A DNA stretch of 64,000 bases from Rhizobium sp. Q54. Lineage in GTDB: Bacteria; Pseudomonadota; Alphaproteobacteria; SMXS01. How positions within the stretch are numbered: position 1 is the stretch's first letter; each line of letters starts with the position of its first letter. A program made the position numbers and the translations under genes. Of the stretch, positions 1-64,000 are shown in pieces. The notes below the pieces were generated by a model. That model was given only the letters and a program-made list of their open reading frames with translations, was not told the DNA's origin and did no database searches. The stretch spans positions 1 to 64,000 of the forward strand of contig CAMDTB010000004.1 in NCBI GenBank assembly GCA_945907245.1, given 5' to 3'.

Positions 1-3000
1 ACCGAGGCCGATGCTAAATCCTACTACGACGAAATGCGCTTCATGTTGGCCCGCCAGATGGCGGCCCCGAACAGCCCGCAGTGGTTCAACACCGGCCTGC
101 ATTGGGCCTACGGCATCGATGGTCCGTCGCAGGGTCACTACTACGTCGATCACCAGACCGGCGTCTTGACCAAATCCTCCAGCGCCTACGAGCACCCCCA
201 GCCGCACGCTTGCTTTATCCAGTCGGTCAAGGATGATCTGGTCGGCGACGGCGGCATCATGGACCTGTGGGTGCGCGAGGCCCGCCTGTTCAAATACGGC
301 TCCGGCACCGGCACCAACTTCTCGCGCATCCGCGGCGAAGGCGAGAACCTGTCGGGCGGCGGCACGTCGTCGGGCCTGATGAGCTTCCTGAAGATCGGCG
401 ACCGCGCCGCCGGCGCCATCAAGTCGGGCGGCACGACGCGCCGGGCGGCCAAGATGGTGGTGGTCGACGTCGATCATCCCGACGTCGAGAAGTTCATCAA
501 CTGGAAGGTGATCGAGGAGCAGAAGGTCGCGGCGCTGGTGTCGGGTTCGCGCCTGGCCGAGAGGCACCTCAACCAGATCATCGCCGCCTGCGCCGCCCAT
601 GACGACCTGACCGTCGACGCCAGGTTCGATCCCAAGCAGAACAAGGACCTGAAGAAGGCGATCATCGGCGCCCGCAAGGCGATGATCCCGGAGAACTATG
701 TCCAGCGGGTGATCGAATTCGCGCGCCAGGGCTACACCAGCATCGATTTCCGCACCTACGACACCGACTGGGATTCGGAAGCCTACCTGACCGTGTCGGG
801 TCAGAACTCCAACAACTCGGTGCGGGTCACCGACGACTTCATGCAGGCGGTGGCGCGAGATGCCGACTGGAACCTGATCCGCCGCACCGACGGCAAGATC
901 GCCGAGACAATTCCGGCCCGCCAGCTATGGGACAGCATCGGCAACGCCGCCTGGGCCTGCGCCGATCCGGGCCTGCAGTTCCACACCACGATCAACGACT
1001 GGCACACATGCAAGGCCTCGGGCGAGATCAATGCCAGCAACCCATGCTCCGAGTACATGTTCCTCGACGACACGGCCTGCAACCTGGCGTCGCTGAACCT
1101 GATGACCTTCCTCAAGGCCAATGGCGACTTCGACATCGAGAGCTTCCAGCACGCCACGCGGCTATGGACCGTGGTGCTGGAGATTTCGGTGCTGATGGCC
1201 CAGTTCCCATCGCGCGAGATCGCCGAACTGAGCTACCGCTACCGCACGCTGGGCCTGGGCTATGCCAATATCGGCGGCCTGCTGATGGCGTCGGGCCTGT
1301 CCTATGACAGCACCGAGGGCCGTGCCCTGTGCGGCGCGATCACCGCGCTGATGACCGGCGTGTCCTATGCCACCTCGGCCGAGATGGCCGCCGAGCTGGG
1401 CCCCTTCCCGGGTTACGAGCCGAACCGCGAGCACATGCTGCGGGTGATCCGCAACCACCGCCGCGCAGCCAAGGGCGAGGCGAAGGGTTACGAGGGCCTG
1501 AACACGCCGCCGGTGCCGCTCGACATCCAGGGTTGCCCCGATGTGGCGCTGGCCGAAGCCGCCGCCGACGCGTGGGACGAGGCGCTGCTGCTGGGCGAGA
1601 GGCACGGCTACCGCAACGCCCAGGCCACGGTGATCGCACCGACTGGCACCATCGGTCTGGTGATGGACTGCGACACCACCGGCATCGAGCCCGATTTCGC
1701 GCTGGTGAAGTTCAAGAAGCTGGCCGGCGGCGGCTATTTCAAGATCATCAACCAGATGGTGCCCGCCGCGCTGCGCAAGCTGGGCTACCAGGAGTTCGAG
1801 ATCGTCGAGATCATCGACTATGCGGTGGGCCACGGCACCCTGAAGGATGCGCCCGGCGTCAACCACGAGACGCTGTCGGCCAAGGGCTTCGGTCCGGAGG
1901 AGATCGCCGCCGTCGAGGAGAACCTCGCCGCCGCCTTCGACATCAAGTTCGCGTTCAACAAATGGACCCTGGGCGAGACGTTCTGCCGCCACGGTCTGGG
2001 CTTCACGGCCGAGCAGCTCGACGATTTCGGCTTCGACATGCTGGCCGAACTGGGCTTCAGCAAGGCGGACGTCGACGCGGCCAACCTGCATGTCTGCGGC
2101 GCCATGACGCTGGAAGGCGCGCCGCGGCTGAAGGACGAGCACCTGCCGGTGTTCGACTGCGCCAATCCCTGCGGCCGCATCGGCAAGCGCTTCCTGTCGG
2201 TCGACAGCCACATCCGCATGATGGCCGCCGCCCAGCCCTTCATCTCGGGCGCCATCTCCAAGACCATCAACATGGCGGGCAACGCCACGGTGAAGGATTG
2301 CCTCAGCGCCTACGAGCTGTCCTGGCGGCTGGCGCTGAAGGCCAACGCGCTGTACCGCGACGGTTCCAAGCTGAGCCAGCCGCTCAGTTCGTCGCTGCTC
2401 GACGACGAGGACCTGGAGGACGAGGAAGTCGCCGTGGCGGCCGCCCCTGCCCCGGCGGTCGAGCGGATCGTCGAGCGCATCATCGAGAAGATCGCGCCGG
2501 CGGCGCGCGGCCGCCTGCCGCACCGCCGCAAGGGCTATACCCAGAAGGCCGTCGTCGGCGGCCACAAGGTGTATCTGCGCACCGGCGAGTACGACGACGG
2601 CCGCCTCGGCGAGATATTCATCGACATGCACAAGGAAGGCGCCGCCTTCCGGTCGCTGATGAACAACTTCGCCATAGCCATCTCCATCGGCCTGCAATAT
2701 GGCGTGCCTCTGGAGGAATATGTCGACGCCTTCACCTTCACCCGGTTCGAGCCGTCGGGCCTGGTCGAGGGCAACGACAGCATCAAGATGGCGACGTCGC
2801 TGCTCGACTATGTGTTCCGCGAACTGGCGGTGTCATACCTCAGCCGCTACGACCTGGCGCATGTGGAGCCGCACGAGACCCGCTTCGATGCGCTCGGCAA
2901 GGGCCAGGGCGAAGGCGAGGACCCCGCCGAACGGCCCTCCACCACGCAGCAGACCATCGCCGCGATCCGCGAGGTCGCGTCGTCCGGCTATGTCCGCAAC

Positions 3001-3282
3001 AAGCTGACGGTGGTCGAGGGCGGCATGACCGCGAAGAAGGAAACGGTCGCCCGCTCGGTGGTGATCGAGCGCGCCAGCGACATCGCCGTCGGCCAGACCG
3101 GCGACGCCTTGCTGCTGACCCGCGCCGAAGCGGTCATGACCGCCACCGTCGAGCTGGCCAAGGAAGCCCGCATGAAGGGCTACGAAGGCGACGCCTGCGG
3201 CGACTGCGGCAACTTCACCCTGGTCCGCAACGGCACCTGCATGAAGTGCAACACATGCGGAGGGACAAGCGGCTGTTCGTGA
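1..3282 (+). CDS. nrdJ: Vitamin B12-dependent (class II) ribonucleotide reductase, 5'-truncated
   Basis: This enzyme reduces ribonucleotides to deoxyribonucleotides for DNA synthesis using adenosylcobalamin as radical source. The reading frame is open from the first base of the window, so the N-terminus is missing; about 1,093 residues remain. Family marks include HACFIQSV near the visible start, NPCSE followed by CNLASLNL in the middle, and APTGTIG with [19 protein letters not shown]. The C-terminus is Cys-rich (CGDCGNF...[13 protein letters not shown]) and is the redox tail typical of NrdJ. The length suits the large alphaproteobacterial NrdJ type. A cobalamin riboswitch, if present, would lie outside the window. 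It appears monocistronic, and I see no clear terminator after it. Confidence 0.96.
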
Positions 3283-3435
3283 GCCATCAGCTTGGTTGAC
3301 TCGGTCCGGCCCGGGCGTCCGTCAGGGCCGTTGCGGTCATTGACGCTCTGAGCACTTTGATAATGATCACCGCGGCGGCCTCGGCCCGAGATCTCGCCTG
3401 CTTGTACTTTGCAAAAACCTGCCCATGATCTCGTC

Positions 3436-3855
3436 ATGGACCAGCAGGACGATCCCACCGACATCCACGTTTCCTCGACCGTGCGCTACGTGCTGCTCGG
3501 CGTCGGCTGGCTGTTCCTGGCGATCGGCGCCATCGGCGTGTTCCTGCCGGTGCTGCCGACGGTGCCATTCCTGCTGGTCACCGCATGGGCGTGGTCGAAA
3601 AGTTCCAAGCGCCTGCACAAATGGCTTTACGGCAACAAGACCTATGGGCCCTATCTGGTCGCCTGGGACAAGTACGGCGTGATCCCGCCGCGCGCCAAGG
3701 CGCTGGCGATCGGCACCATGGCGGTCGGCTGGCTGTTCCTCACGCTGTATGTCGCCAAGTCGTTCTGGCTGCCGCTGATCGTCGGCCTCGTCGAGCTGGC
3801 GATCATCGCGTTCATCCTGACACGGCCGAGCCGTGCACCGACGCAACCCGGATGA
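3436..3855 (+). CDS. DUF454 (YbaN-like) inner-membrane protein
   Basis: A small integral membrane protein of about 139 residues with three to four hydrophobic segments. The first contains GVGWLFLAIGAIGVFLPVLPTVPF, whose LPVLPTVPFLL core is the signature of the DUF454/YbaN family. A second family mark is the charged RLHKWLYGNKTYGPYL loop that follows. The ATG at 3436 is preferred; a TTG 27 bases upstream is also in frame. It converges with phoB, with only 19 bases between the stop codons. The molecular function of this family is not established, so only location and family are claimed. Confidence 0.85.
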   Translation: MDQQDDPTDIHVSSTVRYVLLGVGWLFLAIGAIGVFLPVLPTVPFLLVTAWAWSKSSKRLHKWLYGNKTYGPYLVAWDKYGVIPPRAKALAIGTMAVGWLFLTLYVAKSFWLPLIVGLVELAIIAFILTRPSRAPTQPG

Positions 3856-3874
3856 ATCGGGTGCGACGGGCCGG

Positions 3875-4567
3875 TCAGACCGCTTCCAGGTCGAGTGCGT
3901 AGCCCGCCGACCGCACGGTGCGGATCACGTCCGCCGCGCCGCCGTCGTTCAGCACCTTGCGCAACCGCCTGATGTGCACATCGACGGTGCGCGGCTCCAC
4001 ATAGACGTCGTGGCCCCAGACGGAATCGAGAAGCTGCTCGCGCGAGAACACCCGGTCGGGATTCTCCAGGAAATGCCGCAGCAGGCGGAACTCGGTCGGA
4101 CCGAGCCGCACCGGCTTGCCGCCGCGCGTCACCTTGTGGGCGGTGGCGTCGAGGGCGATGTCGGCATAGGTCAGCACCTGGCCCGAATAGGCCGGGCGCA
4201 CCCGGCGCAGCACCGCGTTGATGCGGGCAAGCAGCTCGCGCGGCGAGTACGGCTTGGTGATGTAGTCGTCGGCGCCGGTGTCGAGGCCGCGGATGCGGTC
4301 GCCCTCTTCGGTGCGCGCGGTCAGCATGATGATCGGGATGCCCGCCGTGTCCGGCGACTTGCGCAGCCGGCGGCAGACCTCGATCCCCGGCACGAACGGC
4401 AGCATCCAGTCCAGCAGGATCAGGTCGGGCGTGCGCTCCTTCGCCATAGCCAGGCCTTCTTCGCCGTCGGTGGCATGGAGAACGTCGAACCCTTCCTTGT
4501 CCAGGTTGTAGCGAACCAGCTCGACCAGGCTCAGGTCGTCCTCGATCAGCAGAACATTCGGCTTCAT
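3875..4567 (-). CDS. phoB: Phosphate regulon response regulator PhoB
   Basis: An OmpR/PhoB-type transcription factor. The N-terminal receiver domain has acidic residues at 10-11, the phospho-acceptor Asp at about 53 (LILLDWMLP) and the Lys of TKPYSPREL. The C-terminal winged helix contains FRLLRHFLENPDRVFSREQLLD and VDVHIRRLRKVL. When phosphorylated by PhoR it would bind Pho boxes and activate the pst operon. The ATG at 4567 is chosen because the protein then starts directly at the receiver domain; a GTG 18 bases upstream is the alternative. It is the last gene of the minus-strand phoR-pstSCAB-phoU-phoB cluster, 22 bases after phoU. Confidence 0.95.
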   Translation of the reverse strand: MKPNVLLIEDDLSLVELVRYNLDKEGFDVLHATDGEEGLAMAKERTPDLILLDWMLPFVPGIEVCRRLRKSPDTAGIPIIMLTARTEEGDRIRGLDTGADDYITKPYSPRELLARINAVLRRVRPAYSGQVLTYADIALDATAHKVTRGGKPVRLGPTEFRLLRHFLENPDRVFSREQLLDSVWGHDVYVEPRTVDVHIRRLRKVLNDGGAADVIRTVRSAGYALDLEAV

Positions 4568-4589
4568 GTCGGTTTTTCCCGTCACTCGC

Positions 4590-5306
4590 TCAGTCTTCGC
4601 TCGGCCGCAGGACCGTGAAACTGGTGCGGTCGCCCTTCGGACGGGTGTCCTCGAGGATTTCGCCGTTGACCAGATAGAACACGATCTCGGCCAGGTTGGT
4701 CACGTGGTCACCCATCCGCTCGACGTTCTTGGCGGCGAACAGCAGATGGGTGCAGGGCGTGATGGAGCGTGCATCCTCCATCATGTAGGTAAGCAGCTCG
4801 CGGAACAAACTGTTATAGAGCTCGTCCACCGGCGCATCGCGCTCCCACACGTCCATCGCCTTGACCGCATCCTGGTCGATATAGGCGTCGAGCACATCCT
4901 TGAGCATCTTCTGCACCAGGTGAGCCATGTCGCCGACGGTGCGGACGATGCGGAAATTGTCCGTCTCGTTGATGGCGGTGACCCGCTTGGCGATGTTCTT
5001 CGAATAGTCCCCGATACGCTCCAGGATGCTCGACATCTTCAGCGCCGAGACGATTTCGCGCAGGTCTGTCGCCATCGGCTGGCGACGCGCCAGGATCGAG
5101 ATGGCGTCCTTTTCGATGGCGATTTCCAGATCGTCGAGCGCCTTGTCCGCCTCGACAACCTGTTGGGCCCGTTCTGCGCTGCGCTTGAACAACGCATCGA
5201 CGGCGCCGGCGATCTGGGTCTCGGCCAGGCCGCCCATGCGGGCGATGCTGGACCGCAGATTCTCCAGTTCCTTGTCGTAGGAAGTAACGATGTGGTCGTT
5301 CGGCAT
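4590..5306 (-). CDS. phoU: Phosphate signalling protein PhoU
   Basis: PhoU is a cytosolic helical-bundle protein that links the Pst transporter to the PhoR kinase and keeps the Pho regulon off when phosphate is plentiful. The 238-residue length is normal. Two PhoU repeats are visible, each with the metal-binding type motif: ERIGDYSKNIAKR in the first half and ERMGDHVTNLAEI in the second. The ATG at 5306 gives the usual short N-terminus (MPNDHIVTSYD). The open frame continues upstream into pstB but that part is not PhoU-like. It lies 29 bases downstream of pstB and 22 upstream of phoB, so it is probably co-transcribed. Confidence 0.96.
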   Translation of the reverse strand: MPNDHIVTSYDKELENLRSSIARMGGLAETQIAGAVDALFKRSAERAQQVVEADKALDDLEIAIEKDAISILARRQPMATDLREIVSALKMSSILERIGDYSKNIAKRVTAINETDNFRIVRTVGDMAHLVQKMLKDVLDAYIDQDAVKAMDVWERDAPVDELYNSLFRELLTYMMEDARSITPCTHLLFAAKNVERMGDHVTNLAEIVFYLVNGEILEDTRPKGDRTSFTVLRPSED

Positions 5307-5335
5307 GTGGGTCTGGCCCTTGAAAGTGGAAAGCG

Positions 5336-6148
5336 TCAGCCGAAGCGCCCGGTGATGTAGTCCCGGGTGCGCTCCTCGCGCGGGTTCGTGAAGATCTGCT
5401 CGGTGTTGCCGTGCTCGACGATCTCGCCGATATGGAAGAACGCAGTCCGCTGAGACACGCGCGCCGCCTGCTGCATGGAGTGGGTGACGATGACGATGGC
5501 GTAGTTCTCGCGCAGCTCGTCGATCAGTTCCTCGACCCGGGCGGTCGCGATCGGATCGAGCGCCGAACACGGCTCATCCATCAGGATCACCTCGGGGCTG
5601 ACCGCGATGGCACGGGCGATGCACAGGCGCTGCTGCTGGCCGCCGGACAGCGACGTGCCGCCGGAATCCAGGCGATCCTTGACCTCGTTCCACAAGCCCG
5701 CCTTCTTCAGGCTGGTCTCGACGATTTCGTCGAACTCGGTCTTGGTGGACGCCAGGCCATGGATGCGCGGCCCGTAGACAATGTTGTCGTAGATCGACTT
5801 CGGAAAGGGATTCGGCTTCTGGAAAACCATGCCGACGCGGGCCCGGAGCTGGACCACGTCTACTTTCCTGTCGTAGACGTCCGCACCGTCCAGCAGGATG
5901 GAGCCGGTGACGCGGGCGCTGTCTACCGTGTCGTTCATGCGGTTCAAGCACCGCAGATAGGTCGACTTGCCGCACCCTGAAGGACCGATAAGCGCCGTCA
6001 CCTCGTTGTTGTTGATGTCGAGATCGACACCCTTGAGCGCTTCCTTGTCGCCATAGAAGACGTGGACACCCCGGGTGGAGAATTTGACGTTGTTGGCTTC
6101 GTTGTCCATCCGGGTCTTCATTTCAACTTGAGCTTCGGTCATTTTCAT
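5336..6148 (-). CDS. pstB: Phosphate ABC transporter ATP-binding protein PstB
   Basis: The ATPase subunit of the high-affinity phosphate importer, acting on the cytoplasmic face with PstA and PstC. In order it has Walker A (GPSGCGKST, residues about 55-63), a Q-loop with the PstB-specific [14 protein letters not shown], the ABC signature LSGGQQQR, Walker B VILMDEP followed by CSALDPIAT, and the switch His in VTHSM. The length of 270 residues is typical, with a short extension of about 20 residues before the nucleotide-binding domain. The gene follows pstA by 6 bases on the minus strand. Confidence 0.97.
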
Positions 6149-6154
6149 ATCCGA

Positions 6155-7444
6155 TCACCACTTGCGTTCTAGACGGCGTCTCAGGTAGATCGCCAAGCCA
6201 TTCATAAGCATAAGGAAGCCGAGGAGCACGAGGATGGCGGCCGATGTCCGAGCGACGAACCCGCGCTCCGGGCTATCCGCCCAGATGTAGATCTGAGTCG
6301 GCAAGGTGGTGGCCGGATCGAGAATACCCACGGACGCCGACGTCATGAAGGCATTCATGCCAATCAGCAGCAACGGTGCGGTTTCGCCGATCGCGTGCGC
6401 CATGCCGATGATCGTTCCCGTCAGGATGCCGGGCATCGCCAGCGGCAACACATGATGGATGATGACCTGATGCTTCGAGGCCCCCACTCCCAGCGCCGCT
6501 TCGCGGATGGACGGGGGCACCGCCTTCAGCGCCGCCCGGGTTGCGATGATGATCGTCGGGAGCGTCATCAACGCGATGGTCATGCCGCCGACCAGTGGCG
6601 CCGACCGCGGCAATCCGAAGGTCTGCAGAAACACGGCCAGCGCGAGCAGGCCGAACACGATCGACGGAACCGCCGCGAGATTGTTGATGTTGATCTCGAT
6701 GATGTCCGTCCACTTGTTCTTCGGCGCGAATTCCTCGAGATAGATGGCCGCTGCGATACCGATCGGGAAGCTCAGCACGAAGGTGACCAGCAGGAGGTAA
6801 AAGGTACCGACGATCGCGCCCTTCAGGCCGGCGAGTTCCGGAAATCGGCTGTCCGCGGAATTGAACAGCGTCCAGTTGAAGGGCGTCGAAATTTTACCGT
6901 CCGCCGCGAGTTTATCGAACCAAACGATCTGCCGGTCATTGACACGGCGCGCATCCTCCGCCGCGTCACGGGAGCCCTCGCCCTTCTGAAACTGGTCGAA
7001 CTCGTCCGAGACGGGGACGCTGATCCGGATGGTGCTTCCCACCACAGAGGGATCGGCAGCGACGATTTCCCGCAGTTTCAGCTGCGCGCCGGTGCTCGGG
7101 ATATCGAACAGCTGCCGCTGCTGCGGACCTGGCGGCACCTCCGGGAACAGCTTCAGGAAGCTGTCCCGGATCATGGTGCGATAGTCGCTGTCGAACGGAT
7201 TCGCCTGATCGTAGTTTTCCGGGTTCACGTAGACATCGAACGTCACGTGCGTCTGGACGAACGACTTGTAGCCGGTCATCACCAGCGAACCGAGCAGCAC
7301 CGCCAGCAGTCCCAAGGCGAGTACGATCGCCGACAGGCCGTACAGTTTCAGACGGGTATTGGCGGCGTATCGGCGCTTCAGCCGCCGGCGGGCATCGGCT
7401 CCGTCCCAGTCATGTCTCGCGAAATTGGAAGAACCTTCAGTCAT
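6155..7444 (-). CDS. pstA: Phosphate ABC transporter permease PstA
   Basis: One of the two membrane permease subunits of the phosphate importer. The 429-residue protein is longer than the classical PstA of about 290 residues. The extra part is an N-terminal transmembrane segment and a soluble domain of roughly 150 residues, as in the long alphaproteobacterial PstA group. The C-terminal half has the usual permease core of about six helices and the cytoplasmic EAA-type loop (REAALGVGASKHQ) that contacts PstB. It overlaps the end of pstC by 8 bases, which suggests translational coupling. Confidence 0.95.
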   Translation of the reverse strand: MTEGSSNFARHDWDGADARRRLKRRYAANTRLKLYGLSAIVLALGLLAVLLGSLVMTGYKSFVQTHVTFDVYVNPENYDQANPFDSDYRTMIRDSFLKLFPEVPPGPQQRQLFDIPSTGAQLKLREIVAADPSVVGSTIRISVPVSDEFDQFQKGEGSRDAAEDARRVNDRQIVWFDKLAADGKISTPFNWTLFNSADSRFPELAGLKGAIVGTFYLLLVTFVLSFPIGIAAAIYLEEFAPKNKWTDIIEININNLAAVPSIVFGLLALAVFLQTFGLPRSAPLVGGMTIALMTLPTIIIATRAALKAVPPSIREAALGVGASKHQVIIHHVLPLAMPGILTGTIIGMAHAIGETAPLLLIGMNAFMTSASVGILDPATTLPTQIYIWADSPERGFVARTSAAILVLLGFLMLMNGLAIYLRRRLERKW

Positions 7445-8822
7445 ATTGTTCCCTGTATTTCCGGACGATGCTCAGCGCGGCGATGTTGAGCATCAAGGTG
7501 GCGAGGAACAGGACAAAGCCCAGCGCGAAGCCGGACAGCGTCTTGGGGTTGTCGAATTCCGTGTCACCCGTGAGCATCGCGACGATCTGGACGGTGACCG
7601 TGGTCACGCCTTCCAGCGGGTTGAACGTCAGGTTGGCGATAAGACCGGCGGCCATGACCACGATCATGGTTTCGCCGAGCGTCTTGCTGGCGGCCAGAAG
7701 TACGCCGCCGACGATGCCCGGCAAGGCAGCCGGCAGGAGCACCTTGGTGATCGTCTCGCCTTTTGTCGCCCCCATGGCAAGCGAGCCGTCCTTGAGCGAA
7801 CGGGGCACGGCAGTGATGGCATCGTCGGACATGGACGATATGAACGGGATGATCATGATGCCCATCACTAGGCCGGCGACCAGCGACAAGGTCGGCGGCA
7901 AGTCAAGGCCCACGGCGCCGCCCGCCTGCACCAGTACGGGAGAAACCACAAGGACGGCGAAGAAGCCATAAACCACGGTCGGAATGCCGGCCAGCAGTTC
8001 CATGGCGGGCTTCACGACGTTTCTGACACGGTCGTCCGCGAATTCAACGAGATAGATCGCGGCAAACAGCCCGATCGGAACCGCGACGCACAGCGAAATA
8101 GTCGCGATCAGCAATGTGCCGGTGAATACCGGCACCGCGCCGAATGCGCCCTGCCCGGCAACCTGATCCGCGCGCAGGGCGATCTGCGGCTCCCAGCGCA
8201 GCCCGAACAGGAATTCGTGAACCGGCACCATCTGAAAGAAGCGGATCGTTTCGAACACCAGGGACAACACGATGCCGATGGTAGTGAAGATCGCAATCAT
8301 GGAGCACAGGATCATGAAGCCGCTCATGATCCGCTCGACGCCGTGCCGGGCGCGGAAGTGGACCTTGATCCGGCTCCATCCCCATGACATGCCGGCGCAG
8401 CAGATGGCGACGATCGCCGCGATCAGGGCCGTTCCCGCCGTCGAAACGAGCGCGCCATAGTGCCGCGCGCCTTCGACGACTTCGGGTCTGGGTGCTTGGA
8501 AAACGCGGCCGTGATGGACATTCACGATTTCACTGATCAACAGCGCACGCTGGGCATCGGTCAGGCCGTCGGTAAGAGTGCCCGGTATCGCGGCGAAGAC
8601 GATGTTCTGAATGGTGGTTTCCTGCAACAGCAGCCACACGAGCAGCAGCATGATGCCGGGGATGCCCACCCACAGCGCCAAGTAGGCGGCATGCTGCGAT
8701 GGCAGGGAGTGAAGACGTTCGTTCGTCGCACCGGCGGCGTGCAGCGCCCGCGATTTGCCGATGAAATACCCGGCGACGGTCATCACCAGAATGATCAGGA
8801 AAGCGATCGTAACAGGACTCAT
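7437..8822 (-). CDS. pstC: Phosphate ABC transporter permease PstC
   Basis: The partner permease of PstA in the high-affinity phosphate importer. At 461 residues it is longer than E. coli PstC because of an N-terminal extension with two or more hydrophobic segments and a periplasmic portion. The core permease domain includes MELLAGIPTVVYGFFAV, a hallmark of PstC, and the PstB-contacting loop DGSLAMGATKGET. The start codon follows the pstS stop by 120 bases, a gap that contains a hairpin described separately. The gene overlaps pstA by 8 bases. Confidence 0.95.
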   Translation of the reverse strand: MSPVTIAFLIILVMTVAGYFIGKSRALHAAGATNERLHSLPSQHAAYLALWVGIPGIMLLLVWLLLQETTIQNIVFAAIPGTLTDGLTDAQRALLISEIVNVHHGRVFQAPRPEVVEGARHYGALVSTAGTALIAAIVAICCAGMSWGWSRIKVHFRARHGVERIMSGFMILCSMIAIFTTIGIVLSLVFETIRFFQMVPVHEFLFGLRWEPQIALRADQVAGQGAFGAVPVFTGTLLIATISLCVAVPIGLFAAIYLVEFADDRVRNVVKPAMELLAGIPTVVYGFFAVLVVSPVLVQAGGAVGLDLPPTLSLVAGLVMGIMIIPFISSMSDDAITAVPRSLKDGSLAMGATKGETITKVLLPAALPGIVGGVLLAASKTLGETMIVVMAAGLIANLTFNPLEGVTTVTVQIVAMLTGDTEFDNPKTLSGFALGFVLFLATLMLNIAALSIVRKYREQYD

Positions 8823-8872
8823 GGGTTGACCCCGAGTTCTCGACAGAGGCGCCGCTAGGCGCGAAACAGAGA

Positions 8873-8918
8873 GGTGGCCGAAACTGTTGCGCCTTTCGTG
8901 ACGACAGCCCCGGCCACC
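8873..8918 (-). other. Intercistronic hairpin between pstS and pstC
   Basis: In the transcript of the minus strand the sequence can fold into a stem whose outer arms GGTGGCCG and CGGCCACC pair perfectly. After a short mismatch, inner arms CTGT and ACAG extend it, and the loop is about 16 bases. No U-tract follows, so it does not look like a complete intrinsic terminator. A stem here could protect the pstS part of the mRNA from 3' decay or attenuate read-through, giving more binding protein than permease. That role is inferred from position. Confidence 0.5.
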
Positions 8919-8942
8919 CGATCAGATTGCCCGCGTCCCGCC

Positions 8943-9983
8943 TTACTTGGTGGGAGCGTCCATCTTCTTGCCGCCGGTCACGCCAGCGGCCATTTCCTTG
9001 CGCTTGGCATCGGTCAGGGCGACCAGGCCACGCTCGTGCAGGTAGCCGTTGGCGCCCATCGCGGCGTCGCTGACATATTCCTTCAGGAAGGCCTCGAGGC
9101 CCGGGATCGCCTTGCGATGCGCGTTCTTCACGTAGAAGTACAGCGGACGCGAGATCGGATAGCTACCGTCCTGGATGGTGGTGAAGGAAGGATCGACGCC
9201 GTTGATCTTCACCGCGAGAAGCTTGTCCTGGTTTTCGTAGAGGAACGAATAGCCGAAGATACCAATAGCCGTCGGATCGGAATCGAGGCGCTGGACGATC
9301 AGATTGTCATTCTCGCCCGCCTCGATGAACAGGCCATCCTGGCGCATGCGGCTGCAGGCTTCCTTCTTCTTGTCCTTGTCCAGCTTCGAGTAGGCGGGAT
9401 ACTCCTCGCAGGACTTTTCCATCACCAGTTCGACGAAGGCATCGCGGGTGCCAGAGGTCGGCGGCGGACCGAATACCTGAATCTTCGTGTCGGGCAGCGA
9501 CGCATCGATGCTCTTCCAGGTCTTGTAGGGGTTGGCGACCAGCTTGCCGCTCTTGTCCGGGACCTGCGCGGCAAGCCCGAGGAACAGCTGCTGGGTGGTG
9601 AGATTCAAAGTCTTGCCCTTGCGCGAGTGCGCGACTGAAAGACCGTCATAGCCGATCATAGCCTCGGTGATGTCCGTCACGCCCGACTTCTGGCAGGCCT
9701 CCCACTCCGACTTCTTCATGGCGCGCGACGCGCCGGTGACGTCCGGATGATCCGGGCCGAGACCCTGGCAGAAAATCTTCATGCCGCCGCCGGTGCCGGT
9801 CGATTCGACCACCGGCGCCGGTTTGCCGCTTTTGTTGCCGAATTCTTCGGCGACAGCCTGCGAATACGGGAAAACGGTCGATGAACCGACCACCTGGATA
9901 CGATCGCGGGCATGGGCGGCACCTGAGGCGGCGGCGCTGACCACGGCGATGGTCGCCAGGCCAATGAGTGTCTTGTTGATCAC
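8943..9983 (-). CDS. pstS: Phosphate ABC transporter substrate-binding protein PstS
   Basis: The periplasmic phosphate-binding protein that feeds PstC/PstA. The N-terminus is a classical Sec signal peptide with a hydrophobic core (LIGLATIAVVSAAASG) and a likely cleavage after AHA at about residue 25. Phosphate-contact regions expected for PstS are present: VVGSSTVFPYS just after the signal, ESTGTGGGMKIF, and PPTSGTRDAF in the middle. The length of 346 residues is normal. It is the first pst gene after phoR. A candidate Pho box lies about 90 bases upstream of its ATG, so its transcription is probably induced by phosphate starvation through PhoB. Confidence 0.96.
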   Translation of the reverse strand: MINKTLIGLATIAVVSAAASGAAHARDRIQVVGSSTVFPYSQAVAEEFGNKSGKPAPVVESTGTGGGMKIFCQGLGPDHPDVTGASRAMKKSEWEACQKSGVTDITEAMIGYDGLSVAHSRKGKTLNLTTQQLFLGLAAQVPDKSGKLVANPYKTWKSIDASLPDTKIQVFGPPPTSGTRDAFVELVMEKSCEEYPAYSKLDKDKKKEACSRMRQDGLFIEAGENDNLIVQRLDSDPTAIGIFGYSFLYENQDKLLAVKINGVDPSFTTIQDGSYPISRPLYFYVKNAHRKAIPGLEAFLKEYVSDAAMGANGYLHERGLVALTDAKRKEMAAGVTGGKKMDAPTK

Positions 9984-10068
9984 GATGTTTCTCCGATCAT
10001 CAGTGGTGAGCCACGTCTCTGGGCGGCGGCCTCGCCGGCACCCGTGGTTCGCACCCTAGGGATGGGCG

Positions 10069-10086
10069 GTGAAAGCAATAAGACAG
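10069..10086 (-). promoter_or_regulatory. Candidate Pho box upstream of pstS
   Basis: On the minus strand the sequence reads CTGTCTT-ATTG-CTTTCAC. This matches the direct-repeat layout of a Pho box (two CTGTCAT/C-like heptamers separated by 4 bases) with one mismatch in each half. It sits about 86-103 bases before the pstS start codon and after the phoR stop codon, exactly where PhoB control of pstS would be expected. No comparable site was noticed elsewhere in the operon. Confidence 0.6.
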
Positions 10087-10131
10087 TTGCGTTACGGTTT
10101 TATTACACGCCCCGAGTCGCAGGGAATCCAG

Positions 10132-11430
10132 TTACTTGGCGCTCTGGTGCCCGGCGCGGGCCGGCAGATAGACCGTGACCGTGGTGCCGACTCCAAGCTC
10201 GCTCTCGAACACCATCCGCCCGCGGTGCCGGTTGACGATGTGCTTGACGATGGCGAGCCCCAGTCCGGTGCCGCCCTTCTGGCGCGAGCGCGCCGGGTCC
10301 ACCCGGTAGAACCGGTCGGTGAGCCGCGGCAGATGCTCGCGGGCGATGCCCTCGCCCTCGTTGACGACCTTGACCGCGACACCGGGACCGCCGGTTTCCG
10401 GCAGGCGCTCGATCGTCTTGCCGGCGATCCGGATAGTGCTGCCGGCGCGGCCGTACTTGATGGCGTTGTCGATCAGGTTCTGGAAGACCTGGGTCAGCTG
10501 GTCGGCATCGCCGATCACCGCCGGCATGCCGGCGTCCAGATCGACGGCAAAGGACATCTCCCGGTCGCGGGCGGCCAGCGACAGCGCCTCGACCACGCCG
10601 TCGACCACATGGGACAGGTCGACGCTGTCCGACGGCACCACATGCTCGTCCAGCTCGATTCGCGACAGCGACAGCAGGTCGTCGATCAGCCGCGCCATGC
10701 GGGCCGATTCCTGCGCCATGATCTCGAGGAACCGCTCCTGCGCCGCCGGATCGCCCTTGGCCGGACCCTGCAGGGTCTCGATGAAACCGATCACGCTGGC
10801 GAGCGGCGTGCGCAGCTCGTGGCTGGCATTGGCGACGAAGTCGGCGCGGAGCTGCTCGGAGCGCTTGAGCGCGGTGATCTCGTGCAGGGCGATGGCCATG
10901 GCGGGCGCGGACTCGCCGGCGGCGCTCACGCCCGCGATGGGCAGCGCGGCCAGCATGAAGTGGCGCTCGCCGGGACTGAGCAGGGTGATCTCCTCGCGGG
11001 AGACGGTGTTGCTCGACAGCACCCGGTCCATGGCCTGGACGGCCGACGGATGGCGCAGCACCTGGGAGAAGTCACGGCCCACCAGCCGGACGCCGAACAG
11101 CTCCCGCGCCGCCGAATTGGCCTCGACAACCCGGCGGTTGCCGTCGAGCAGCACCAAGGCGTCCGGAATCACATCGATCACCGACTGGGCGTAGGAGATC
11201 GCCGACGACGACGCCTGCGCTTCGGGCGGCGCACTGAACGACGCGGCGTCGCGGCGCACCATCACCTGCCAATAGGCATAGACGGCGGGAGCGCAGGCGA
11301 CGGCGATGACTACCGCATGCGCGGCGTGCAGATTGTTCGTGGCGACGAGCCCGGCGAGCGCCGCCGCCGGCAGCAGCGGCGCGGCTTTCCACAACCCTGT
11401 CGGTCCCTGTTTCACGACACCATCGACCAT
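10132..11430 (-). CDS. phoR: Phosphate regulon sensor histidine kinase PhoR
   Basis: A membrane sensor kinase that phosphorylates PhoB when phosphate is low. The N-terminus has two hydrophobic helices. A PAS-like domain follows (IDVIPDALVLLDGNRRVVEAN), then the HisKA dimerisation domain with the phospho-acceptor in NASHELRTPLASVIGF. The HATPase domain has the N-box NLIDNAIKYG and the G-box GTGLGLAIVKHIVNRH. The ATG at 11430 is used. An in-frame GTG at 11493 would add 21 residues that do not look like PhoR. It lies 148 bases upstream of pstS on the same strand, and its product controls the genes that follow. Confidence 0.92.
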   Translation of the reverse strand: MVDGVVKQGPTGLWKAAPLLPAAALAGLVATNNLHAAHAVVIAVACAPAVYAYWQVMVRRDAASFSAPPEAQASSSAISYAQSVIDVIPDALVLLDGNRRVVEANSAARELFGVRLVGRDFSQVLRHPSAVQAMDRVLSSNTVSREEITLLSPGERHFMLAALPIAGVSAAGESAPAMAIALHEITALKRSEQLRADFVANASHELRTPLASVIGFIETLQGPAKGDPAAQERFLEIMAQESARMARLIDDLLSLSRIELDEHVVPSDSVDLSHVVDGVVEALSLAARDREMSFAVDLDAGMPAVIGDADQLTQVFQNLIDNAIKYGRAGSTIRIAGKTIERLPETGGPGVAVKVVNEGEGIAREHLPRLTDRFYRVDPARSRQKGGTGLGLAIVKHIVNRHRGRMVFESELGVGTTVTVYLPARAGHQSAK

Positions 11431-11611
11431 CGGCTCAATCCGCCTGAAAGCGGCTCCCCGCGCCGCATCAGGACGCGGAATCAGAACAACCACGATTTTC
11501 GTTGTCCGCGCAACCGCAGTCTCATGACAAGCCCTTGCGCGAGGGCCGGAAATGGCCCAAAAACGACAACCGAACCGACCGCCGGATACAATTCAAGAGG
11601 ATTCCCGAAGG

Positions 11612-12736
11612 ATGGACCTGTCCTACTCCGATGAACAAGTCATGCTGCGCGACAGCGCCGAGCGCTTCGTCGACGCCAATTGCGGCGCCGACAACCTCCG
11701 CAAGATGCGCGCCTCCGAAGAAGGCTTCAGCCGCGCCTACTGGAAGCAGATGGCCGAACTCGGCTGGCTGGCACTGCCGTTCACCGAGGACCAGGGCGGC
11801 CTGGGCGGCACGGCCGTCGACACCAACGTGCTGATGGAAGCGTTCGGCCGCGGCCTGCTGCTCGAGCCGTTCCTCACCACGGTCGTGATGGGCGGCGGCG
11901 CACTGAAGGCCGCCGGTGGCCGTGACGACCTGATCGGCGAAATCATCGAGGGCAATCTGCTGCTGGCGGTCGCCTATGCCGAGCCGCAGGCCCGCTTCGA
12001 CCTGTTCGACGTGGCGACCACCGCCCGCAAGGACGGCGACGGCTGGATCATCGACGGCCACAAGGCCGTGGTGCTGCACGGCGACAGCGCCGACAGGATC
12101 ATCATCTCGGCCCGCACCTCCGGCGACCGGCGCGACAAGGACGGCATCAGCCTGTTCATCATCGACCGCGGCGCCGCCGGCCTGGAGCGCCGCGCCTATC
12201 CGACCGTCGACGGCTCGCGCGCCGCCGAGCTGTTCCTGAACAGCGTCAAGGTCGGCGCCGACGCCCTGCTGGGCGACGAGGGCATGGGCCTCGCCATCCT
12301 CGAGAAGGTGTCCGACGACGCGATCACCGCGCTGTGCGCCGAGGCGGTCGGCGCCATGAAGGTGCTGCTCGACACCACCGTCGAATACACCAAGACCCGC
12401 GAGCAGTTCGGCCAACCGATCGCCAAGTTCCAGGTGCTGCGCCACCGCATGGCCGACATGATGATGGAATACGAGCAGGCCAAGTCCATGGCGCTCGTTG
12501 CCGCCCTCAAGGTCGACAGCGCCGATCCGGTCGAGCGCCGCAAGGCGGTTTCGGGCGCCAAGGTGCAGATCGGCAAGAGCGGCCGCTTCGTCGGCCAGCA
12601 GGCCGTGCAGCTCCACGGCGGCATGGGCATGACCGACGAGCTGTCGGTGGGCCACTATTTCAAGCGGCTGACCATGATCGACATCCTGTTCGGGAATGTG
12701 GATCATCACCTGAAGCAGTTCAGCGCCGCGGCCTGA
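11612..12736 (+). CDS. Acyl-CoA dehydrogenase family protein
   Basis: An FAD-dependent acyl-CoA dehydrogenase of 374 residues. The N-terminal helical domain begins MDLSYSDEQVMLRDSAERF. A middle beta-domain and a C-terminal four-helix domain with YTKTREQFGQPIAKFQVLRH and QLHGGMGMTDE follow. The ATG at 11612 is preceded by a purine-rich site and starts exactly where family members start. It is followed after 35 bases by a second acyl-CoA dehydrogenase, so the two may form a heteromeric enzyme as known for steroid side-chain dehydrogenases. That pairing is inferred from adjacency. Divergent from phoR. Confidence 0.9.
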   Translation: MDLSYSDEQVMLRDSAERFVDANCGADNLRKMRASEEGFSRAYWKQMAELGWLALPFTEDQGGLGGTAVDTNVLMEAFGRGLLLEPFLTTVVMGGGALKAAGGRDDLIGEIIEGNLLLAVAYAEPQARFDLFDVATTARKDGDGWIIDGHKAVVLHGDSADRIIISARTSGDRRDKDGISLFIIDRGAAGLERRAYPTVDGSRAAELFLNSVKVGADALLGDEGMGLAILEKVSDDAITALCAEAVGAMKVLLDTTVEYTKTREQFGQPIAKFQVLRHRMADMMMEYEQAKSMALVAALKVDSADPVERRKAVSGAKVQIGKSGRFVGQQAVQLHGGMGMTDELSVGHYFKRLTMIDILFGNVDHHLKQFSAAA

Positions 12737-12771
12737 GCCAGGCGGGACCAAGAAGAAAACGGGGAAACACC

Positions 12772-13968
12772 ATGGATCTGTCGTTCACGCCCGAGGAGAT
12801 TGCCTTCCAGAACGAGGTGCGGGCGTGGATGGCGGAGAACTTCCCCGCCGACCTGCGCGCCAAGGTCGAGGCCGGCGAGAAGCTGTACAAGCCCGACCTG
12901 CTGCGCTGGCAGAAGATCCTCGCCGCCAAAGGTTGGATCGCGCCGGCCTGGCCGGTCGAGTATGGCGGCCCAGGCTGGACGCCCACCCAGCGCTACATCT
13001 ACGCCAACGAGATGGCGCTGGCCGGCGCGCAGGACCTGCCCGCCTTCGGCCTGAAGATGGTCGGCCCGGTGATCTACACCTACGGCAACGAGGCGCAGAA
13101 GGCCCATTTCCTGCCGCGCATCCTCAGCGGCGAGGACTGGTGGTGCCAGGGCTATTCCGAGCCGGGCTCGGGCTCGGACCTCGCCTCGCTGAAAACGAAG
13201 GCGGTCAGCGACGGCGACGACTATATCGTCAACGGCGCGAAGATCTGGACCACCGGCGCCCACGATTCCGACTGGATCTTCTGCCTGGTGCGCACCGACG
13301 ACACCGGCAAGAAGCAGGACGGCATTTCGTTCCTGCTGATCGACATGAAGACGCCGGGCATCGAGGTCAGCCCGATCATCATCATCAACGGCGACCACAC
13401 GGTGAACCAGGTGTTCTTCACCGACGTGCGCGTGCCGAAGAAGAACCTGATCGGCAAGGAGAACGAAGGCTGGACCTACGCCAAGTTCCTGCTGGTCAAC
13501 GAGCGTAACGGCATTGCCCAGGTCGGCCACAAGAAGCACACGCTGCGGCGCATCCGCAAGCTGGCGTCGGCGACCGACATGAATGGCGGCCGGCTTGCCG
13601 ACCAGCCGGGTTACCAGACGCGTCTCGCCGAGACCGAGGTGGCGCTGATGGCGCTGGAATATTCCGAGCTGCGCTTCCTGTCGGGCCAGAAGACCGATCA
13701 CGCGCCGGGCACCGAAGCCAACATGATGAAGGTGGCGGCGACTCAGCTGCAGCAGAGCATGTCCGAGCTGTTCATCGAGATCGCCGGCTACTACAGCTTC
13801 CCCTATGACGGCTTCCGCGACAAGAAGGGCTCCAACGAGCCACCGGTCGGGCCGGCCGAGGCGGGCGGCGCCATGTTCGACTTCCTGTATGGCCGCGCCT
13901 CGACCATCTATGGCGGCTCCAACGAAATCCAGCGCGACGTCATCGCCAAGGTGCTGCTGAGCATCTGA
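12772..13968 (+). CDS. Acyl-CoA dehydrogenase family protein
   Basis: A second acyl-CoA dehydrogenase, 398 residues, of the longer FadE/Cai-like type. The N-terminal domain starts MDLSFTPEEIAFQNEVRAW. The FAD/substrate region has QGYSEPGSGSDLASL and KIWTTGAHDSDW, and the C-terminus has the conserved YGGSNEIQRD motif near the active site. The ATG at 12772 is preceded by an AACGGGG-type ribosome binding site. It is 35 bases after the previous acyl-CoA dehydrogenase and very likely in the same operon. The substrate cannot be read from sequence; a branched, cyclic or steroid-like acyl-CoA is possible. Confidence 0.92.
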   Translation: MDLSFTPEEIAFQNEVRAWMAENFPADLRAKVEAGEKLYKPDLLRWQKILAAKGWIAPAWPVEYGGPGWTPTQRYIYANEMALAGAQDLPAFGLKMVGPVIYTYGNEAQKAHFLPRILSGEDWWCQGYSEPGSGSDLASLKTKAVSDGDDYIVNGAKIWTTGAHDSDWIFCLVRTDDTGKKQDGISFLLIDMKTPGIEVSPIIIINGDHTVNQVFFTDVRVPKKNLIGKENEGWTYAKFLLVNERNGIAQVGHKKHTLRRIRKLASATDMNGGRLADQPGYQTRLAETEVALMALEYSELRFLSGQKTDHAPGTEANMMKVAATQLQQSMSELFIEIAGYYSFPYDGFRDKKGSNEPPVGPAEAGGAMFDFLYGRASTIYGGSNEIQRDVIAKVLLSI

Positions 13969-13994
13969 CGGTCACCGTCGGAAATGGGGACGCA

Positions 13995-16178
13995 TTGAAG
14001 ACGGACCGCATGCCGGGCCTGATGGTCTCCGTGGTCTACACGGCGGCCATCTTCTTCAGCGCCGTGCTGATCTTCTGGCTCCAGCCCATGGTCCCCAAGG
14101 CGATTCTGCCGCTGATGGGGGGCACGCCGGCCACCTGGGTGACGGCGCTGATGTTCTATCAGGCCGTGCTGCTGGCGGGATACGCCTACTGCTTCGCGCT
14201 GACCCGCTGGGCGCCGTTCCGTGTCCAGGCCGGCGTGCACCTGGCGCTACTGGCTCTAGCGGCGCTCGCGTTGCCACCTACCCTGCCCGACCTGTATCTC
14301 GGCTTCGCCTCGCCTGTGCTGATGGTGCTCGTCGTGCTGGCGGTGGGCGCGGGACTGCCGCTGTTCGCGCTGTCGGCCACCGCGCCGCTGGTCCAGCACT
14401 GGTTCTCGCGCACCGGACACCGCAGCGCCCATGACCCCTATTTCCTCTATGCCGCCAGCAATGTGGGCGGCCTGGGCGCGCTGCTCGCCTATCCGGTGCT
14501 GATCGAGCCCTATATCGGCCTGGTGGACCAGGCGCACATCTGGACCATCGGCTACGGCCTGTTCGCCGCCCTCATCCTCGCCTGCATCCTCGCCGGCCGC
14601 CCGGTGGCGGCCCTGGCGACGCCGCCGGCCGACACCGATGCCCCTGCCCGCCATCCCGGCAGCCGCTGGATGTGGCTGCTGCTGGCGGCGGTGCCGTCCA
14701 GCCTGCTGTCGGGCACCACGACGCGGATCACCACCGACATCGCCGCCGGACCACTGTTCTGGGTGGTGCCGCTGGCGCTCTACCTGCTGACCTTCGTGCT
14801 CGCCTTCGCCCGCTGGCGTATCCTGTCCATGCGCTTCGTGCTGCTGCTGCAGCCGCTGGCGCTGGCGCCGCTGATCATCGTGACGTTTGGCGGCGAAGGC
14901 CTGATCCGCGGCTGGGACATGGTGACGGCGACGGTCCTGCTGCTGTTCCTGTCGGCCTATATCTGCCACGCCCGGCTGGCCGACAGCCGCCCGGGTCCCG
15001 AGCGGTCCAGCGAGTTCTACCTGATGATCGCGCTGGGCGGCCTGATCGGCGGGACGTTCAACGCCCTCGTCGCGCCCAACATGTTCGTCGACATCACCGA
15101 ATATCCGCTGGCCCTCGTCCTGGCCGTGCTGCTGCGCCCGCCGGCCAGGAACGGCAGGTTCCGCTGGATCTTGGACCTGGCGCTGCCGGTCGCCCTGGCC
15201 GCCGTCGCAGTCACGGTGCTGCTGTTCACGCCCGCCGACCATGTCCGCCTCGTGACGGGGATCATCGGACTGGTGTTCGCGGTGGGGCTCGTGCTGCTGG
15301 CGGGAACCCCGATCCGCTTCGCCACGGGCCTCGCGCTCGCGTTCCTGATCAGCCTGGCGCCGCGCATCGCCGAACCGCCGCTGGCCCAGGAGCGCAACTT
15401 CTACGGTGTGGTGAAGGTGATCTACAACACGCCGAAGGACATGACGATCATGGTGAACGGATCGACGTCCCACGGCAGTCAATTGCGCAAGCCCGGCCTG
15501 CGCCGCGTGCTGACCAGCTATTACAGCGCAACCGGACCCTATGGCGACGTGATCGCCGTCAGGACCGCGGAAGGGCGCGCCGATGACCTCGCCGCCATCG
15601 GCCTCGGCGCGGGCACCGTTGCCTGCTCGGGTCCGCCGGACGCGCGCTGGAGCTTCTTCGAGATCAACCCGGTGGTCGTCGAGATGGCGCGGGATCCCCG
15701 CCTATTCTCGTTCCTGGCCGACTGCCGCCCCGACGCGCGGGTGCTGACCGGCGACGGCCGCCTGCTGATGGCGCGCGAGACCGGGCGCTTCGACCTGATC
15801 GTGCTCGACGCATTCAGCTCGGACGCCATTCCCATGCACCTGCTGACCGCCGAGGCGTTCGACATCTATTTCTCGAAGCTGAAGCCCGGCGGCATGATGG
15901 CGATCAACATTTCCAACAAGTTCGTCAATCTGAACCCGGTGCTCGCCGCCATCGCCGAGAACCGCGGCTTCACCGCCATCGGCCGCTATGACACGGACAA
16001 GGACGAGGTCAAGCATTCGAGCCGGTGGGTCGCCCTGGCGCGCGACGAGGAAACGCTCGCCGCGCTGCTCAAGCGCCCCGGCTGGCAGCGGCTCGTGCCC
16101 GACCGCGACCTGGTCTGGACCGACGACCGGTCAGGCCTGTTCCAGCTGCTCAACGTCCATCCGGGGATCATCAAATGA
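13995..16178 (+). CDS. Polytopic membrane protein fused to a spermidine-synthase-like methyltransferase-fold domain
   Basis: A 727-residue fusion. About the first 470 residues hold a dozen or so hydrophobic helices. The C-terminal part is a Rossmann-like spermidine-synthase-type domain with IGLGAGTVACSG, an acidic ribose-binding turn (FFEINPVVVEMAR), a LTGDGRLLM segment and VLDAFSSDAIPMHLLTAEAF. Such fusions are common in Proteobacteria and usually annotated 'fused MFS/spermidine synthase'; the real reaction is not established. The start is a TTG at 13995 after a GGGGA site, with an ATG five codons later as alternative. Its stop overlaps the start of the next gene (ATGA). Confidence 0.85.
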   Translation: MKTDRMPGLMVSVVYTAAIFFSAVLIFWLQPMVPKAILPLMGGTPATWVTALMFYQAVLLAGYAYCFALTRWAPFRVQAGVHLALLALAALALPPTLPDLYLGFASPVLMVLVVLAVGAGLPLFALSATAPLVQHWFSRTGHRSAHDPYFLYAASNVGGLGALLAYPVLIEPYIGLVDQAHIWTIGYGLFAALILACILAGRPVAALATPPADTDAPARHPGSRWMWLLLAAVPSSLLSGTTTRITTDIAAGPLFWVVPLALYLLTFVLAFARWRILSMRFVLLLQPLALAPLIIVTFGGEGLIRGWDMVTATVLLLFLSAYICHARLADSRPGPERSSEFYLMIALGGLIGGTFNALVAPNMFVDITEYPLALVLAVLLRPPARNGRFRWILDLALPVALAAVAVTVLLFTPADHVRLVTGIIGLVFAVGLVLLAGTPIRFATGLALAFLISLAPRIAEPPLAQERNFYGVVKVIYNTPKDMTIMVNGSTSHGSQLRKPGLRRVLTSYYSATGPYGDVIAVRTAEGRADDLAAIGLGAGTVACSGPPDARWSFFEINPVVVEMARDPRLFSFLADCRPDARVLTGDGRLLMARETGRFDLIVLDAFSSDAIPMHLLTAEAFDIYFSKLKPGGMMAINISNKFVNLNPVLAAIAENRGFTAIGRYDTDKDEVKHSSRWVALARDEETLAALLKRPGWQRLVPDRDLVWTDDRSGLFQLLNVHPGIIK

Positions 16179-17197
16179 GCGGCCCGAGCCGGCGTGCCAT
16201 CCTGCGCGGCGGCATCGCCGCCGCGGCCGGCGTGGCGATCCCCGCGATCGCCGGGGCACGGCCATCTGCGGTTTCCGAGAAGCTGGTGCTGCACCTTGAA
16301 TGGCTGCCGCAGGCCGAGTTCGCCGGCTACATGGTCGCCAGGGAGCTGGGATTGTTCGCCCGGCGCGGCCTCGACGTGACCATCCTCCCGGGCGGCCCGG
16401 ACCATCCGGCGCTGGCCAAGGTGGCGACCGGCGCCGCCGACATCGGTATCGGCCCGTCGAGCCTGATGTTCGTCGCCCGCGCCAAGTCGGTGCCGGTGAA
16501 GATCATCGCCCTGCCGCTGCAGGACAGCATCTTCCGCTTCGTGCTGAAGGCCGAAAACCGGATCGTCTCGCTGCGCCAGCTCGCCGGCAGCCCGGTCGGC
16601 CTGTGGCTGGGCGGCGACGAGGCGGAGTTCGCCGCCATGGCCGCCAAGCAGGGCATGAAGCTGAGCGACTTCAAGGTGATCAAGCAGGACAACACCGTGA
16701 CCGGCTTCCTGCAGGACCGCTATGTGCTGAGCCAGGTGACGACCATCAACGAGCTTATCCTGCTGCGCAAGGAAGGCTATCCGGAAACCGAGCTGCATAT
16801 CCTCAGCCCGTCGGACTACGGCGTCGCCATGCCGTCCGATTGCCTGTTCACCACCGACAAGGTGCTGGCGACGCGCCGCAAGGCGCTGGTGCGTTTCCTC
16901 GACGGCGCGCGCGAGGGCTGGCGGACGGCCTTCGCCGACAAGGATGCCACCGTGAAAATGCTGGTCTCGCTTTATCCCGGTCTGGATGCCGGCCACCAGA
17001 TGGAGCAGCTGATCGCCATGGAGACGCTCGTCTCCGGCCCCGGCCGCGACGTGCCGTTCGGCCGCATGGACCCAGTGATCATGGAACGGGTGCAGCAGGA
17101 GATGGTCACGGCGAAGCTGATTCCGGGCGTCCAGTTCCTGCCCGACATCGTCGACGGCAGCCTGCTGCGGGAATTGCCGCCGGAACCGGAGCCTTAA
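16175..17197 (+). CDS. NMT1/SsuA-type ABC transporter substrate-binding protein
   Basis: A periplasmic binding protein of 340 residues in the NMT1/THI5 family, whose members bind pyrimidine precursors, sulfonates or riboflavin-like ligands. The N-terminus has a twin-arginine signal (SRRAILRGG followed by an Ala-rich core). The mature part begins with LEWLPQAEFAGYMVARELGLF, typical of the family, followed by the GADIGIGPSSLMF ligand loop. The ATG overlaps the previous stop codon by 4 bases, indicating translational coupling. No permease or ATPase gene is adjacent, so the transporter partner is either elsewhere or absent. The ligand is unknown. Confidence 0.87.
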   Translation: MSGPSRRAILRGGIAAAAGVAIPAIAGARPSAVSEKLVLHLEWLPQAEFAGYMVARELGLFARRGLDVTILPGGPDHPALAKVATGAADIGIGPSSLMFVARAKSVPVKIIALPLQDSIFRFVLKAENRIVSLRQLAGSPVGLWLGGDEAEFAAMAAKQGMKLSDFKVIKQDNTVTGFLQDRYVLSQVTTINELILLRKEGYPETELHILSPSDYGVAMPSDCLFTTDKVLATRRKALVRFLDGAREGWRTAFADKDATVKMLVSLYPGLDAGHQMEQLIAMETLVSGPGRDVPFGRMDPVIMERVQQEMVTAKLIPGVQFLPDIVDGSLLRELPPEPEP

Positions 17198-17299
17198 GGC
17201 CGGTCACCGTCAGCCAGATTCTCCTAGTTGTCACCCCGGATTGTTCCGGCAACTGTGCTTGGATGAATTCGCCATCGCAGCGCTTGCCAACCACCCCCG

Positions 17300-17390
17300 G
17301 TGACTTCGCGAGCGTAGCGACGCGACCCAGCCAGGCCGTTGATGGCTGTGTGGCAGAGGGGCTGGATTGCCACGCTTCGCTCGCAAAGAC
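17300..17390. repeat. Imperfect inverted repeat, family A (degenerate copy)
   Basis: Within the 274-base gap between two convergent genes, a left arm at about 17300-17333 (containing GCGAGCGTAGCGACGCGACC) is roughly complementary to a right arm at about 17359-17390 (containing CCACGCTTCGCTCGCAAAG). The motif is a diverged version of the perfect repeat at 21784-21866. The rest of the gap has no convincing gene. Confidence 0.6.
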
Positions 17391-17471
17391 ATCGAGGGTG
17401 GAGGGAAATGTGGCCACGCTATACCCGCCGACACATGTACCCCGGAACAACCCCGGCCCAAGCGACCGACC

Positions 17472-18227
17472 CTACTCCTTCATGGCCTTCACCATCTCGA
17501 TGCCGGCGCGCACCAGGCCCATGTCGGAGGTCACCGTCACCAGGTCGAATCCCTTGGCGATCATCTGCCTGGAGTAGTCCGCCGTGTTGTTGACGATGGC
17601 GGTGCGCAGATTGTGGCGTTTGGCCGTCGCCAGGATGGTGTCGATGGCCTCGACGACGACCGGGTTGGTCTGGTTGAGGCGCGGCTCGCCGCCCAGCGAC
17701 AGGCCCAGGTCCGACGGGCCGATCAGCAGCGCGTCCAGGCCCGGCGTGCCGCAGATATCCTCGAGGTTTCCGAGGGCTTCCTTCGTCTCGATCATGGCGA
17801 AGGTCAGCAAAGTCTCGTTGGCCTTCTTCATGTAGTCCGGGCCGCCATAGAGGATCGCCCGGTTGGGGCCGACGCTGCGGTAGCCGTCCGGAGAATAGCG
17901 GCAGGCGCCGACGAAGCGGTCGCATTCCTCGCGGCTGTTGATCATCGGGCAGATCACGCCATAGGCGCCGGCATCGAGCGCCTTCATGATCACACCGGGC
18001 TCGTTCCACGGCACGCGGACCAGCGGCGTGACCGGATAGCCGGACACCGCCGTCAGCATGGCGTGCATCTCGGTGACGCCGATCAACCCATGCTGCATGT
18101 CGATGGTCAGCGTGTCCCAGCCCTGGCTGGCCATGGCCTCGGCCACATAGGCACTGTCGGACGCGATCCAGCAGTTGGTGGCCGCCTTCCCCTGCGCCCA
18201 GAGGGTCTTCAGGCTGTTCTCGCGCAT
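17472..18227 (-). CDS. HpcH/HpaI aldolase family protein
   Basis: A class II, metal-dependent aldolase of the HpcH/HpaI (2-oxo-3-deoxy acid) family, 251 residues forming a TIM barrel. Visible marks are the substrate-binding TIDMQHGLIG, the catalytic Arg in PLVRVPWNEP, AGAYGVICPMINS, and the metal-ligand Glu in MIETKEA and Asp in LIGPSDLGLS. Such enzymes cleave or form C-C bonds between pyruvate and an aldehyde. It is the last gene of a minus-strand operon that begins with a P450 and an alcohol dehydrogenase, 16 bases after the latter. It may cleave a hydroxy-keto acid produced downstream of that oxidation. Confidence 0.92.
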   Translation of the reverse strand: MRENSLKTLWAQGKAATNCWIASDSAYVAEAMASQGWDTLTIDMQHGLIGVTEMHAMLTAVSGYPVTPLVRVPWNEPGVIMKALDAGAYGVICPMINSREECDRFVGACRYSPDGYRSVGPNRAILYGGPDYMKKANETLLTFAMIETKEALGNLEDICGTPGLDALLIGPSDLGLSLGGEPRLNQTNPVVVEAIDTILATAKRHNLRTAIVNNTADYSRQMIAKGFDLVTVTSDMGLVRAGIEMVKAMKE

Positions 18228-18243
18228 CGAATTTTCCCTCGGT

Positions 18244-19263
18244 TCAGGGCGCCAGCAGGATCTTGCACTGGCTGGTGGGCTTGCGCAGCGCCTCGAACGC
18301 GGCCGGGAACTGCTCGAAGGTCAGCACGTCGGTCACCAGCCCTTCCACGTCGACCCGCCCGGCCCCCATCATGTCGACGACGAACTGGAAGTCCGACTTG
18401 TCCTGGGCGATGACGAACTTCATCGACAGTTCCTTGGCCATGGCGAACGCCGGCATGAAAGTGTCCGGCTGGGCGCAGAAGCCGACGACGATGATCTCGC
18501 CGCCATAGGGCGCCAGCTCGGTGCATTTGGCGATCATGCCGGGCACGCCGACGCACTCCATGATCAGCTCCGGCGCCGCGCCTGTCAGCTCGCGGAACTG
18601 GGCTCCAATGTCGCCGGTGGCGTCGACCAGGCCCGTGGCGCCGTAGCGCAGCGCCATCTGCGCCCTGCCCGGATCCAGCTCGCTGACGATGACATGTCGC
18701 GCGCCAAAGAAGCTGCACCATAGGGTCGTGGTCAAGCCGATGGGTCCGGCGCCGATCACCAGCACGTTCTTGCCGGCCAGGCCGTTGCCGATGGCGCGCA
18801 CGCCGTGCAACGAAACGGCCAGCGGCTCGGTCAGCGCGCCGGCCTTCCAGCTCACTGAATCGGGCAGGCGGACAGCCGAATTCAGATGCACGCGGGTGTA
18901 TTCGGCGAAGCCGCCGCCGACGTCGCCGAGGCCGATGATCAGCCTGGTCGCGCACTGCCAGGGCTTGCCAAGCAGGCATGCGGCGCATTTGCCGCAGCCG
19001 ATGAACGGCAGCGCCGTCAACCGGTCGCCTTCCTTCCAGCCGGGCGGCGTGTCCTTGCCGAGAGCGACGATCTCGCCGCAGAACTCGTGGCCCATCACCA
19101 TGCCGCCGGGCTTGCGCCCGTGATCCTCGGTGGCGTGCAGGTCGGTGCCGCAGACACCGCAATGGCGCACGCGGATCACCGCCTCGCCGGCCTGCGGCGC
19201 CGGATCCGGGATGGTCTCGATGGCGAGAGGCTTGCCTACCTCGTGGAAGACGGCGGCTTTCAA
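18244..19263 (-). CDS. Zinc-dependent alcohol dehydrogenase (threonine/sorbitol-dehydrogenase-like MDR)
   Basis: A 339-residue medium-chain dehydrogenase. Catalytic zinc residues are seen in RHCGVCGTDLHATEDH and MGHEFCGEIV, and the structural-zinc cysteines in CGKCAACLLGKPWQC. The NAD(P)-binding Rossmann motif is VLVIGAGPIGL. It would oxidise a secondary or primary alcohol with NAD(P)+. It begins 4 bases after the stop of the upstream P450 gene, so oxidation of a P450-made alcohol is a natural inference. The exact substrate is not known. Confidence 0.93.
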   Translation of the reverse strand: MKAAVFHEVGKPLAIETIPDPAPQAGEAVIRVRHCGVCGTDLHATEDHGRKPGGMVMGHEFCGEIVALGKDTPPGWKEGDRLTALPFIGCGKCAACLLGKPWQCATRLIIGLGDVGGGFAEYTRVHLNSAVRLPDSVSWKAGALTEPLAVSLHGVRAIGNGLAGKNVLVIGAGPIGLTTTLWCSFFGARHVIVSELDPGRAQMALRYGATGLVDATGDIGAQFRELTGAAPELIMECVGVPGMIAKCTELAPYGGEIIVVGFCAQPDTFMPAFAMAKELSMKFVIAQDKSDFQFVVDMMGAGRVDVEGLVTDVLTFEQFPAAFEALRKPTSQCKILLAP

Positions 19264-19267
19264 ATCC

Positions 19268-20518
19268 CTATCCCTTCCTGTCGAATGTGATCCAGAGCTG
19301 CTTCAAGCCGCGCAGGCACAGATGCGGGTGGTGCTCGAAGCTGTTGCCGGCCGGCGCATAGGCCAGGTTGTCGAGCCGCGCGAGAAGCGCCTCGAACGAG
19401 GCGATCATCTCGTAGCGGGCAAGCTGGGCGCCCAGGCAGTGATGGATGCCCGCGCCGAACGCCAGATGGGCGCCGGCGTTGCCGCGCTCGACGTCGAGCT
19501 GGTGCGGACAGGCGAACTTGGCGCCGTCGCGGTTGGCCGCCGCGTAGCGCAGCATCACCCGAGCGCCCTTCGGAATGGCATAGCCGCCCAGCTCTGTGTC
19601 CTGCTTCACGATCCTGAACAGGCCCTGCACGGCGGATTCGAGCCGCAGCGTCTCCTCGACGAAGGTCGGGATGCGCGACGGATCCTCGCGCAGCAGGCGC
19701 TGCTGGTCGGGGTTGTCGATCAGCAGGGTCATGCCGGCGGCGATGGAGTTGGTGGTGGTCTCGTTGCCGGCCACCAGCACCTGCGAGATGATCGACAGCA
19801 GCTCGCCATTGTCGAGCGGCTTGCCATCGTCGTCGCGGACCTCAAGCAGCGCCGACAGCAGGTCGTCGCGCGGTGTTGCGCGGCGCTGATCGAGGGCATC
19901 GACGAAGTATTTCTGGAACTCCAGCAGCTTGGTGGCGCTGTCGATCCATTCGTCATCGGTCAGCATCAGGCCCAGCGGCGCCACGGACGCATCCGACCAG
20001 ATCTTGAACTTCGGCGCGTCGGCGCGCGGCACGCCGAGCTGGTCGGCGATGACGAACAGCGGGACCGGCACGGCGAATTCGTGGATCAGCTCGACCTGCC
20101 CGCGATCGATGAAGCCATCGATCAGCATATTGGCGATCTCGTCCATGTAGGGCTTCATCGCCCGGACGCGCCTTGGCGTGAACGCGTAGTCCACCATCTT
20201 GCGGTAGCGCGTGTGGCTGGGCGGATCATTGGTCACCATGGTGTTGACCTTGGGCCAGCCGCGCTTCTCGATCTCCCTGACCTCGGGCGGCGGTGCGCGC
20301 ATCTCGGCCGGCGCCTGGCTGCCGATGTTGGAGAACACGTCGGTGTTGCGGATCGCCTCCATCAGCAGGTCGTAGCGGCTGACGATGTAGATCTTGAGAA
20401 TCGGGTCGTAATAGACCGGCGCCTGCTCGCGCAGCACGTCGTAATACTCGTAGGGGTTCTCCTGAACCTCCACGCTGGCAAGGGACCGGTCGCCCGGCGC
20501 GCCCGCTATGGCATCCAT
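19268..20518 (-). CDS. Cytochrome P450
   Basis: A soluble bacterial class I P450 of 416 residues. The I-helix oxygen-activation motif is VAGNETTT, the K-helix ExxR is ETLR, and the haem-binding loop is FGAGIHHCLG with the cysteine ligand at about residue 361. It lacks a membrane anchor, so it needs a ferredoxin and reductase; no dedicated ferredoxin gene adjoins it. First gene of the P450-alcohol dehydrogenase-aldolase operon and divergent from another alcohol dehydrogenase gene 137 bases away. Likely hydroxylates a hydrophobic substrate of the catabolic island. Confidence 0.96.
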   Translation of the reverse strand: MDAIAGAPGDRSLASVEVQENPYEYYDVLREQAPVYYDPILKIYIVSRYDLLMEAIRNTDVFSNIGSQAPAEMRAPPPEVREIEKRGWPKVNTMVTNDPPSHTRYRKMVDYAFTPRRVRAMKPYMDEIANMLIDGFIDRGQVELIHEFAVPVPLFVIADQLGVPRADAPKFKIWSDASVAPLGLMLTDDEWIDSATKLLEFQKYFVDALDQRRATPRDDLLSALLEVRDDDGKPLDNGELLSIISQVLVAGNETTTNSIAAGMTLLIDNPDQQRLLREDPSRIPTFVEETLRLESAVQGLFRIVKQDTELGGYAIPKGARVMLRYAAANRDGAKFACPHQLDVERGNAGAHLAFGAGIHHCLGAQLARYEMIASFEALLARLDNLAYAPAGNSFEHHPHLCLRGLKQLWITFDRKG

Positions 20519-20655
20519 GCTCTTCTCCCCATTTCAGGCTCCCATGGCCTCGCCACCGACGCTATGGCCGCGCAAAAAGGCAGTCAAGCCGCATGGCCGC
20601 ATGCTATCCATTGGCGACGCCATAGAGACGGGGCGAGAGACGGGGCAAACGCTGC

Positions 20656-21750
20656 ATGAAGATTACCGCCGCTATCGCGCAGGGGCCGGACAAGCCCTTC
20701 ACCATCGAGCAAATCGACCTGGACGATCCACGCCCCGACGAGGTGCTGGTGCGCCTGGTTGCCACCGGGGTCTGTCACACCGACATTTTTTTCCGCGACC
20801 TGATGCCACGCCCCGCCGTGCTGGGGCACGAAGGCGCCGGTGTCGTCGAGGCGGTCGGGTCTGACGTCAGGAAAGTGCGGCCGGGCGACCACGTGGTGCT
20901 GTCCTTCGGATCCTGCGGCACCTGCGCGAGTTGCGACGCGGGCGCGCCCTATTACTGCCACCACTTCGGCGCCCACAACGCCAGCGGCCGGCGGCCCGAC
21001 GGCTCCCCGACGCTGACGCGGGGCGGCGAGAAGCTGTTCGGCAACTTCTTCAGCCAGTCGTCCTTCGCCAGCCACGCGCTCGCCAACCAGATCAACGTCG
21101 TCAAGGTACGCCAGGACGCGCCGCTGGAGTTGCTGGGGCCGCTGGGCTGCGGCGTGCAGACCGGCGCGGGTTCGGTGATGAACGGGCTGGAGCCGCTGCC
21201 CGGCGAGGCGCTGGTGATCTTCGGCGCGGGCACCGTCGGCCTGTCGGCGATCATGGCCGCCAATCTGATCGGCTGCGAGCCGATCATCGCCGTAGACCCG
21301 GTCGCCGCCCGCCGCGACATGGCGCTGAGCCTGGGCGCCCATCACGGCATCGACCCGGCGGCGACGGACCCGGTCGCCGAGATCATGCGGCTGACCGGCG
21401 CCGGCGCGCTGCATACGCTCGAATGCACCGGCATTCCCGCGGTGTTCGAGCAGGCAGTGGCCTGCCTCGCGCCGCGCGGAACCTGCGGCCTTATCGGCGC
21501 GCCGCCGCAGGGCAGCAGCGCCTCCATCGACCTGGGCAACCTGCTGGGCAAGGGCATCCGCATCCGCGGCCTCATCGAGGGCGAAAGCCAGATCGACGCG
21601 TTCATCCCGCACCTGGTGGAGCTGTTCCAGGATGGGCTGCTGCCGATCGACCGGCTGGTGACGTTCTACGATCTGGACCAGATCAACGAGGCGGTCGCCG
21701 ACAGTCTGGAAGGCCGGACGATCAAGCCGATCCTGCGGATGCCCCGTTAG
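20656..21750 (+). CDS. Zinc-dependent alcohol dehydrogenase (aryl/benzyl alcohol dehydrogenase-like)
   Basis: A 364-residue MDR of the XylB/class III-like group. The catalytic zinc sites are in ATGVCHTDIFF and LGHEGAGVV, and the structural zinc cysteines in SCGTCASCDAGAPYYC. The cofactor motif is VIFGAGTVGLSAIM. Family members oxidise aryl, allylic or terpene alcohols such as benzyl or perillyl alcohol. The ATG is near a weak purine-rich site. It is divergent from the P450 operon and probably works in the same pathway. Confidence 0.93.
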   Translation: MKITAAIAQGPDKPFTIEQIDLDDPRPDEVLVRLVATGVCHTDIFFRDLMPRPAVLGHEGAGVVEAVGSDVRKVRPGDHVVLSFGSCGTCASCDAGAPYYCHHFGAHNASGRRPDGSPTLTRGGEKLFGNFFSQSSFASHALANQINVVKVRQDAPLELLGPLGCGVQTGAGSVMNGLEPLPGEALVIFGAGTVGLSAIMAANLIGCEPIIAVDPVAARRDMALSLGAHHGIDPAATDPVAEIMRLTGAGALHTLECTGIPAVFEQAVACLAPRGTCGLIGAPPQGSSASIDLGNLLGKGIRIRGLIEGESQIDAFIPHLVELFQDGLLPIDRLVTFYDLDQINEAVADSLEGRTIKPILRMPR

Positions 21751-21783
21751 GGTCGTCTTCTGACGGATTTTCTTTTCTGTGAC

Positions 21784-21866
21784 TCTGCGAGCGTAGCGAA
21801 GCAGTCCAGCCCTTACGCCACATAGCCGTCACCGGATGAGCTGGACTGCTTCGCTACGCTCGCAGA
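21784..21866. repeat. Perfect 27-bp inverted repeat, family A
   Basis: Arms at 21784-21810 and 21840-21866 are exact reverse complements over 27 bases; the core reads GCGAGCGTAGCGAAGCAGTC. The spacer is 29 bases. It lies just after an alcohol dehydrogenase gene and before the end of a convergent gene, so its transcript could act as a two-way barrier. A degenerate copy is at 17300-17390, and this type of element recurs in many alphaproteobacterial genomes. Confidence 0.9.
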
Positions 21867-21896
21867 ATCACCACATGAAGAATTTCGGTGCTTGCT

Positions 21897-22832
21897 CTAG
21901 GAAACCGGAGCGTCCAACGGCAGCGACGGCTGTACCGGCAGGTCGCCGCGCCCACCGGCCAGCGGGAAGCCGGTCAGCTGCCCATAGGCGAAGGTGGCCG
22001 CTGCAACCAGCAGGATGTCGACCAGCATGGCGCACACCACCACGCCGAGCACGCCGGCCCACGCATACCAGGCGCCAAAGTCGATCTCGCCGCCCATCGG
22101 CTCCAGCGCCAGTTCCTCCAGCAACAGCATCATTGCCGCCACCGGCAGTTGTACCAGCAACAGCAGGCCGAGCATGTGCCATCCATTGCCGCTGGTCTGG
22201 CGCCACGCCAGGCTGATGTTGAGGTCCCGGCCCAGGATCGCGTGGTTGAACAGGAACACCAGCCTGACCGCCAGCAGGACGGCGAGCAGCGAGCCGACCG
22301 CGACGAACGCGTGATAGGCGAGCGCGATGCCGGGCATCATGGCGGTCTCGTGCGCCATCAGCGTCAGCAAATCGCCGAAGGGCAGCAGCGCGACCGCGAA
22401 CGCCACGGACAGGGCGAGCACGGCCAGCGTGCCGGGCGGGAAATCGTCGACCGCATCGCCCCGTACCGCATCGCGCCCGAAGGTGAACAGCCGGTAGGAG
22501 GCGACGCTGAGCGGCGTGAGGATCGCCGCGGCCAGCACGGTCATCAGGCTGTTCAGGATGGTGACGTCGACCCAGGTCTCGGCGACATGCGCCGCGTGAC
22601 GGAAGCCGCCTTCGACGATCAGCAGCAGCACGAACGGCATGGCGGCGAAGCGCGCGAGCGCCGGTATTGCCCGCCACGTGCGGCGATAGGCCCGGAGCGC
22701 GAGCTTCAGGACGGGCAGATGGTCTGAATCATGACTGGCGTGAATATCCGGCTCCGCGGCGGTGCTGATGCAGGCATCAAGATATCCGTTTCCCTGAGCT
22801 TGTCGAAGGGCCTCGCATCGGCGTTCATGCAA
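21897..22832 (-). CDS. Uncharacterised polytopic membrane protein (start uncertain)
   Basis: A predicted inner-membrane protein with six or seven hydrophobic helices, for example MPFVLLLIVEG, TLAVLALSVAFAVALLPFG and HMLGLLLLVQLPVAAMMLLL. I do not recognise the family. The open frame reaches a TTG at 22832 inside the right arm of an inverted repeat, so the first 15 to 20 residues are probably not translated. No in-frame ATG or GTG with a good ribosome site precedes residue 65, although the stretch PVLKLALRAYRRTW before it looks like genuine protein. The true start may be a rare codon, or the N-terminus may have been disrupted by the repeat. Confidence 0.6.
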   Translation of the reverse strand: MHERRCEALRQAQGNGYLDACISTAAEPDIHASHDSDHLPVLKLALRAYRRTWRAIPALARFAAMPFVLLLIVEGGFRHAAHVAETWVDVTILNSLMTVLAAAILTPLSVASYRLFTFGRDAVRGDAVDDFPPGTLAVLALSVAFAVALLPFGDLLTLMAHETAMMPGIALAYHAFVAVGSLLAVLLAVRLVFLFNHAILGRDLNISLAWRQTSGNGWHMLGLLLLVQLPVAAMMLLLEELALEPMGGEIDFGAWYAWAGVLGVVVCAMLVDILLVAAATFAYGQLTGFPLAGGRGDLPVQPSLPLDAPVS

Positions 22833-22854
22833 GGCCCTTCGACAAGCTCAGGGA
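22791..22854. repeat. Perfect 23-bp inverted repeat, family B
   Basis: Arms at 22791-22813 and 22832-22854 are perfect reverse complements (core CCCTGAGCTTGTCGAAGGGC) with an 18-base spacer. The same palindromic unit is widespread in Proteobacteria as an interspersed REP-like element. Here it overlaps the apparent 5' end of the membrane-protein gene on the minus strand. Confidence 0.9.
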
Positions 22855-22925
22855 CGCGGTGAAATGGGTGTTTTGCACAGGAGCGGAATCGCCGCGACTG
22901 CCCTTGATGAGGAAAAAGTAGCGGT

Positions 22926-23498
22926 TTACTCGGCCGCGCGCTGGGGCACGAAGGGGCAGTATTCCTCCCTGGCGACCAGATCGAGCACGAAGGCCATCTT
23001 GTTCATGCCGCCCAGGATGGCGCCGACCATGGACAGTTCGACGATGTCGCCGTCGCTGAAGTGCTCCTTCAGCCGGGCATAGAGCGCCGGGGTCAGCGAG
23101 CCGCCCATGTTGGTGAGCGCCAGCTGCTCGGCCAGCGCGATGGCGGCCTTGTCGGCGCCGGAGAACGGGCCGTTCTCGTAGTCCTCCATGGCGTCGAGCT
23201 CGGCCTCGGTGAGACCGGCCTCCTTCGACGACGCGCGGTTGTTGAGGTTGCAGTAATGGCAGCCATGGATCAGCGACAGGCGGTAGCGCACCAGCTCCTT
23301 GTAGCGGCGCGGCACGTCGCCCTCGAAGAACAGCTCCTTGTAGAAGTGCTGGCCGAACATCTTCGACGCCTTGGGCGAATTGGCGAAAACCTCGAGGATG
23401 GTGGTGTCCTCGCAGATCGCCTTCGAGCGGTCCCAGCCGGCCTGCTGCTCGGGCGACAGCTGGTCGCGCGACACCCGGTTCATCAATGTGTTGGTCAT
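22926..23498 (-). CDS. Carboxymuconolactone decarboxylase family (AhpD-like) protein
   Basis: A 190-residue all-helical protein with the CMD/AhpD-like signature KELVRYRLSLIHGCHYCNL, including the redox-capable CxxC (CHYC) and nearby His. Family members are either peroxidase-type thiol proteins or decarboxylases acting on ring-cleavage lactones; the CxxC favours a redox or hydroperoxide role. The ATG at 23498 is preceded by GGGGAGGCGGCC, a strong ribosome site, so the longer frame to 23552 is not used. It is divergent from the epoxide-hydrolase-family gene. Confidence 0.88.
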   Translation of the reverse strand: MTNTLMNRVSRDQLSPEQQAGWDRSKAICEDTTILEVFANSPKASKMFGQHFYKELFFEGDVPRRYKELVRYRLSLIHGCHYCNLNNRASSKEAGLTEAELDAMEDYENGPFSGADKAAIALAEQLALTNMGGSLTPALYARLKEHFSDGDIVELSMVGAILGGMNKMAFVLDLVAREEYCPFVPQRAAE

Positions 23499-23594
23499 GG
23501 CCGCCTCCCCTGACGAATGAACGAAATCTTCAAACTTATGATCACCGAACATATGCTAAGAAGGCCGAGGAAAGCAATTCACGGGGAGGATCGA

Positions 23595-23960
23595 ATGAGC
23601 AACACCCAGATCATCAAGGACTTCATCGCCGCCTGGAACGAGAACGACATCGACAAGGCCTGCGACATGATGTCCGAGGACATCTTCTACCACAATGTGC
23701 CGATGGCCCCGGTCACCGGCCGCGAGGCGTCGCGCGCCATGCTGAAGGCCATGGGCCCGCTGACCGACGTGAACTGGGAGCTGCTCGCCATCGCCGAGAA
23801 CGGCGAGGTGGTGATGACCGAACGGGTCGACCGCATGACCATGGGCGGCAAGAAGGTCGCCATCCCGCTGATGGGCATCTTCCGCATCCGGAACGGCGAG
23901 ATCTACGAGTGGAAGGATTATTTCGACCTGGGTGATTTCCAGCGCCAGATGGCGGGGTAA
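23595..23960 (+). CDS. Limonene-1,2-epoxide hydrolase family protein
   Basis: A 121-residue cone-shaped NTF2-like protein. It matches limonene-1,2-epoxide hydrolase closely from memory of the Rhodococcus enzyme. The active-site Tyr and Asn are in FYHNVP (Tyr32, Asn34), and the catalytic Asp-Arg-Asp triad is Arg77 and Asp79 in TERVDR with Asp108 in EWKDYFDL. The VTGREA and GIFRIRNGEI segments also align. Such enzymes open epoxides with water to trans-diols. The ATG at 23595 follows the strong site GGGGAGGA. The triad is intact, so activity is expected, but the substrate is unproven; terpene-like epoxides are one guess. Confidence 0.85.
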   Translation: MSNTQIIKDFIAAWNENDIDKACDMMSEDIFYHNVPMAPVTGREASRAMLKAMGPLTDVNWELLAIAENGEVVMTERVDRMTMGGKKVAIPLMGIFRIRNGEIYEWKDYFDLGDFQRQMAG

Positions 23961-23980
23961 GCACCTTCTCCACCAATTAA

Positions 23981-24052
23981 ATTGTCATCCCGGCGAAAGC
24001 CGGGACCCAGTGGCCGTAGGGCTGTGTACCTTCCCCGTTCCGGGATGACAAT
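23981..24052. repeat. Inverted repeat, family C (partly eroded)
   Basis: A left arm beginning ATTGTCATCCCGG at 23981 pairs perfectly over 13 bases with 24040-24052. The left side continues into the full element GCGAAAGCCGGGACCCAG, but the right side has lost that part. It fills the gap between two convergent genes and belongs to the same family as 34304-34451. Confidence 0.8.
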
Positions 24053-24071
24053 CTAGTTCGGGTGATATGGC

Positions 24072-24824
24072 TTACGCCAACTCCCCCGCGCAGTATCGGA
24101 TGCCCCGGCGCAGGATTTCATAGAACACCGGCTGGTCCCAAGCGCAGCGATCCACGGTGGGCCATTCGTCCATGATCGGGATCATGTCGTATTTGCCGCG
24201 GCAATGGCCGAGGGCGCAGTAGACCACTTCGCCGGGGCCCTGCTGCTTGGTGTAGAGCATGTAGTGGCGGCCGGTGCCGCCGGTCCAGTCGCCCTCGATG
24301 AAGCCGTCGCACGTGCCGTGCCAGTGGGTCTCGAGCAGCACCCGGTTGTCGCCGTAATATTCGGCGCAGTAGATCTCGTCATTGATGGTGAAGCTGTCGA
24401 TGCCCTTCACCAGCGGATGGTTCTCCTCGCCCGGCGTGACCGTGACCTGGAAGTCCTGCAGCGGCGGATGGGCGATGAACTGGCTGCCGATCATCTCCAT
24501 GAAGCGCGGCGCCTCGCGCGGCGTCGCCACGCCGCCCTCGACGAAACGCAGCACCGAATTGGTGCCGTGCAGCGCGAACCACTTGCCGCCGCGCTGGAGG
24601 AACTGGTGCAGCGCCTCGGTCTGGTCGGCGGTTGGCTGGACGTCGCAGGTATAGGTGATCAGCACATCGCAGGCGGCGATCGACGCGGTGTCGGCATAAT
24701 CCACCGAGACGCTCGCCAGATAGCGCTCGTCCTCGGCGAGGAGCTTGAGGAGCTCGAGCCGCGCGAAATTGATGTCGTGATACTTGCCGGACGCCACCAG
24801 ATGAAACCGGACCGGTTTGGCCAT
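24072..24824 (-). CDS. ThuA-like (class I glutamine-amidotransferase-fold) protein 1
   Basis: A 250-residue protein of the ThuA superfamily. Marks are ACDVLITYTCDVQPT, LHQFLQRGGKWFALHGTNSV, the HPLVKGIDSF loop and the C-terminal YCALGHCRGKYD region. ThuA proteins have a flavodoxin/amidotransferase-like fold and are linked to sugar or glucoside metabolism; for most the reaction is unknown. It lies 119 bases downstream of the Rieske ferredoxin on the same strand and may end that transcription unit. A second ThuA-like gene, only distantly similar, is at 41151-42059. Confidence 0.82.
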   Translation of the reverse strand: MAKPVRFHLVASGKYHDINFARLELLKLLAEDERYLASVSVDYADTASIAACDVLITYTCDVQPTADQTEALHQFLQRGGKWFALHGTNSVLRFVEGGVATPREAPRFMEMIGSQFIAHPPLQDFQVTVTPGEENHPLVKGIDSFTINDEIYCAEYYGDNRVLLETHWHGTCDGFIEGDWTGGTGRHYMLYTKQQGPGEVVYCALGHCRGKYDMIPIMDEWPTVDRCAWDQPVFYEILRRGIRYCAGELA

Positions 24825-24943
24825 GCGCGCTCTCCCCTTTGCAGCCGCCGTCCCACCGGCGATGACCCGACTTTAGCCGCGGCGTGTTCCGCGCGGCCAG
24901 CGATTTCTAGGGGATATCCTGATTTCTCAGGGAAATTGCCGGT

Positions 24944-25333
24944 TCAGAAATAGCCGCCGGCACCCGGGATCGCGAACGGATTGCCCGGCTTCTTCTTCGG
25001 CTCGATGAGCTGCACCAGCACGTCCTCGCCCTCGACCTTCACCGGATAGACGGTGATCGGCAGCACCGCCGGCGCGCTCATCGCCTTGCCGGTCTCCAGG
25101 TCGAAATTGGCGCCGTGATGTGGGCAGACGATCTTGCCAGCGCGAATTCGGGCGCCTTCCATCGACTTCTTCTCGTGCGAGCACTGGTTCTCGATGGCCT
25201 TGAACCCGCCATGCGGCATGTGGATGACCAGCACGTTGCGGCCCTCCAGCGGATAGCACCTGCTTTTGCCCGGCTCCACGTCCGTGGTCTTGGCCACGAA
25301 GCGAAACGGAATGTCGGCGGCTTGTGCGGTCAT
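24944..25333 (-). CDS. Rieske [2Fe-2S] ferredoxin
   Basis: A 129-residue soluble Rieske-type ferredoxin. The cluster ligands are in CSHEKKSM (Cys and His) and CPHHGANFD (Cys and His), the standard CxH...CxxH arrangement of dioxygenase ferredoxins. A Pro-rich C-terminal tail of about 20 residues is added. It starts 8 bases after the stop of the third oxygenase alpha subunit and so very probably delivers electrons to one or more of the three oxygenases. A matching ferredoxin reductase is not seen in the window. Confidence 0.93.
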   Translation of the reverse strand: MTAQAADIPFRFVAKTTDVEPGKSRCYPLEGRNVLVIHMPHGGFKAIENQCSHEKKSMEGARIRAGKIVCPHHGANFDLETGKAMSAPAVLPITVYPVKVEGEDVLVQLIEPKKKPGNPFAIPGAGGYF

Positions 25334-25341
25334 CGTCTTCC

Positions 25342-26646
25342 TTAGGCGTCGTTGGCGTAGTCACCGTTGATATAGGCCATCAACGTCTTGTGCATATGGC
25401 GGATCCGGCGTTCCTGGTGGGAAATCCACAACCCCTTGAACGCCGACGAGTTGTTGCCCTTCTGCACATGCGGCAGGTTGACCGAGTCCTGGTCGAGCAC
25501 CAGGCCGAGCGAGCGCTCGCCGTGGTTGACGTGCTCGTGATCGGGCAGCGGCGGGCGCTTCTGGCCGTTCTTGATCCGCGCCCATACCCAGACGTCGTAA
25601 TACATCTTGTTCGGGTCGGTCTCGTGCGGCCGCTGGCGGAACATCATCATCCGGTCGGCGAAGGTGTTCAGCGTCAGGTTCGGGAAGATGAAATAGTGAT
25701 AGTCGTCGGTCAACTGGTCGTCGTTCAGCTCGGAATAGTCGACGCCCAGCTTGTCCTGGTTCTCGCGCTTGAAGATCTGGATCGCCCGGCGCGCCTCGGA
25801 GACGCGGCCGCGGAACTCCTCGGGGTTCATGCCCAGCGCGGTCATCTTGCTGGCGATGATCTCAGGCACCTCCTCCACTTCCTCGCCCAGGCGCGGGCTG
25901 TAGGTGTGGAACGGCACCAGGTAGCGGTTGTGCCGGTCGTAGAGGTCGATCTGCACGTCGACATCGTCGTTGTCGTAGAGCAGTTCGGGGTGGATGCACT
26001 GGACATGGTAGACCTCGTTGAATGCGTCGACCGAGGTCTTCCAGTTGCAGTCCCAGTTGATGGTGACGTTCATCACCATCGCCATCTTCTCGAAATGATA
26101 CGGGCCGAGGTGCTCCGGGATGATGCCGAGATAGTCCATCAGCGGCTCGGCGTCCGGGTTCAGGTTGAACCACACGAAGCCGCCCCAGGTGCCGGTGTTC
26201 ACCGGCTTCAGCGACAGCTGGTCCTTGGGACAGCCCTGGGTGAAGTCCTGCTCGTCGGGGACGTTCACCAGCCTGCCGGTCAGGTCGTATTCCCAGAAAT
26301 GGTACGCGCATTGCAGGGTGCGCGAGTTGCCCATCTTGTCGAACTTGACCTGGTTTCCGCGGTGGTTGCAGACATTGTAGAAGGTCCGCGGCACGCCGTC
26401 CTCGCCGCGCACGATCAGCAGGCTCTCGGTGCCGATCTCGGTGGTGATGTAGTCGCCGACATCGGGGATCTCCTCCTCGCGGCAGCCCATCAGCCAGGTC
26501 TTGGTCCACATCCGCTCCCACTCGAGTTGCATGAACTCGGGCGAGGTGTAGCGTTCCTTCGGAATCAGCGCATTGCCGAGATCGGGTTCGGGCGACTTCT
26601 CCGCCGGCGTACCCGTGCTTTCCTTCACCCTGATGACCGCGACCAT
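25342..26646 (-). CDS. Rieske non-haem iron oxygenase, alpha subunit (third of three)
   Basis: A 434-residue ring-hydroxylating oxygenase alpha subunit. The Rieske cluster ligands are Cys93 and His95 (CNHRG) and Cys113 and His116 (CAYH). The mononuclear iron site is in the FNEVYHVQCIHPE segment, whose two His are 5 residues apart. No beta-subunit gene is present, so an alpha-only trimer is likely. The ATG at 26646 aligns with the starts of the two paralogues; the frame reaches 26718 without extra homology. It is separated by 83 bases from the second copy and by 8 from the ferredoxin. A short insertion before the C-terminal PDHEHVNHGERSLGL differs among copies. Confidence 0.95.
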   Translation of the reverse strand: MVAVIRVKESTGTPAEKSPEPDLGNALIPKERYTSPEFMQLEWERMWTKTWLMGCREEEIPDVGDYITTEIGTESLLIVRGEDGVPRTFYNVCNHRGNQVKFDKMGNSRTLQCAYHFWEYDLTGRLVNVPDEQDFTQGCPKDQLSLKPVNTGTWGGFVWFNLNPDAEPLMDYLGIIPEHLGPYHFEKMAMVMNVTINWDCNWKTSVDAFNEVYHVQCIHPELLYDNDDVDVQIDLYDRHNRYLVPFHTYSPRLGEEVEEVPEIIASKMTALGMNPEEFRGRVSEARRAIQIFKRENQDKLGVDYSELNDDQLTDDYHYFIFPNLTLNTFADRMMMFRQRPHETDPNKMYYDVWVWARIKNGQKRPPLPDHEHVNHGERSLGLVLDQDSVNLPHVQKGNNSSAFKGLWISHQERRIRHMHKTLMAYINGDYANDA

Positions 26647-26729
26647 TCGAGAACTCCAAATCCTGAATAGAGAGCGCCCTTTTTGCCGTCTGGGACGGCG
26701 CGAGGCAACCTCATTCATACACGACTTTT

Positions 26730-28013
26730 TTATATCGCGATGTATTTCATCAAGGTTTCATGCATATGCCGGATGCGGCGCTCGATGTGGCTGATCCAAA
26801 GGCCCCTGTAAGCCTCGGAATGCATGCCCTTCTGGATATGCGGCAGATTGACCGAATCCTGGTCGAGCACCAGCCCCAGGGACCGGTCGCCATGCCTGAT
26901 GTGCTCATGGTCTGGCACCGGCGGGCGCGCCTCGCCCTTCGGCAGCCGGCGCATGATCGACAGGTCGAAATACATCCGGTCCGGATCGGTCTCGTGCGGC
27001 CGCTGGCGGAACATCATCAGCCGGTCTGCGAAGATGTTCATCGTGATGTTGGGAAAGATGAAATAGTGGTAGTCGTCCGACAGCTGGTCGTCGCTGAGCC
27101 GGTTGTAGTCGTAGCCCAGCGCGTCCGCCGTCTCGCGCTTGCGGCGCTGGAAGGCGCGGCGCACCTCGTCCACCCTGCCCCGGAAATCCGCCGGCTCCAT
27201 GCCCAGTGCGACCATGTCGGCAGCCATGATGTCCGGCACGTCCTGCAACGCCCCAACCCGCGGCGCCGGCCGCTGGAACGGGATCAGGTAGCGGCTGTGC
27301 CGGTCGTAGAGGTCGATCTGCACGTCCACGTCGTCATGCAGGTAGGACAACTCCGGATGGATGCAGGGCGTGTGATAATACTCGTTGAACGCATCGACCG
27401 AGGCCTTCCAGTTGCAGTCCCAGTCGATGGTGAGGTTCATCATCATCGGCATCTTCTCGAACTCGTAGGGATCGAGATGCTCGGGGATGATGCCCAGATA
27501 GTCCCGCAGCGCCCCGGCGTCCGGATTCAGCGTGTACCAGACGAAGCCGCCCCAGGTGTCGGTGCGGACCGCTTTCAGGCTCAGCTGGTCCCTGGGGCAG
27601 CCCTGGGTAAAGTCCTGCTCGTCGGGCACGCCGATCAGCTGGCCGGTCAGATCGTATTCCCAGAAGTGGTACGCGCACTGCAGGGTCCGCGAGTTGCCGC
27701 ATTCGTCGAACTTCACCTGGTTTCCGCGGTGGTTGCAGACATTGTAGAAGGTCCGCGCCTTGCCGTCTTCGCCGCGCACGATCAGTAGCGATTCCGTGCC
27801 GATCGTCGTGGTGACGTAGTCGCCGGTCTCCGGGATTTCGTCCTCGCGGCAGCCGACCAGCCAGACCTTCGTCCACATCCGCTCCCATTCGAGCTTCATG
27901 AACTCGGGCGAGATGTAGCGGTCCTTCGGGATGATCGCGTGGCCCATGTCGGGCTCGGGCGCCTTGGCGACCGGCGTGCCGCCCGGCGTCTCGATACGCG
28001 TAATGGCGTTCAT
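26730..28013 (-). CDS. Rieske non-haem iron oxygenase, alpha subunit (second of three)
   Basis: A 427-residue paralogue of the flanking oxygenases. The Rieske ligands are at 93, 95, 113 and 116 and the iron-site segment is FNEYYHTPCIHPE. It is the most divergent copy: the residues around the substrate pocket differ (for example YYHTPC where the others have VYHVQC). The C-terminus ends MKYIAI and lacks the NG(E/D)YANDA tail of both neighbours. The ATG at 28013 is chosen; an in-frame TTG lies two codons upstream. A strong terminator precedes it, so it may need its own promoter or depend on read-through. Confidence 0.94.
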   Translation of the reverse strand: MNAITRIETPGGTPVAKAPEPDMGHAIIPKDRYISPEFMKLEWERMWTKVWLVGCREDEIPETGDYVTTTIGTESLLIVRGEDGKARTFYNVCNHRGNQVKFDECGNSRTLQCAYHFWEYDLTGQLIGVPDEQDFTQGCPRDQLSLKAVRTDTWGGFVWYTLNPDAGALRDYLGIIPEHLDPYEFEKMPMMMNLTIDWDCNWKASVDAFNEYYHTPCIHPELSYLHDDVDVQIDLYDRHSRYLIPFQRPAPRVGALQDVPDIMAADMVALGMEPADFRGRVDEVRRAFQRRKRETADALGYDYNRLSDDQLSDDYHYFIFPNITMNIFADRLMMFRQRPHETDPDRMYFDLSIMRRLPKGEARPPVPDHEHIRHGDRSLGLVLDQDSVNLPHIQKGMHSEAYRGLWISHIERRIRHMHETLMKYIAI

Positions 28014-28050
28014 GAACAATCTCCCCGATCAGTTCCATGACCACTGTCGC

Positions 28051-28087
28051 AAAAAAACAGGCGGCCGACCAGATGGCCGACCGCCTG
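28051..28087 (-). terminator. Intrinsic terminator after the first Rieske oxygenase gene
   Basis: Read on the minus strand, CAGGCGGTCGGCC, the loop ATCT and GGTCGGCCGCCTG form a 13-bp stem with two G-U wobbles. It is followed directly by seven T residues. This is a textbook Rho-independent terminator. It lies 25 bases after the stop codon of the gene at 28113-29447 and 38 bases before the start of the next oxygenase gene. Confidence 0.9.
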
Positions 28088-28112
28088 AATTTTCGATGGA
28101 TCAGCGCCGCGC

Positions 28113-29447
28113 TTACGCGTCGTTGGCGTACTCGCCGTTGATGTAGTCCATCAGGGTCTTGTGCATGTGCCGGATGCGGCGCTCCTGGCCGGAAATCCAC
28201 AGACCCTTGTAGGCCGACGAATTCATGCCCTTCTGCACGTGCGGCAGGTTGACCGAATCCTGGTCGAGCACGAGACCGAGCGAACGCTCGCCATGCTTGA
28301 CGTGCTCGTGGTCGGGCAGCGGCGGACCCGCGTCGCCCATGAAGTTGGCGGCGATCGCCTTGCCGGTCTTGGGAACGGTGACGTACATGGTCACGTCGTA
28401 ATACATCTTGTTCGGGTCGGTCTCGTGCGGCCGCTGGCGGAACATCATCATCGACTCGGCCATCACGTTCATCGTGATGTTCGGGAAGATGAAGTAGTGA
28501 TAGTCGTCCGACAGCTGATCGTCGTTGAACTCGGAGTAGTCGATTCCGATCGTCTCGGCGTTCGCGCGCTTGTACTCCTGCACCGCCCGGCGGATCTCGG
28601 GAACGCGGCCATGGAACTCATCCGGGTTCATGCCGATGGCCCGCAGTTCGTCGGCCAAGCCTTCCGGCACCTCCTGCAGATCCTCGCCGAGGCGCGGGCT
28701 GTAGGTCTTGAACGGCACCAGGTAGCGGTTGTGGCGCTCGTACAGGTCGATCTGAATGTCCACGTCGTCGATCGTGTAGGACAACTCCGGATGGATGCAC
28801 TGGACGTGATAGACCTCGTTGAACGCATCGACCGAGGTCTTCCAGTTGCAATCCCAGTCGACGGTGACGTTCATCACCATCGCCATGTTCTCGAAGTGAT
28901 ACGGATTCAGGTGCTGCGGAACCATGCCGAGATAGTCCATCAGCGGCTCGGCATCCGGGTTCAGGTTGAACCACACGAAGCCGCCCCATGTATCGGTCTT
29001 CACCGCCTTGAGGCTGAGCTGGTCCTTCGGGCAGCCCTGGGTGAAGTCCTGCTCGTCCGGCACGCTGATCAGCTTGCCGGTCAGGTCGTATTCCCAGAAG
29101 TGATAGGCGCATTGCAGCGTCCGGGAGTTGCCGCACTCGTCGAACTTCACCTGGTTGCCGCGGTGGTTGCAGACATTGTAGAAGGTCCGCGCCTTGCCGT
29201 CCTCGCCGCGCACGATCAGCAGCGATTCATTGCCGATCTCAGTGGTGAGGTAGTCTCCGGTCTCGGGAATCTCCTGCTCGCGGCAGCCGATCAGCCAGAC
29301 CTTGGTCCACATGCGGTCCCATTCCAGCTGCATGAAATCCTTGGAGATATAGCGCTCCTTCGGAATGATCTCGCTACCCAGATTCGGCTCGGGCGCCTTC
29401 TCGGCCGGCGTATAGACGCTTTCCTTGACCCGCGTAATCGCAACCAT
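28113..29447 (-). CDS. Rieske non-haem iron oxygenase, alpha subunit (first of three)
   Basis: A 444-residue alpha subunit and the longest of the three paralogues. Rieske ligands are Cys93, His95, Cys113 and His116; the iron site is FNEVYHVQCIHPE at about 209-221 with His214 and His219. An insertion of about 10 residues near position 380 (TGKAIAANFMGDAG) is absent from the others. The N-terminal part (KAPEPNLGSEIIPKERYIS) is nearly the same in all three. It follows the enoyl-CoA hydratase gene by 44 bases and is followed by a strong terminator, so it likely belongs with the aldehyde dehydrogenase and hydratase genes upstream. Confidence 0.95.
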   Translation of the reverse strand: MVAITRVKESVYTPAEKAPEPNLGSEIIPKERYISKDFMQLEWDRMWTKVWLIGCREQEIPETGDYLTTEIGNESLLIVRGEDGKARTFYNVCNHRGNQVKFDECGNSRTLQCAYHFWEYDLTGKLISVPDEQDFTQGCPKDQLSLKAVKTDTWGGFVWFNLNPDAEPLMDYLGMVPQHLNPYHFENMAMVMNVTVDWDCNWKTSVDAFNEVYHVQCIHPELSYTIDDVDIQIDLYERHNRYLVPFKTYSPRLGEDLQEVPEGLADELRAIGMNPDEFHGRVPEIRRAVQEYKRANAETIGIDYSEFNDDQLSDDYHYFIFPNITMNVMAESMMMFRQRPHETDPNKMYYDVTMYVTVPKTGKAIAANFMGDAGPPLPDHEHVKHGERSLGLVLDQDSVNLPHVQKGMNSSAYKGLWISGQERRIRHMHKTLMDYINGEYANDA

Positions 29448-29491
29448 CTCTTACTCCTTCTGAACCTCGTTTCCCCTTGCGGGGCAGCTAC

Positions 29492-30337
29492 TTACTCGGC
29501 AGCCTTGATTTCTTCCCTGAACTTCTCGGGCACGCCTTCGCGGCGGACCGCGCGCGTTTCCATCTCGTAGTTATGCGCATGGCACATATGGTGCAGGGCA
29601 ATGACCGTATCCATGGTCGACCGCTGGCCCATATTGTCCTGCGCGACGTTTACCGCCTGTTTGGTTAACTTAAGCGCGAACGCCGGTTTTTCCGCAATTC
29701 TTTTCGCCATGGCAAGACTGAATTCCTCCAGCTCCGGCCGCGGCACCACGTGGTTGACCATGCCGAGGCGGTGCGCTTCCTGCGCGCTCCACCAGTCGGC
29801 GGTGAACAGCAGCTCCTTGGCCTTGCGGATGCCCAGCTCGTACGGGTGGTTGAAGTACTCCACGCCGCAGACGCCCATGGCGACGACCGGGTCCATGAAG
29901 GCGGCATCGTCGCTGGCGATGATGATGTCGCACACCCAGGCCAGCATCAGGCCGCCGGCTATGCACTTGCCCTGCACCATGGCGATCGTCGGCTTGGGGA
30001 AGTCGCGCCAGCGGCGGCACATGCCCAGGAACACTTCCTGCTCGAAGCTGTAGCGGCTGTGGACGCCGCCTTCGGTCGAGGGCACCCAGGTGCCGATCGC
30101 CGTGTCCTCGCGCGGGCCGAAGCCGCGCAGATCGTGGCCGGACGAGAAGTGCGGCCCCTCGCCGCCGAACAGGACCACCTTGATGTCCTCGTCCCGCGCG
30201 GCGAGATCGAAGCAGGCGTTCATGTCATAGGTCAGCCGGTTGTTCTGCGCGTTCCGCGCCGCCGGCCGGTTCTGCATGATCTTGGCGATGTGCGGCGCCA
30301 CGATCTCATAGGTCGCCGTCTCGAATTCCTTCTTCAT
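29492..30337 (-). CDS. Enoyl-CoA hydratase/isomerase family protein
   Basis: A crotonase-fold protein of 281 residues. The first oxyanion-hole region is FGGEGPHFSSGHDLRGFG and the second is GKCIAGGLMLAWVCD, both typical of the family. Members hydrate enoyl-CoA or isomerise, cleave or dehalogenate CoA thioesters. The ATG at 30337 starts at the real N-terminus; the open frame continues upstream into the aldehyde dehydrogenase region without crotonase similarity. It sits between aldehyde dehydrogenase (46 bases upstream) and the first oxygenase (44 bases downstream). Confidence 0.92.
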   Translation of the reverse strand: MKKEFETATYEIVAPHIAKIMQNRPAARNAQNNRLTYDMNACFDLAARDEDIKVVLFGGEGPHFSSGHDLRGFGPREDTAIGTWVPSTEGGVHSRYSFEQEVFLGMCRRWRDFPKPTIAMVQGKCIAGGLMLAWVCDIIIASDDAAFMDPVVAMGVCGVEYFNHPYELGIRKAKELLFTADWWSAQEAHRLGMVNHVVPRPELEEFSLAMAKRIAEKPAFALKLTKQAVNVAQDNMGQRSTMDTVIALHHMCHAHNYEMETRAVRREGVPEKFREEIKAAE

Positions 30338-30383
30338 TCCCCGAACTCCTATCAGTGATGGCGCCGCCCGCCAAAGATCCCCG

Positions 30384-31886
30384 TCAGAGGGCGACGGCCA
30401 CGGATTTAACCTCAGTATAGGCCTCGATGCCGTCGAAGCCCATCTCCCGGCCCCAGCCGGATTCCTTGTAGCCGCCGAACGGCAGCGACATGTCGGACGC
30501 GCCGTGGCAGTTGATCCAGACGCTGCCCGCGCGGATCTGCGCCGCCAGCCGATGCGCCCGGCTGATGTCGCGGGTCCAGATGCTGGCCGCCAGGCCATAG
30601 CGGGTGTCGTTGGCCAGCCGCGCGACCTCGTCCAGGTCCGCCACGGGCTGCACCGTGATCACCGGCCCGAAGATCTCCTCGCGATTGACGCGCATGTTCT
30701 GGGTGGTGTTGACCAGGATGGTCGGCTCGATGAAGTAGCCGGAATTGCCGACCCGCTTGCCGCCGCTGGCGATCTCGGCGCCCTCGTCGAGGCCGGCCTG
30801 GATCATGGACGACACCTTGTCGTGCTGCTCCTGCGAGACCAGCGGGCCCATGCGGGTGTCGGCCGCCATGCCGGGGCCGACCTTGAAGCTCTGCGCCGCG
30901 GCGGACAGGCCCTCGACGACACTGTCGAACGCCGACTTCTCCACATAGAGGCGGGTGGCGGCGATGCAGACCTGGCCGCTGTTGAAGAACGCGGCGTTGG
31001 CGAGGCCGGGCACGGTGCGCTTCATGTCGGCGTCGGCGAAGACGATGGTCGGCGACTTGCCGCCCAGCTCCAGCGTAACCTTCTTCAGATTGCTCTGCGC
31101 GGCCGAGGCGGCGATGATCCGGCCCACTTCGGTCGAGCCGGTGAAGGCGACCTTGTCCACGTCGGGATGCGACGAGATCGCCGCGCCGGCGGTGTGGCCG
31201 AAACCGGTGACGATGTTGACGACGCCGGCCGGGAAGCCGGCCTCGACGATCAGTTCGCCCAGCTTGATGGCGGTCAGCGGCGTCTGCTCGGCGGGCTTGA
31301 GCACCACGGTGCAGCCGGTCGCCAGCGCCGGCGCCAGTTTCCACGACGCCATCAGCAGCGGGAAGTTCCAAGGCACGATCTGGCCGCAGACCCCGATCGG
31401 CTCGCGGCGCACATAGGCGTGGAACTGCTGGAACGGGTTGGACGGCGTGACCGTCTTGCCCTCGATCTTGGTGCAGTAGCCGGCGTAGTAGCGGAACGCC
31501 TCGGCCGACGACATGACGTCGACCATCTTGGATAGCGAGAACGGCTTGCCGTTGTCGAGGGTCTCCAGCTCGGCCAGTTCCTCCAGGTTCTCCTCGATCA
31601 GGTCGGCCAGCTTCCAGATCAGCCGGGCGCGCTTGGACGGCGGCATGGCGGCCCAGTCCGGCGTTTCGAAGGCGCGGCGTGCGGCCTTCACCGCCTCGTC
31701 CACGTCGGCCTTGTCGGACGCGGCGCAGCGCGCGATGACGCCGCCGGTCGCCGGGTTGATGACGTCGAAGGTCTCGCCGCTGCGGGCGTCGACCCACTCG
31801 TTGTTGATCAGGTTCTTGCGGTTCTGGGCGAGAAACGCGCCAACCTTCGGGTTGGTCGCCGCCAGCTCGAGCGCTGCATCCGCCAT
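30384..31886 (-). CDS. NAD(P)-dependent aldehyde dehydrogenase
   Basis: A 500-residue class I/II-like aldehyde dehydrogenase. It has VPWNFPLLMASWKLAPAL for cofactor binding, FTGSTEVGR, the catalytic Glu motif TLELGGKSP, and the catalytic Cys in FNSGQVCIAATR. The C-terminal PFGGYKESGWGREMG is also conserved. It oxidises an aldehyde to the acid, which in this island could feed the acyl-CoA ligases. The ATG at 31886 follows the GGAGA ribosome site; the upstream GTG is not needed. It is probably the first gene of the minus-strand operon that leads to the first Rieske oxygenase. Confidence 0.95.
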   Translation of the reverse strand: MADAALELAATNPKVGAFLAQNRKNLINNEWVDARSGETFDVINPATGGVIARCAASDKADVDEAVKAARRAFETPDWAAMPPSKRARLIWKLADLIEENLEELAELETLDNGKPFSLSKMVDVMSSAEAFRYYAGYCTKIEGKTVTPSNPFQQFHAYVRREPIGVCGQIVPWNFPLLMASWKLAPALATGCTVVLKPAEQTPLTAIKLGELIVEAGFPAGVVNIVTGFGHTAGAAISSHPDVDKVAFTGSTEVGRIIAASAAQSNLKKVTLELGGKSPTIVFADADMKRTVPGLANAAFFNSGQVCIAATRLYVEKSAFDSVVEGLSAAAQSFKVGPGMAADTRMGPLVSQEQHDKVSSMIQAGLDEGAEIASGGKRVGNSGYFIEPTILVNTTQNMRVNREEIFGPVITVQPVADLDEVARLANDTRYGLAASIWTRDISRAHRLAAQIRAGSVWINCHGASDMSLPFGGYKESGWGREMGFDGIEAYTEVKSVAVAL

Positions 31887-32119
31887 CGTCTTCTCCACGT
31901 TCCGGGGAAGGCTGTCGCTTCCCTCTGCCTATGTCTGGAAAAGCCGGCGTGGGTCTTCCCTCCCCACCCTGCCTCGCGCGGCAGTCTACGGCCCGGTACG
32001 GCCAAATTCCATATTTATCGCCTCGCCGGCTTGCTAATGTAGCCGCCGGTTTCCTTGGCAAACTAGGCCATGGAGAACAAAAGTCAATCGTGAATGGAAA
32101 TTTAAGGGGAGATCGTTCA

Positions 32120-32509
32120 ATGGTCGGCAAACCCATCATCCCGGACAGCATGCGGGGCAGCTACGAGGCGTTCCAGTTCGCCCCCGCGACACGGGTCGGC
32201 GACCTGCTGATCCTGTCCGGCCAGATCGGCGTCGGGCCCGACGGCAACGCCATCGCCGACCTGGAGGCCCAGTTCACCCGCGCGTTCGAGCTGATCGGCC
32301 AGATCCTGCACGAGGCCGGCCTGTCGTTCGACAACATCGTCGACCTGCACACCTTCCATGTGGGCCTGCAGGCGCATCTCGGTACGTTCATGAAGGTGAA
32401 GGCGAAATACATCACCGAGCCGTTCCCGTCCTGGACGGCTATCGGCGTGGTGGAACTTGCGCTGCCGGGGATCGCCGTCGAGATCAAGGCGACGGCGGCT
32501 TACAACTAA
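32120..32509 (+). CDS. RidA/YjgF-family protein lacking the deaminase arginine
   Basis: A 129-residue Rid-fold protein with the usual beta-barrel pattern and C-terminal LALPGIAVEIKATAAYN. In RidA enamine deaminases an Arg just after the PxR turn binds the substrate carboxylate. Here that place is Trp105 (FPSWTAIGV), so a RidA-type deaminase role is unlikely. Other Rid subgroups occur in catabolic operons with unknown or hydrolytic roles. The ATG at 32120 follows AAGGGGAGAT. It is divergent from aldehyde dehydrogenase with a 233-base gap in which no other gene is seen. Confidence 0.88.
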   Translation: MVGKPIIPDSMRGSYEAFQFAPATRVGDLLILSGQIGVGPDGNAIADLEAQFTRAFELIGQILHEAGLSFDNIVDLHTFHVGLQAHLGTFMKVKAKYITEPFPSWTAIGVVELALPGIAVEIKATAAYN

Positions 32510-32516
32510 AAAACTT

Positions 32517-32646
32517 CGTCATCCCCGCGCAAGCGGGGACCCAGTCGGGGCAGGTACGCACCCCATCAACCGCTCGGTTACGAAGAATTTCTTTCTACGT
32601 CCGCGCCCTACGAAGAGCTGGATTCCCGCGTGCGCGGGAATGACGA
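32517..32646. repeat. Imperfect inverted repeat, family C variant
   Basis: Left arm at about 32517-32543 (CGTCATCCCCGCGCAAGCGG...) and right arm at about 32620-32646 (GATTCCCGCGTGCGCGGGAA...) are complementary with a few mismatches. Each arm is itself a small palindrome. The element separates the convergent RidA-like and acyl-CoA ligase genes. Confidence 0.8.
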
Positions 32647-32665
32647 TATTTTGAGGAAGTGCGCC

Positions 32666-34231
32666 CTACCCCACCCGCCTCACATGCCCTGCCCAATAGG
32701 GCTCCCGCAACTCCTTCTTCAGCAGCTTGCCTGAGGGGTTGCGCGGCAGTACGTCGATGAAGTCCACCGACTTGGGCACCTTGTAGCCGCCGATGCGGGT
32801 GCGGGCGAAGGCGATAAGCTCCTGCTCGGTCAGCGACGCGCCCGGCTCCAGCACCACGACGGCCTTCACCTCCTCGCCCCAGCGCTCGCTGGGCACGCCG
32901 ATTACCGCCACGTCGGAGATCGCCGGATGGTGCGACAGGGCGCTTTCCACCTCGGCGGGATAGATGTTCTCGCCGCCCGAGACGATCATGTCCTTCACCC
33001 GGTCGTGGATGTAGATGAAGCCCTCGTCGTCCATGTAGCCGGCGTCGCCGGAATGATACCAGCCGCCCCGCATGGCCTGCGCCGTCGCTTCCGGCATGTT
33101 CCAGTAGCCCTTCATCAGCCACGGCGCCTGGATCAGGATCTCGCCCACCTGACCGCGCGGCAACTCGATGTCGCTCTCGTCGCCGATGATCACCCGCGAG
33201 CCGGGGAACGGGATGCCGCAGCTGCGCAGCCGCGGCGAGCCCGCCACATGCTGTTCGGGCGGCAGATAGGTGATGGTCCCGCTCGCCTCGGTCATGCCGT
33301 AGCGCTGCACGAAGGGACAGTTGAAGGTGGCCATGGCGCGCACCAGCACGTCCTCGGGGATCGGCGACGCGCCGTAATGCACCACGCGGACATGGGAGAA
33401 ATCGGCGCCCCTCGCCGCCTCGTGCAGCAGCATCGTGCGCAGCACGGCTGGCACCACGAACACGTTGTTGACCTTATGCCGCTGGATCGCGTCGATGATC
33501 GCGCCAGCCTCGGCCTGCGCCAGGATCACCTGCGTCGCGCCGTGGTAGAACCCTTGGAAGCCCCAGCCCGTGCCGCCGACGTGGAACACCGGCATGGGGA
33601 TCATCGCCACTTCCTCGTCGCTCCACTGCGCCCAGGCCTCGCCGGTGGCGAGATAGCCGAGGCGCTGGGCGATCAGGCCGAGATGCATGATCTGCACGCC
33701 CTTGGGCAGGCCGGTTGTGCCGGAGGTGTAGAGCTGGACGCAGACGTCCTCGGGCACCGACGGGACCATGGGATCAACGTCGGTCTGCCGGTCGCGCCAG
33801 GCATCGTAGCTTTCGAGGCCGTCCTGCGGATTGCCCATGACGATGACCTTGCGCACGCTGGGCGATGCGATCCGGTGCACCAGGCCGAGATATTCCGGCT
33901 CGACGAACAGGATTTCCGCCTGGGCGTCACCGACGATGTATTCGATCTCCGGCGCCGCCAGCCGCGAGTTGATGGCGACCATCACCACGTTCGCCTTGGC
34001 CGCGCCGAACAGCAGCTGGAAATACAGGTCCGAGTTCTTGCCCAGATAGCCGATCCGCCCCTGCGGCCCGACGCCCTCGGCGATCAGGCCGGTCGCGACG
34101 CGGGTACAGTACCGGTCGAAGTCCACCCACGACACGAAGCGGTCCTCGAAGATGGTGCATGTCCGCGACGGGCGCAGGCGCGCCCAATGGCGCGGAACGT
34201 CGGCGAGCACGTTGATGCCGTCGATGAGCAT
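32666..34231 (-). CDS. Acyl-CoA synthetase (AMP-forming), copy 1
   Basis: A 521-residue ANL-superfamily ligase that activates a carboxylic acid with ATP and CoA. The P-loop is YTSGTTGLPKGV, motif A5 is YGMTEASGTIT, the YHSGDAGYMDDEGFIYIHDR hinge region follows, and the C-terminal catalytic Lys is in PRNPSGKLLKKEL. Most residues match those of the gene at 34466-36034, showing a tandem duplication. It is isolated from neighbours by two long inverted repeats. The substrate could be the acid made by the aldehyde dehydrogenase; medium-chain or cyclic acids are possible. Confidence 0.94.
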   Translation of the reverse strand: MLIDGINVLADVPRHWARLRPSRTCTIFEDRFVSWVDFDRYCTRVATGLIAEGVGPQGRIGYLGKNSDLYFQLLFGAAKANVVMVAINSRLAAPEIEYIVGDAQAEILFVEPEYLGLVHRIASPSVRKVIVMGNPQDGLESYDAWRDRQTDVDPMVPSVPEDVCVQLYTSGTTGLPKGVQIMHLGLIAQRLGYLATGEAWAQWSDEEVAMIPMPVFHVGGTGWGFQGFYHGATQVILAQAEAGAIIDAIQRHKVNNVFVVPAVLRTMLLHEAARGADFSHVRVVHYGASPIPEDVLVRAMATFNCPFVQRYGMTEASGTITYLPPEQHVAGSPRLRSCGIPFPGSRVIIGDESDIELPRGQVGEILIQAPWLMKGYWNMPEATAQAMRGGWYHSGDAGYMDDEGFIYIHDRVKDMIVSGGENIYPAEVESALSHHPAISDVAVIGVPSERWGEEVKAVVVLEPGASLTEQELIAFARTRIGGYKVPKSVDFIDVLPRNPSGKLLKKELREPYWAGHVRRVG

Positions 34232-34303
34232 CGAGGGGGTTCCTGCGGGAGGTTAGCGTCGGTTCCTAATACGGGGAGGTCAGCGTTCCAGCAATAAAAT
34301 CCT

Positions 34304-34451
34304 TGTCATCCCGGCGAAAGCCGGGACCCAGATGGGGAAAGAGCTGCGCGTTCTCCACCCGCCCGATCCACCGAAAAAATTCCTCGTTGTCGAAGCGCAC
34401 AATCGCCTCGTGGTGGCCCCGTTCTGGGTCCCGGCTTTCGCCGGGATGACA
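34304..34451. repeat. Perfect 28-bp inverted repeat with 92-base spacer, family C
   Basis: Arms at 34304-34331 and 34424-34451 are exact reverse complements over 28 bases; each contains CCCGGCGAAAGCCGGGACCC or its complement. The spacer of 92 bases has no gene. The element lies between the two paralogous acyl-CoA ligase genes, and its arms are themselves palindromic. This looks like two copies of one small element in opposite orientation. Confidence 0.93.
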
Positions 34452-34465
34452 GAGTTTTTGGAGGT

Positions 34466-36034
34466 TTACCCCACCCGCCGCTCACGCCCAGCCCAATACG
34501 GCTCGCGAAGTTCCTTCTTCAGCAGCTTGCCGGACGGGTTGCGCGGCAGGCTGTCGACGAAATCCACGCTCTTGGGCGTCTTGAAGCCGGCGATCTGGGT
34601 GCGGGCGAAGGCGATCAGCTCGTCCTCGGTGACATGCGCGCCCTTCTCCTTCACCACGACCGCCTTGACCTCCTCGCCCCAGCGGTCGCTGGGGACGCCG
34701 ATCACCGCGATGTCGGCGACGGCGGGATGCTTCGACAGGGCGCTTTCGACCTCGGCGGGATAGATGTTCTCGCCGCCCGAGACGATCATGTCCTTCACCC
34801 GGTCGTAGACGTAGATGAAGCCCTCGTCGTCCATGTAGCCGGCGTCGCCCGAATGATACCAGCCGTCCTTCACCGCCTCGGCCGTCGCTTCCGGCATGTT
34901 CCAGTAGCCCTTCATGATCCCGGGGGCGCGGATCATGATCTCGCCGACCTGGCCCGGCGGCTGGGCGTTGCCGGCGGCGTCGCCGATGATGATCTCGATG
35001 CCGTGGAACGGGATGCCGCAGCTGCGCAGCTTGGTCGAGCCGGCCACATGTACCTCAGGCGGCAGGAAGGTGACCGATCCGCTGGTCTCGGTCATGCCGT
35101 AGAGCTGGACGAACGGGCATTTGAAGGTGGCGAGCGCGCGCACCAGAACGTCCTCCGGGATCGGCGACGCGCCGTAAAGCACCACGCGGACATGAGAGAA
35201 ATCGGCGGTCTTCGACGCCTCGTGCTGCAGCATGAACTGCAGCACGGCGGGCACCACGAACACCTTGGTGACCCGGTATTTCTGGATCGTCTCGATGATC
35301 AGCCCCGGCTCGGCCTGCCCCAGGATGACCTGGGTCGAGCCGTTGTAGAAGCCCTGGAAGCCCCAGCCGGTACCGCCGACATGGAAAACCGGCATGGGAA
35401 TCATGATGACGTCGTCGTCGTGCCACTTGCTCCACTCGCCGGCGATCTCGTCGCCATAGCGCTGGACGATGAAGCCGCGGTTGGGCAGCTGCACGCCCTT
35501 GGGACGGCCGGTAGTGCCGGAGGTGTACAGCTGGACGCAGATGTCCTCGCTGTCGACGGGCAGCATGGGATCGGCGGCTGACTGGCCGTCGCGCCATGAG
35601 ACGTATTCCTCCCAGCCGTGGCCGCGTCCGGACATGGCCACGTAGAGCGTCACCGTTGCCAGCCGCTCGCGGATCTCACCGATCAGGCCGAAGAATTCCT
35701 CCTCGACGAACAGCACCTCGATGCGCGCGTCGTTGACGATGTACTCGACCTCCGGCGGCGCCAGGCGCCAGTTGATGCCGACCATCACCGTGTTGGACTT
35801 GGCGGCGCCGAACAGCAGCTGAAAGTACAGATCCGAGTTCTTCCCAAGGTAGGCGACCCGCGCCTGCGGCTTCACGCCGGCCTCGATGATTCCGTTGGCG
35901 ACCTGCGTGGCATGGCGGTCGAAGTCAGCCCAGGAAACTACCCGGTCCTCGAACACGGTGGCTGCCTTGCCAGGACGGTTCGCGGCCCAGTGGCGCGGAA
36001 TGTCGGCGAGCACCTGTAGCTCAGCGATCGGCAT
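34466..36034 (-). CDS. Acyl-CoA synthetase (AMP-forming), copy 2
   Basis: A 522-residue ANL ligase, closely related to the previous copy. It has YTSGTTGRPKGV, YGMTETSGSVTF, YHSGDAGYMDDEGFIYVYDR and PRNPSGKLLKKELREPYW. Differences cluster in the middle region that shapes the acyl pocket, so the two may act on different intermediates. It ends 234 bases upstream of copy 1 across the family C repeat. The next gene upstream on the same strand begins beyond a 98-base gap after the second P450, so a shared transcript with that P450 is possible. Confidence 0.94.
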   Translation of the reverse strand: MPIAELQVLADIPRHWAANRPGKAATVFEDRVVSWADFDRHATQVANGIIEAGVKPQARVAYLGKNSDLYFQLLFGAAKSNTVMVGINWRLAPPEVEYIVNDARIEVLFVEEEFFGLIGEIRERLATVTLYVAMSGRGHGWEEYVSWRDGQSAADPMLPVDSEDICVQLYTSGTTGRPKGVQLPNRGFIVQRYGDEIAGEWSKWHDDDVIMIPMPVFHVGGTGWGFQGFYNGSTQVILGQAEPGLIIETIQKYRVTKVFVVPAVLQFMLQHEASKTADFSHVRVVLYGASPIPEDVLVRALATFKCPFVQLYGMTETSGSVTFLPPEVHVAGSTKLRSCGIPFHGIEIIIGDAAGNAQPPGQVGEIMIRAPGIMKGYWNMPEATAEAVKDGWYHSGDAGYMDDEGFIYVYDRVKDMIVSGGENIYPAEVESALSKHPAVADIAVIGVPSDRWGEEVKAVVVKEKGAHVTEDELIAFARTQIAGFKTPKSVDFVDSLPRNPSGKLLKKELREPYWAGRERRVG

Positions 36035-36132
36035 GGTCGGTCCTCATTGCGATGTCTCCCCTGGACCGACTGTACGAAGTCGCAAGGGCCGCGGCAACAC
36101 GCTGCGCGGATCGACGGCCCGCCGTGCTGGTC

Positions 36133-37368
36133 TCAGAACTTCTCGATTTCGAGATGCAGTTCGCCCAGGCCATGCAGCAGTGCGTTGGGCAGATAGACCA
36201 GTTCCTCGTGGCCCTTGGCCATCTTCCAGCTCTTCAGCTCGTCGAGGATGATGTTGAAGGCGATGTTGAGCTCCTGCCGGGCCAGCACGTGCCCAAGGCA
36301 CATGTGGATGCCGTAGCCGAACGCCAGGTGCTCCATGCTGTTGGTGCGCTCCAGGTCGACATCGTTGGGACAGGCGAACACCTGCTCGTCCCGGTTGGCG
36401 GAATCCCAGCGGATCATCACCTTGGCGCCGGCGGGAATCATCACGCCATGCACCTCGGTGTCTTCGAGGGCGATCCGCCACATGCCGGCCGACGGCGATT
36501 CCAGCCGCAGGATCTCCTCGACGAACCGGGGGATCAGCGAGCGGTCGGACCGAATCTGCTCCAGCACGTCCGGGCGCTGGATCAGATGGACCATGCCGGC
36601 GGCCAGCGTCGCCGTGGTCGTCTCGTTGCCCGCCACCAGGATCTGCTGGATGATCGAGAGCATCTCTGGAACGTCGAGCGGACCCTCGCCGTCGATGCGG
36701 GCGTGGACGAGGGCCGACACGACGTCGTCGGAAGGATTGACGCGGCGTTCCTCGATCCGCGCGGCGAAGTAGTGCTGAAACTCGACAATCTGCTGGGCGA
36801 TGTAGATGTCCTGGTCGGGCGTGGTGACCAGCGAGAACTGGGCAACGGAGCAATCGGACCAGTGCTTGAACTTCGGCAGGTCGTCGCGCGAGACGCCCAG
36901 CGCATCGGCGATCACCCAGACCGGCAGCGGCACGGCGACGGCGGCGAAGAAATCCACCGGCCCGCTCCGGGGCAGCTTGGCCATCAGCTCGTGAACGATT
37001 TCCTCCATGTGCGGCCTGAGCTCGCGCACCCGCTTCTCGGAGAACGCCGGATTGACCAGCGCCCGGTAACGGTTGTGGGCCGGCGCATCGCGCGTCAGCA
37101 TCGTCGCGACGCCCGGATAGCCCTTGGCGTATTCCGCCGCGACGCGGGGGTCCGGCTCGGCGGACTGCATCAGCTGGCCGAACTCGCTGGAGAACTGCTT
37201 GGGCTTGCGGGCGACCAGTTTCACATCGGCGTACTGGGTGATGAAATAGACGTCCGCGCCCGGCATCTTGTAGACTGGCGCCTCGGCCCTCGCCTTCTCA
37301 TAGAAGGCAAACGGGCATTTCATCACTTCCGGATCGAAGAAGTTGAATTCTTCGAGGGCCTTGCTCAT
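36133..37368 (-). CDS. Cytochrome P450
   Basis: A 411-residue soluble bacterial P450. The I-helix has VAGNETTT, the ExxR is EILR, and the haem loop is FGYGIHMCLG with Cys at about residue 357. It differs clearly from the first P450 (19268-20518) outside these motifs, so the two are not recent duplicates. It lies upstream of acyl-CoA ligase copy 2 on the same strand. Electron-transfer partners are not adjacent. The start codon at 37368 has GGAGCGACGG before it. Confidence 0.95.
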   Translation of the reverse strand: MSKALEEFNFFDPEVMKCPFAFYEKARAEAPVYKMPGADVYFITQYADVKLVARKPKQFSSEFGQLMQSAEPDPRVAAEYAKGYPGVATMLTRDAPAHNRYRALVNPAFSEKRVRELRPHMEEIVHELMAKLPRSGPVDFFAAVAVPLPVWVIADALGVSRDDLPKFKHWSDCSVAQFSLVTTPDQDIYIAQQIVEFQHYFAARIEERRVNPSDDVVSALVHARIDGEGPLDVPEMLSIIQQILVAGNETTTATLAAGMVHLIQRPDVLEQIRSDRSLIPRFVEEILRLESPSAGMWRIALEDTEVHGVMIPAGAKVMIRWDSANRDEQVFACPNDVDLERTNSMEHLAFGYGIHMCLGHVLARQELNIAFNIILDELKSWKMAKGHEELVYLPNALLHGLGELHLEIEKF

Positions 37369-37559
37369 CCGTCGCTCCTGGCTTTGACATTAAGTTCAGC
37401 AGCGGTGCTTTTATCACGCTGGCGCCTGTCGATGCGCGAAAAATCCGCGGTGCGCGGCTGCAGAGGGTGCGTGCCGATATGCCGGCTTGCGCCAGGCGTG
37501 CAATTTCATGCAGGAAATGTCACATGATACTGGATGCCACATCATAGAAGGGGGAGACC

Positions 37560-37907
37560 ATGACCGTTATCGTCGCCGGAATTCTGGAGTTCGACCCGGC
37601 TGTCGCCGAGCAATCGATCCTCACCGCCCGCAAGCACATCGAGGGCGCCTATACCGAAAAGGGCTGCGTGCACTATGCCTGGACGCTGGACCCGCTCAAT
37701 CCGGGCCGTGTCTACGTGTTCGAGGAATGGGACACCCAGGAGGATCTGGCCGTGCATCTGGCGGACCACTGGTACACCGACATGGCCGCCCATCTGGGGC
37801 AGTCGGGCCTGAAGTCCGCCGCCGTGAAGAAGTACCGGGTTGATCTGTCGGAACCCGTCTACGACCCGCAGGGCAAGCCGCGCGCGGACTTCTTCACCGC
37901 CGGCTAA
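37560..37907 (+). CDS. ABM-domain protein, putative quinol monooxygenase
   Basis: A 115-residue ferredoxin-like-fold protein of the antibiotic-biosynthesis-monooxygenase (YgiN-like) family. The core runs from IVAGILEFDP through KHIEGAYTEKGCVHYAWTLDPLNPGRVYVFEEW to LAVHLADHW, where Glu-Trp and His residues are conserved. Such proteins oxidise quinols or polycyclic phenols without a cofactor, though many are uncharacterised. The ATG follows GGGGGAG. It is divergent from the second P450 and followed by a MAPEG gene on the same strand. Confidence 0.85.
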   Translation: MTVIVAGILEFDPAVAEQSILTARKHIEGAYTEKGCVHYAWTLDPLNPGRVYVFEEWDTQEDLAVHLADHWYTDMAAHLGQSGLKSAAVKKYRVDLSEPVYDPQGKPRADFFTAG

Positions 37908-37991
37908 GCTTCAGCATCCAATCGACCTGCCCGCCGGAGCGGATCGCATGCTGCGATCCGAACGGCCCCTGCTGCCCGGGAGTGATGAGAC

Positions 37992-38384
37992 ATGGAAAGC
38001 TATATCTACGTCGGTATCGTGAGTTGCGTGGGCCTGCTCGTCTATTACTTCACTCTGTTCAAGGCCGGCAGCGCCCGGTCCAAGTTCAAGATCAAGGCGC
38101 CGTCGCACAGCGGTCCGCCCGAGTACGAATGCTATGTGCGGGCGCACCAGAACACGCTGGAGCATCTGGTGCTGTTCCTGCCCGGCATCTGGCTGTTCGC
38201 GTGGGCGGTCGACCCGCTCTGGGCGGCCGGGATCGGCGCCATCTGGCCGATCGGACGCCTGTGGTACGCGCTCGGCTATTACACCGCGCCGGAAAAGCGC
38301 GTCCTGGGCCTGCTGGTGAGCATGCCGCCGATCTACATCCTGGTGCTCGGCGCGCTGGTCGGCTTCGTGCTGAAGCTGATGTGA
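37992..38384 (+). CDS. MAPEG family membrane protein
   Basis: A 130-residue integral membrane protein with four hydrophobic helices. Marks of the MAPEG family (glutathione/eicosanoid metabolism) are YECYVRAHQNTLEHLVLFLPG and the third-helix GRLWYALGYYT. Members are often glutathione transferases or peroxidases for lipophilic electrophiles; a detoxification role for reactive epoxides in this island is possible but unproven. It begins 84 bases after the ABM gene. Confidence 0.88.
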   Translation: MESYIYVGIVSCVGLLVYYFTLFKAGSARSKFKIKAPSHSGPPEYECYVRAHQNTLEHLVLFLPGIWLFAWAVDPLWAAGIGAIWPIGRLWYALGYYTAPEKRVLGLLVSMPPIYILVLGALVGFVLKLM

Positions 38385-38424
38385 CGGCCCGGACCGGGCG
38401 GCGCAGCCGCCCGGCCGCACGCCA

Positions 38425-39435
38425 TTACCCGATGCGGATCAGCTGCTTGCCGATGTTATCGCCGGTAAACAGCCGGATCAGGCCCTTCGGCAGATTCTCG
38501 AAGCCTTCGAGCATGTCGATGCGGTACTTCAGCTTCCCGTCGGCGATCCACTTGCCCATGTTCTCGGTCCACTCCTTGTAGCGGTGGACATGGTCGACGA
38601 TGATGAAGCCGGTCATGGTCGCGCGCGAATAGACCAGGTTGAAGTAGTTTTTCGGCCCTTCGATGGGGCCGGATTTGTTGTAGCGCGAGATGCCGCCGCA
38701 GATTACGACTCGGGCGTTCATGGCGAGGTTGGCCAGCGCGATGTCGAGGATTTCGCCGCCGACATTGTCGTAGTAGATGTCGAGGCCCTTGGGGAACAGC
38801 TCCTTGACCCGCGCGGCCACGTCCTCGGTCTTGTAGTTGATGGCGGCGTCGAAGCCGAGTTCGTCGGTCAGCCAGCGGCACTTCTCGTCCGAGCCGGCGA
38901 TGCCGACGACGGTGCCCGCGCCGAGAATCTTGGCGATCTGCCCGGCCAGGGAGCCGACGGCACCCGCCGCGCCCGACACCAGCACGTTGCATCCCGGCGT
39001 CGGCTTGCCGACCTCGGCCATGCCGTAATAGGCGGTGAAGCCGGTGCCGCCGAACACATAGAGCGCCGCCTCGCCCGCGACGCCGTCCGGAATGCGGCTG
39101 ACCATGCCCTTGCCGTCCGACACCAAATAGTCCTGGAAGCCGAACAGGCCCTGCACCCGCTGGCCCACCTTGTAGTCCGGATTGTTGGACTCGACGACGG
39201 TGCCGGCGCCCAGCGCACGCATCACGTCGCCGATCTGCAGCGGCGCGGCATAGTTGGCGCGGTTCTCCATCTGGCCGCGCAGTGCAGGCTCGACGGCGAC
39301 GATCTCCTGGTGGATCAGGAACTGGCCCGGACCTGGCTCGGGAACCGGCGTCTCGACATATTTGAAGTCGCTTTCCTTGACCATCCCTTCCGGCCGGGCG
39401 GCGATCAGAAACTGGCGGTTGCTGCGGTTGGACAT
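38425..39435 (-). CDS. Zinc-independent MDR oxidoreductase (PTGR/leukotriene B4 dehydrogenase-like)
   Basis: A 336-residue NADPH-dependent enone or quinone reductase. It has VFGGTGFTAYYGMAEVG, the cofactor motif VLVSGAAGAVGSLAGQIAK, DIYYDNVGGEILD and the family-typical ISRYN. Zinc ligands are absent. Such enzymes reduce the C=C bond of alpha,beta-unsaturated ketones or aldehydes. The ATG at 39435 starts the usual N-terminus; the longer frame to 39582 has no homology. Convergent with the MAPEG gene and divergent from the following SDR. Confidence 0.92.
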   Translation of the reverse strand: MSNRSNRQFLIAARPEGMVKESDFKYVETPVPEPGPGQFLIHQEIVAVEPALRGQMENRANYAAPLQIGDVMRALGAGTVVESNNPDYKVGQRVQGLFGFQDYLVSDGKGMVSRIPDGVAGEAALYVFGGTGFTAYYGMAEVGKPTPGCNVLVSGAAGAVGSLAGQIAKILGAGTVVGIAGSDEKCRWLTDELGFDAAINYKTEDVAARVKELFPKGLDIYYDNVGGEILDIALANLAMNARVVICGGISRYNKSGPIEGPKNYFNLVYSRATMTGFIIVDHVHRYKEWTENMGKWIADGKLKYRIDMLEGFENLPKGLIRLFTGDNIGKQLIRIG

Positions 39436-39580
39436 GTCCCGCTTCCCTTCATTCATGACTGTTGTTCCCGGTCGGGAACGTAGCACGAAAGCGGCGGTCC
39501 ACAAGGCGAATTGGCTTCCATTCCCGCTTACCCTGTTGCCATACTCGCGCCGCGCAGGAACCACGAAACGGGAGAAAATC

Positions 39581-40345
39581 ATGGGACGCGTTCAGGGAAA
39601 GATTGCCATCGTCACAGGCGCCGCCTCCGACCCCAGCCTGGGCCGGACCACCGCCATGACCCTCGCGCGCGAAGGCGCCAGGCTGGTGGTGACCGACATC
39701 GACGAGCAGGGCGTGCAGGACTGCGCCCAGAAGATCCGGGACGCCGGCGGCGAAGCCATCGCGCTGCGCCAGGACGTGGTGTCCGAGGACGGCTGGAAGG
39801 AGGTCATCGCCCGGACCATCGAAACCTATGGCCGGCTCGACGTGCTGGTGAACAACGCGGGCATCGCGGTGCTCAAGCTGCTCGACGAGTTGTCGCTCGA
39901 CGACTGGAACCGCCAGATCAACGTCAACCTGACCAGCGTCTTCCTCGGCACCAAATACGCCGTGCCGGAAATGCGCAAGGCCGGCGGCGGCTCCATCGTC
40001 AACCTGTCGTCGGTGGCGGGCCTGATCGGCCTCCAGCGCTGCATCGCCTATTCGGCGTCGAAGGGCGGCGTCCGGCTGATGACCAAGTCGATCGCGCTGG
40101 AGGTGGGCAAGGACGGGATTCGGTGCAACTCGGTCCATCCCGGCGTGATCTGGACCAACATGCAGGCCGGCGCGCGGGACAGCCTCAGCAAGGAGGCCGG
40201 ACGCGCCGCGACCGCCAGCTTCCCGATCGGCCGCCTGGGCGAACCAGAGGACATCGCCAACTGCGTCCTCTACCTGGCGTCCGACGAGTCGAGCTACGTG
40301 ACCGGCACGGAGTTCACCGTCGATGGCGGCATGACGGCGATGTAA
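39581..40345 (+). CDS. Short-chain dehydrogenase/reductase (SDR)
   Basis: A 254-residue classical SDR. The catalytic Ser is in NLSSVAG, the Tyr and Lys in YSASK, with NNAG upstream and the C-terminal TGTEFTVDGGMTAM. The glycine-rich cofactor loop reads TGAASDPSLG, two residues longer than the common TGAASGIG form. The ATG at 39581 follows GGGAGAA. It would oxidise or reduce a secondary alcohol or ketone in the island. The divergent MDR gene starts 145 bases away. Confidence 0.94.
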   Translation: MGRVQGKIAIVTGAASDPSLGRTTAMTLAREGARLVVTDIDEQGVQDCAQKIRDAGGEAIALRQDVVSEDGWKEVIARTIETYGRLDVLVNNAGIAVLKLLDELSLDDWNRQINVNLTSVFLGTKYAVPEMRKAGGGSIVNLSSVAGLIGLQRCIAYSASKGGVRLMTKSIALEVGKDGIRCNSVHPGVIWTNMQAGARDSLSKEAGRAATASFPIGRLGEPEDIANCVLYLASDESSYVTGTEFTVDGGMTAM

Positions 40346-40348
40346 CGC

Positions 40349-40669
40349 CTATTTCCCCGGCCCCAGTTCCGCCAGGCACTGCGCCGAAATCCGGTCGATC
40401 ATCCGCGAGGCCCTGGTCTCGAAACGGCGACCGGCGGTCAGCTTGAAGAAGAATTCGTCGAGGTCCTGTTTCGGGACCTCGGCGCTGATTCCCTTCCACT
40501 GGCAGCGGCACAGCGCGTCGGCGTTGGTGTACTTCTCGCCGATATACTGGGTGCAGATCTTGACGTAGCGCTTCTCGTTACGGGTCTCGCGCGGATTGAC
40601 GCCACAGCCGGCCAGCAGCGCGGCAGCCGTCAGCGCCAAGATCGCGAACCGAACGTCTCGAAGCCCCAT
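40349..40669 (-). CDS. Small putative lipoprotein, uncharacterised
   Basis: A 106-residue protein with a lipoprotein signal: a hydrophobic run (RFAILALTAAALLAGC) ending in a lipobox with the acylated Cys at about residue 21. The mature part is charged and helical, with a CRCQW motif and Cys pairs that could form disulfides. I do not recognise the family. Its C-terminal half is clearly related to the frameshifted gene immediately upstream at 40753-41081. It converges with the SDR gene with only 3 bases between stops. Confidence 0.75.
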   Translation of the reverse strand: MGLRDVRFAILALTAAALLAGCGVNPRETRNEKRYVKICTQYIGEKYTNADALCRCQWKGISAEVPKQDLDEFFFKLTAGRRFETRASRMIDRISAQCLAELGPGK

Positions 40670-40752
40670 CCGTTTCCCCAAAAAACGGCACGATTGTCGT
40701 AGTTTAGCAGGCATCCCGGCGTGTACGGCAGAAAATCATTGATGCCGTCGCC

Positions 40753-41081
40753 TCACGGGCGATCGCGCAGCTGGCGGGCGCAGTCGGTGGACACGCGGCT
40801 CATGAACTCGGCCCTTTCCCGCGCGGTGCCGTTCTTCAGCGCTATCAGGCGCTTCAGCATGTCCAGCCGATTTCTCCCCGCACCTCGCGCCACAGGCACC
40901 TGCAAAGTTCCGCCGGCTTGCGCATCCGGGCGCCGAAAGCCTCGGTGCATTGCCCATGAAACTCCGCTTCGATCTCCTGAAACTTGTCGTCTGTCGCACG
41001 CAGGCCTCGGAAGCCGAAGACGAGCAGGCCCACCGCCACCGACAGGAACAGCAGCACGAGGATCAGGGTCTTTCCTATCAT
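40753..41081 (-). pseudogene. Frameshifted paralogue of the neighbouring small protein
   Basis: The frame from ATG 41081 gives a membrane-anchored N-terminus (MIGKTLILVLLFLSVAVGLL), then QCTEAFGARMRKPAELCRCLWREVRGEIG, and then runs into a stop at about 40854. A different frame continues with LDMLKRLIALKNGTA and VSTDCARQL to 40753. Joined, the two pieces align along their length with the gene at 40349-40669 (CRCQW versus CRCLW; RISAQCLAEL versus RVSTDCARQL). One base missing in the GGCTGG stretch near 40866 would explain the break. It is either a real pseudogene or an assembly error. Confidence 0.75.
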
Positions 41082-41096
41082 TCCGCGTCAACAGTC

Positions 41097-41127
41097 AAAA
41101 AAGAAGGGAGCCGGCTGGCTCCCTTCT
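41097..41127 (-). terminator. Intrinsic terminator after ThuA-like gene 2
   Basis: On the minus strand GAAGGGAGCC, loop AGCC and GGCTCCCTTC form a perfect 10-bp stem followed by six T residues. It lies about 24 bases past the stop codon of the gene at 41151-42059 and just upstream of the frameshifted small gene. Confidence 0.92.
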
Positions 41128-41150
41128 GAGACCAACGTGCCGCCAGGCCG

Positions 41151-42059
41151 TTACTCGGCGGCCTTTTTGGCGTTGAACTCGCGCGCCCAGACCTTCGCCT
41201 CGTCGGAGCAGGCCCAGTTGATGGCCTGCCGCAGGATCTTGCGGAACGTCTCGTTCTTGTAGGTGGCCGGACCGTCGCCGAACTGCAGATAGACGATCGG
41301 GCTGTTCTTGTAGGTCTTGACCCAGCCAACCAGGTTGCTGCTCGGCGGATGGGACCAGCCCTCGTTGGAATAATACTTGCCCTGCAGCGCCAGCTTCGAC
41401 GAGAAGAAATTCTGGTCGGTGAAGTCCCACGAACTGCGGAACAGCGGCACCACCGAATCCTCGAACACCTCGGACATGTAGACCTCGTCGACGATGTCGA
41501 ACGGCTCGATACCTTCGGTGATCGGGTGGTTCGCGACGGGCGTCACCTTGTGGGGCACGTCGATGTTGTAGCCGCTGTCCTGCTTGTCCACGCCGCGCGA
41601 CTTCATCGGGAAATAGAGGAAGTGGCCGCCGACGATCTCGGACCATTCCGGCCATGCGGGCCAGGCGGCGCAGGTGTGGTGCATGATGACCAGCGGGAAG
41701 CCCGCCTCCAGCATGGCCATGACCCCGTCCTTGTAGGACTGGGGCGGCTCGACGAAGCGCGGCCTGCCGTCACTGTTCGGGTCCCGGTTGAACTCGATGC
41801 CCGGCATGTCGTACTGCACGTAGCAATCGAAGTTCTTGGCGAATTCCGGGTTGAACATGAGCTGGGCGGCCGGATGCTCGACGGCGGAGTATTCGATGTC
41901 CGGATTGGATTCGAAGATGTTGTAGAAGGCGTCGCGCGCGAAAGGGTGGCCGCGCGTCACCAGCAGCACCTTCTTCTTGCCCTCGGTCCAGAACGTCTGG
42001 CCGGTGGGTGACGAACGGCCGCTCTCGTGATAGTCGGCGGGATCTACATCGTCTGCCAT
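41151..42059 (-). CDS. ThuA-like protein 2
   Basis: A 302-residue ThuA-superfamily protein. Marks are KKVLLVTRGHPFARDAFYNI, a mid-protein GFPLVIMHHTCAAWP, HPITEGIEPFDIVDE, and the C-terminal region PIVYLQFGDGPATYKN. The HxxPxxxGIxxFxIxDE motif is shared with the gene at 24072-24824, but length and other parts differ. The ATG at 42059 is chosen over an in-frame start 36 bases upstream. It is an isolated transcription unit with its own terminator. Function unknown; the fold suggests sugar- or amide-related chemistry. Confidence 0.82.
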   Translation of the reverse strand: MADDVDPADYHESGRSSPTGQTFWTEGKKKVLLVTRGHPFARDAFYNIFESNPDIEYSAVEHPAAQLMFNPEFAKNFDCYVQYDMPGIEFNRDPNSDGRPRFVEPPQSYKDGVMAMLEAGFPLVIMHHTCAAWPAWPEWSEIVGGHFLYFPMKSRGVDKQDSGYNIDVPHKVTPVANHPITEGIEPFDIVDEVYMSEVFEDSVVPLFRSSWDFTDQNFFSSKLALQGKYYSNEGWSHPPSSNLVGWVKTYKNSPIVYLQFGDGPATYKNETFRKILRQAINWACSDEAKVWAREFNAKKAAE

Positions 42060-42143
42060 TGGTCTTCCCCTTGGATGGTATCGGTTCGGCTGCAACGCTA
42101 GAACAAGCCGCAGGACGGTGCAACCGTCCGCCGTCGATTTCCA

Positions 42144-43616
42144 TTACCGGCGCTGGAAGCGCCGGGCCAGCGAGCCACGCACCTCGGCAAGCTGTTCGAG
42201 GATACCGCTCTCGGCGCCGTCTGGCCTGCCGGCCAGCCGCCACAGCGCGAGCACCGTGAAGACATAGACCAGTGCACCCAGCGGCACGTTGAGGCACAGC
42301 GACTGGATCGGGTCTAGCGGCAGCAGCGCCTGGCTCGTCCGCACTGCGGCCACCATGACGACGCCAGCCAGCAGCGGCCGGGCAAAGGCCCGGCAGACGC
42401 CGCCGAGCAGGCCCTTGTACGGCGCGAACGCCAGGGTCATCGACACGCCGGCGGCGACGATTTCCATGACGGCGCGGGCCCCGGCCACGCCCTCGCCGCC
42501 CGCGAACCGGTAGGCCAGTGGCAGCAGCACCGCCAGGCCCGCCACCTGCGCCCAGGAGGCGATGTTGGTCGCCCGCTGGCGGCCCTGTGCGGTGAGCAGC
42601 GGCAGGGTGACGGTGCGGATGCACGCACCCAGCGCCGACAGCGCCAGGATCTCCAGCAGCGCCACGCCGCCCACCCACTGCGGGCCGTAGACCGACAGGA
42701 TGAACTCGCGCGCCACGGCATAGAGGCCCAGGCTGGCGCCGAAACCCAGCAGCGCCGCCGCGCCGACCGATTTCCTGACCGCGGCGAACATCCGCTCGCC
42801 ATCCGTATGGATGCGGCTGTAGGCCGAATAGACCACCGGGCTGATCGGCGCGACCAACTCGCGGGTCGCCATCTCGGCCAGGTTGCTGGCCAGGTAGTAG
42901 AGACCCAAGGTCGCCGGCCGGACGATGCCGCCGAGCACGATCTGGTCGAGGCGCTGTTCCAGGAACCATGCCAGGCTGCTGAGCGAGGCGTGCGTGGAGA
43001 ATCCCAGCATCTCCTCGCGCGCCCCCAGCGAAATCCTCGGACGATAGGGATGCATCACATAGCTGACGACAAGCTGCGCGATGGAGCCGGCCAGCCAGCC
43101 AAGGATCAGCGCCCAATAGCTGCGCCAGACAACAGCGATCGTTACGGTGACGACGAAACCGGCGATGCGAGGCCAGAACTGCAGCCAGAACTGCTGGCCG
43201 AACCGGAAGTTTCGCCGGAAGTCGGCGGTGCCGATGTTGGAAAAGCCGGCGATCGCCGTGGACAGCGCCGTTACCAGCAGCACGCCCGTGATCCTGCCGT
43301 CGTTGAAATACAGCGCCGCCAGCGGCGCCAGCAGCGCGATGATCACACCGGCTACGAACCCCAGCAGCACGTTGATGGTCCAAGCGGTATCGTAGTGGAC
43401 GCGCTGGGGGTCGGGATGCCGGATCAGCGCCTGGGCCGCGCCGGCCTCGGTCAGCGCGAGGACAAAGCCGGTTGCCAGCACACTCATGGCGATCAGGCCG
43501 AAATCGTCGGGCGTCAGCAGCCGCGCCAGGATGATGGTGCTGACGAAGCCGAGCAGCCGCATGGACCAGCGCAGCCCGATCATCCAGATCGAGCCGGCGA
43601 CCACCTTCTTTCCCAA
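42144..43616 (-). CDS. Polysaccharide/oligosaccharide flippase family protein
   Basis: A 490-residue membrane protein with about twelve to fourteen hydrophobic helices. It resembles Wzx/MATE-type lipopolysaccharide exporters: N-terminal RLLGFVSTIILARLLTPDDF followed by LIRHPDPQRVHYDTAWTINV and FSNIGTADFRRNFRFGQQF. It would move lipid-linked saccharides across the inner membrane. No glycosyltransferase or polymerase gene is near, so its partner pathway is elsewhere. It seems unrelated to the surrounding catabolic genes. Confidence 0.9.
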   Translation of the reverse strand: MGKKVVAGSIWMIGLRWSMRLLGFVSTIILARLLTPDDFGLIAMSVLATGFVLALTEAGAAQALIRHPDPQRVHYDTAWTINVLLGFVAGVIIALLAPLAALYFNDGRITGVLLVTALSTAIAGFSNIGTADFRRNFRFGQQFWLQFWPRIAGFVVTVTIAVVWRSYWALILGWLAGSIAQLVVSYVMHPYRPRISLGAREEMLGFSTHASLSSLAWFLEQRLDQIVLGGIVRPATLGLYYLASNLAEMATRELVAPISPVVYSAYSRIHTDGERMFAAVRKSVGAAALLGFGASLGLYAVAREFILSVYGPQWVGGVALLEILALSALGACIRTVTLPLLTAQGRQRATNIASWAQVAGLAVLLPLAYRFAGGEGVAGARAVMEIVAAGVSMTLAFAPYKGLLGGVCRAFARPLLAGVVMVAAVRTSQALLPLDPIQSLCLNVPLGALVYVFTVLALWRLAGRPDGAESGILEQLAEVRGSLARRFQRR

Positions 43617-43667
43617 CGGCTCGATGTCGGAGGACTTGGGGTTCCTGAATGCCGAGCTTTCGCTCCC

Positions 43668-43682
43668 TTCGCCGGGATGACG
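43668..43682. repeat. Fragment of a family C repeat
   Basis: The 15 bases CTTCGCCGGGATGAC-like at this position match the end of the family C arm (compare 34437-34450), with no partner arm nearby. It lies in the 111-base gap upstream of the flippase gene and looks like a decayed copy. Confidence 0.45.
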
Positions 43683-43727
43683 GCTATGGATGGAATGATA
43701 GCGATCAATAAGGCCGGAGCCATACTC

Positions 43728-44894
43728 TCAATACGACTTCGGCAGTCCCAGCACCCGCTCGCCGATGAAGTTCAGGATCATGTGCGGGCTGACGGGCGCG
43801 ATGCGGCCCAGCATGCTTTCGCGCATGTAGCGCTCCACATGGAATTCCCTGGCATAGCCGAAGCCGCCATGGGTCAGCACCGCGTTCTGGCAGGCGGTGA
43901 AGCCGGCCTCGGCGGACAGGTACTTGGCGGTGTTGGCCTCGGCGCCGCAGGGCTCGCCGCGGTCGTACAGGGTGGCCGCCTTCAGCACCATCAGGAACGC
44001 CGCCTCGAGCTGCATCCAGTCCAGCGCCAGCGGATGCTGGATGCCCTGGTTCTGGCCGATCGGCCGGTCGAACACGATCCGCTCGCCGGCGTAAAGGGTG
44101 GCCTTGGCCAGCGCCGCCTGTCCAAGCCCGACGCACTCCGCGGCGATCAGCACCCGTTCCGGGTTTAGGCCGTGCAGCAGGTACTCGAATCCCCTGCCCT
44201 CCTCGCCGATCCGGTCTTCCTCAGGCACCGGCAGTCCGTCGATGAACACCTCATTGGAGTCGACGGAGGCGCGGCCCATCTTGTGGATCTCGCGCACCTC
44301 GCAATAGCGCCGGTCCAGATCCGTATAGAACAGGCTGAGGCCCAAGGTCGGTTTGGCGCAATGCTCGCGCGGCGTGGTGCGCACCAGGATCAGGATCTTG
44401 TTGGCGGTCTGGGCTGTCGAGGTCCAGACCTTCTTGCCATTGATGACATAGGCGTTGCCGACCCGTTCGGCCCGGGTCTTGATCGCCGTGGTGTTGAGGC
44501 CCGCGTCCGGCTCGGTGACGCCGAAGCACGCCCGGTCCTCGCCCTTGATGATCCGGGGCAGGATGCGCCAGCGCTGCTCCTCGGTGCCGAACACCACGAC
44601 CGGGTTCAGCCCGAAGATGTTCATGTGCACCGACGACGCGCCCGAGAAGCCGGCGCCCGAGCGGCTGATGGCGTGCATCATCAGCGCCGCCTCGGTGACG
44701 CCCAGCCCGGCGCCGCCGACTTCCTCCGGCATGGCGATGCCCAGCCAGCCGCCGTCGATCACCGCGCGGACGAATTCCTCGGGAAATTGCGCGTCGGTGT
44801 CGCGGGCCAGCCAGTACGCGTCATCGAAAGGCGCGCACAGCTTCTCGATGGCGCGTCGGACGGCCTCTTGCTCTTGCGTCAGCGCGAAATCCAA
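43728..44894 (-). CDS. Acyl-CoA dehydrogenase family protein
   Basis: A 388-residue acyl-CoA dehydrogenase. It has IAMPEEVGGAGLGVTEAALM, CFGVTEPDAGLNTTAIKT, KVWTSTAQTANKI, DRPIGQNQGIQHPLALDWM and THGGFGYAREFHVERYMRE near the C-terminus. The start is taken as a TTG at 44894, because a GGAGG site sits 7 bases upstream and the protein then begins LDFALTQEQEAVRR as in relatives. The frame is open far upstream through the enoyl-CoA hydratase gene in another phase, which is a shadow. It follows the hydratase by 20 bases and should be co-transcribed. Confidence 0.92.
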   Translation of the reverse strand: MDFALTQEQEAVRRAIEKLCAPFDDAYWLARDTDAQFPEEFVRAVIDGGWLGIAMPEEVGGAGLGVTEAALMMHAISRSGAGFSGASSVHMNIFGLNPVVVFGTEEQRWRILPRIIKGEDRACFGVTEPDAGLNTTAIKTRAERVGNAYVINGKKVWTSTAQTANKILILVRTTPREHCAKPTLGLSLFYTDLDRRYCEVREIHKMGRASVDSNEVFIDGLPVPEEDRIGEEGRGFEYLLHGLNPERVLIAAECVGLGQAALAKATLYAGERIVFDRPIGQNQGIQHPLALDWMQLEAAFLMVLKAATLYDRGEPCGAEANTAKYLSAEAGFTACQNAVLTHGGFGYAREFHVERYMRESMLGRIAPVSPHMILNFIGERVLGLPKSY

Positions 44895-44914
44895 GGCCGT
44901 CCTCCGTTTTCCAA

Positions 44915-45706
44915 CTAAGCCGCGTAGTTCGGCTTGCGCTTCTCGAGGAACGACTTGATGCCCTCGGAGACGTCGCCGTTGGAGACGGCGAGGATCTGGT
45001 TGCGGTCCTCCATGGCGATGGCGCTGTTCAGGTCGTTGCCGTCCACGTTGGCCCAGAAGCATTCCTTGGTCATGCGCAGGCCCAGCGGCGCGGTGGCGAT
45101 CATGTCGTCGGCCAGCGACTTGCCGGCAGCGACCAGCTCGTCCATCGGCACCACGTCCGACACCAGGCCGGTGCGCAGCGCGCGGTTGGCGTCGATGAAG
45201 CGGCCGGTCATCAGCAGTTCGGCGGCGACCGAGGTGCCGACCAGACGCGGCAGGTGATAGGACGCGCCCATCTCGCAGCCCGACAGGCCGATCTTGATGA
45301 AGGCGCAGTTCATCTTGGTGCCCTCGGCGGCGATGCGGACGTCGCAGCCCAGCGCGATCGAGAAGCCGCCGCCGGCCGCGTAGCCGTGCAGCAGGCCGAT
45401 GATCGGCTGCGGGCAGCGGCGCATGCGCATGACGATGCCGGAGAAGTTTCGCTGGCTCTTCATGCCGGTGTTGGTGGTGCTGTCGAGCGGCCGCTCCGGA
45501 TCCTTCATGTCGAGGCCGGCGCAGAACGCGCGCCCGTTCCCCTTCAGCACCACGACGCGCACGTCGTAGTTGGTCTCCAGGCTGCCGAAATAGTGGTTCA
45601 GCTCGCGCACGAACTGGCGGCTCAGCGCGTTGAGATTGTCCGGACGGTTGAACGTCACCCAATCGATGGCGCCGTCCTTCTCGATGATCATGTTCTTGTA
45701 TTCCAC
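44915..45706 (-). CDS. Enoyl-CoA hydratase/isomerase family protein
   Basis: A 263-residue crotonase-fold enzyme. The oxyanion-hole regions are GNGRAFCAGLDMKDP and HGYAAGGGFSIALGCDVRIA, and the third conserved part is IGLSGCEMGASYHLPRLVG. It may hydrate an enoyl-CoA made by the acyl-CoA dehydrogenase that follows 20 bases downstream. It differs from the crotonase at 29492-30337, so the two likely act at different steps. The luciferase-like gene lies 31 bases upstream on the same strand, suggesting a three-gene operon. Confidence 0.94.
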   Translation of the reverse strand: MEYKNMIIEKDGAIDWVTFNRPDNLNALSRQFVRELNHYFGSLETNYDVRVVVLKGNGRAFCAGLDMKDPERPLDSTTNTGMKSQRNFSGIVMRMRRCPQPIIGLLHGYAAGGGFSIALGCDVRIAAEGTKMNCAFIKIGLSGCEMGASYHLPRLVGTSVAAELLMTGRFIDANRALRTGLVSDVVPMDELVAAGKSLADDMIATAPLGLRMTKECFWANVDGNDLNSAIAMEDRNQILAVSNGDVSEGIKSFLEKRKPNYAA

Positions 45707-45737
45707 GGAACTTACCTTTCTCTCTTTCCTGATATAT

Positions 45738-46628
45738 TCAAAGTGCTTGCACGCCCTCTTTTACCTCTTTCAGCAGCTTGAGGTGAGCGGCGACATCCGT
45801 GTTCAGGCCGATCATGGAGGTGCCGATGGCGAGGTGCGTGGCACCCGCGCCCTTCCACATCGCAGCGCCTTTCAGCACTTGGTCCATGGTCGCGGCGGGC
45901 TTGTCGCGGAAGGCGTTCTGGAAGCCGGTCATGGCCTCGAGCCCGATGGACTTCGGATAGCGGCCGGCCTTCTCGGCGGCCTTGTGCATGATCTCGAACT
46001 GGGGCTTGAGCTGCTCCGGCGTACCGATGGGGATCCAGCCGTCGCCGATGCGGCCGACGCGGTCGGCGACGGCGTCCGACATGCCGCCGAACCAGACCGG
46101 GATCGGCTTCTGGACGGAGTTCGGGTTGAGGCCGCCCTCCTGCATCTTGTGGAACTTGCCGTCGAACGTGGTGGTGCGGTTCATCCACAGCGCCCGCATG
46201 ATGGCGACCTGCTCCTCGGAGCGCTTGCCGCGAGTATGCCAGTCCATGTCGAGGGCTTCATATTCCATGGCCTGCCAGCCGACGCCGATGCCCAGCCGCA
46301 ACCGGCCTTGCGACAGCACGTCGACCTCGGCCGCCTGCTTGGCGACCAGCACCGCCTGGCGCTGCGGCAGGATCAGCACGCCGGTCGCCAGCCCGACCTT
46401 TCTGGTGCAGGCGGCGATGAAGCCGTAAAGCACGAACGGTTCGTGGAACGCGTCCTCCAGCTTGTAGGGCGCGAAAATCTTGGGGTCGCCCTTGGGATCG
46501 ACGCCCAGAACATGATCGGTCGTGGTGATGTAGTCGAATCCCAGGTCTTCCGCGCCCTGCGCGAAGTCCCGGATGGCGGCCGGATCGTTACCGATCTCGA
46601 CGCTCGGAAAACTGGCTCCGATCTTCAT
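45738..46628 (-). CDS. LLM-class (luciferase-like) F420- or FMN-dependent oxidoreductase
   Basis: A 296-residue TIM-barrel protein of the bacterial luciferase superfamily, of the type annotated 'TIGR03619 F420-dependent'. It has DFAQGAEDLGFDYITTTDHV, KVGLATGVLILPQRQAVLVAKQ, DVLSQGRLRLGIGVGWQ and PVWFGGMSDAVADRVGRIGDG. Members are monooxygenases or dehydrogenases; the limonene monooxygenase of Rhodococcus is one member of the superfamily. The ATG at 46628 is preceded by GGGGAGAAT. It is the first gene of a likely operon with the crotonase and acyl-CoA dehydrogenase. Confidence 0.9.
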   Translation of the reverse strand: MKIGASFPSVEIGNDPAAIRDFAQGAEDLGFDYITTTDHVLGVDPKGDPKIFAPYKLEDAFHEPFVLYGFIAACTRKVGLATGVLILPQRQAVLVAKQAAEVDVLSQGRLRLGIGVGWQAMEYEALDMDWHTRGKRSEEQVAIMRALWMNRTTTFDGKFHKMQEGGLNPNSVQKPIPVWFGGMSDAVADRVGRIGDGWIPIGTPEQLKPQFEIMHKAAEKAGRYPKSIGLEAMTGFQNAFRDKPAATMDQVLKGAAMWKGAGATHLAIGTSMIGLNTDVAAHLKLLKEVKEGVQAL

Positions 46629-46726
46629 GGCATTCTCCCCGAAATGGCTTCCACTCGTCCCCGCGGCGGATACTATAGCCAACCGAGAAATGAATGCATG
46701 CCGGATTCAGCGGCGGGGAGATGCAC

Positions 46727-47458
46727 ATGGCCGAGTTCGAGATCGACGTGGTGACACCGGACGGAAAGATGGGCAGCTTCGTCGCCCATCCCGATGGCGA
46801 GGGACCGTTTCCGGCCGTGATCCTCTACATGGACGCGCCAGGAATCCGCGAGGAACTTCGCGATTTCGCCCGGCGCATCGCCTCGCAAGGCTATTTCTGC
46901 CTGCTGCCCGACATGTACTACCGCAACGGCCAGCTCCGCTTCGACTTCTCCATGGACCGGGACAACGTGTTCAAGCTGGTGATGGCGACCATGGCCACCC
47001 TAAACGTCGACCGGGTGATGCGCGACACAAAGGGCATGCTCGACTATCTGGACGCCCATCCCGCCGTGAAGGCGCCCTATGGCTGCGTCGGCTACTGCAT
47101 GAGCGGCCAGTATGTGGTCGCCGCGGCCGGCACCTTCCCGGACAGGATCGTCGCGACCGCCTCGCTGTACGGCGTCGGCATCGTCACCGACCAGGCGGAC
47201 TCACCGCACCTGCTGGTCCCCGCCATCAAGGGCGAGCTTTACCTGGGCTTCGCGGCGCATGATCCCTGGGTGAGCGACAACGTGATCCCGGCCCTGACCA
47301 AGGCGCTGGAGGACCACGGCGTATCCTACGAATGCGAGATTCATCCCGATACCGAGCACGGCTTCTGCTTCCCGCAGCGCCCTGCCTATGTGAAGGACCG
47401 GGCCGAGATCGCCTGGCGGAAGATGTCGGAGATGTTCGACCGGCGGTTGAAACAGTAA
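46727..47458 (+). CDS. Dienelactone hydrolase family protein
   Basis: A 243-residue alpha/beta hydrolase of the DLH family. The nucleophile is a cysteine at about 124 in GYCMSGQY, the usual DLH arrangement, with Asp in AAHDPWVSD and His in DTEHGFCF. Dienelactone hydrolases open lactones made in aromatic ring-cleavage pathways; others are general esterases. The ATG at 46727 follows GGGGAGATG. It is divergent from the luciferase-like gene with a 98-base gap that must hold both promoters. Confidence 0.92.
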   Translation: MAEFEIDVVTPDGKMGSFVAHPDGEGPFPAVILYMDAPGIREELRDFARRIASQGYFCLLPDMYYRNGQLRFDFSMDRDNVFKLVMATMATLNVDRVMRDTKGMLDYLDAHPAVKAPYGCVGYCMSGQYVVAAAGTFPDRIVATASLYGVGIVTDQADSPHLLVPAIKGELYLGFAAHDPWVSDNVIPALTKALEDHGVSYECEIHPDTEHGFCFPQRPAYVKDRAEIAWRKMSEMFDRRLKQ

Positions 47459-47519
47459 AGCGGCGACACTCGCGAGGAACTCCAGCATTTGTGCGCATAA
47501 ACGTATTTTAGATTGAGAT

Positions 47520-47537
47520 TCGCACATATATGTGCGA
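47520..47537. promoter_or_regulatory. 18-bp perfect palindrome, candidate HicB operator
   Basis: TCGCACATATATGTGCGA is its own reverse complement. It lies 12 bases upstream of the hicA start codon inside an unusually A+T-rich stretch. HicB antitoxins with a C-terminal DNA-binding domain repress their own promoter, so this is a good operator candidate. A GTGCGCAT half-like sequence occurs about 30 bases further upstream. Confidence 0.7.
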
Positions 47538-47549
47538 TTATTGCAGATA

Positions 47550-47759
47550 ATGAATACGCGACAATTCATTAAGCGGGTCAAGTAGATCGGAAAGCGCGAC
47601 GGCGTAAGCGTAATGGAAAGCCGCCAAGGCAAAGGGAGTCACGCCCGCCTTACCTACGGTAATCGCTTCACAATCGTTCCTTATCGAACTGGAGACATCC
47701 CGATCGGCACCATGCACGCCATGATCGAACAGCTTGGGCTTGACAAGGCCGACTTCTAG
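47550..47759 (+). pseudogene. hicA: HicA-family toxin gene interrupted by an in-frame amber codon
   Basis: The frame from ATG 47550 reads MNTRQFIKRVK, then TAG at 47583-47585, then IGKRDGVSVMESRQGKGSH followed by the rest of HicA to the stop at 47757. The pattern is typical of the HicA mRNA interferase: the catalytic His in GKGSHARL, TIVPYRTGDIP and GTMHAMIEQLGL. The full length would be 69 residues. Codon 12 was probably AAG or another sense codon, one base from TAG. An internal ATG at 47613 could restart translation but would lose the first helix. The toxin is therefore probably inactive, or needs suppression. Confidence 0.85.
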
Positions 47760-47774
47760 ATACGGAGAGATACC

Positions 47775-48194
47775 ATGCGTTACGTCTACGACGTCACCAT
47801 CACCCCGCAGGAGGATGGAAGCTATCTCGTGCGATTCCCTCAGATTCCCGAGGCTATCACTGACGGCGATACGGTAGAGGAAGCCCGCGAACAGGCGGTT
47901 GACGCGCTGGTCGCGGCGTTGGGCGGATACATCGAGTTCGGCCGGCCGCTCCCTCAGCCGGGATCGAGGCCGGACGCCATCGCCATTCCACCGCTCCAAG
48001 CTGCCAAACTAGCCTTGTACGCGACAATGAAAGCCGGCCGAGTTTCCAATACCGAACTCGCCAGGCAACTCGGCGTGACCGAGAACGCCGTCAGGCGTCT
48101 GCTCGATCTCGACCACCGAAGCCACTTCGACCAGGTTACGCGGGCTTTGGCACTACTCGGGAGACGCGTGATCCTCGATGTAGAAGCGGCATAA
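47775..48194 (+). CDS. hicB: HicB-family antitoxin
   Basis: A 139-residue antitoxin. The N-terminal HicB fold is MRYVYDVTITPQEDGSYLVR with FPQIPEAITDGDTVEEAREQA. The C-terminal part is a helix-turn-helix (NTELARQLGVTENAVRRLLD) of the Xre-like kind used for autoregulation. The start follows GGAGAGATACC. It begins 15 bases after the hicA stop and is intact although the toxin gene is interrupted. It could still repress the palindromic site upstream or neutralise a related HicA elsewhere. Confidence 0.93.
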   Translation: MRYVYDVTITPQEDGSYLVRFPQIPEAITDGDTVEEAREQAVDALVAALGGYIEFGRPLPQPGSRPDAIAIPPLQAAKLALYATMKAGRVSNTELARQLGVTENAVRRLLDLDHRSHFDQVTRALALLGRRVILDVEAA

Positions 48195-48381
48195 CAGGCA
48201 AAGCCAACTGCCAGATGATCGCGCGGGAGTCCGAATGATTCCCAATTAAATGCACTGTCACCGAAATGACCGAAATGCTGACCCGCAACGGCAGGCATTT
48301 CGCGCCGCTCGGCGTCTCGTTCATCGACCCATCCGACGGCCTGCCCGCAACCTGACCGATCGCGATCACCGTCGCCTTCCC

Positions 48382-48828
48382 TCAAACCGGCGAGCAGATC
48401 ATCACCGGAATATCGCGGTCCGTCCGCCGCTGGTAGGCGCCGTAGCTGGCGAAGTTGGCGACGATCGCCGGCCACAGTGCGGCCTTCTCGTCGGGCGTGG
48501 CCTGGCGGCAATGCATCCTGCGCTTCACCGTGCCGACCTGGATCTCGATGTCCGGGTGCGCGACCAGATTGTAGTACCAGAGCGGATTCCTCGGCGCGCC
48601 GCCGAGTGAGGCGACCAGGATCACGTCGTCGCCGTTCGGGTTATACATCAACGGGATGGTGCGCTTCCTGCCGGACTTCGCGCCGGTCATGGTGACGAGG
48701 CAGATCGGCGTGCCGTACATCCGGTTCATCAGCCGGCCGCCCGACAGCCGGTAGACGAACACGTTGAGCCGCGTGAACAGGCGCATCAGGCCCTTGTTCA
48801 TCACCGGCGCCACCTTCGGCTCGTTCAT
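48382..48828 (-). CDS. Nitroreductase-family deazaflavin-dependent oxidoreductase (DUF385/Ddn-like)
   Basis: A 148-residue split-beta-barrel flavoprotein of the group that includes the F420-dependent Ddn proteins of mycobacteria. Marks are MYGTPICLVTMTGAKSGRKR, TIPLMYNPNGDDVILVAS, LGGAPRNPLWYYNLVAHPD and VGTVKRR. The ATG at 48828 follows GGGGGGAGGCG. Relatives use F420 in Actinobacteria; in Alphaproteobacteria the cofactor is uncertain. The 187-base gap upstream of its stop, next to hicB, contains only a short reading frame (48266-48354) that I cannot support. Confidence 0.85.
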   Translation of the reverse strand: MNEPKVAPVMNKGLMRLFTRLNVFVYRLSGGRLMNRMYGTPICLVTMTGAKSGRKRTIPLMYNPNGDDVILVASLGGAPRNPLWYYNLVAHPDIEIQVGTVKRRMHCRQATPDEKAALWPAIVANFASYGAYQRRTDRDIPVMICSPV

Positions 48829-48977
48829 GCCCGCCTCCCCCCTTAACCCCGCCGAAACGCTGGCACCCGCGCCGGGCGGCGTCAACAAAGAGTCTTGAAC
48901 GGGCGGCGCCCCGACCTTAGGTTCGCGGTTCATTCACCGGCGGCCGCGCGGCGTTCGCCCTTCCGGAAGGACGCATC

Positions 48978-49406
48978 ATGGCCATCGCGAAACCGGGCGA
49001 CACAGTCCACATCCACTACACCGGCACCCTCGACGACGGCAGCCAGTTCGACAGCTCCATCGGCCGCGAGCCGCTGGAATTCACGCTGGGCGCGGGCCAG
49101 GTGATCCCGGGTTTCGACCTGGCGGTCACCGGCCTGTCGGAAGGCGAGAGCCGCACCGTCCGGATCGACGCGGAAGACGCGTATGGCGAGGTCAACGAGC
49201 ATCTGATCCAGCAGATCGAGCGCAGCAAGCTCCCCGGCCACATCAAGGTCGAGAAGGGCCTGCAGCTGCAGGCCGGCCGCGCCGGCGGCAGCCCGATGGT
49301 CGTCACCGTCATCGACTTCGACGACGACACCGTGACCCTGGACGGCAACCATGAACTCGCCGGCAAGGCGCTGACCTTCGCCGTGGAGCTGGTGAAGATC
49401 ATCTGA
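48978..49406 (+). CDS. SlyD-like FKBP-type peptidyl-prolyl cis-trans isomerase
   Basis: A 142-residue folding helper. The FKBP core is VHIHYTGTLDDGSQFDSS with LEFTLGAGQVIPGFDLAV and the later LTFAVELVKI. Between these an insert-in-flap domain of SlyD type is seen (EDAYGEVNEHLIQQI). The metal-binding His-rich tail of E. coli SlyD is absent. The ATG at 48978 follows a GGAAGGA site. It would act on prolyl bonds in the cytoplasm. Monocistronic. Confidence 0.92.
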   Translation: MAIAKPGDTVHIHYTGTLDDGSQFDSSIGREPLEFTLGAGQVIPGFDLAVTGLSEGESRTVRIDAEDAYGEVNEHLIQQIERSKLPGHIKVEKGLQLQAGRAGGSPMVVTVIDFDDDTVTLDGNHELAGKALTFAVELVKII

Positions 49407-49495
49407 CGATCCGCTCGCCTGACTCCGCGCAAGCAAGGCGATCCGATCCGCCAACGGTAATTTTGCTTTAAGCAATCATGCGTTAGGATGGCGGG

Positions 49496-51133
49496 ATGAA
49501 AAATTTCCGTCCTGCTTTCTGGCTGTTTGCCCTCCTTTTCCTCGTTATCGCATCACTTCCCGGGTCCGCCGCCGCCGGTGGCACCCAGGACGCGCTGCGG
49601 GCGCTCGCCCCGTCCCTCGCCGCCAGCCGCGCGCCGAGGATCGGCGACGCGACCCTCGCCGAGCCCGCACTGCTCGCGGCGCTCTACGCGCAGCGCGACT
49701 ACAAGCCGTTGTGGACGGGCCCGGACGACCTTCGGGCGCTGACCGCCGCGATCGCCGGCGTCACCGAGGACGGCCTGCTGCCCGAGGACTATCACCTCAG
49801 GGCGCTGACCGCGCTGGCCGGCAGCACGGACCGAAGCAATCCCGAGCAGGCGGCACGCCTCGACCTGCTGGCGACCGACGCACTAGCGCGCCTCGCCATC
49901 CATCTGCACTATGGCAAGACCGATCCACGCGTCTTCGACCCGAACTGGAACATCAGCGCGCCGATCGCGAAGGGTGACTTCCTCGAGCTGGTCAGCCAGG
50001 TGACCGCCCAGGGCGACATCGTCGCCGCGGCGAAGGATCTGGCGCCGCATCACTGGTTCTACGGCCAGCTCAAGAAAGCGCTTGCCGCCCAGCGCGCCCA
50101 TGTGGCCGAGGGCGGCTGGGGCACGGTCGGGGCCGGCGAGACGCTGAAGCCCGGCATGAGCGATCCGCGCGTGGCGGCGCTGCGCGCGCGTCTGGCGGCA
50201 TCCGGCGACTACACCGCGGCAACGCCGGCGGATCCCAACCTCTTCGACGACGATCTGGTGGCGGCGCTGACCCGTTTTCAGGAATTGCACGGCATCGACC
50301 CGGACGGCGCCGTCGGCAAGCGCACGCTGAACGAGCTCAACATCACCGCCCAGCAGCGCGTCGACCAGCTCCGGCTCAACCTGGAGCGTGCCCGTTGGGT
50401 GCTGAACCAGCTCGGCGACGAGTTCATCGTCGTCAACATCTCGGGCTTCCATCTCTACGTGGTCAAGGATGGCGTGCCCGTCTGGGACAGCCGCGTGATC
50501 GTCGGCCGCACCTATCGGCAGACCCCCATGTTCAAGTCCAACATGCGGACGGTGGTGCTCAACCCGACCTGGACGGTGCCTCCCACCATCCTGAAACAGG
50601 ACATGTTGCCCAAGATCGCCAGGGACCTGTCCTACCTCGCATCCCACAACATCGCCGTGGTGGACGGCAGCGGCGCCGAGGTCGATCCGGGCACCATCGA
50701 CTGGCACCAGGCCCCGCGGCGATTCCCGTACAATCTCGTCCAGCGGCCGGGCGAGGACAATTCGCTGGGGCGGGTGAAGTTCCTGTTTCCCAACGAGCAT
50801 GCGGTCTACCTGCACGACACGCCGAACCGCGCGCTGTTTGAACGCGCCGACCGGGCCGCCAGCTCCGGATGCATCCGGCTGGAAAATCCCATGGCGCTGG
50901 CCGATTACCTGCTGGCGGGCGACACCGACTGGCCCAAGGAGCGCATCGCGGAGGTGCTCGCCGCCGGCCGCACACAGAACATCATTCTCAAGCGCACCAT
51001 GCCGATCGTCATCATGTACTGGACCGCCCAGCTCGACCGCGACGGCACCATGCGCTTCTTCCCGGACCTCTACGGCCGTGACCCGCCCTTGCTGCGGGCG
51101 CTAGGCGCGGAGAAAACTGCGACCGGGCGCTGA
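49496..51133 (+). CDS. L,D-transpeptidase with peptidoglycan-binding domain (YcbB/LdtD-like)
   Basis: An exported cell-wall enzyme of 545 residues that makes 3-3 peptidoglycan cross-links or attaches proteins. A Sec signal (FWLFALLFLVIASLPGSAAA) is followed by a helical scaffolding region. A PG-binding module follows (LTRFQELHGIDPDGAVGKRTLNELN), then the YkuD catalytic domain with LHDTPNRALFERADRA and the nucleophile Cys459 in SSGCIRL. The length and order match the YcbB subgroup. The C-terminal tail of about 85 residues after the active site is normal for that group. Confidence 0.94.
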   Translation: MKNFRPAFWLFALLFLVIASLPGSAAAGGTQDALRALAPSLAASRAPRIGDATLAEPALLAALYAQRDYKPLWTGPDDLRALTAAIAGVTEDGLLPEDYHLRALTALAGSTDRSNPEQAARLDLLATDALARLAIHLHYGKTDPRVFDPNWNISAPIAKGDFLELVSQVTAQGDIVAAAKDLAPHHWFYGQLKKALAAQRAHVAEGGWGTVGAGETLKPGMSDPRVAALRARLAASGDYTAATPADPNLFDDDLVAALTRFQELHGIDPDGAVGKRTLNELNITAQQRVDQLRLNLERARWVLNQLGDEFIVVNISGFHLYVVKDGVPVWDSRVIVGRTYRQTPMFKSNMRTVVLNPTWTVPPTILKQDMLPKIARDLSYLASHNIAVVDGSGAEVDPGTIDWHQAPRRFPYNLVQRPGEDNSLGRVKFLFPNEHAVYLHDTPNRALFERADRAASSGCIRLENPMALADYLLAGDTDWPKERIAEVLAAGRTQNIILKRTMPIVIMYWTAQLDRDGTMRFFPDLYGRDPPLLRALGAEKTATGR

Positions 51134-51218
51134 TCAGCCAGTACCCGTCCTCCAACTGACCGTTTGCCATCGGCCGCTTGTCCGCTACGGTTGCGCCGAC
51201 CGACCGTGGGAGGAACAT

Positions 51219-51995
51219 GTGGACCTGAATCTGAGGGGCAAGACGGCGCTGGTGACCGGCGCATCCAAGGGCATCGGCCTCGCCGCCGCCGAGGCGCTCG
51301 CCGAGGAAGGCTGCAACGTTCATCTGGCCGCCCGCAGCGAGGACGCGCTCAAGGCCAACGTCGAACGGCTGCGCGCCGCCCATCAGGTACAGGTGACCGC
51401 CCATGTGGTCGACCTGCGCAACCGCGACGACCTGGACCGTCTCGCCGCCGACTGCACAGACATCGATATCCTAGTGAACAACGCCGGCGACATCCCGCGC
51501 GGCTCGATCAGCGACATCGACGAGTCGCGCTGGCGGCACGCCTGGGAGCTGAAGGTGTTCGGCTACATCAACCTGACCCGGCAGGTCTACGCCGCCATGA
51601 AGGCGCGCGGCCAGGGCGTGATCGTCAACGTCATCGGCGCGGCCGGGGAGCGGTTCGACTTCAACTACATCACCGGCTCGGCCGGCAACGCCTCGCTGAT
51701 GGCCTTCACCCGCGCGCTGGGCGGCCGCAGCCTGCTCGAGGACAACATCCGCGCCGTCGGCATCAACCCGGGTCCGGTCGAGACCGATCGCATGGTCACG
51801 CTGCTGAAGGGCCAGGCCCAGGCCAAATGGGGCGACGAGAGCCGCTGGCGCGAACTCACCGCTTCGATGCCGCAGGGACGCGGCGCCAAGCCGCGCGAGA
51901 TCGGCGACCTGGTGGCGTTCCTCGCCTCGGAGCGCTCGGGCTACACCAGCGGCGTGATCTACACCGTCGACGGCGGCATGAGCTCGCGCAACTGA
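51219..51995 (+). CDS. SDR-fold protein with altered catalytic residues
   Basis: A 258-residue short-chain dehydrogenase fold: TGASKGIG cofactor loop, NNAGDIPRGS, INPGPVETDRM and TVDGGMSSRN. The standard catalytic YxxxK is not where it should be. Aligning the following ASLMAFTRALGG with normal SDRs places Gly153 and Asn157 at the Tyr and Lys positions (GSAGN). The nearest Tyr (150) is three residues early. It may belong to a non-canonical SDR subgroup with a different mechanism or no reductase activity. The start is a GTG with GGGAGGA before it. The next gene starts 2 bases after its stop. Confidence 0.9.
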   Translation: MDLNLRGKTALVTGASKGIGLAAAEALAEEGCNVHLAARSEDALKANVERLRAAHQVQVTAHVVDLRNRDDLDRLAADCTDIDILVNNAGDIPRGSISDIDESRWRHAWELKVFGYINLTRQVYAAMKARGQGVIVNVIGAAGERFDFNYITGSAGNASLMAFTRALGGRSLLEDNIRAVGINPGPVETDRMVTLLKGQAQAKWGDESRWRELTASMPQGRGAKPREIGDLVAFLASERSGYTSGVIYTVDGGMSSRN

Positions 51996-51997
51996 GC

Positions 51998-52723
51998 ATG
52001 CACGGAACCGCCGACACGCTGTCGCTGAGGGGCGAGTTCGGCCAGGCCGCGCTGGTGCAGGACCTTGAGGCATCGTTCGGCTTCAGCCTGCCGTTCGACG
52101 AGACGCAGATGTGGTATTTCGTCGGCGACATCTACCGGTCGCTGATCCTGCGGCTGGGACCGGCGACGGATGGCGGCAAGGCGAACGCCGGCACGCTCGC
52201 CTACTACTACCTGCGCCGCGGCATCCGCGAACTGGGCAAAGGCGACGGGGTAACGCCCGACATGCCGCTCCGCGAACTGGAGCTTCTCCAGCCGCGCCGA
52301 TTCCTCAGGAACCTCGCCGCGCAGACCGGCCTGAAGCTGCCCGAGCACGACAGCTCGCGGCTGAGCTGGGGCGCGATGATGCTGTGCCTCGCCGGCGCGG
52401 TCGGCTTCATCTTCGGCATTCCGCCGCTGCCACTGAACTGGCCGGCCGCGCTGATGGCCCTGGCGCTGGCGTTTTTCCTGCCGCTGTTCGATCCGGGGCG
52501 GTTTCCCGCCGGATGCCGCACGGTCCGCGACCTGGCCGAGAAGGCCGCCGGCCTCAACTACGCCAGGCTGCGCGGCGACGGCGCGGCGGGCGACGCGGAC
52601 GCCATATGGAAGGCGCTGCTCGGCGTCCTGTCTTCCCATACCGATACGCCGGCCCGCGAGATCACGCCAAACACGAGGCTGGTGACGGATGACATGCATC
52701 AGGAACAGGCGACTTACCATTAG
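51998..52723 (+). CDS. Uncharacterised protein with two internal hydrophobic helices
   Basis: A 241-residue protein of unknown family. The N-terminal part (VQDLEASFGFSLPFDETQMW) and the C-terminal part (CRTVRDLAEKAAGLN) each recall a helix-rich acyl-carrier-like or related small domain, but no phosphopantetheine DSL/DSx motif is visible. The centre has two adjacent hydrophobic helices (MMLCLAGAVGFIFGI and ALMALALAFFLPLF), so it may be membrane-anchored with both ends on one side. It starts 2 bases after the altered SDR and is surely co-transcribed with it. Function unknown. Confidence 0.75.
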   Translation: MHGTADTLSLRGEFGQAALVQDLEASFGFSLPFDETQMWYFVGDIYRSLILRLGPATDGGKANAGTLAYYYLRRGIRELGKGDGVTPDMPLRELELLQPRRFLRNLAAQTGLKLPEHDSSRLSWGAMMLCLAGAVGFIFGIPPLPLNWPAALMALALAFFLPLFDPGRFPAGCRTVRDLAEKAAGLNYARLRGDGAAGDADAIWKALLGVLSSHTDTPAREITPNTRLVTDDMHQEQATYH

Positions 52724-52737
52724 CCTCGCGCCTGGCG

Positions 52738-53544
52738 TCAACGCGCCGTCATGCCGCCATCGACGACCAGTTCCGTCCCGGTCATGAACGAGCTTTCCCC
52801 GGACGCAAGGAACACCGCGGCGTCGGCGATGTCCTTCGGCCGGCCGAGACGGCCGAGCGGATGGCCGCCAACCATGAAGCGCTGGACCTTGTCGGCGTCC
52901 ATGGCGCGGGCCTCCATCTGGCCGCGCGCCACCTCGACCGCCATGTCGGTGTCGATCACGCCGGGATGGATGGAATTGACCCGGATGTTCAGTTTCAGGT
53001 CGGCGCATTCCATGGCGAGCGACTTGGAGAACAGCCGCACCGCGCCCTTGGTCATGCTGTAGACGGTCTGGAACGAGGCGCCGATCAGGCCCGCAACCGA
53101 CGAGAGGTTGACGATCGAGCCGCCGCCATCCCAGCGCGAGGCCCGGGCGGCGAGGAACGGCAGCGCCAGCTTGCTGCCCAGCATCAGCCCGACGACGTTG
53201 ACCGCCAGCATGCGGTTCATGTCGTCGATGCTGGTCTCGGCGAGCGGCTTGCCGAGGAACAGGCCCGCATTGTTGACCAGCACGTCAAGCCCGCCGAATT
53301 CGACGTTCGCCGCTTCCAGCGCGGCGCGCCAGCCGTCCTCGGTGGTGACGTCGTGGGAGACATAGAGCGCCTGGCCGCCCTGCATGCGGATTTCCGTGGC
53401 GGTGGCGTCGCCCTCGATATCGAGGATGTCGGTCAGCACCACCCGCGCGCCCTCGGCGGCCATGGACGCGGCGATGGCCTTGCCGATGCCGCGGGCGGCG
53501 CCGGTGACCAGCGCGACCTTGCCGTCGAGGCGACCCGTCGCCAC
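52738..53544 (-). CDS. Short-chain dehydrogenase/reductase (SDR)
   Basis: A 268-residue classical SDR with TGAARGIG, NNAGLFLGKPLAE, the catalytic Ser in NLSSVAG, Tyr and Lys in YSMTK, and C-terminal FMTGTELVVDGGMTAR. All active-site residues are intact, in contrast to the SDR at 51219-51995. It is convergent with the previous gene, and its start codon lies just 2 bases downstream of the stop codon of the next minus-strand gene. It would interconvert a hydroxy and keto group on an unknown substrate. Confidence 0.94.
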   Translation of the reverse strand: MATGRLDGKVALVTGAARGIGKAIAASMAAEGARVVLTDILDIEGDATATEIRMQGGQALYVSHDVTTEDGWRAALEAANVEFGGLDVLVNNAGLFLGKPLAETSIDDMNRMLAVNVVGLMLGSKLALPFLAARASRWDGGGSIVNLSSVAGLIGASFQTVYSMTKGAVRLFSKSLAMECADLKLNIRVNSIHPGVIDTDMAVEVARGQMEARAMDADKVQRFMVGGHPLGRLGRPKDIADAAVFLASGESSFMTGTELVVDGGMTAR

Positions 53545-53546
53545 GC

Positions 53547-54392
53547 TCAGGGCCGCTTCTTGCGCAATTCGATCCCCTTGCCGACGACCATACGCGCCAG
53601 GTTGACGCCCGGGATCAGCAGGTCGGCCGCCTCGGCGCCGGCATCGAGCAGGAACCGCGTGTCCATGATCTTGCCCAGATAGGTCTCGAAGGTGGAGCCG
53701 CCTGCCTGGACCAGCCCGGTGAGCCCGTCGAACTCCACAACGGCTTCCTTGTTCTGGCGGCGGTAGCGGAAGGCGTAAACCGGCCGGTAGTAGAGATCGA
53801 TCGCGTTGAAGATCACCGCCTCCTCGATCATCCGGTCGGCCTCGACCTTGTTCATCAGTGTCGTGAGCACCTGCCGGACAACCACGGACGACGATGCTTG
53901 TGGCGGCACGATCACCGTCCCCTGCCCCGCGATCTCCGCCATCCGCGCATCGTTGGTCAGCTCGGCATCATACGGCAGACGCGTCGCCAAATCGGGCGAC
54001 GACTGCCCGGTGATGGCGTCGAAGGTCATGTCGCGGCGGAACTCCTCGCGGCAGGATTCGAGCACCTTCAGGGAAACCTGCTGGTTCACCACCGCCTGGG
54101 CGTCGCCGAGGATGGTGACATTGCGAACCTCGGGCGCCAGCAGGATCGCGTGTTCGCGCTGGCGCTCATAAGCGAAGACCGCCTCGCAGGTCACATGCCA
54201 GAACGGCTGCAACCGCCGCTCGCGGTAGACCAGCTCGAACTCGTTTTCCTTGGGCTTGGACAGGAAGCCGGCAACCTTCGCCATGGTCCCGAAGGCGTCG
54301 ACCCGCTTGGTCGCGGCCCGACCCTCCGCATGATCCATCGTGAACTTGTCGTTCAGGACAAGCATGCGTTCTTCAGCGAGTTGCACGTCCAT
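53547..54392 (-). CDS. Uncharacterised cytosolic protein
   Basis: A 281-residue protein with no signal peptide and no clear motif known to me. It contains FELVYRERRLQPFWHVTCEAVFAY, which could be a structured beta segment, a long mixed region, FRYRRQNKEAVVEFDGLTG and a C-terminal Leu-rich helix. The ATG at 54392 is chosen; the frame continues 109 codons upstream without protein-like composition. It lies 2 bases from the following SDR gene and is probably co-transcribed with it. A prior link between the two is unknown. Confidence 0.8.
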   Translation of the reverse strand: MDVQLAEERMLVLNDKFTMDHAEGRAATKRVDAFGTMAKVAGFLSKPKENEFELVYRERRLQPFWHVTCEAVFAYERQREHAILLAPEVRNVTILGDAQAVVNQQVSLKVLESCREEFRRDMTFDAITGQSSPDLATRLPYDAELTNDARMAEIAGQGTVIVPPQASSSVVVRQVLTTLMNKVEADRMIEEAVIFNAIDLYYRPVYAFRYRRQNKEAVVEFDGLTGLVQAGGSTFETYLGKIMDTRFLLDAGAEAADLLIPGVNLARMVVGKGIELRKKRP

Positions 54393-54615
54393 GGAAGTGA
54401 TCCGTCTCTGGCCGCGCCCCCTCCGGGCGCGAAAAGCACAGTGCGAAGGTAAGTCCGCGAGCGGGCGAGCGTCCACTGCTAAGTGCTGGGCGCGGGGCGC
54501 CGTTTCCCGCGCGGGAACGTTCAGTGACTGTTCATGCGGCATTGCGATCATGACGTTTCTGTTACAACACTGCGGAGGCCGGCCGCCCGGCATGACCAGG
54601 ACAGCGGAACCCTTG

Positions 54616-56487
54616 ATGGATCGCCTCAGCCCCCTGCTGCACCAGTGGATAGCGCCTCTCGCCGCGGTCGCGGTGCTGTACGGCGCGTTCCAGTGGGCGG
54701 CTTCGGCGGCCTTCGGCATCGCCCTGAATTCCGGCGCGATCTGGGCCGACCTGGCCCTTCACCTGGGCCTCGGCGCGCTGTTGCTCGCCATGTCGCGCAA
54801 CCGCCTCACCTTCCTGCTGCTGATGACGGCGATCATGGCGCTGCTGCATATCGGCAACGCCATCAAGCTGTCGGTCCTGGGCGGTCCGCTGATGCCCGAC
54901 GATACGCTGGCGCTGCGCTCGCTGCTGCTGCTGCTGAAAGGCTGGTGGCTGACTCTTGCCGTGGGATTCCTGGTGCTGCTGGCGGTGGCGCTGGGGCTGG
55001 CGCTGAACTTCAGGCCGCGCCGGGCGCGAGCGGCCGCCGGCGCGCTGGCCGCCTTGGTCGCGGCGATCGCCTGCTGGCCCGAGCAGGTCGTCAAGGTCAT
55101 GGATGACAGCTTCGGCAACGTGGTGTGGAACCAGCACGGCAATTACCTGTCGCGCGGCCCGCTGGTCCATCTGCTGCAGGAAAGCGCCCGCTATGCCGCA
55201 CGCGGCGATTCGGCGCCCAGCCTGGCGAAGGTGGCCGAGGCCGCGCAGTCGCTGCAGCCCCTTGTCCATATGGCGGTGCTGACCGGCGACACGGACCCGG
55301 TTGCTGCAGCCATCGCACCCGATGTGAAGCGCAACGTGCACGTGATCCTGCTCGAATCGTTCTGGGACCCGTCGGTGCTGACCGAGGCCGATTTCTCGCA
55401 GGACCCGTTCGATCCGGAATTCCGCGCGCTCTGGGACGCGTCCGGTAACTCGCGCGGGCTGGTGCCGGTGTTCGGCGGCTATACCGCCAACTCCGAGTTC
55501 GAGGCGCTGTGCGGCTTTCCGGTCACCCAGGACTGGGTGTTCTTCGAAGCGAGGCTGCGCAACGCGTCGCCCTGCCTGCCGCGCACCCTGTCCGAAGCGG
55601 GCTACACTACCCTGGTGTCGCATCCCAACGTGGCCGCGTTCTGGAACCGGGTGAACGCCTATGACCGGGCGGGCTTCAACCTCTACTGGTCGGCTAAGGA
55701 CTTCCGGCTCGACGACATGAACGGCGAGTTCCTGTCGGACGCCTCGCTCTACAGGCAGGTGCTGTCGAAGATCGATCCGCTGCTGGAGACCGGCACGCCG
55801 ACCTTCAACTACATCCTGACGTTTTTCGGCCACCTCGAGTACCCGCTGAACGACGACCGGCCGGTCGTGGTCAAGGCGCGCGCCGCCGACGCCGATCCGG
55901 TGGTCGAGCGCTACGCCAACACGGTCTACTACAAGTCGCGGGAGTTGATGGAATTCCTGAAGGAACTGCGGCGCAAGGACCCGGACGCCGTCGTCGTCAT
56001 GTTCGGCGACCATTTGCCGTTCCTCGGCGGCAACCTGGAAAGCTACGCGAAGTCGGGCGTGCTGGCGCAGGACCGCGCCAGGTTCGACGACCGCATGTTC
56101 CGCGACCAGTATTCCACGCCGCTGATCGTCATCGACGGCCGCAAGGGCCCGGTGGAACTGGGCAGCGTGCCACTCTACCGCGTGCCGTCCATCGTCCTCT
56201 CGCTGCTGGGCGAGCCGCAACCGTCGGTGATGGACATGACCCGCATGCCGCAGGGCCTGGTGGTGCGTCCCCTTCCCGGGATGAACGTGGTGCTGGCGCC
56301 GGACGGAACGGTTGCCGCCTGCCGGGGCCTGGCCACGGACAGCGAGGTGTGCGGCGAGGCCAGGGACTGGCTGAACGCGGTGTCTACCGTCGGCGCCGAC
56401 CTGTTCTGGGGCAGGCAGCATGTGCTGCGCGACGACCTGGTTCCGGCCCGGCCGGAAGGCCGTCAGTCCGCCGACCTGGCGATCTGA
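54616..56487 (+). CDS. LTA-synthase-like sulfatase-fold membrane protein
   Basis: A 623-residue protein with about four to five N-terminal membrane helices and a periplasmic alkaline-phosphatase-superfamily domain like lipoteichoic acid synthases and phosphoglycerol transferases. The metal site shows LLESFWDPS, the nucleophile Thr in GGYTANSEFEALCGFP, THE-type residues in LTFFGHLEYPL, and VMFGDHLPFLGG. In Gram-negative bacteria such enzymes decorate membrane glucans or lipids with phosphoglycerol or phosphoethanolamine. The ATG at 54616 is preferred, with an alternative at 54592. Confidence 0.9.
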   Translation: MDRLSPLLHQWIAPLAAVAVLYGAFQWAASAAFGIALNSGAIWADLALHLGLGALLLAMSRNRLTFLLLMTAIMALLHIGNAIKLSVLGGPLMPDDTLALRSLLLLLKGWWLTLAVGFLVLLAVALGLALNFRPRRARAAAGALAALVAAIACWPEQVVKVMDDSFGNVVWNQHGNYLSRGPLVHLLQESARYAARGDSAPSLAKVAEAAQSLQPLVHMAVLTGDTDPVAAAIAPDVKRNVHVILLESFWDPSVLTEADFSQDPFDPEFRALWDASGNSRGLVPVFGGYTANSEFEALCGFPVTQDWVFFEARLRNASPCLPRTLSEAGYTTLVSHPNVAAFWNRVNAYDRAGFNLYWSAKDFRLDDMNGEFLSDASLYRQVLSKIDPLLETGTPTFNYILTFFGHLEYPLNDDRPVVVKARAADADPVVERYANTVYYKSRELMEFLKELRRKDPDAVVVMFGDHLPFLGGNLESYAKSGVLAQDRARFDDRMFRDQYSTPLIVIDGRKGPVELGSVPLYRVPSIVLSLLGEPQPSVMDMTRMPQGLVVRPLPGMNVVLAPDGTVAACRGLATDSEVCGEARDWLNAVSTVGADLFWGRQHVLRDDLVPARPEGRQSADLAI

Positions 56488-56488
56488 G

Positions 56489-56920
56489 CTATGTCGCGAA
56501 CAACTTGCCGATATCCCGGAATGCCTTGAACTCCAGGGCATTGCCCGAAGGATCGAGGAAGAACATGGTGGCCTGCTCGCCCACCTCGCCCTTGAAGCGG
56601 ACATGCGGCTCGACGACGAAGTCGACGCCCGCCGCCTTCAGGCGCGACGCCAGTTCCTCCCAGTCGTCGGGCGACAGCACGACGCCGAAATGCGGCACCG
56701 GTACGTCGTCGCCGTCGACCGGGTTGTGATGGGCCCGGTTGCCGGGCTCCAGCCCGGGATGCAGATGGGCGACGATCTGATGGCCGAACAGGTTGAAGTC
56801 GACCCAGCTATCGGCGCTGCGCCCTTCCGGACATCCAAGTAGCCCGCCATAGAACGCCCGCGCCACGGCAATGTCGTGGACGGGAAACGCCAGGTGGAAG
56901 GGTTGCAGCGCGTCAGCCAT
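56489..56920 (-). CDS. VOC (glyoxalase/dioxygenase superfamily) protein
   Basis: A 143-residue vicinal-oxygen-chelate fold protein with two beta-alpha-beta-beta-beta modules. Metal-type residues are in [29 protein letters not shown] and [15 protein letters not shown], the last being the usual closing motif with the Glu ligand. The ATG at 56920 starts the typical N-terminus; the frame is open much further upstream but overlaps another gene. Its reaction (isomerase, dioxygenase or resistance protein) cannot be told. Its stop codon is one base from that of the LTA-synthase-like gene. Confidence 0.9.
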
Positions 56921-57041
56921 GGGCCTGATCCGGGTTGCTCCGACCGCCGGAGCATAGTGCAAAATCCCGCGCCCGCCACGCGGCCATAATGCCGCCTTGA
57001 TCCGTCCCGAGACTGGCCGCAGGGACGAGGGATGCGCTGGC

Positions 57042-58331
57042 ATGCAACGGATTGATCTGGTTCGTGGACTGGCGCTCGGGGCGCTGGCCGCGCTGACGCT
57101 GTGGAGCCCGCCTGCGTCGGCGCAGGACGAGCCGCGCCGGGTTCGCGAGTTTACCGCCACCGAAACCGTAAGAACGCCGGAGGAGATTCGGGCGCTGCGC
57201 CAGCGCATCCTGCGCCAGCGCGCCGTGGTGCTCGAGACCCCGGCCATGTCGCCCGCCGAGGACGTGCGGCCGGCCGAACCCGCCGCGCCCGAGGCCACGC
57301 CGGTCGCGCCGACAGCGCCGCTGAAATTGGGCGACACCCGCTACATCAAGCTCGACGCCGTGGCCGAGCAGAACACCCGCGATGTCGTCAAGCTGGCGAT
57401 CCCGGACTCCATGCGCACCCAGGCGGCCGTGTTCCAGGGCGTGGTGCAGACCACCGACACCCAGGCGAAGGAGTTGATCCTCAAGGCGGTGGCGTTCCCG
57501 CGCGCGCCGCTGCGCTTCAACCCGGCGACCAGCCGGTTCGAGGGCGGCGTCAGCGTCGGCGTCATCGAGGTGGACGGCAGCGGCACCCGGACCCTGGCGG
57601 CGCCGATCGCCTTCCAGCTGCTGGGTCCCGTCGCAAGCGATCCGGAGACAATCACCATCAACCAGACCGCGCCGCCCTACAGGGATATCAAGGTCGCCGC
57701 CGACGCACCGGACGCCGAGGTCGAGGTCATGGTCGTCTCCAATGTGGCGCCCGCCGGCGAGAGGCTGGTGCTGAAGGTGCGGCCGACGCTGGGCGTCACC
57801 ATCACGCCGCCGCGCATCCAGGGCTGGGGACTCGAGACCGCAGACGTGCTGGTCAGCGCCCAGGCGGTGGACTCGGCCCGCGACAACACGCTGCAGCTGT
57901 CCAGCACCATGGGACGCCTGTCGGCCACCGAGGCCACCCTCGACAAGGGCGGCAATGCCAAGGTGTCGATCCGCTCGGAATCGGTCGGCACCGGCAAGGT
58001 CACCACCCGCGGCGGCGGCCTCGACGGCGCGTCCGCGGAGGTCGAGTACGTCTTCCCCTGGCGGTTTCTCGGCGCGGCGCTGGTCGGCGGCATTGTCGGC
58101 GGCCTGCTCCGCAAGCGGTCCCGCTCCAGGACCGCGGGCGCGTTCGTCAAATCCATGGGTATCGCCGTCCTCAGCGCGGCGGTCGTCGTCGGCCTCTACG
58201 TCCTCGGCATCAACCTGGTCGGCTTCGCCCTGCCCGCCCATGGCGGCGAGGTGCTGGTGTTCGTGGTCGCGGCGCTGGGCGCGCTCTACGGCACCAGGCT
58301 GTTGGCGCCCACGACGACGACAAAGCCTTAA
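57042..58331 (+). CDS. Exported protein with a C-terminal membrane anchor, uncharacterised
   Basis: A 429-residue protein with a signal peptide ([23 protein letters not shown]), a Pro/Ala-rich linker at about 75-95, a long beta-rich region that may hold two immunoglobulin-like modules ([21 protein letters not shown] and [18 protein letters not shown]), then two or three C-terminal hydrophobic helices around a basic [11 protein letters not shown] loop. The topology is an extracytoplasmic domain held by membrane helices at the end. No family is recognised. The ATG at 57042 is preferred to one 45 bases upstream. Confidence 0.8.
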
Positions 58332-58415
58332 GCTGATTACTGACAGTTCCCCTGGACTGAAAACCGCGCTAGGTTTTTTCCGTCATGAGTGCTTGCGACC
58401 AACGGGGAGAGTGGG

Positions 58416-59315
58416 ATGCAGCTTGCCGAACAGACCGCGCCGACCAGCGCCAAGCCATGGGACGATCCACTGGGGCTGATCACGCCCGCGGTGATCGAGC
58501 AATACAAGCGCGACGGCGTCGTCTACCTGCCCCAGGCGCTGCACCCGGAATGGCTGACGCTGATCGATTTCGGCATCCGCCGCATCCTCGCCAGCGGCAG
58601 CCCCAACATCCAGACCTTCTTCCCGGATATGCCCGGAGAATTCAAGGACATGGTGCGTCATTTTGCGGTGACGCCTGAATTCCAGCGCCTGCTCTACGAC
58701 AGCCCGATCGCCGACATGATCGCCAGGCTGATCGGCTCGGAGAACATCTGGCTGCTGTTCGACCATGTGTTCGTCAAGGAAGGCGGCTTCTGCCGCAAGA
58801 CGCCGTGGCACCAGGACCTGCCCTACTGGCCGGTCGGCGGCGAGCAGATCGCCTCCATGTGGATCACCCTCGATCCGATCCCGAAGGAGGAGTGCCTGGA
58901 GTTCATCCCGGGGTCGCACCGCCGGATCATGTATGACGGGTTTAGCCCGCCGGATGCCCACATCGATCCCACGAAAGGGTTCTACGGCAAGGAGTTGCCG
59001 CGCCTTCCCAACATCGAGGAAGAGCGCGAGAAGTGGGACATCGTCTCGTTCGACATCACGCCGGGAGACGTGGTGCTGCTGCATCCGGGCGTCCTCCACG
59101 GCGGCGGCCACACCACCAACGGACGCCGCCGCCGCACCCTGTCGGCGCGGCTCTACGGCGACGACATCGTCTTCGCGACCCGCCCGGACAGCCGGCCTAC
59201 GGTGCCGTTGACACCGGGCCTGAAGCTGAAGCTGAAGCCGGGCGATCCGCTGCGCAGCCCCTACTATCCGCGCATCCGCCCGGTGCCGGCACGCGAAGCG
59301 GCGCTGTGGCAATAG
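58416..59315 (+). CDS. Phytanoyl-CoA dioxygenase (PhyH) family protein
   Basis: A 299-residue Fe(II)/2-oxoglutarate-dependent oxygenase. The iron ligands are His and Asp in TPWHQDLPYW and the distal His in HPGVLHGGG; the 2-oxoglutarate-binding Arg is in the RRRTLSARLYG strand. The metal-site triad is complete, so activity is expected. Family members hydroxylate fatty acyl-CoA, ectoine or other small molecules. The ATG at 58416 follows GGGGAGAGT. It converges with msrB: the two stop codons abut in the six bases TAGCTA. Confidence 0.92.
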   Translation: MQLAEQTAPTSAKPWDDPLGLITPAVIEQYKRDGVVYLPQALHPEWLTLIDFGIRRILASGSPNIQTFFPDMPGEFKDMVRHFAVTPEFQRLLYDSPIADMIARLIGSENIWLLFDHVFVKEGGFCRKTPWHQDLPYWPVGGEQIASMWITLDPIPKEECLEFIPGSHRRIMYDGFSPPDAHIDPTKGFYGKELPRLPNIEEEREKWDIVSFDITPGDVVLLHPGVLHGGGHTTNGRRRRTLSARLYGDDIVFATRPDSRPTVPLTPGLKLKLKPGDPLRSPYYPRIRPVPAREAALWQ

Positions 59316-59714
59316 CTACGTCTTCGGGTCGAGCTTCAGCGACGCCGAATTGATGCAATAGCGCAGGCCGGTCGGGCCGGGGCCATCGTCGACGACATGG
59401 CCCAGATGGGCGTCGCATTTCGAGCACATCACCTCGACGCGGACCATGCCATGGCTGCGATCGACCTCCTCGTCGATCACGCCGTCCTTCAGCGGCGCGG
59501 TGAAGCTGGGCCAGCCGCAATGGCTATCGAACTTGGCGTCGGATTCGAACAGTTCCTCGCCGCAGTAGATGCACTTGTAGACGCCCTGCGCCTTGGTGCT
59601 GTTGTACTCGCCGGTCCACGGCCGTTCGGTCGCCTTCTCGCGGGTGACGGCATACTGGATGGGCGACAGTTGCTCGCGCCATTCCGCTTCGGTTTTCCTG
59701 ACCTTCTCGCTCAC
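59316..59714 (-). CDS. msrB: Peptide-methionine (R)-S-oxide reductase MsrB
   Basis: A 132-residue repair enzyme that reduces methionine-R-sulfoxide in proteins. The zinc cysteines are two CxxC pairs (Cys48/Cys51 and Cys97/Cys100). The catalytic Cys120 is in LRYCINSAS, and a resolving Cys66 is in SHCGWPSF. Length and order are those of the classical cytosolic MsrB. Its stop codon directly abuts that of the convergent PhyH-family gene. Confidence 0.97.
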
Positions 59715-59969
59715 TGCATCTCTCCTCGTTCAACCGCCGCTTGAGGGCCGCATCCTGTTCCTACATGATGCGGCATTCGCGGGTTTGAAGGGATTGTTTT
59801 GATGTCGCAGCCATTGTGGGGCGACGGATTTGTGCTCACCCCGTGATGTTGTGACCTGCGGTTACAAAAAAGTTACCGGACCGCGACGCGTCCGGCACGG
59901 AAACCATTGCGCGACCGCAACGGCCCTCTACATTCCATCGGGGGGCGCACTCACATACCGAGACACATC

Positions 59970-60314
59970 ATGAAACAGGGAACTCTGCTTGGTTCGGCGC
60001 TTGGCGCCGTGATCGCTCTCGCCCTTTCCGGGGCGTCGTACGCCGCCGAAATGGACAAGAGCACGCCTAAACTGATGGAAAAGCCCGTGAGCAGCTCGTC
60101 GTCGAGCAGTTCATCGTCGAGCAGTTCGTCGTCGAGCAGCTCGGTCTGCACCGACGCCAGCGGCAAGCCGGTGACCGATGCCTCGGCCTGCGCGTCGGGC
60201 ATGTGCACCGACGCCAGCGGCAAGAAGGTGACCGACGCCTCGACCTGCGACGTCAAGTCGCCGCGCGACGCCGCCAGCGGCCTGGCCACCGGCAAGCGCC
60301 AGCACAGCCCGTGA
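59970..60314 (+). CDS. Small exported polyserine protein with duplicated Cys motif
   Basis: A 114-residue protein with a Sec signal (GTLLGSALGAVIALALSGASYAAE). The mature part has a tract of 18 serines, then CTDASGKPVTDASAC and, 5 residues later, CTDASGKKVTDASTC. The Ser tract is encoded by mixed codons (AGC, AGT, TCG, TCA) in 15-base units, so it is not a pure nucleotide microsatellite. Four Cys could form disulfides or bind metal. No family is recognised. The ATG at 59970 lies after a 255-base gap in which I see no other gene. A possible terminator hairpin follows at 60326-60349. Confidence 0.8.
   Translation: MKQGTLLGSALGAVIALALSGASYAAEMDKSTPKLMEKPVSSSSSSSSSSSSSSSSSSVCTDASGKPVTDASACASGMCTDASGKKVTDASTCDVKSPRDAASGLATGKRQHSP
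60090..60143 (+). repeat. Polyserine coding repeat, 15-base period
   Basis: Three 15-base units of the form AGCAGYTCRTCGTCG plus a partial fourth encode 18 consecutive serines. The third-position changes between units keep Ser, which points to selection on the protein rather than simple slippage. Confidence 0.85.
60147..60248 (+). repeat. Duplicated 15-codon Cys motif
   Basis: Two copies of CTDASGK-x-VTDAS-x-C, at 60147-60191 and 60204-60248, are separated by four codons. The nucleotide sequences are nearly identical, so the duplication is fairly recent. Confidence 0.85.
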
Positions 60315-60325
60315 CACCGTAGCGA

Positions 60326-60349
60326 CGGGAGCCGGTTCGCCGGCTCCCG
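60326..60349. terminator. Stable hairpin with TTCG tetraloop between convergent genes
   Basis: CGGGAGCCGG, TTCG and CCGGCTCCCG form a perfect 10-bp stem with a very stable UUCG loop. It lies 11 bases after the polyserine gene stop and 8 bases before the stop of the convergent cytochrome gene. There is no T-run, so intrinsic termination would be weak; it may act as an mRNA 3'-end stabiliser for one or both transcripts. Confidence 0.6.
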
Positions 60350-60357
60350 CTCCGCTT

Positions 60358-61848
60358 CTACAATCCTTTCAGATAGTCGATCAGCGCCAGCTTCTGCTCG
60401 GGCTGCAGATCCGTGCCCCATTCATGGCCGCGATTGCCATTGCCGCGCAGCCCGGTGTCGTAGCGGAAGCCGGCCTTCTCGGTTTCGGGGCCTGAGGACA
60501 CGAACCCTACACGATCCTGGTCCACCAGGTCGTAGCCGCGCCAGAATATGCGGGGACGCTCGTGCGGCGGTGCCAGCAGATCCATCAGCGTCGGCACCGA
60601 GCCGTTGTGCAGGTAAGGCCCGAGCAGCCAGACGCCGACCAGCGGCTTGGCTACGTAGCCGGTGGCCGCGATCATCGGCGCCTCCTTGACGCCGAGCGCG
60701 GCGCCGACCTTCTTCATCCGCCGCGCGTCCTTTTCCTGCCAGGTCTTCACGTGTTCCGGATCGGTGCCGATCTCGGCGAGCGGAATCGACGTGCCGGTGC
60801 GCTCGCCGCCGATGGCGTGGCACCCAGCGCAGTGCCGGGCGAACACCGATGATCCCTCCGCCGCTCTCGCCGGATCGGTCTGGCCGGGAAATGGCGGCGG
60901 CGCCAGATCCTGGATGAAGGCTTCGGTCCAGTCGTTGTGGCGGTCGAAGCCCGGGCCGGGCAACGCGCCGGTGCCCAGCGCCGAGGTGGCCACCACGGTC
61001 GACAGCTCGGTCGCCTCGCCGCCCGCTTGAAAAAGCCCGCCCTTGCGCTGGCCCAACTTCCACAGCGACGGGAAATCCGTGGTCGACAAGGTGCCGTCGT
61101 CGTCCGCCTGGGTCAGCACGAATTTCGGCAGGCCGAACGCATCGTCGCGGCCGGGTCCCCAGTCGGGCCGCTTGTCCATCCAGGCGAGCTGACGCTCGGC
61201 CTCGAGCAGCGCGGCGCGCATGCCGGGGATTAGCACCATCTTGTAAAGCGCCACGTCGGCCGCATCCATGGGGAAGTGCAACGCCATTTCGGGCAACAGC
61301 CGGTCGGCGGTGAACCGTTCGTCATGGGCGCAGGCGAACAGGAACCGCAGCAGCCGCTGAATATCGACCGTGTGCCCGGGCCCGCCGACGGCGAAGCGCG
61401 GGTTCTCGCCGGGGACGAGCCGGTACTGGGTGGTGTGGCACAGCGCGCAGTTCACGGTGACCCGCTCGAAACCCTTGCGCTTGATCGAAAAGCCCATGGG
61501 GAGGCGCTGGCCCGGCTCCCACGGCAGGCCGAACGCGCCGTAGCCGCCACCCTCGCCGATCTTGTCGGGAAACACGCGCGGCAGGATGAACAGGATCGGA
61601 TAGGGAATGCCGGCGATCAGGTCGCCGCCCAAGGTGCCGTACTTGAAGCGCTGCAGATCGGCGCTGGCAGCGGTTTCGGGATCGGCGGTGAACGCCTGGT
61701 CCTCGGTCTTGAGGAACTTCCACCAGAACAGGACGCCCGCCAGAACGCAGCCCAGCAGCACGACGGCCAGCGCGATGAGGGCGCGGCGGCGCCACTTGGG
61801 CGGCGTGGGTCTCGCATCAGAAGGTCTTGAGGTACTCAACGATGGCAT
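60358..61848 (-). CDS. Membrane-anchored di-haem cytochrome c, copy 2
   Basis: A 496-residue c-type cytochrome. An N-terminal anchor (ALIALAVVLLGCVLAGVLFW) is followed by a periplasmic domain with two haem-binding sites, CALCH (134-138) and CAGCH (340-344). Shared motifs with its paralogue are RFKYGTLGGD, GPYLHNGSVPTL, RGNGNRGHEWGTD and the C-terminal ALIDYLKGL. The size and the spacing of about 205 residues between haems resemble the RoxA/MauG-type di-haem group, but no enzymatic role is proven. The start overlaps the end of copy 1 by 32 bases; a TTG 9 bases downstream is an alternative. Confidence 0.85.
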   Translation of the reverse strand: MPSLSTSRPSDARPTPPKWRRRALIALAVVLLGCVLAGVLFWWKFLKTEDQAFTADPETAASADLQRFKYGTLGGDLIAGIPYPILFILPRVFPDKIGEGGGYGAFGLPWEPGQRLPMGFSIKRKGFERVTVNCALCHTTQYRLVPGENPRFAVGGPGHTVDIQRLLRFLFACAHDERFTADRLLPEMALHFPMDAADVALYKMVLIPGMRAALLEAERQLAWMDKRPDWGPGRDDAFGLPKFVLTQADDDGTLSTTDFPSLWKLGQRKGGLFQAGGEATELSTVVATSALGTGALPGPGFDRHNDWTEAFIQDLAPPPFPGQTDPARAAEGSSVFARHCAGCHAIGGERTGTSIPLAEIGTDPEHVKTWQEKDARRMKKVGAALGVKEAPMIAATGYVAKPLVGVWLLGPYLHNGSVPTLMDLLAPPHERPRIFWRGYDLVDQDRVGFVSSGPETEKAGFRYDTGLRGNGNRGHEWGTDLQPEQKLALIDYLKGL

Positions 61849-63418
61849 CCTTGTCGTCGGGCGGCAGGTCGGTGCCGTATTCAGGACCGTCATGGCCCCG
61901 GTTGCCGTTGCCAGCCCAGGGACCGGCGACGCAGCGGTTGTCCGGGAACAGGTTTTCCGGATTCAACTCCTTCGCGCAGGCGATCTTGCGGTCGGGACCG
62001 TCGACGCAGCGGGTTTCGTAACGGAAGAATGTTTCGTTGCTCTGCGACGGCAGGTCGGAGACGAAGCCCAGTTTCCGACGGTCGATCACGTCGTTGCCCC
62101 GGTAGAACACGGCGGGACGGCTCTCGGCGGGCTCCAGCAGATCGCGGATGGTCGGGACCGAGCCGTTGTGCAGGTACGGCGCGCGCAGCCAGATCCCGTC
62201 GAGCGGCATGTTGGCGTAGCCATGGGTCTTGCGGAAGCGGCGGAACCGCTCGTCCGAATAGGCGGCGTAGAGGTTCGACTGCTCGACGGCAAGCGCGTAG
62301 GTGTAGTTGTCGAGTCGGCACGGATCGGTGCGGATCTTGTCGATGGGCACCACCGTGCCGACCAAATCGCCGGAGAAATCCCGGCCGGTTGTGCCGTGGC
62401 AGGCGGCGCAATAGACGCCGTAGAGCTGCTTGCCCCGCGTCGCGCGCGCCGGGTCGATGGGAAACGGATACGCGGGCGGCACGGCCTGGTCACGCAGCCA
62501 TCCGGCGATGCGCTCGACCGAGTCCCGATCGAGCGTGGTCGGTACGCCGCCGCTGCCGAACGAGGCGCTGCGGTTGCGCTCCTCGACGGAATCATTGTTG
62601 CCGTCCCAGTGCAGCCGCATGCCCTCGCGCTTGCCCTGCAGCCACAGCGAGGGATAGTCCACATTGCCGATCATCTCCTCGTCCGGCAGCGTCTCGAGCG
62701 GCCAGTTGAGCAGCGCCTTGGCGGGGTTGAAGGTGTCGAACCGCCCGACGCCGGATTCCGGCTCGCGGTCGAAGAAGCGGAAGCGGTGCCGCGCCAGGAT
62801 CAGGAACTCCTTCATGACCGGCACAGCGAGGGTGAGCTGGTACTTCTCGATCGCCGAATACTGCGCGCCTGCGTCCTCGGCCGCCTGGATAACCTGCCAC
62901 GGATTGAACCGCTCGTCGGCGGCGCAGGCCCCGAGCCCGCGCGCGAACCGCGCGAGGTCCAGCCGGTTTGCCGGCATGCCGACCACCAGCGTCCGCTTGC
63001 CCGCGGGATCGGCACGCCAGGTGCCGGTATGGCAGGCGGCACAGTTGAGGAACACGCGGTCGAGGCCGACCGTGCGCCGCATGGTGGTGCCCACCGGCCG
63101 GTCCATGCCGGGCTCGAAATTGAAGCCCAGCGCCTCCCAGGTGTCACCGCCGAAATAGGGTGCGCAGAGCTTGGGCAGGCCCTTCCAGATGCCGATGGGA
63201 ATGCCGGCGATACGGTCGCCGCCGGTAGAGCCATATTTGAAATGCTGCACGGGATCGTCGAATACCTGTGGCTCGTCCCGGCTGAAATGCCACCATATCC
63301 AAAATCCCAGGGCGAGCAGCATCAGGACGACGGCGAGAACGATCCACCAGCGGCGGCGCCACAGCCAGAGGAACAACGCGGCGATCCGGCAGGCCAGCCG
63401 GGACAACCATGTCTTCAT
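61817..63418 (-). CDS. Membrane-anchored di-haem cytochrome c, copy 1
   Basis: A 533-residue paralogue of the previous gene. After basic residues and a hydrophobic anchor (WWIVLAVVLMLLALGFWIWW), the periplasmic part has CAACH at 126-130 and CAACH at 337-341. It also has HFKYGSTGGDRIAGIPIG, YLHNGSVPTIRDLL, GNGNRGHDGPEYGTD and IVEYLKTF. The duplication is old, since alignment is good only around motifs. It begins inside the stop of the upstream gene (ATGA overlap) and overlaps copy 2 downstream, so the three genes are translationally coupled. It could be an oxygenase or peroxidase, or an electron carrier. Confidence 0.87.
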   Translation of the reverse strand: MKTWLSRLACRIAALFLWLWRRRWWIVLAVVLMLLALGFWIWWHFSRDEPQVFDDPVQHFKYGSTGGDRIAGIPIGIWKGLPKLCAPYFGGDTWEALGFNFEPGMDRPVGTTMRRTVGLDRVFLNCAACHTGTWRADPAGKRTLVVGMPANRLDLARFARGLGACAADERFNPWQVIQAAEDAGAQYSAIEKYQLTLAVPVMKEFLILARHRFRFFDREPESGVGRFDTFNPAKALLNWPLETLPDEEMIGNVDYPSLWLQGKREGMRLHWDGNNDSVEERNRSASFGSGGVPTTLDRDSVERIAGWLRDQAVPPAYPFPIDPARATRGKQLYGVYCAACHGTTGRDFSGDLVGTVVPIDKIRTDPCRLDNYTYALAVEQSNLYAAYSDERFRRFRKTHGYANMPLDGIWLRAPYLHNGSVPTIRDLLEPAESRPAVFYRGNDVIDRRKLGFVSDLPSQSNETFFRYETRCVDGPDRKIACAKELNPENLFPDNRCVAGPWAGNGNRGHDGPEYGTDLPPDDKDAIVEYLKTF

Positions 63419-64000
63419 GACGGCGCCCGCGCGATGGAAGCGGCCAGCGCGGGCGCAATCGCCGACGCCTGCAGCGGGCCGTCATCCGACAGGTCCAGCG
63501 CTGTGACGGCGTGTCGCAGGGCGGCGATGTCGTCGGTGACGGTGATTTCCGCCCTGCCGCCCGCGAGCCGCAGCGGCGACAGGCGCTCGCCGGTGGCGAG
63601 GCGTGCCGGAAATCCAAAGGCGTTCTCGGCGAGGTGCAACTCGCCGCCATTCTTGCCGGATAGCACCGTCAGTCCCGAGAGCGGCGCGTAGCCCTTCAAT
63701 ACCAGTCGGGTGACAGCGCCACCGCCAGCCGCCGCGTAGCCCGACAGGCCGAACGATGGATCGACGCACTCGAAGCGCATTTCGCCGGCCGCATTCTCGA
63801 CAATGCAGGCAGCCGCGAAGCTGACGCTGTGGCCGCCCTGCCCCGCCAGCACGGCCGCCAGCCGGGCGATGGCATCCGGCGCGAAGGACTCGCCGACAAT
63901 CGCGACTGCCGTCGCCAGCACATCATCCGATGGCGCGGCCAGCAGGCGCGGCGGGCGCGGTGCGGCCGGGTCGTAGACGCCTTCAGGCTCTACGACCTCC
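63415..64000 (-). CDS. Uncharacterised protein, runs off the right edge
   Basis: The frame is open without a stop from the right edge to the TGA that overlaps the ATG of the di-haem cytochrome gene. At least 195 residues are seen. The 5' end lies beyond the window, so the GTG at 63921 need not be the start. The visible part has FAPDAIARLAAVLAGQ, an acidic FECVDPSFGLSGYAA and alternating beta-like segments (LTVLSGKNGGELHLAENAF). No motif or family is recognised. Tight coupling implies a role with the two cytochromes. Confidence 0.65.
   Translation of the reverse strand, partial: EVVEPEGVYDPAAPRPPRLLAAPSDDVLATAVAIVGESFAPDAIARLAAVLAGQGGHSVSFAAACIVENAAGEMRFECVDPSFGLSGYAAAGGGAVTRLVLKGYAPLSGLTVLSGKNGGELHLAENAFGFPARLATGERLSPLRLAGGRAEITVTDDIAALRHAVTALDLSDDGPLQASAIAPALAASIARAPS

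What the first reader, a model, noticed from the sequence alone, without database searches (positions are those of the whole stretch)
24944..29447. Three tandem paralogous Rieske oxygenase alpha subunits with one shared ferredoxin
Three genes encode alpha-only Rieske oxygenases with all cluster and iron ligands kept at the same positions (93, 95, 113, 116). They differ in the active-site segment (VYHVQC versus YYHTPC), in an insertion near residue 380 and at the C-terminus. One Rieske ferredoxin follows 8 bases after the last copy; no beta subunit or reductase is present. Tandem triplication with intact catalytic sites suggests divergence for different substrates or successive steps, served by one electron carrier.
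Basis: partly seen in the sequence, partly recalled or inferred. Interest (0 to 1): 0.62.

Follow-up and report, generated by a model that had tools for sequence, protein, structure and literature searches.

The report
Tandem Rieske oxygenases beside one ferredoxin
Three related oxygen-inserting enzymes sit next to one electron-carrier gene in a conserved degradation cluster of an uncultured alphaproteobacterial family whose genomes each carry 27 to 58 enzymes of this kind; the genes are an ordinary kind, but their number and the few electron carriers found for them are unusual.

Summary
R1, R2 and R3 are intact alpha-only Rieske oxygenases (73-79% identical) on the minus strand, and a Rieske ferredoxin starts 8 nt after R3. 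All metal ligands are kept. The reading needs three corrections.

(1) Not a fresh triplication. Each copy is its own orthogroup across species, with dispersed paralogs in between; a clade of the three alone is rejected (AU p = 0.0004). The array holds one, two or three oxygenases in different family members, inside an otherwise conserved catabolic cluster.

(2) Probably not one operon. A 13-bp terminator-like hairpin conserved in five species separates R1 from what follows.

(3) The ferredoxin may matter beyond the triplet. The genome has about 50 such oxygenases, no beta subunit over cut-off, one oxygenase-linked Rieske ferredoxin (this one; sister genomes have one to three), one divergent small Rieske protein, one BphA4-type reductase and no FNR-type reductase domain.

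Function: alpha-only oxygenases with a Glu bridge (as in CntA), probably fed by reductase then Rieske ferredoxin (as in CARDO), diverged mainly in the catalytic half, hence probably different substrates or steps. Substrate unknown. Comparable copy numbers are published for SAR202 Chloroflexota. New member of a known kind, moderate interest.

The parts
28113..29447 (-). R1: alpha-only Rieske oxygenase, 444 aa, with a recent 10-residue loop insertion around 361-370
28058..28087 (-). Intrinsic-terminator-like hairpin (13-bp stem, loop ATCT, T7 tail) between R1 and R2; conserved in four species with the triplet and in G002 between R1 and R3
   Evidence: folding z-score -7.0
26730..28013 (-). R2: alpha-only Rieske oxygenase, 427 aa, the most divergent copy (V215T next to the iron ligand H214; lacks the C-terminal tail)
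25342..26646 (-). R3: alpha-only Rieske oxygenase, 434 aa (upstream in-frame ATG at 26718 is less likely)
24944..25333 (-). Rieske-type ferredoxin, 129 aa, 8 nt after R3; the only oxygenase-linked Rieske ferredoxin gene found in this genome
24072..24824 (-). ThuA-family protein next to the ferredoxin; ThuA also lies near the homologous oxygenase in several other proteobacteria
29492..30346 (-). Enoyl-CoA hydratase family (PRK08290 subfamily) directly upstream of R1; listed ORF runs to 30598, probable start ATG 30346
30384..31898 (-). Aldehyde dehydrogenase (PF00171)
32666..34231 (-). Acyl-CoA ligase a
34466..36034 (-). Acyl-CoA ligase b, a tandem paralog of ligase a; conserved across the family
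36133..37368 (-). Cytochrome P450 b
38425..39435 (-). MDR-type NADPH oxidoreductase (ADH_N_2/ADH_zinc_N)
19268..20518 (-). Cytochrome P450 a
17472..18227 (-). HpcH/HpaI-family aldolase
18244..19263 (-). Zinc alcohol dehydrogenase 1
20656..21750 (+). Zinc alcohol dehydrogenase 2
22926..23507 (-). Carboxymuconolactone-decarboxylase/AhpD-like protein
23517..23960 (+). Limonene-epoxide-hydrolase/SnoaL-like protein

Best explanation
R1, R2 and R3 are catalytically intact alpha-only (probably alpha3) Rieske non-heme iron oxygenases of a catabolic gene cluster conserved across an uncultured alphaproteobacterial family. Proposed electron path: NAD(P)H to the single BphA4-type reductase encoded elsewhere in the genome, then the Rieske ferredoxin beside R3, then the Rieske cluster of one subunit, across Glu211 to the mononuclear iron (H214/H219/D397) of the neighbouring subunit, where the substrate is oxygenated. 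The copies keep a nearly constant Rieske half (ferredoxin docking) and differ in parts of the catalytic half, so they probably act on different substrates or successive intermediates of a pathway that also uses P450s, acyl-CoA ligases, an enoyl-CoA hydratase-type enzyme, dehydrogenases and an aldolase. The three copies come from older duplications within a lineage-specific family, and R1 is probably transcribed separately from, or in excess of, R2-R3-ferredoxin because of a terminator between them. Shown: gene structure, ligands, purifying selection, synteny, phylogeny, the hairpin, genome-wide component counts. Inferred: oligomeric state, electron path, substrate divergence, terminator function. 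Unknown: the substrate.
For: Domains and intact ligands in all copies. dN/dS 0.06-0.20 for R1, R2, R3 and ferredoxin. Oxygenase-ferredoxin-ThuA order and most neighbours conserved across three genera. R1, R2 and R3 each an orthogroup with UFBoot 96-100. Models with pLDDT 92.5 and 94.4; the closest solved fold is CntA, an alpha3 Rieske monooxygenase, with the same E-x2-H-x4-H spacing (E205/H208/H213, PMC7948474). No beta subunit over cut-off in G000. One oxygenase-linked Rieske ferredoxin gene, one Reductase_C protein, no PF00970 in G000. Rieske part 84-87% versus catalytic part 67-77% identical. Hairpin z = -7.0, conserved.
Against: No expression or activity data exist. An adrenodoxin-type ferredoxin lies directly downstream of the only BphA4-type reductase, ten Fer2-domain matches exist in the genome, and a divergent small Rieske protein is encoded on C32, so this ferredoxin may not be the sole donor. 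Deep nodes among the seven orthogroups have only modest support. Third-position identity in the Rieske half is as high between paralogs as between orthologs in some windows, so gene conversion could distort the tree and could itself explain the conserved half. The assembly is a 136-contig draft and some oxygenases are cut at contig ends.
Confidence: 0.62

Rival explanations
1. Dosage/redundancy: the three copies have the same activity and are kept for amount or for expression under different conditions, with no substrate divergence.
For: 73-79% identity and identical ligands; the terminator between R1 and R2 would let expression differ; G002 does without R2.
Against: Each copy has been kept as a separate orthogroup under purifying selection, with divergence concentrated at residues 245-308 and 346-380 of the catalytic half.
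Confidence: 0.2
2. The general electron donor for these oxygenases is the adrenodoxin-type [2Fe-2S] ferredoxin encoded next to the single BphA4-type reductase (as with RedA2/Fdx1 of the dioxin dioxygenase), and the Rieske ferredoxin serves only part of the triplet or another partner.
For: Reductase and Fer2 ferredoxin are adjacent on C67. RW1 dioxin dioxygenase precedent: RedA2 plus Fdx1 (PMC3425912). About 50 oxygenases but only one oxygenase-linked Rieske ferredoxin gene in G000.
Against: The Rieske ferredoxin follows an oxygenase directly in all nine family genomes in which it was found, and an oxygenase-ferredoxin pair also occurs in SAR202-type Chloroflexota.
Confidence: 0.3
3. They are quaternary-ammonium (Group V, CntA/GbcA/Stc2-like) Rieske monooxygenases.
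For: Best fold match is CntA, then Stc2-type enzymes; best NCBIfam match is GbcA (148 bits); bridging Glu as in CntA.
Against: 148 bits against a GbcA cut-off of 670. The Group V cysteine pair (CntA C206/C209) is V212/V215 in R1 and R3. No PF00970 domain in the genome, while CntA uses an FMN reductase with a ferredoxin centre. The cluster is of CoA/P450 type.
Confidence: 0.04
4. Recent local tandem triplication, as first proposed.
For: Head-to-tail arrangement; one clade specific to the family.
Against: AU test p = 0.0004 against R1+R2+R3 as a clade; each copy groups with its orthologs in other species.
Confidence: 0.08

Closest known systems
Carbazole 1,9a-dioxygenase (CARDO) type systems: alpha-only oxygenase plus Rieske ferredoxin
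   Same: No beta subunit and a separate Rieske ferredoxin; the CARDO ferredoxin 3gce is the second-best PDB match to this ferredoxin.
   Different: The oxygenases are only remotely similar to CarAa (22.8 bits); the reductase is not in the cluster; substrate unknown.
CntA / Stc2 / GbcA (Group V) Rieske monooxygenases
   Same: Closest solved fold; alpha-only; Glu bridge and His spacing as in CntA.
   Different: 18-19% identity in the structural alignment; Group V cysteine pair absent; no FNR-type reductase domain in the genome.
Expanded ring-hydroxylating dioxygenase paralogs of SAR202 Chloroflexota (group VII and OSU_TB11), PMC6946804
   Same: 1 to 62 alpha copies per group VII genome with 1 to 3 beta subunits. 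Homologs at 55-60% identity occur in Dehalococcoidia/Tepidiformaceae MAGs, with a ferredoxin-like gene just downstream in those checked.
   Different: Another phylum. Here the expansion is in an alphaproteobacterial family, with no beta subunit over cut-off in G000 and a conserved ECH/P450/ThuA cluster around the array.
Sphingobium yanoikuyae B1 oxygenases sharing one ferredoxin and one reductase (PMC1847435)
   Same: Several terminal Rieske oxygenases served by a single electron donor pair.
   Different: Here the oxygenases lack beta subunits, and there are about 50 of them per reductase; sharing is inferred, not shown.
Catabolic plasmid clusters of Niveispirillum, Terrarubrum, Paracoccus, Sphingobium and Croceicoccus holding a 54-55% identical oxygenase (function unknown)
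   Same: Oxygenase with ThuA in four of the five clusters and a small Rieske protein in two, next to CoA-dependent enzymes.
   Different: Single oxygenase of this subfamily; different partners (MaoC, CoA transferase, thiolase with OB-fold protein, 2-oxoacid dehydrogenase in some).

Membership tests
Rieske non-heme iron ring-hydroxylating oxygenase, alpha subunit | Rieske domain (C-x-H ... C-x2-H) plus PF00848 catalytic domain above cut-off | tested here: met
   ligands
Rieske non-heme iron ring-hydroxylating oxygenase, alpha subunit | 2-His-1-carboxylate iron site with bridging acidic residue | tested here: met
   E211, H214, H219, D397 invariant in 66 sequences
Rieske non-heme iron ring-hydroxylating oxygenase, alpha subunit | Oxygenase activity with NAD(P)H and an electron chain | not testable with these tools
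   needs purified proteins
alpha3beta3 dioxygenases (NDO/BphA type) | Beta subunit (PF00866) | tested here: not met
   none over cut-off in G000 or in the other relatives searched except one 27.5-bit summed match in G005
Group V quaternary-ammonium monooxygenases (CntA/GbcA/Stc2) | Cysteine pair flanking the bridging Glu and iron His (CntA C206/C209) | tested here: not met
   V212/V215 in R1 and R3, Y212/T215 in R2
Group V quaternary-ammonium monooxygenases (CntA/GbcA/Stc2) | NCBIfam GbcA equivalog cut-off (670 bits) | tested here: not met
   148 bits at best
CARDO-like alpha3 plus Rieske ferredoxin plus reductase | Alpha-only oxygenase with adjacent Rieske ferredoxin | tested here: met
CARDO-like alpha3 plus Rieske ferredoxin plus reductase | Dedicated reductase gene in the cluster | tested here: not met
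   the only Reductase_C protein is on contig C67
CARDO-like alpha3 plus Rieske ferredoxin plus reductase | Ferredoxin reduces the oxygenase | not testable with these tools
   needs purified proteins
Recent tandem triplication | R1, R2 and R3 are each other's closest relatives | tested here: not met
   AU p = 0.0004

The most novel reading that the evidence does not exclude
A whole alphaproteobacterial family runs about 30 to 60 beta-less, mostly Glu-bridged Rieske oxygenases per 2-4 Mb genome from one central redox hub (one BphA4-type reductase, one to three Rieske ferredoxins and/or the Fer2 ferredoxin beside the reductase). The ferredoxin beside this array is a core part of that hub, so oxygenase diversification has been uncoupled from electron supply, in parallel to SAR202 Chloroflexota.
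Probability: 0.35. Interest if true: 0.6.

Novelty: new member of a known kind. Interest (0 to 1): 0.42.

Why it matters
The triplet itself is a usable test bed: three natural variants of one oxygenase with nearly the same Rieske half and different catalytic halves, next to one ferredoxin, for asking what sets substrate choice. The wider pattern (27-58 alpha-only Rieske oxygenases per genome throughout an uncultured family, against mostly zero to a few in other Alphaproteobacteria) points to a lineage specialised in oxidising many different organic molecules and makes it testable how far a single electron-supply system can be shared.

Tried and rejected
Recent tandem triplication: rejected by the AU test. 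Loop insertion and YYHTPC as paralog-defining features: they vary within orthogroups. Quaternary-ammonium monooxygenase: cysteine pair and reductase type do not fit. dS as an age measure for the duplications: unreliable because GC3 is about 0.9 and third positions look saturated. Literature searches for a described oxygenase/ThuA cluster gave nothing relevant. A bile-acid (Chol11) lead from memory was not supported by anything found (abstracts only). ThuA gave no sequence match in the PDB. One query in the synteny script (labelled SDR, 39580-40345) was translated in the wrong frame (one search found no family); its matches are disregarded.
Full report
OBSERVATION. R1-R3 match PF00355 and PF00848; the ferredoxin matches Rieske models only. 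R2 and R3 are 73% and 79% identical to R1. The cluster ligands C93, H95, C113, H116, the iron ligands H214, H219, D397 and the bridging Glu211 (R1 numbering) are invariant in an alignment of 66 homologs. The insertion lies around 361-370 of R1, not near 380; it is missing in the R1 orthologs of two related species and falls in the worst-predicted part of the model.

HISTORY. The window lies in a 3.34-Mb draft genome (G000, 98% complete) of an uncultured alphaproteobacterial genus. Searches of relatives found the same array in sister species. In a tree of 46 family sequences with four Chloroflexota outgroups, R1, R2 and R3 orthologs each form a clade (UFBoot/SH-aLRT 100/98, 99/96 and 96/92), and copies located elsewhere in the genomes fall between them; holding R1+R2+R3 together is rejected (AU p = 0.0004), as is R1+R3 (p = 0.0018). 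Deep nodes are only modestly supported, and gene conversion in the Rieske half cannot be excluded. The array has one oxygenase in G008 and G009, two in G002 and G007 and three in G000, G001, G003 and G005; G006 shows R2 and R3 at a contig end. The ECH gene upstream, and ferredoxin and ThuA downstream, are kept throughout except where a contig ends, and most other cluster genes recur. dN/dS between species is 0.06-0.20 for all three oxygenases and the ferredoxin.

TRANSCRIPTION. Between R1 and R2 lies a hairpin of 13 pairs followed by seven T (28058-28087, minus strand). The segment folds at -34.6 kcal/mol, z = -7.0 against shuffles, and the hairpin is present at the same place in G001, G003 and G005 and between R1 and R3 in G002. 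In 632 kb of this genome the same motif occurs only here. The simplest reading is an intrinsic terminator that separates ECH-R1 from R2-R3-ferredoxin or sets their ratio. Its activity has not been tested, and no sigma-70-like promoter was found in the region.

GENOME CONTEXT. G000 has 50 PF00848 matches; its family ranges from 27 to 58 per genome. Of 289 sampled genomes of the class, 141 have no match and most of the rest have few; outside this family only one sampled genome (G159, 62 first-look candidates) reaches comparable numbers. In G000 I recovered 54 oxygenase-like ORFs, several cut by contig ends; every one in which the sites can be read keeps the ligands, with Glu as bridging residue in most and Asp in a few. 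No beta subunit reaches cut-off in G000. Apart from the ferredoxin of this array, the stand-alone Rieske matches in G000 are a likely cytochrome bc1 Rieske protein (C3), a divergent small Rieske protein on C32 that is not near an oxygenase and fragments at contig ends. Sister genomes have up to two further ferredoxin-like matches. One Reductase_C (BphA4-type) protein per genome was found in nine of ten family members, and no PF00970 domain in G000. That reductase is followed by an adrenodoxin-like Fer2 ferredoxin. The genome has ten Fer2 matches in all.

HOW IT PROBABLY WORKS. The R1 and R2 models have mean pLDDT 92.5 and 94.4. The closest solved fold is CntA, an alpha3 enzyme in which Glu205 mediates electron transfer between subunits (PMC7948474); the spacing of E211, H214 and H219 is the same. 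CntA itself is not the family: the cysteine pair is absent and the reductase type is missing. The ferredoxin is most like biphenyl-dioxygenase- and CARDO-type Rieske ferredoxins. The proposed chain, reductase to Rieske ferredoxin to oxygenase, is inference. Identity among the three copies is 84-87% in the Rieske part and 67-77% in the catalytic part, lowest at 245-308 and 346-380, as expected for a common docking face and different substrates. The cluster around them (two P450s, two acyl-CoA ligases, ECH, aldehyde and alcohol dehydrogenases, HpcH/HpaI aldolase, LEH/SnoaL, CMD) is of a catabolic type, but the substrate cannot be named from sequence. Oxygenases 54-55% identical to R1 lie in plasmid clusters of cultured alphaproteobacteria, four of five with ThuA nearby; their function is not known to me either.

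KNOWN OR NEW. Rieske oxygenase paralog expansions of this size are published for SAR202 Chloroflexota (1-62 alpha copies, 1-3 beta copies per group VII genome; PMC6946804), and sharing of one donor pair by several oxygenases for Sphingobium yanoikuyae B1 (PMC1847435). Here a different lineage shows the same trend, without beta subunits over cut-off in this genome. I file the genes as new members of a known kind and the genome-wide pattern as the more interesting part.

Noticed in passing
G000 contigs C49, C7 (34590-38576), C36, C114: Other tandem runs of three or four Rieske oxygenase genes in the same genome, so this array is one of several.
   Followed up: partly
window 32666-36034: Two tandem acyl-CoA ligase paralogs in the same cluster; ligase b is conserved across the family, ligase a was seen only in the genus.
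   Followed up: partly
window 41151-42095: A second ThuA-family gene, about 12 kb from the array's right edge.
   Followed up: no
G159 (another alphaproteobacterial family, 3.6 Mb): 62 first-look PF00848 candidates: possibly an independent Rieske oxygenase expansion; that assembly has 7% contamination.
   Followed up: no
L117 1103-2763 (G000 contig C67): The single BphA4-type reductase of the genome directly followed by an adrenodoxin-like Fer2 ferredoxin.
   Followed up: partly
L182 8899-9270 (G000 contig C32): A divergent small Rieske protein that is not next to an oxygenase; similar-sized matches occur in G002 and G005.
   Followed up: no
window 25345-29447, codons about 50-250 of R1-R3: Third-position identity between paralogs is as high as between orthologs in parts of the Rieske half, a hint of gene conversion.
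   Followed up: partly
window 44915-47458: A further catabolic group: enoyl-CoA hydratase, luciferase-like monooxygenase, dienelactone hydrolase.
   Followed up: no
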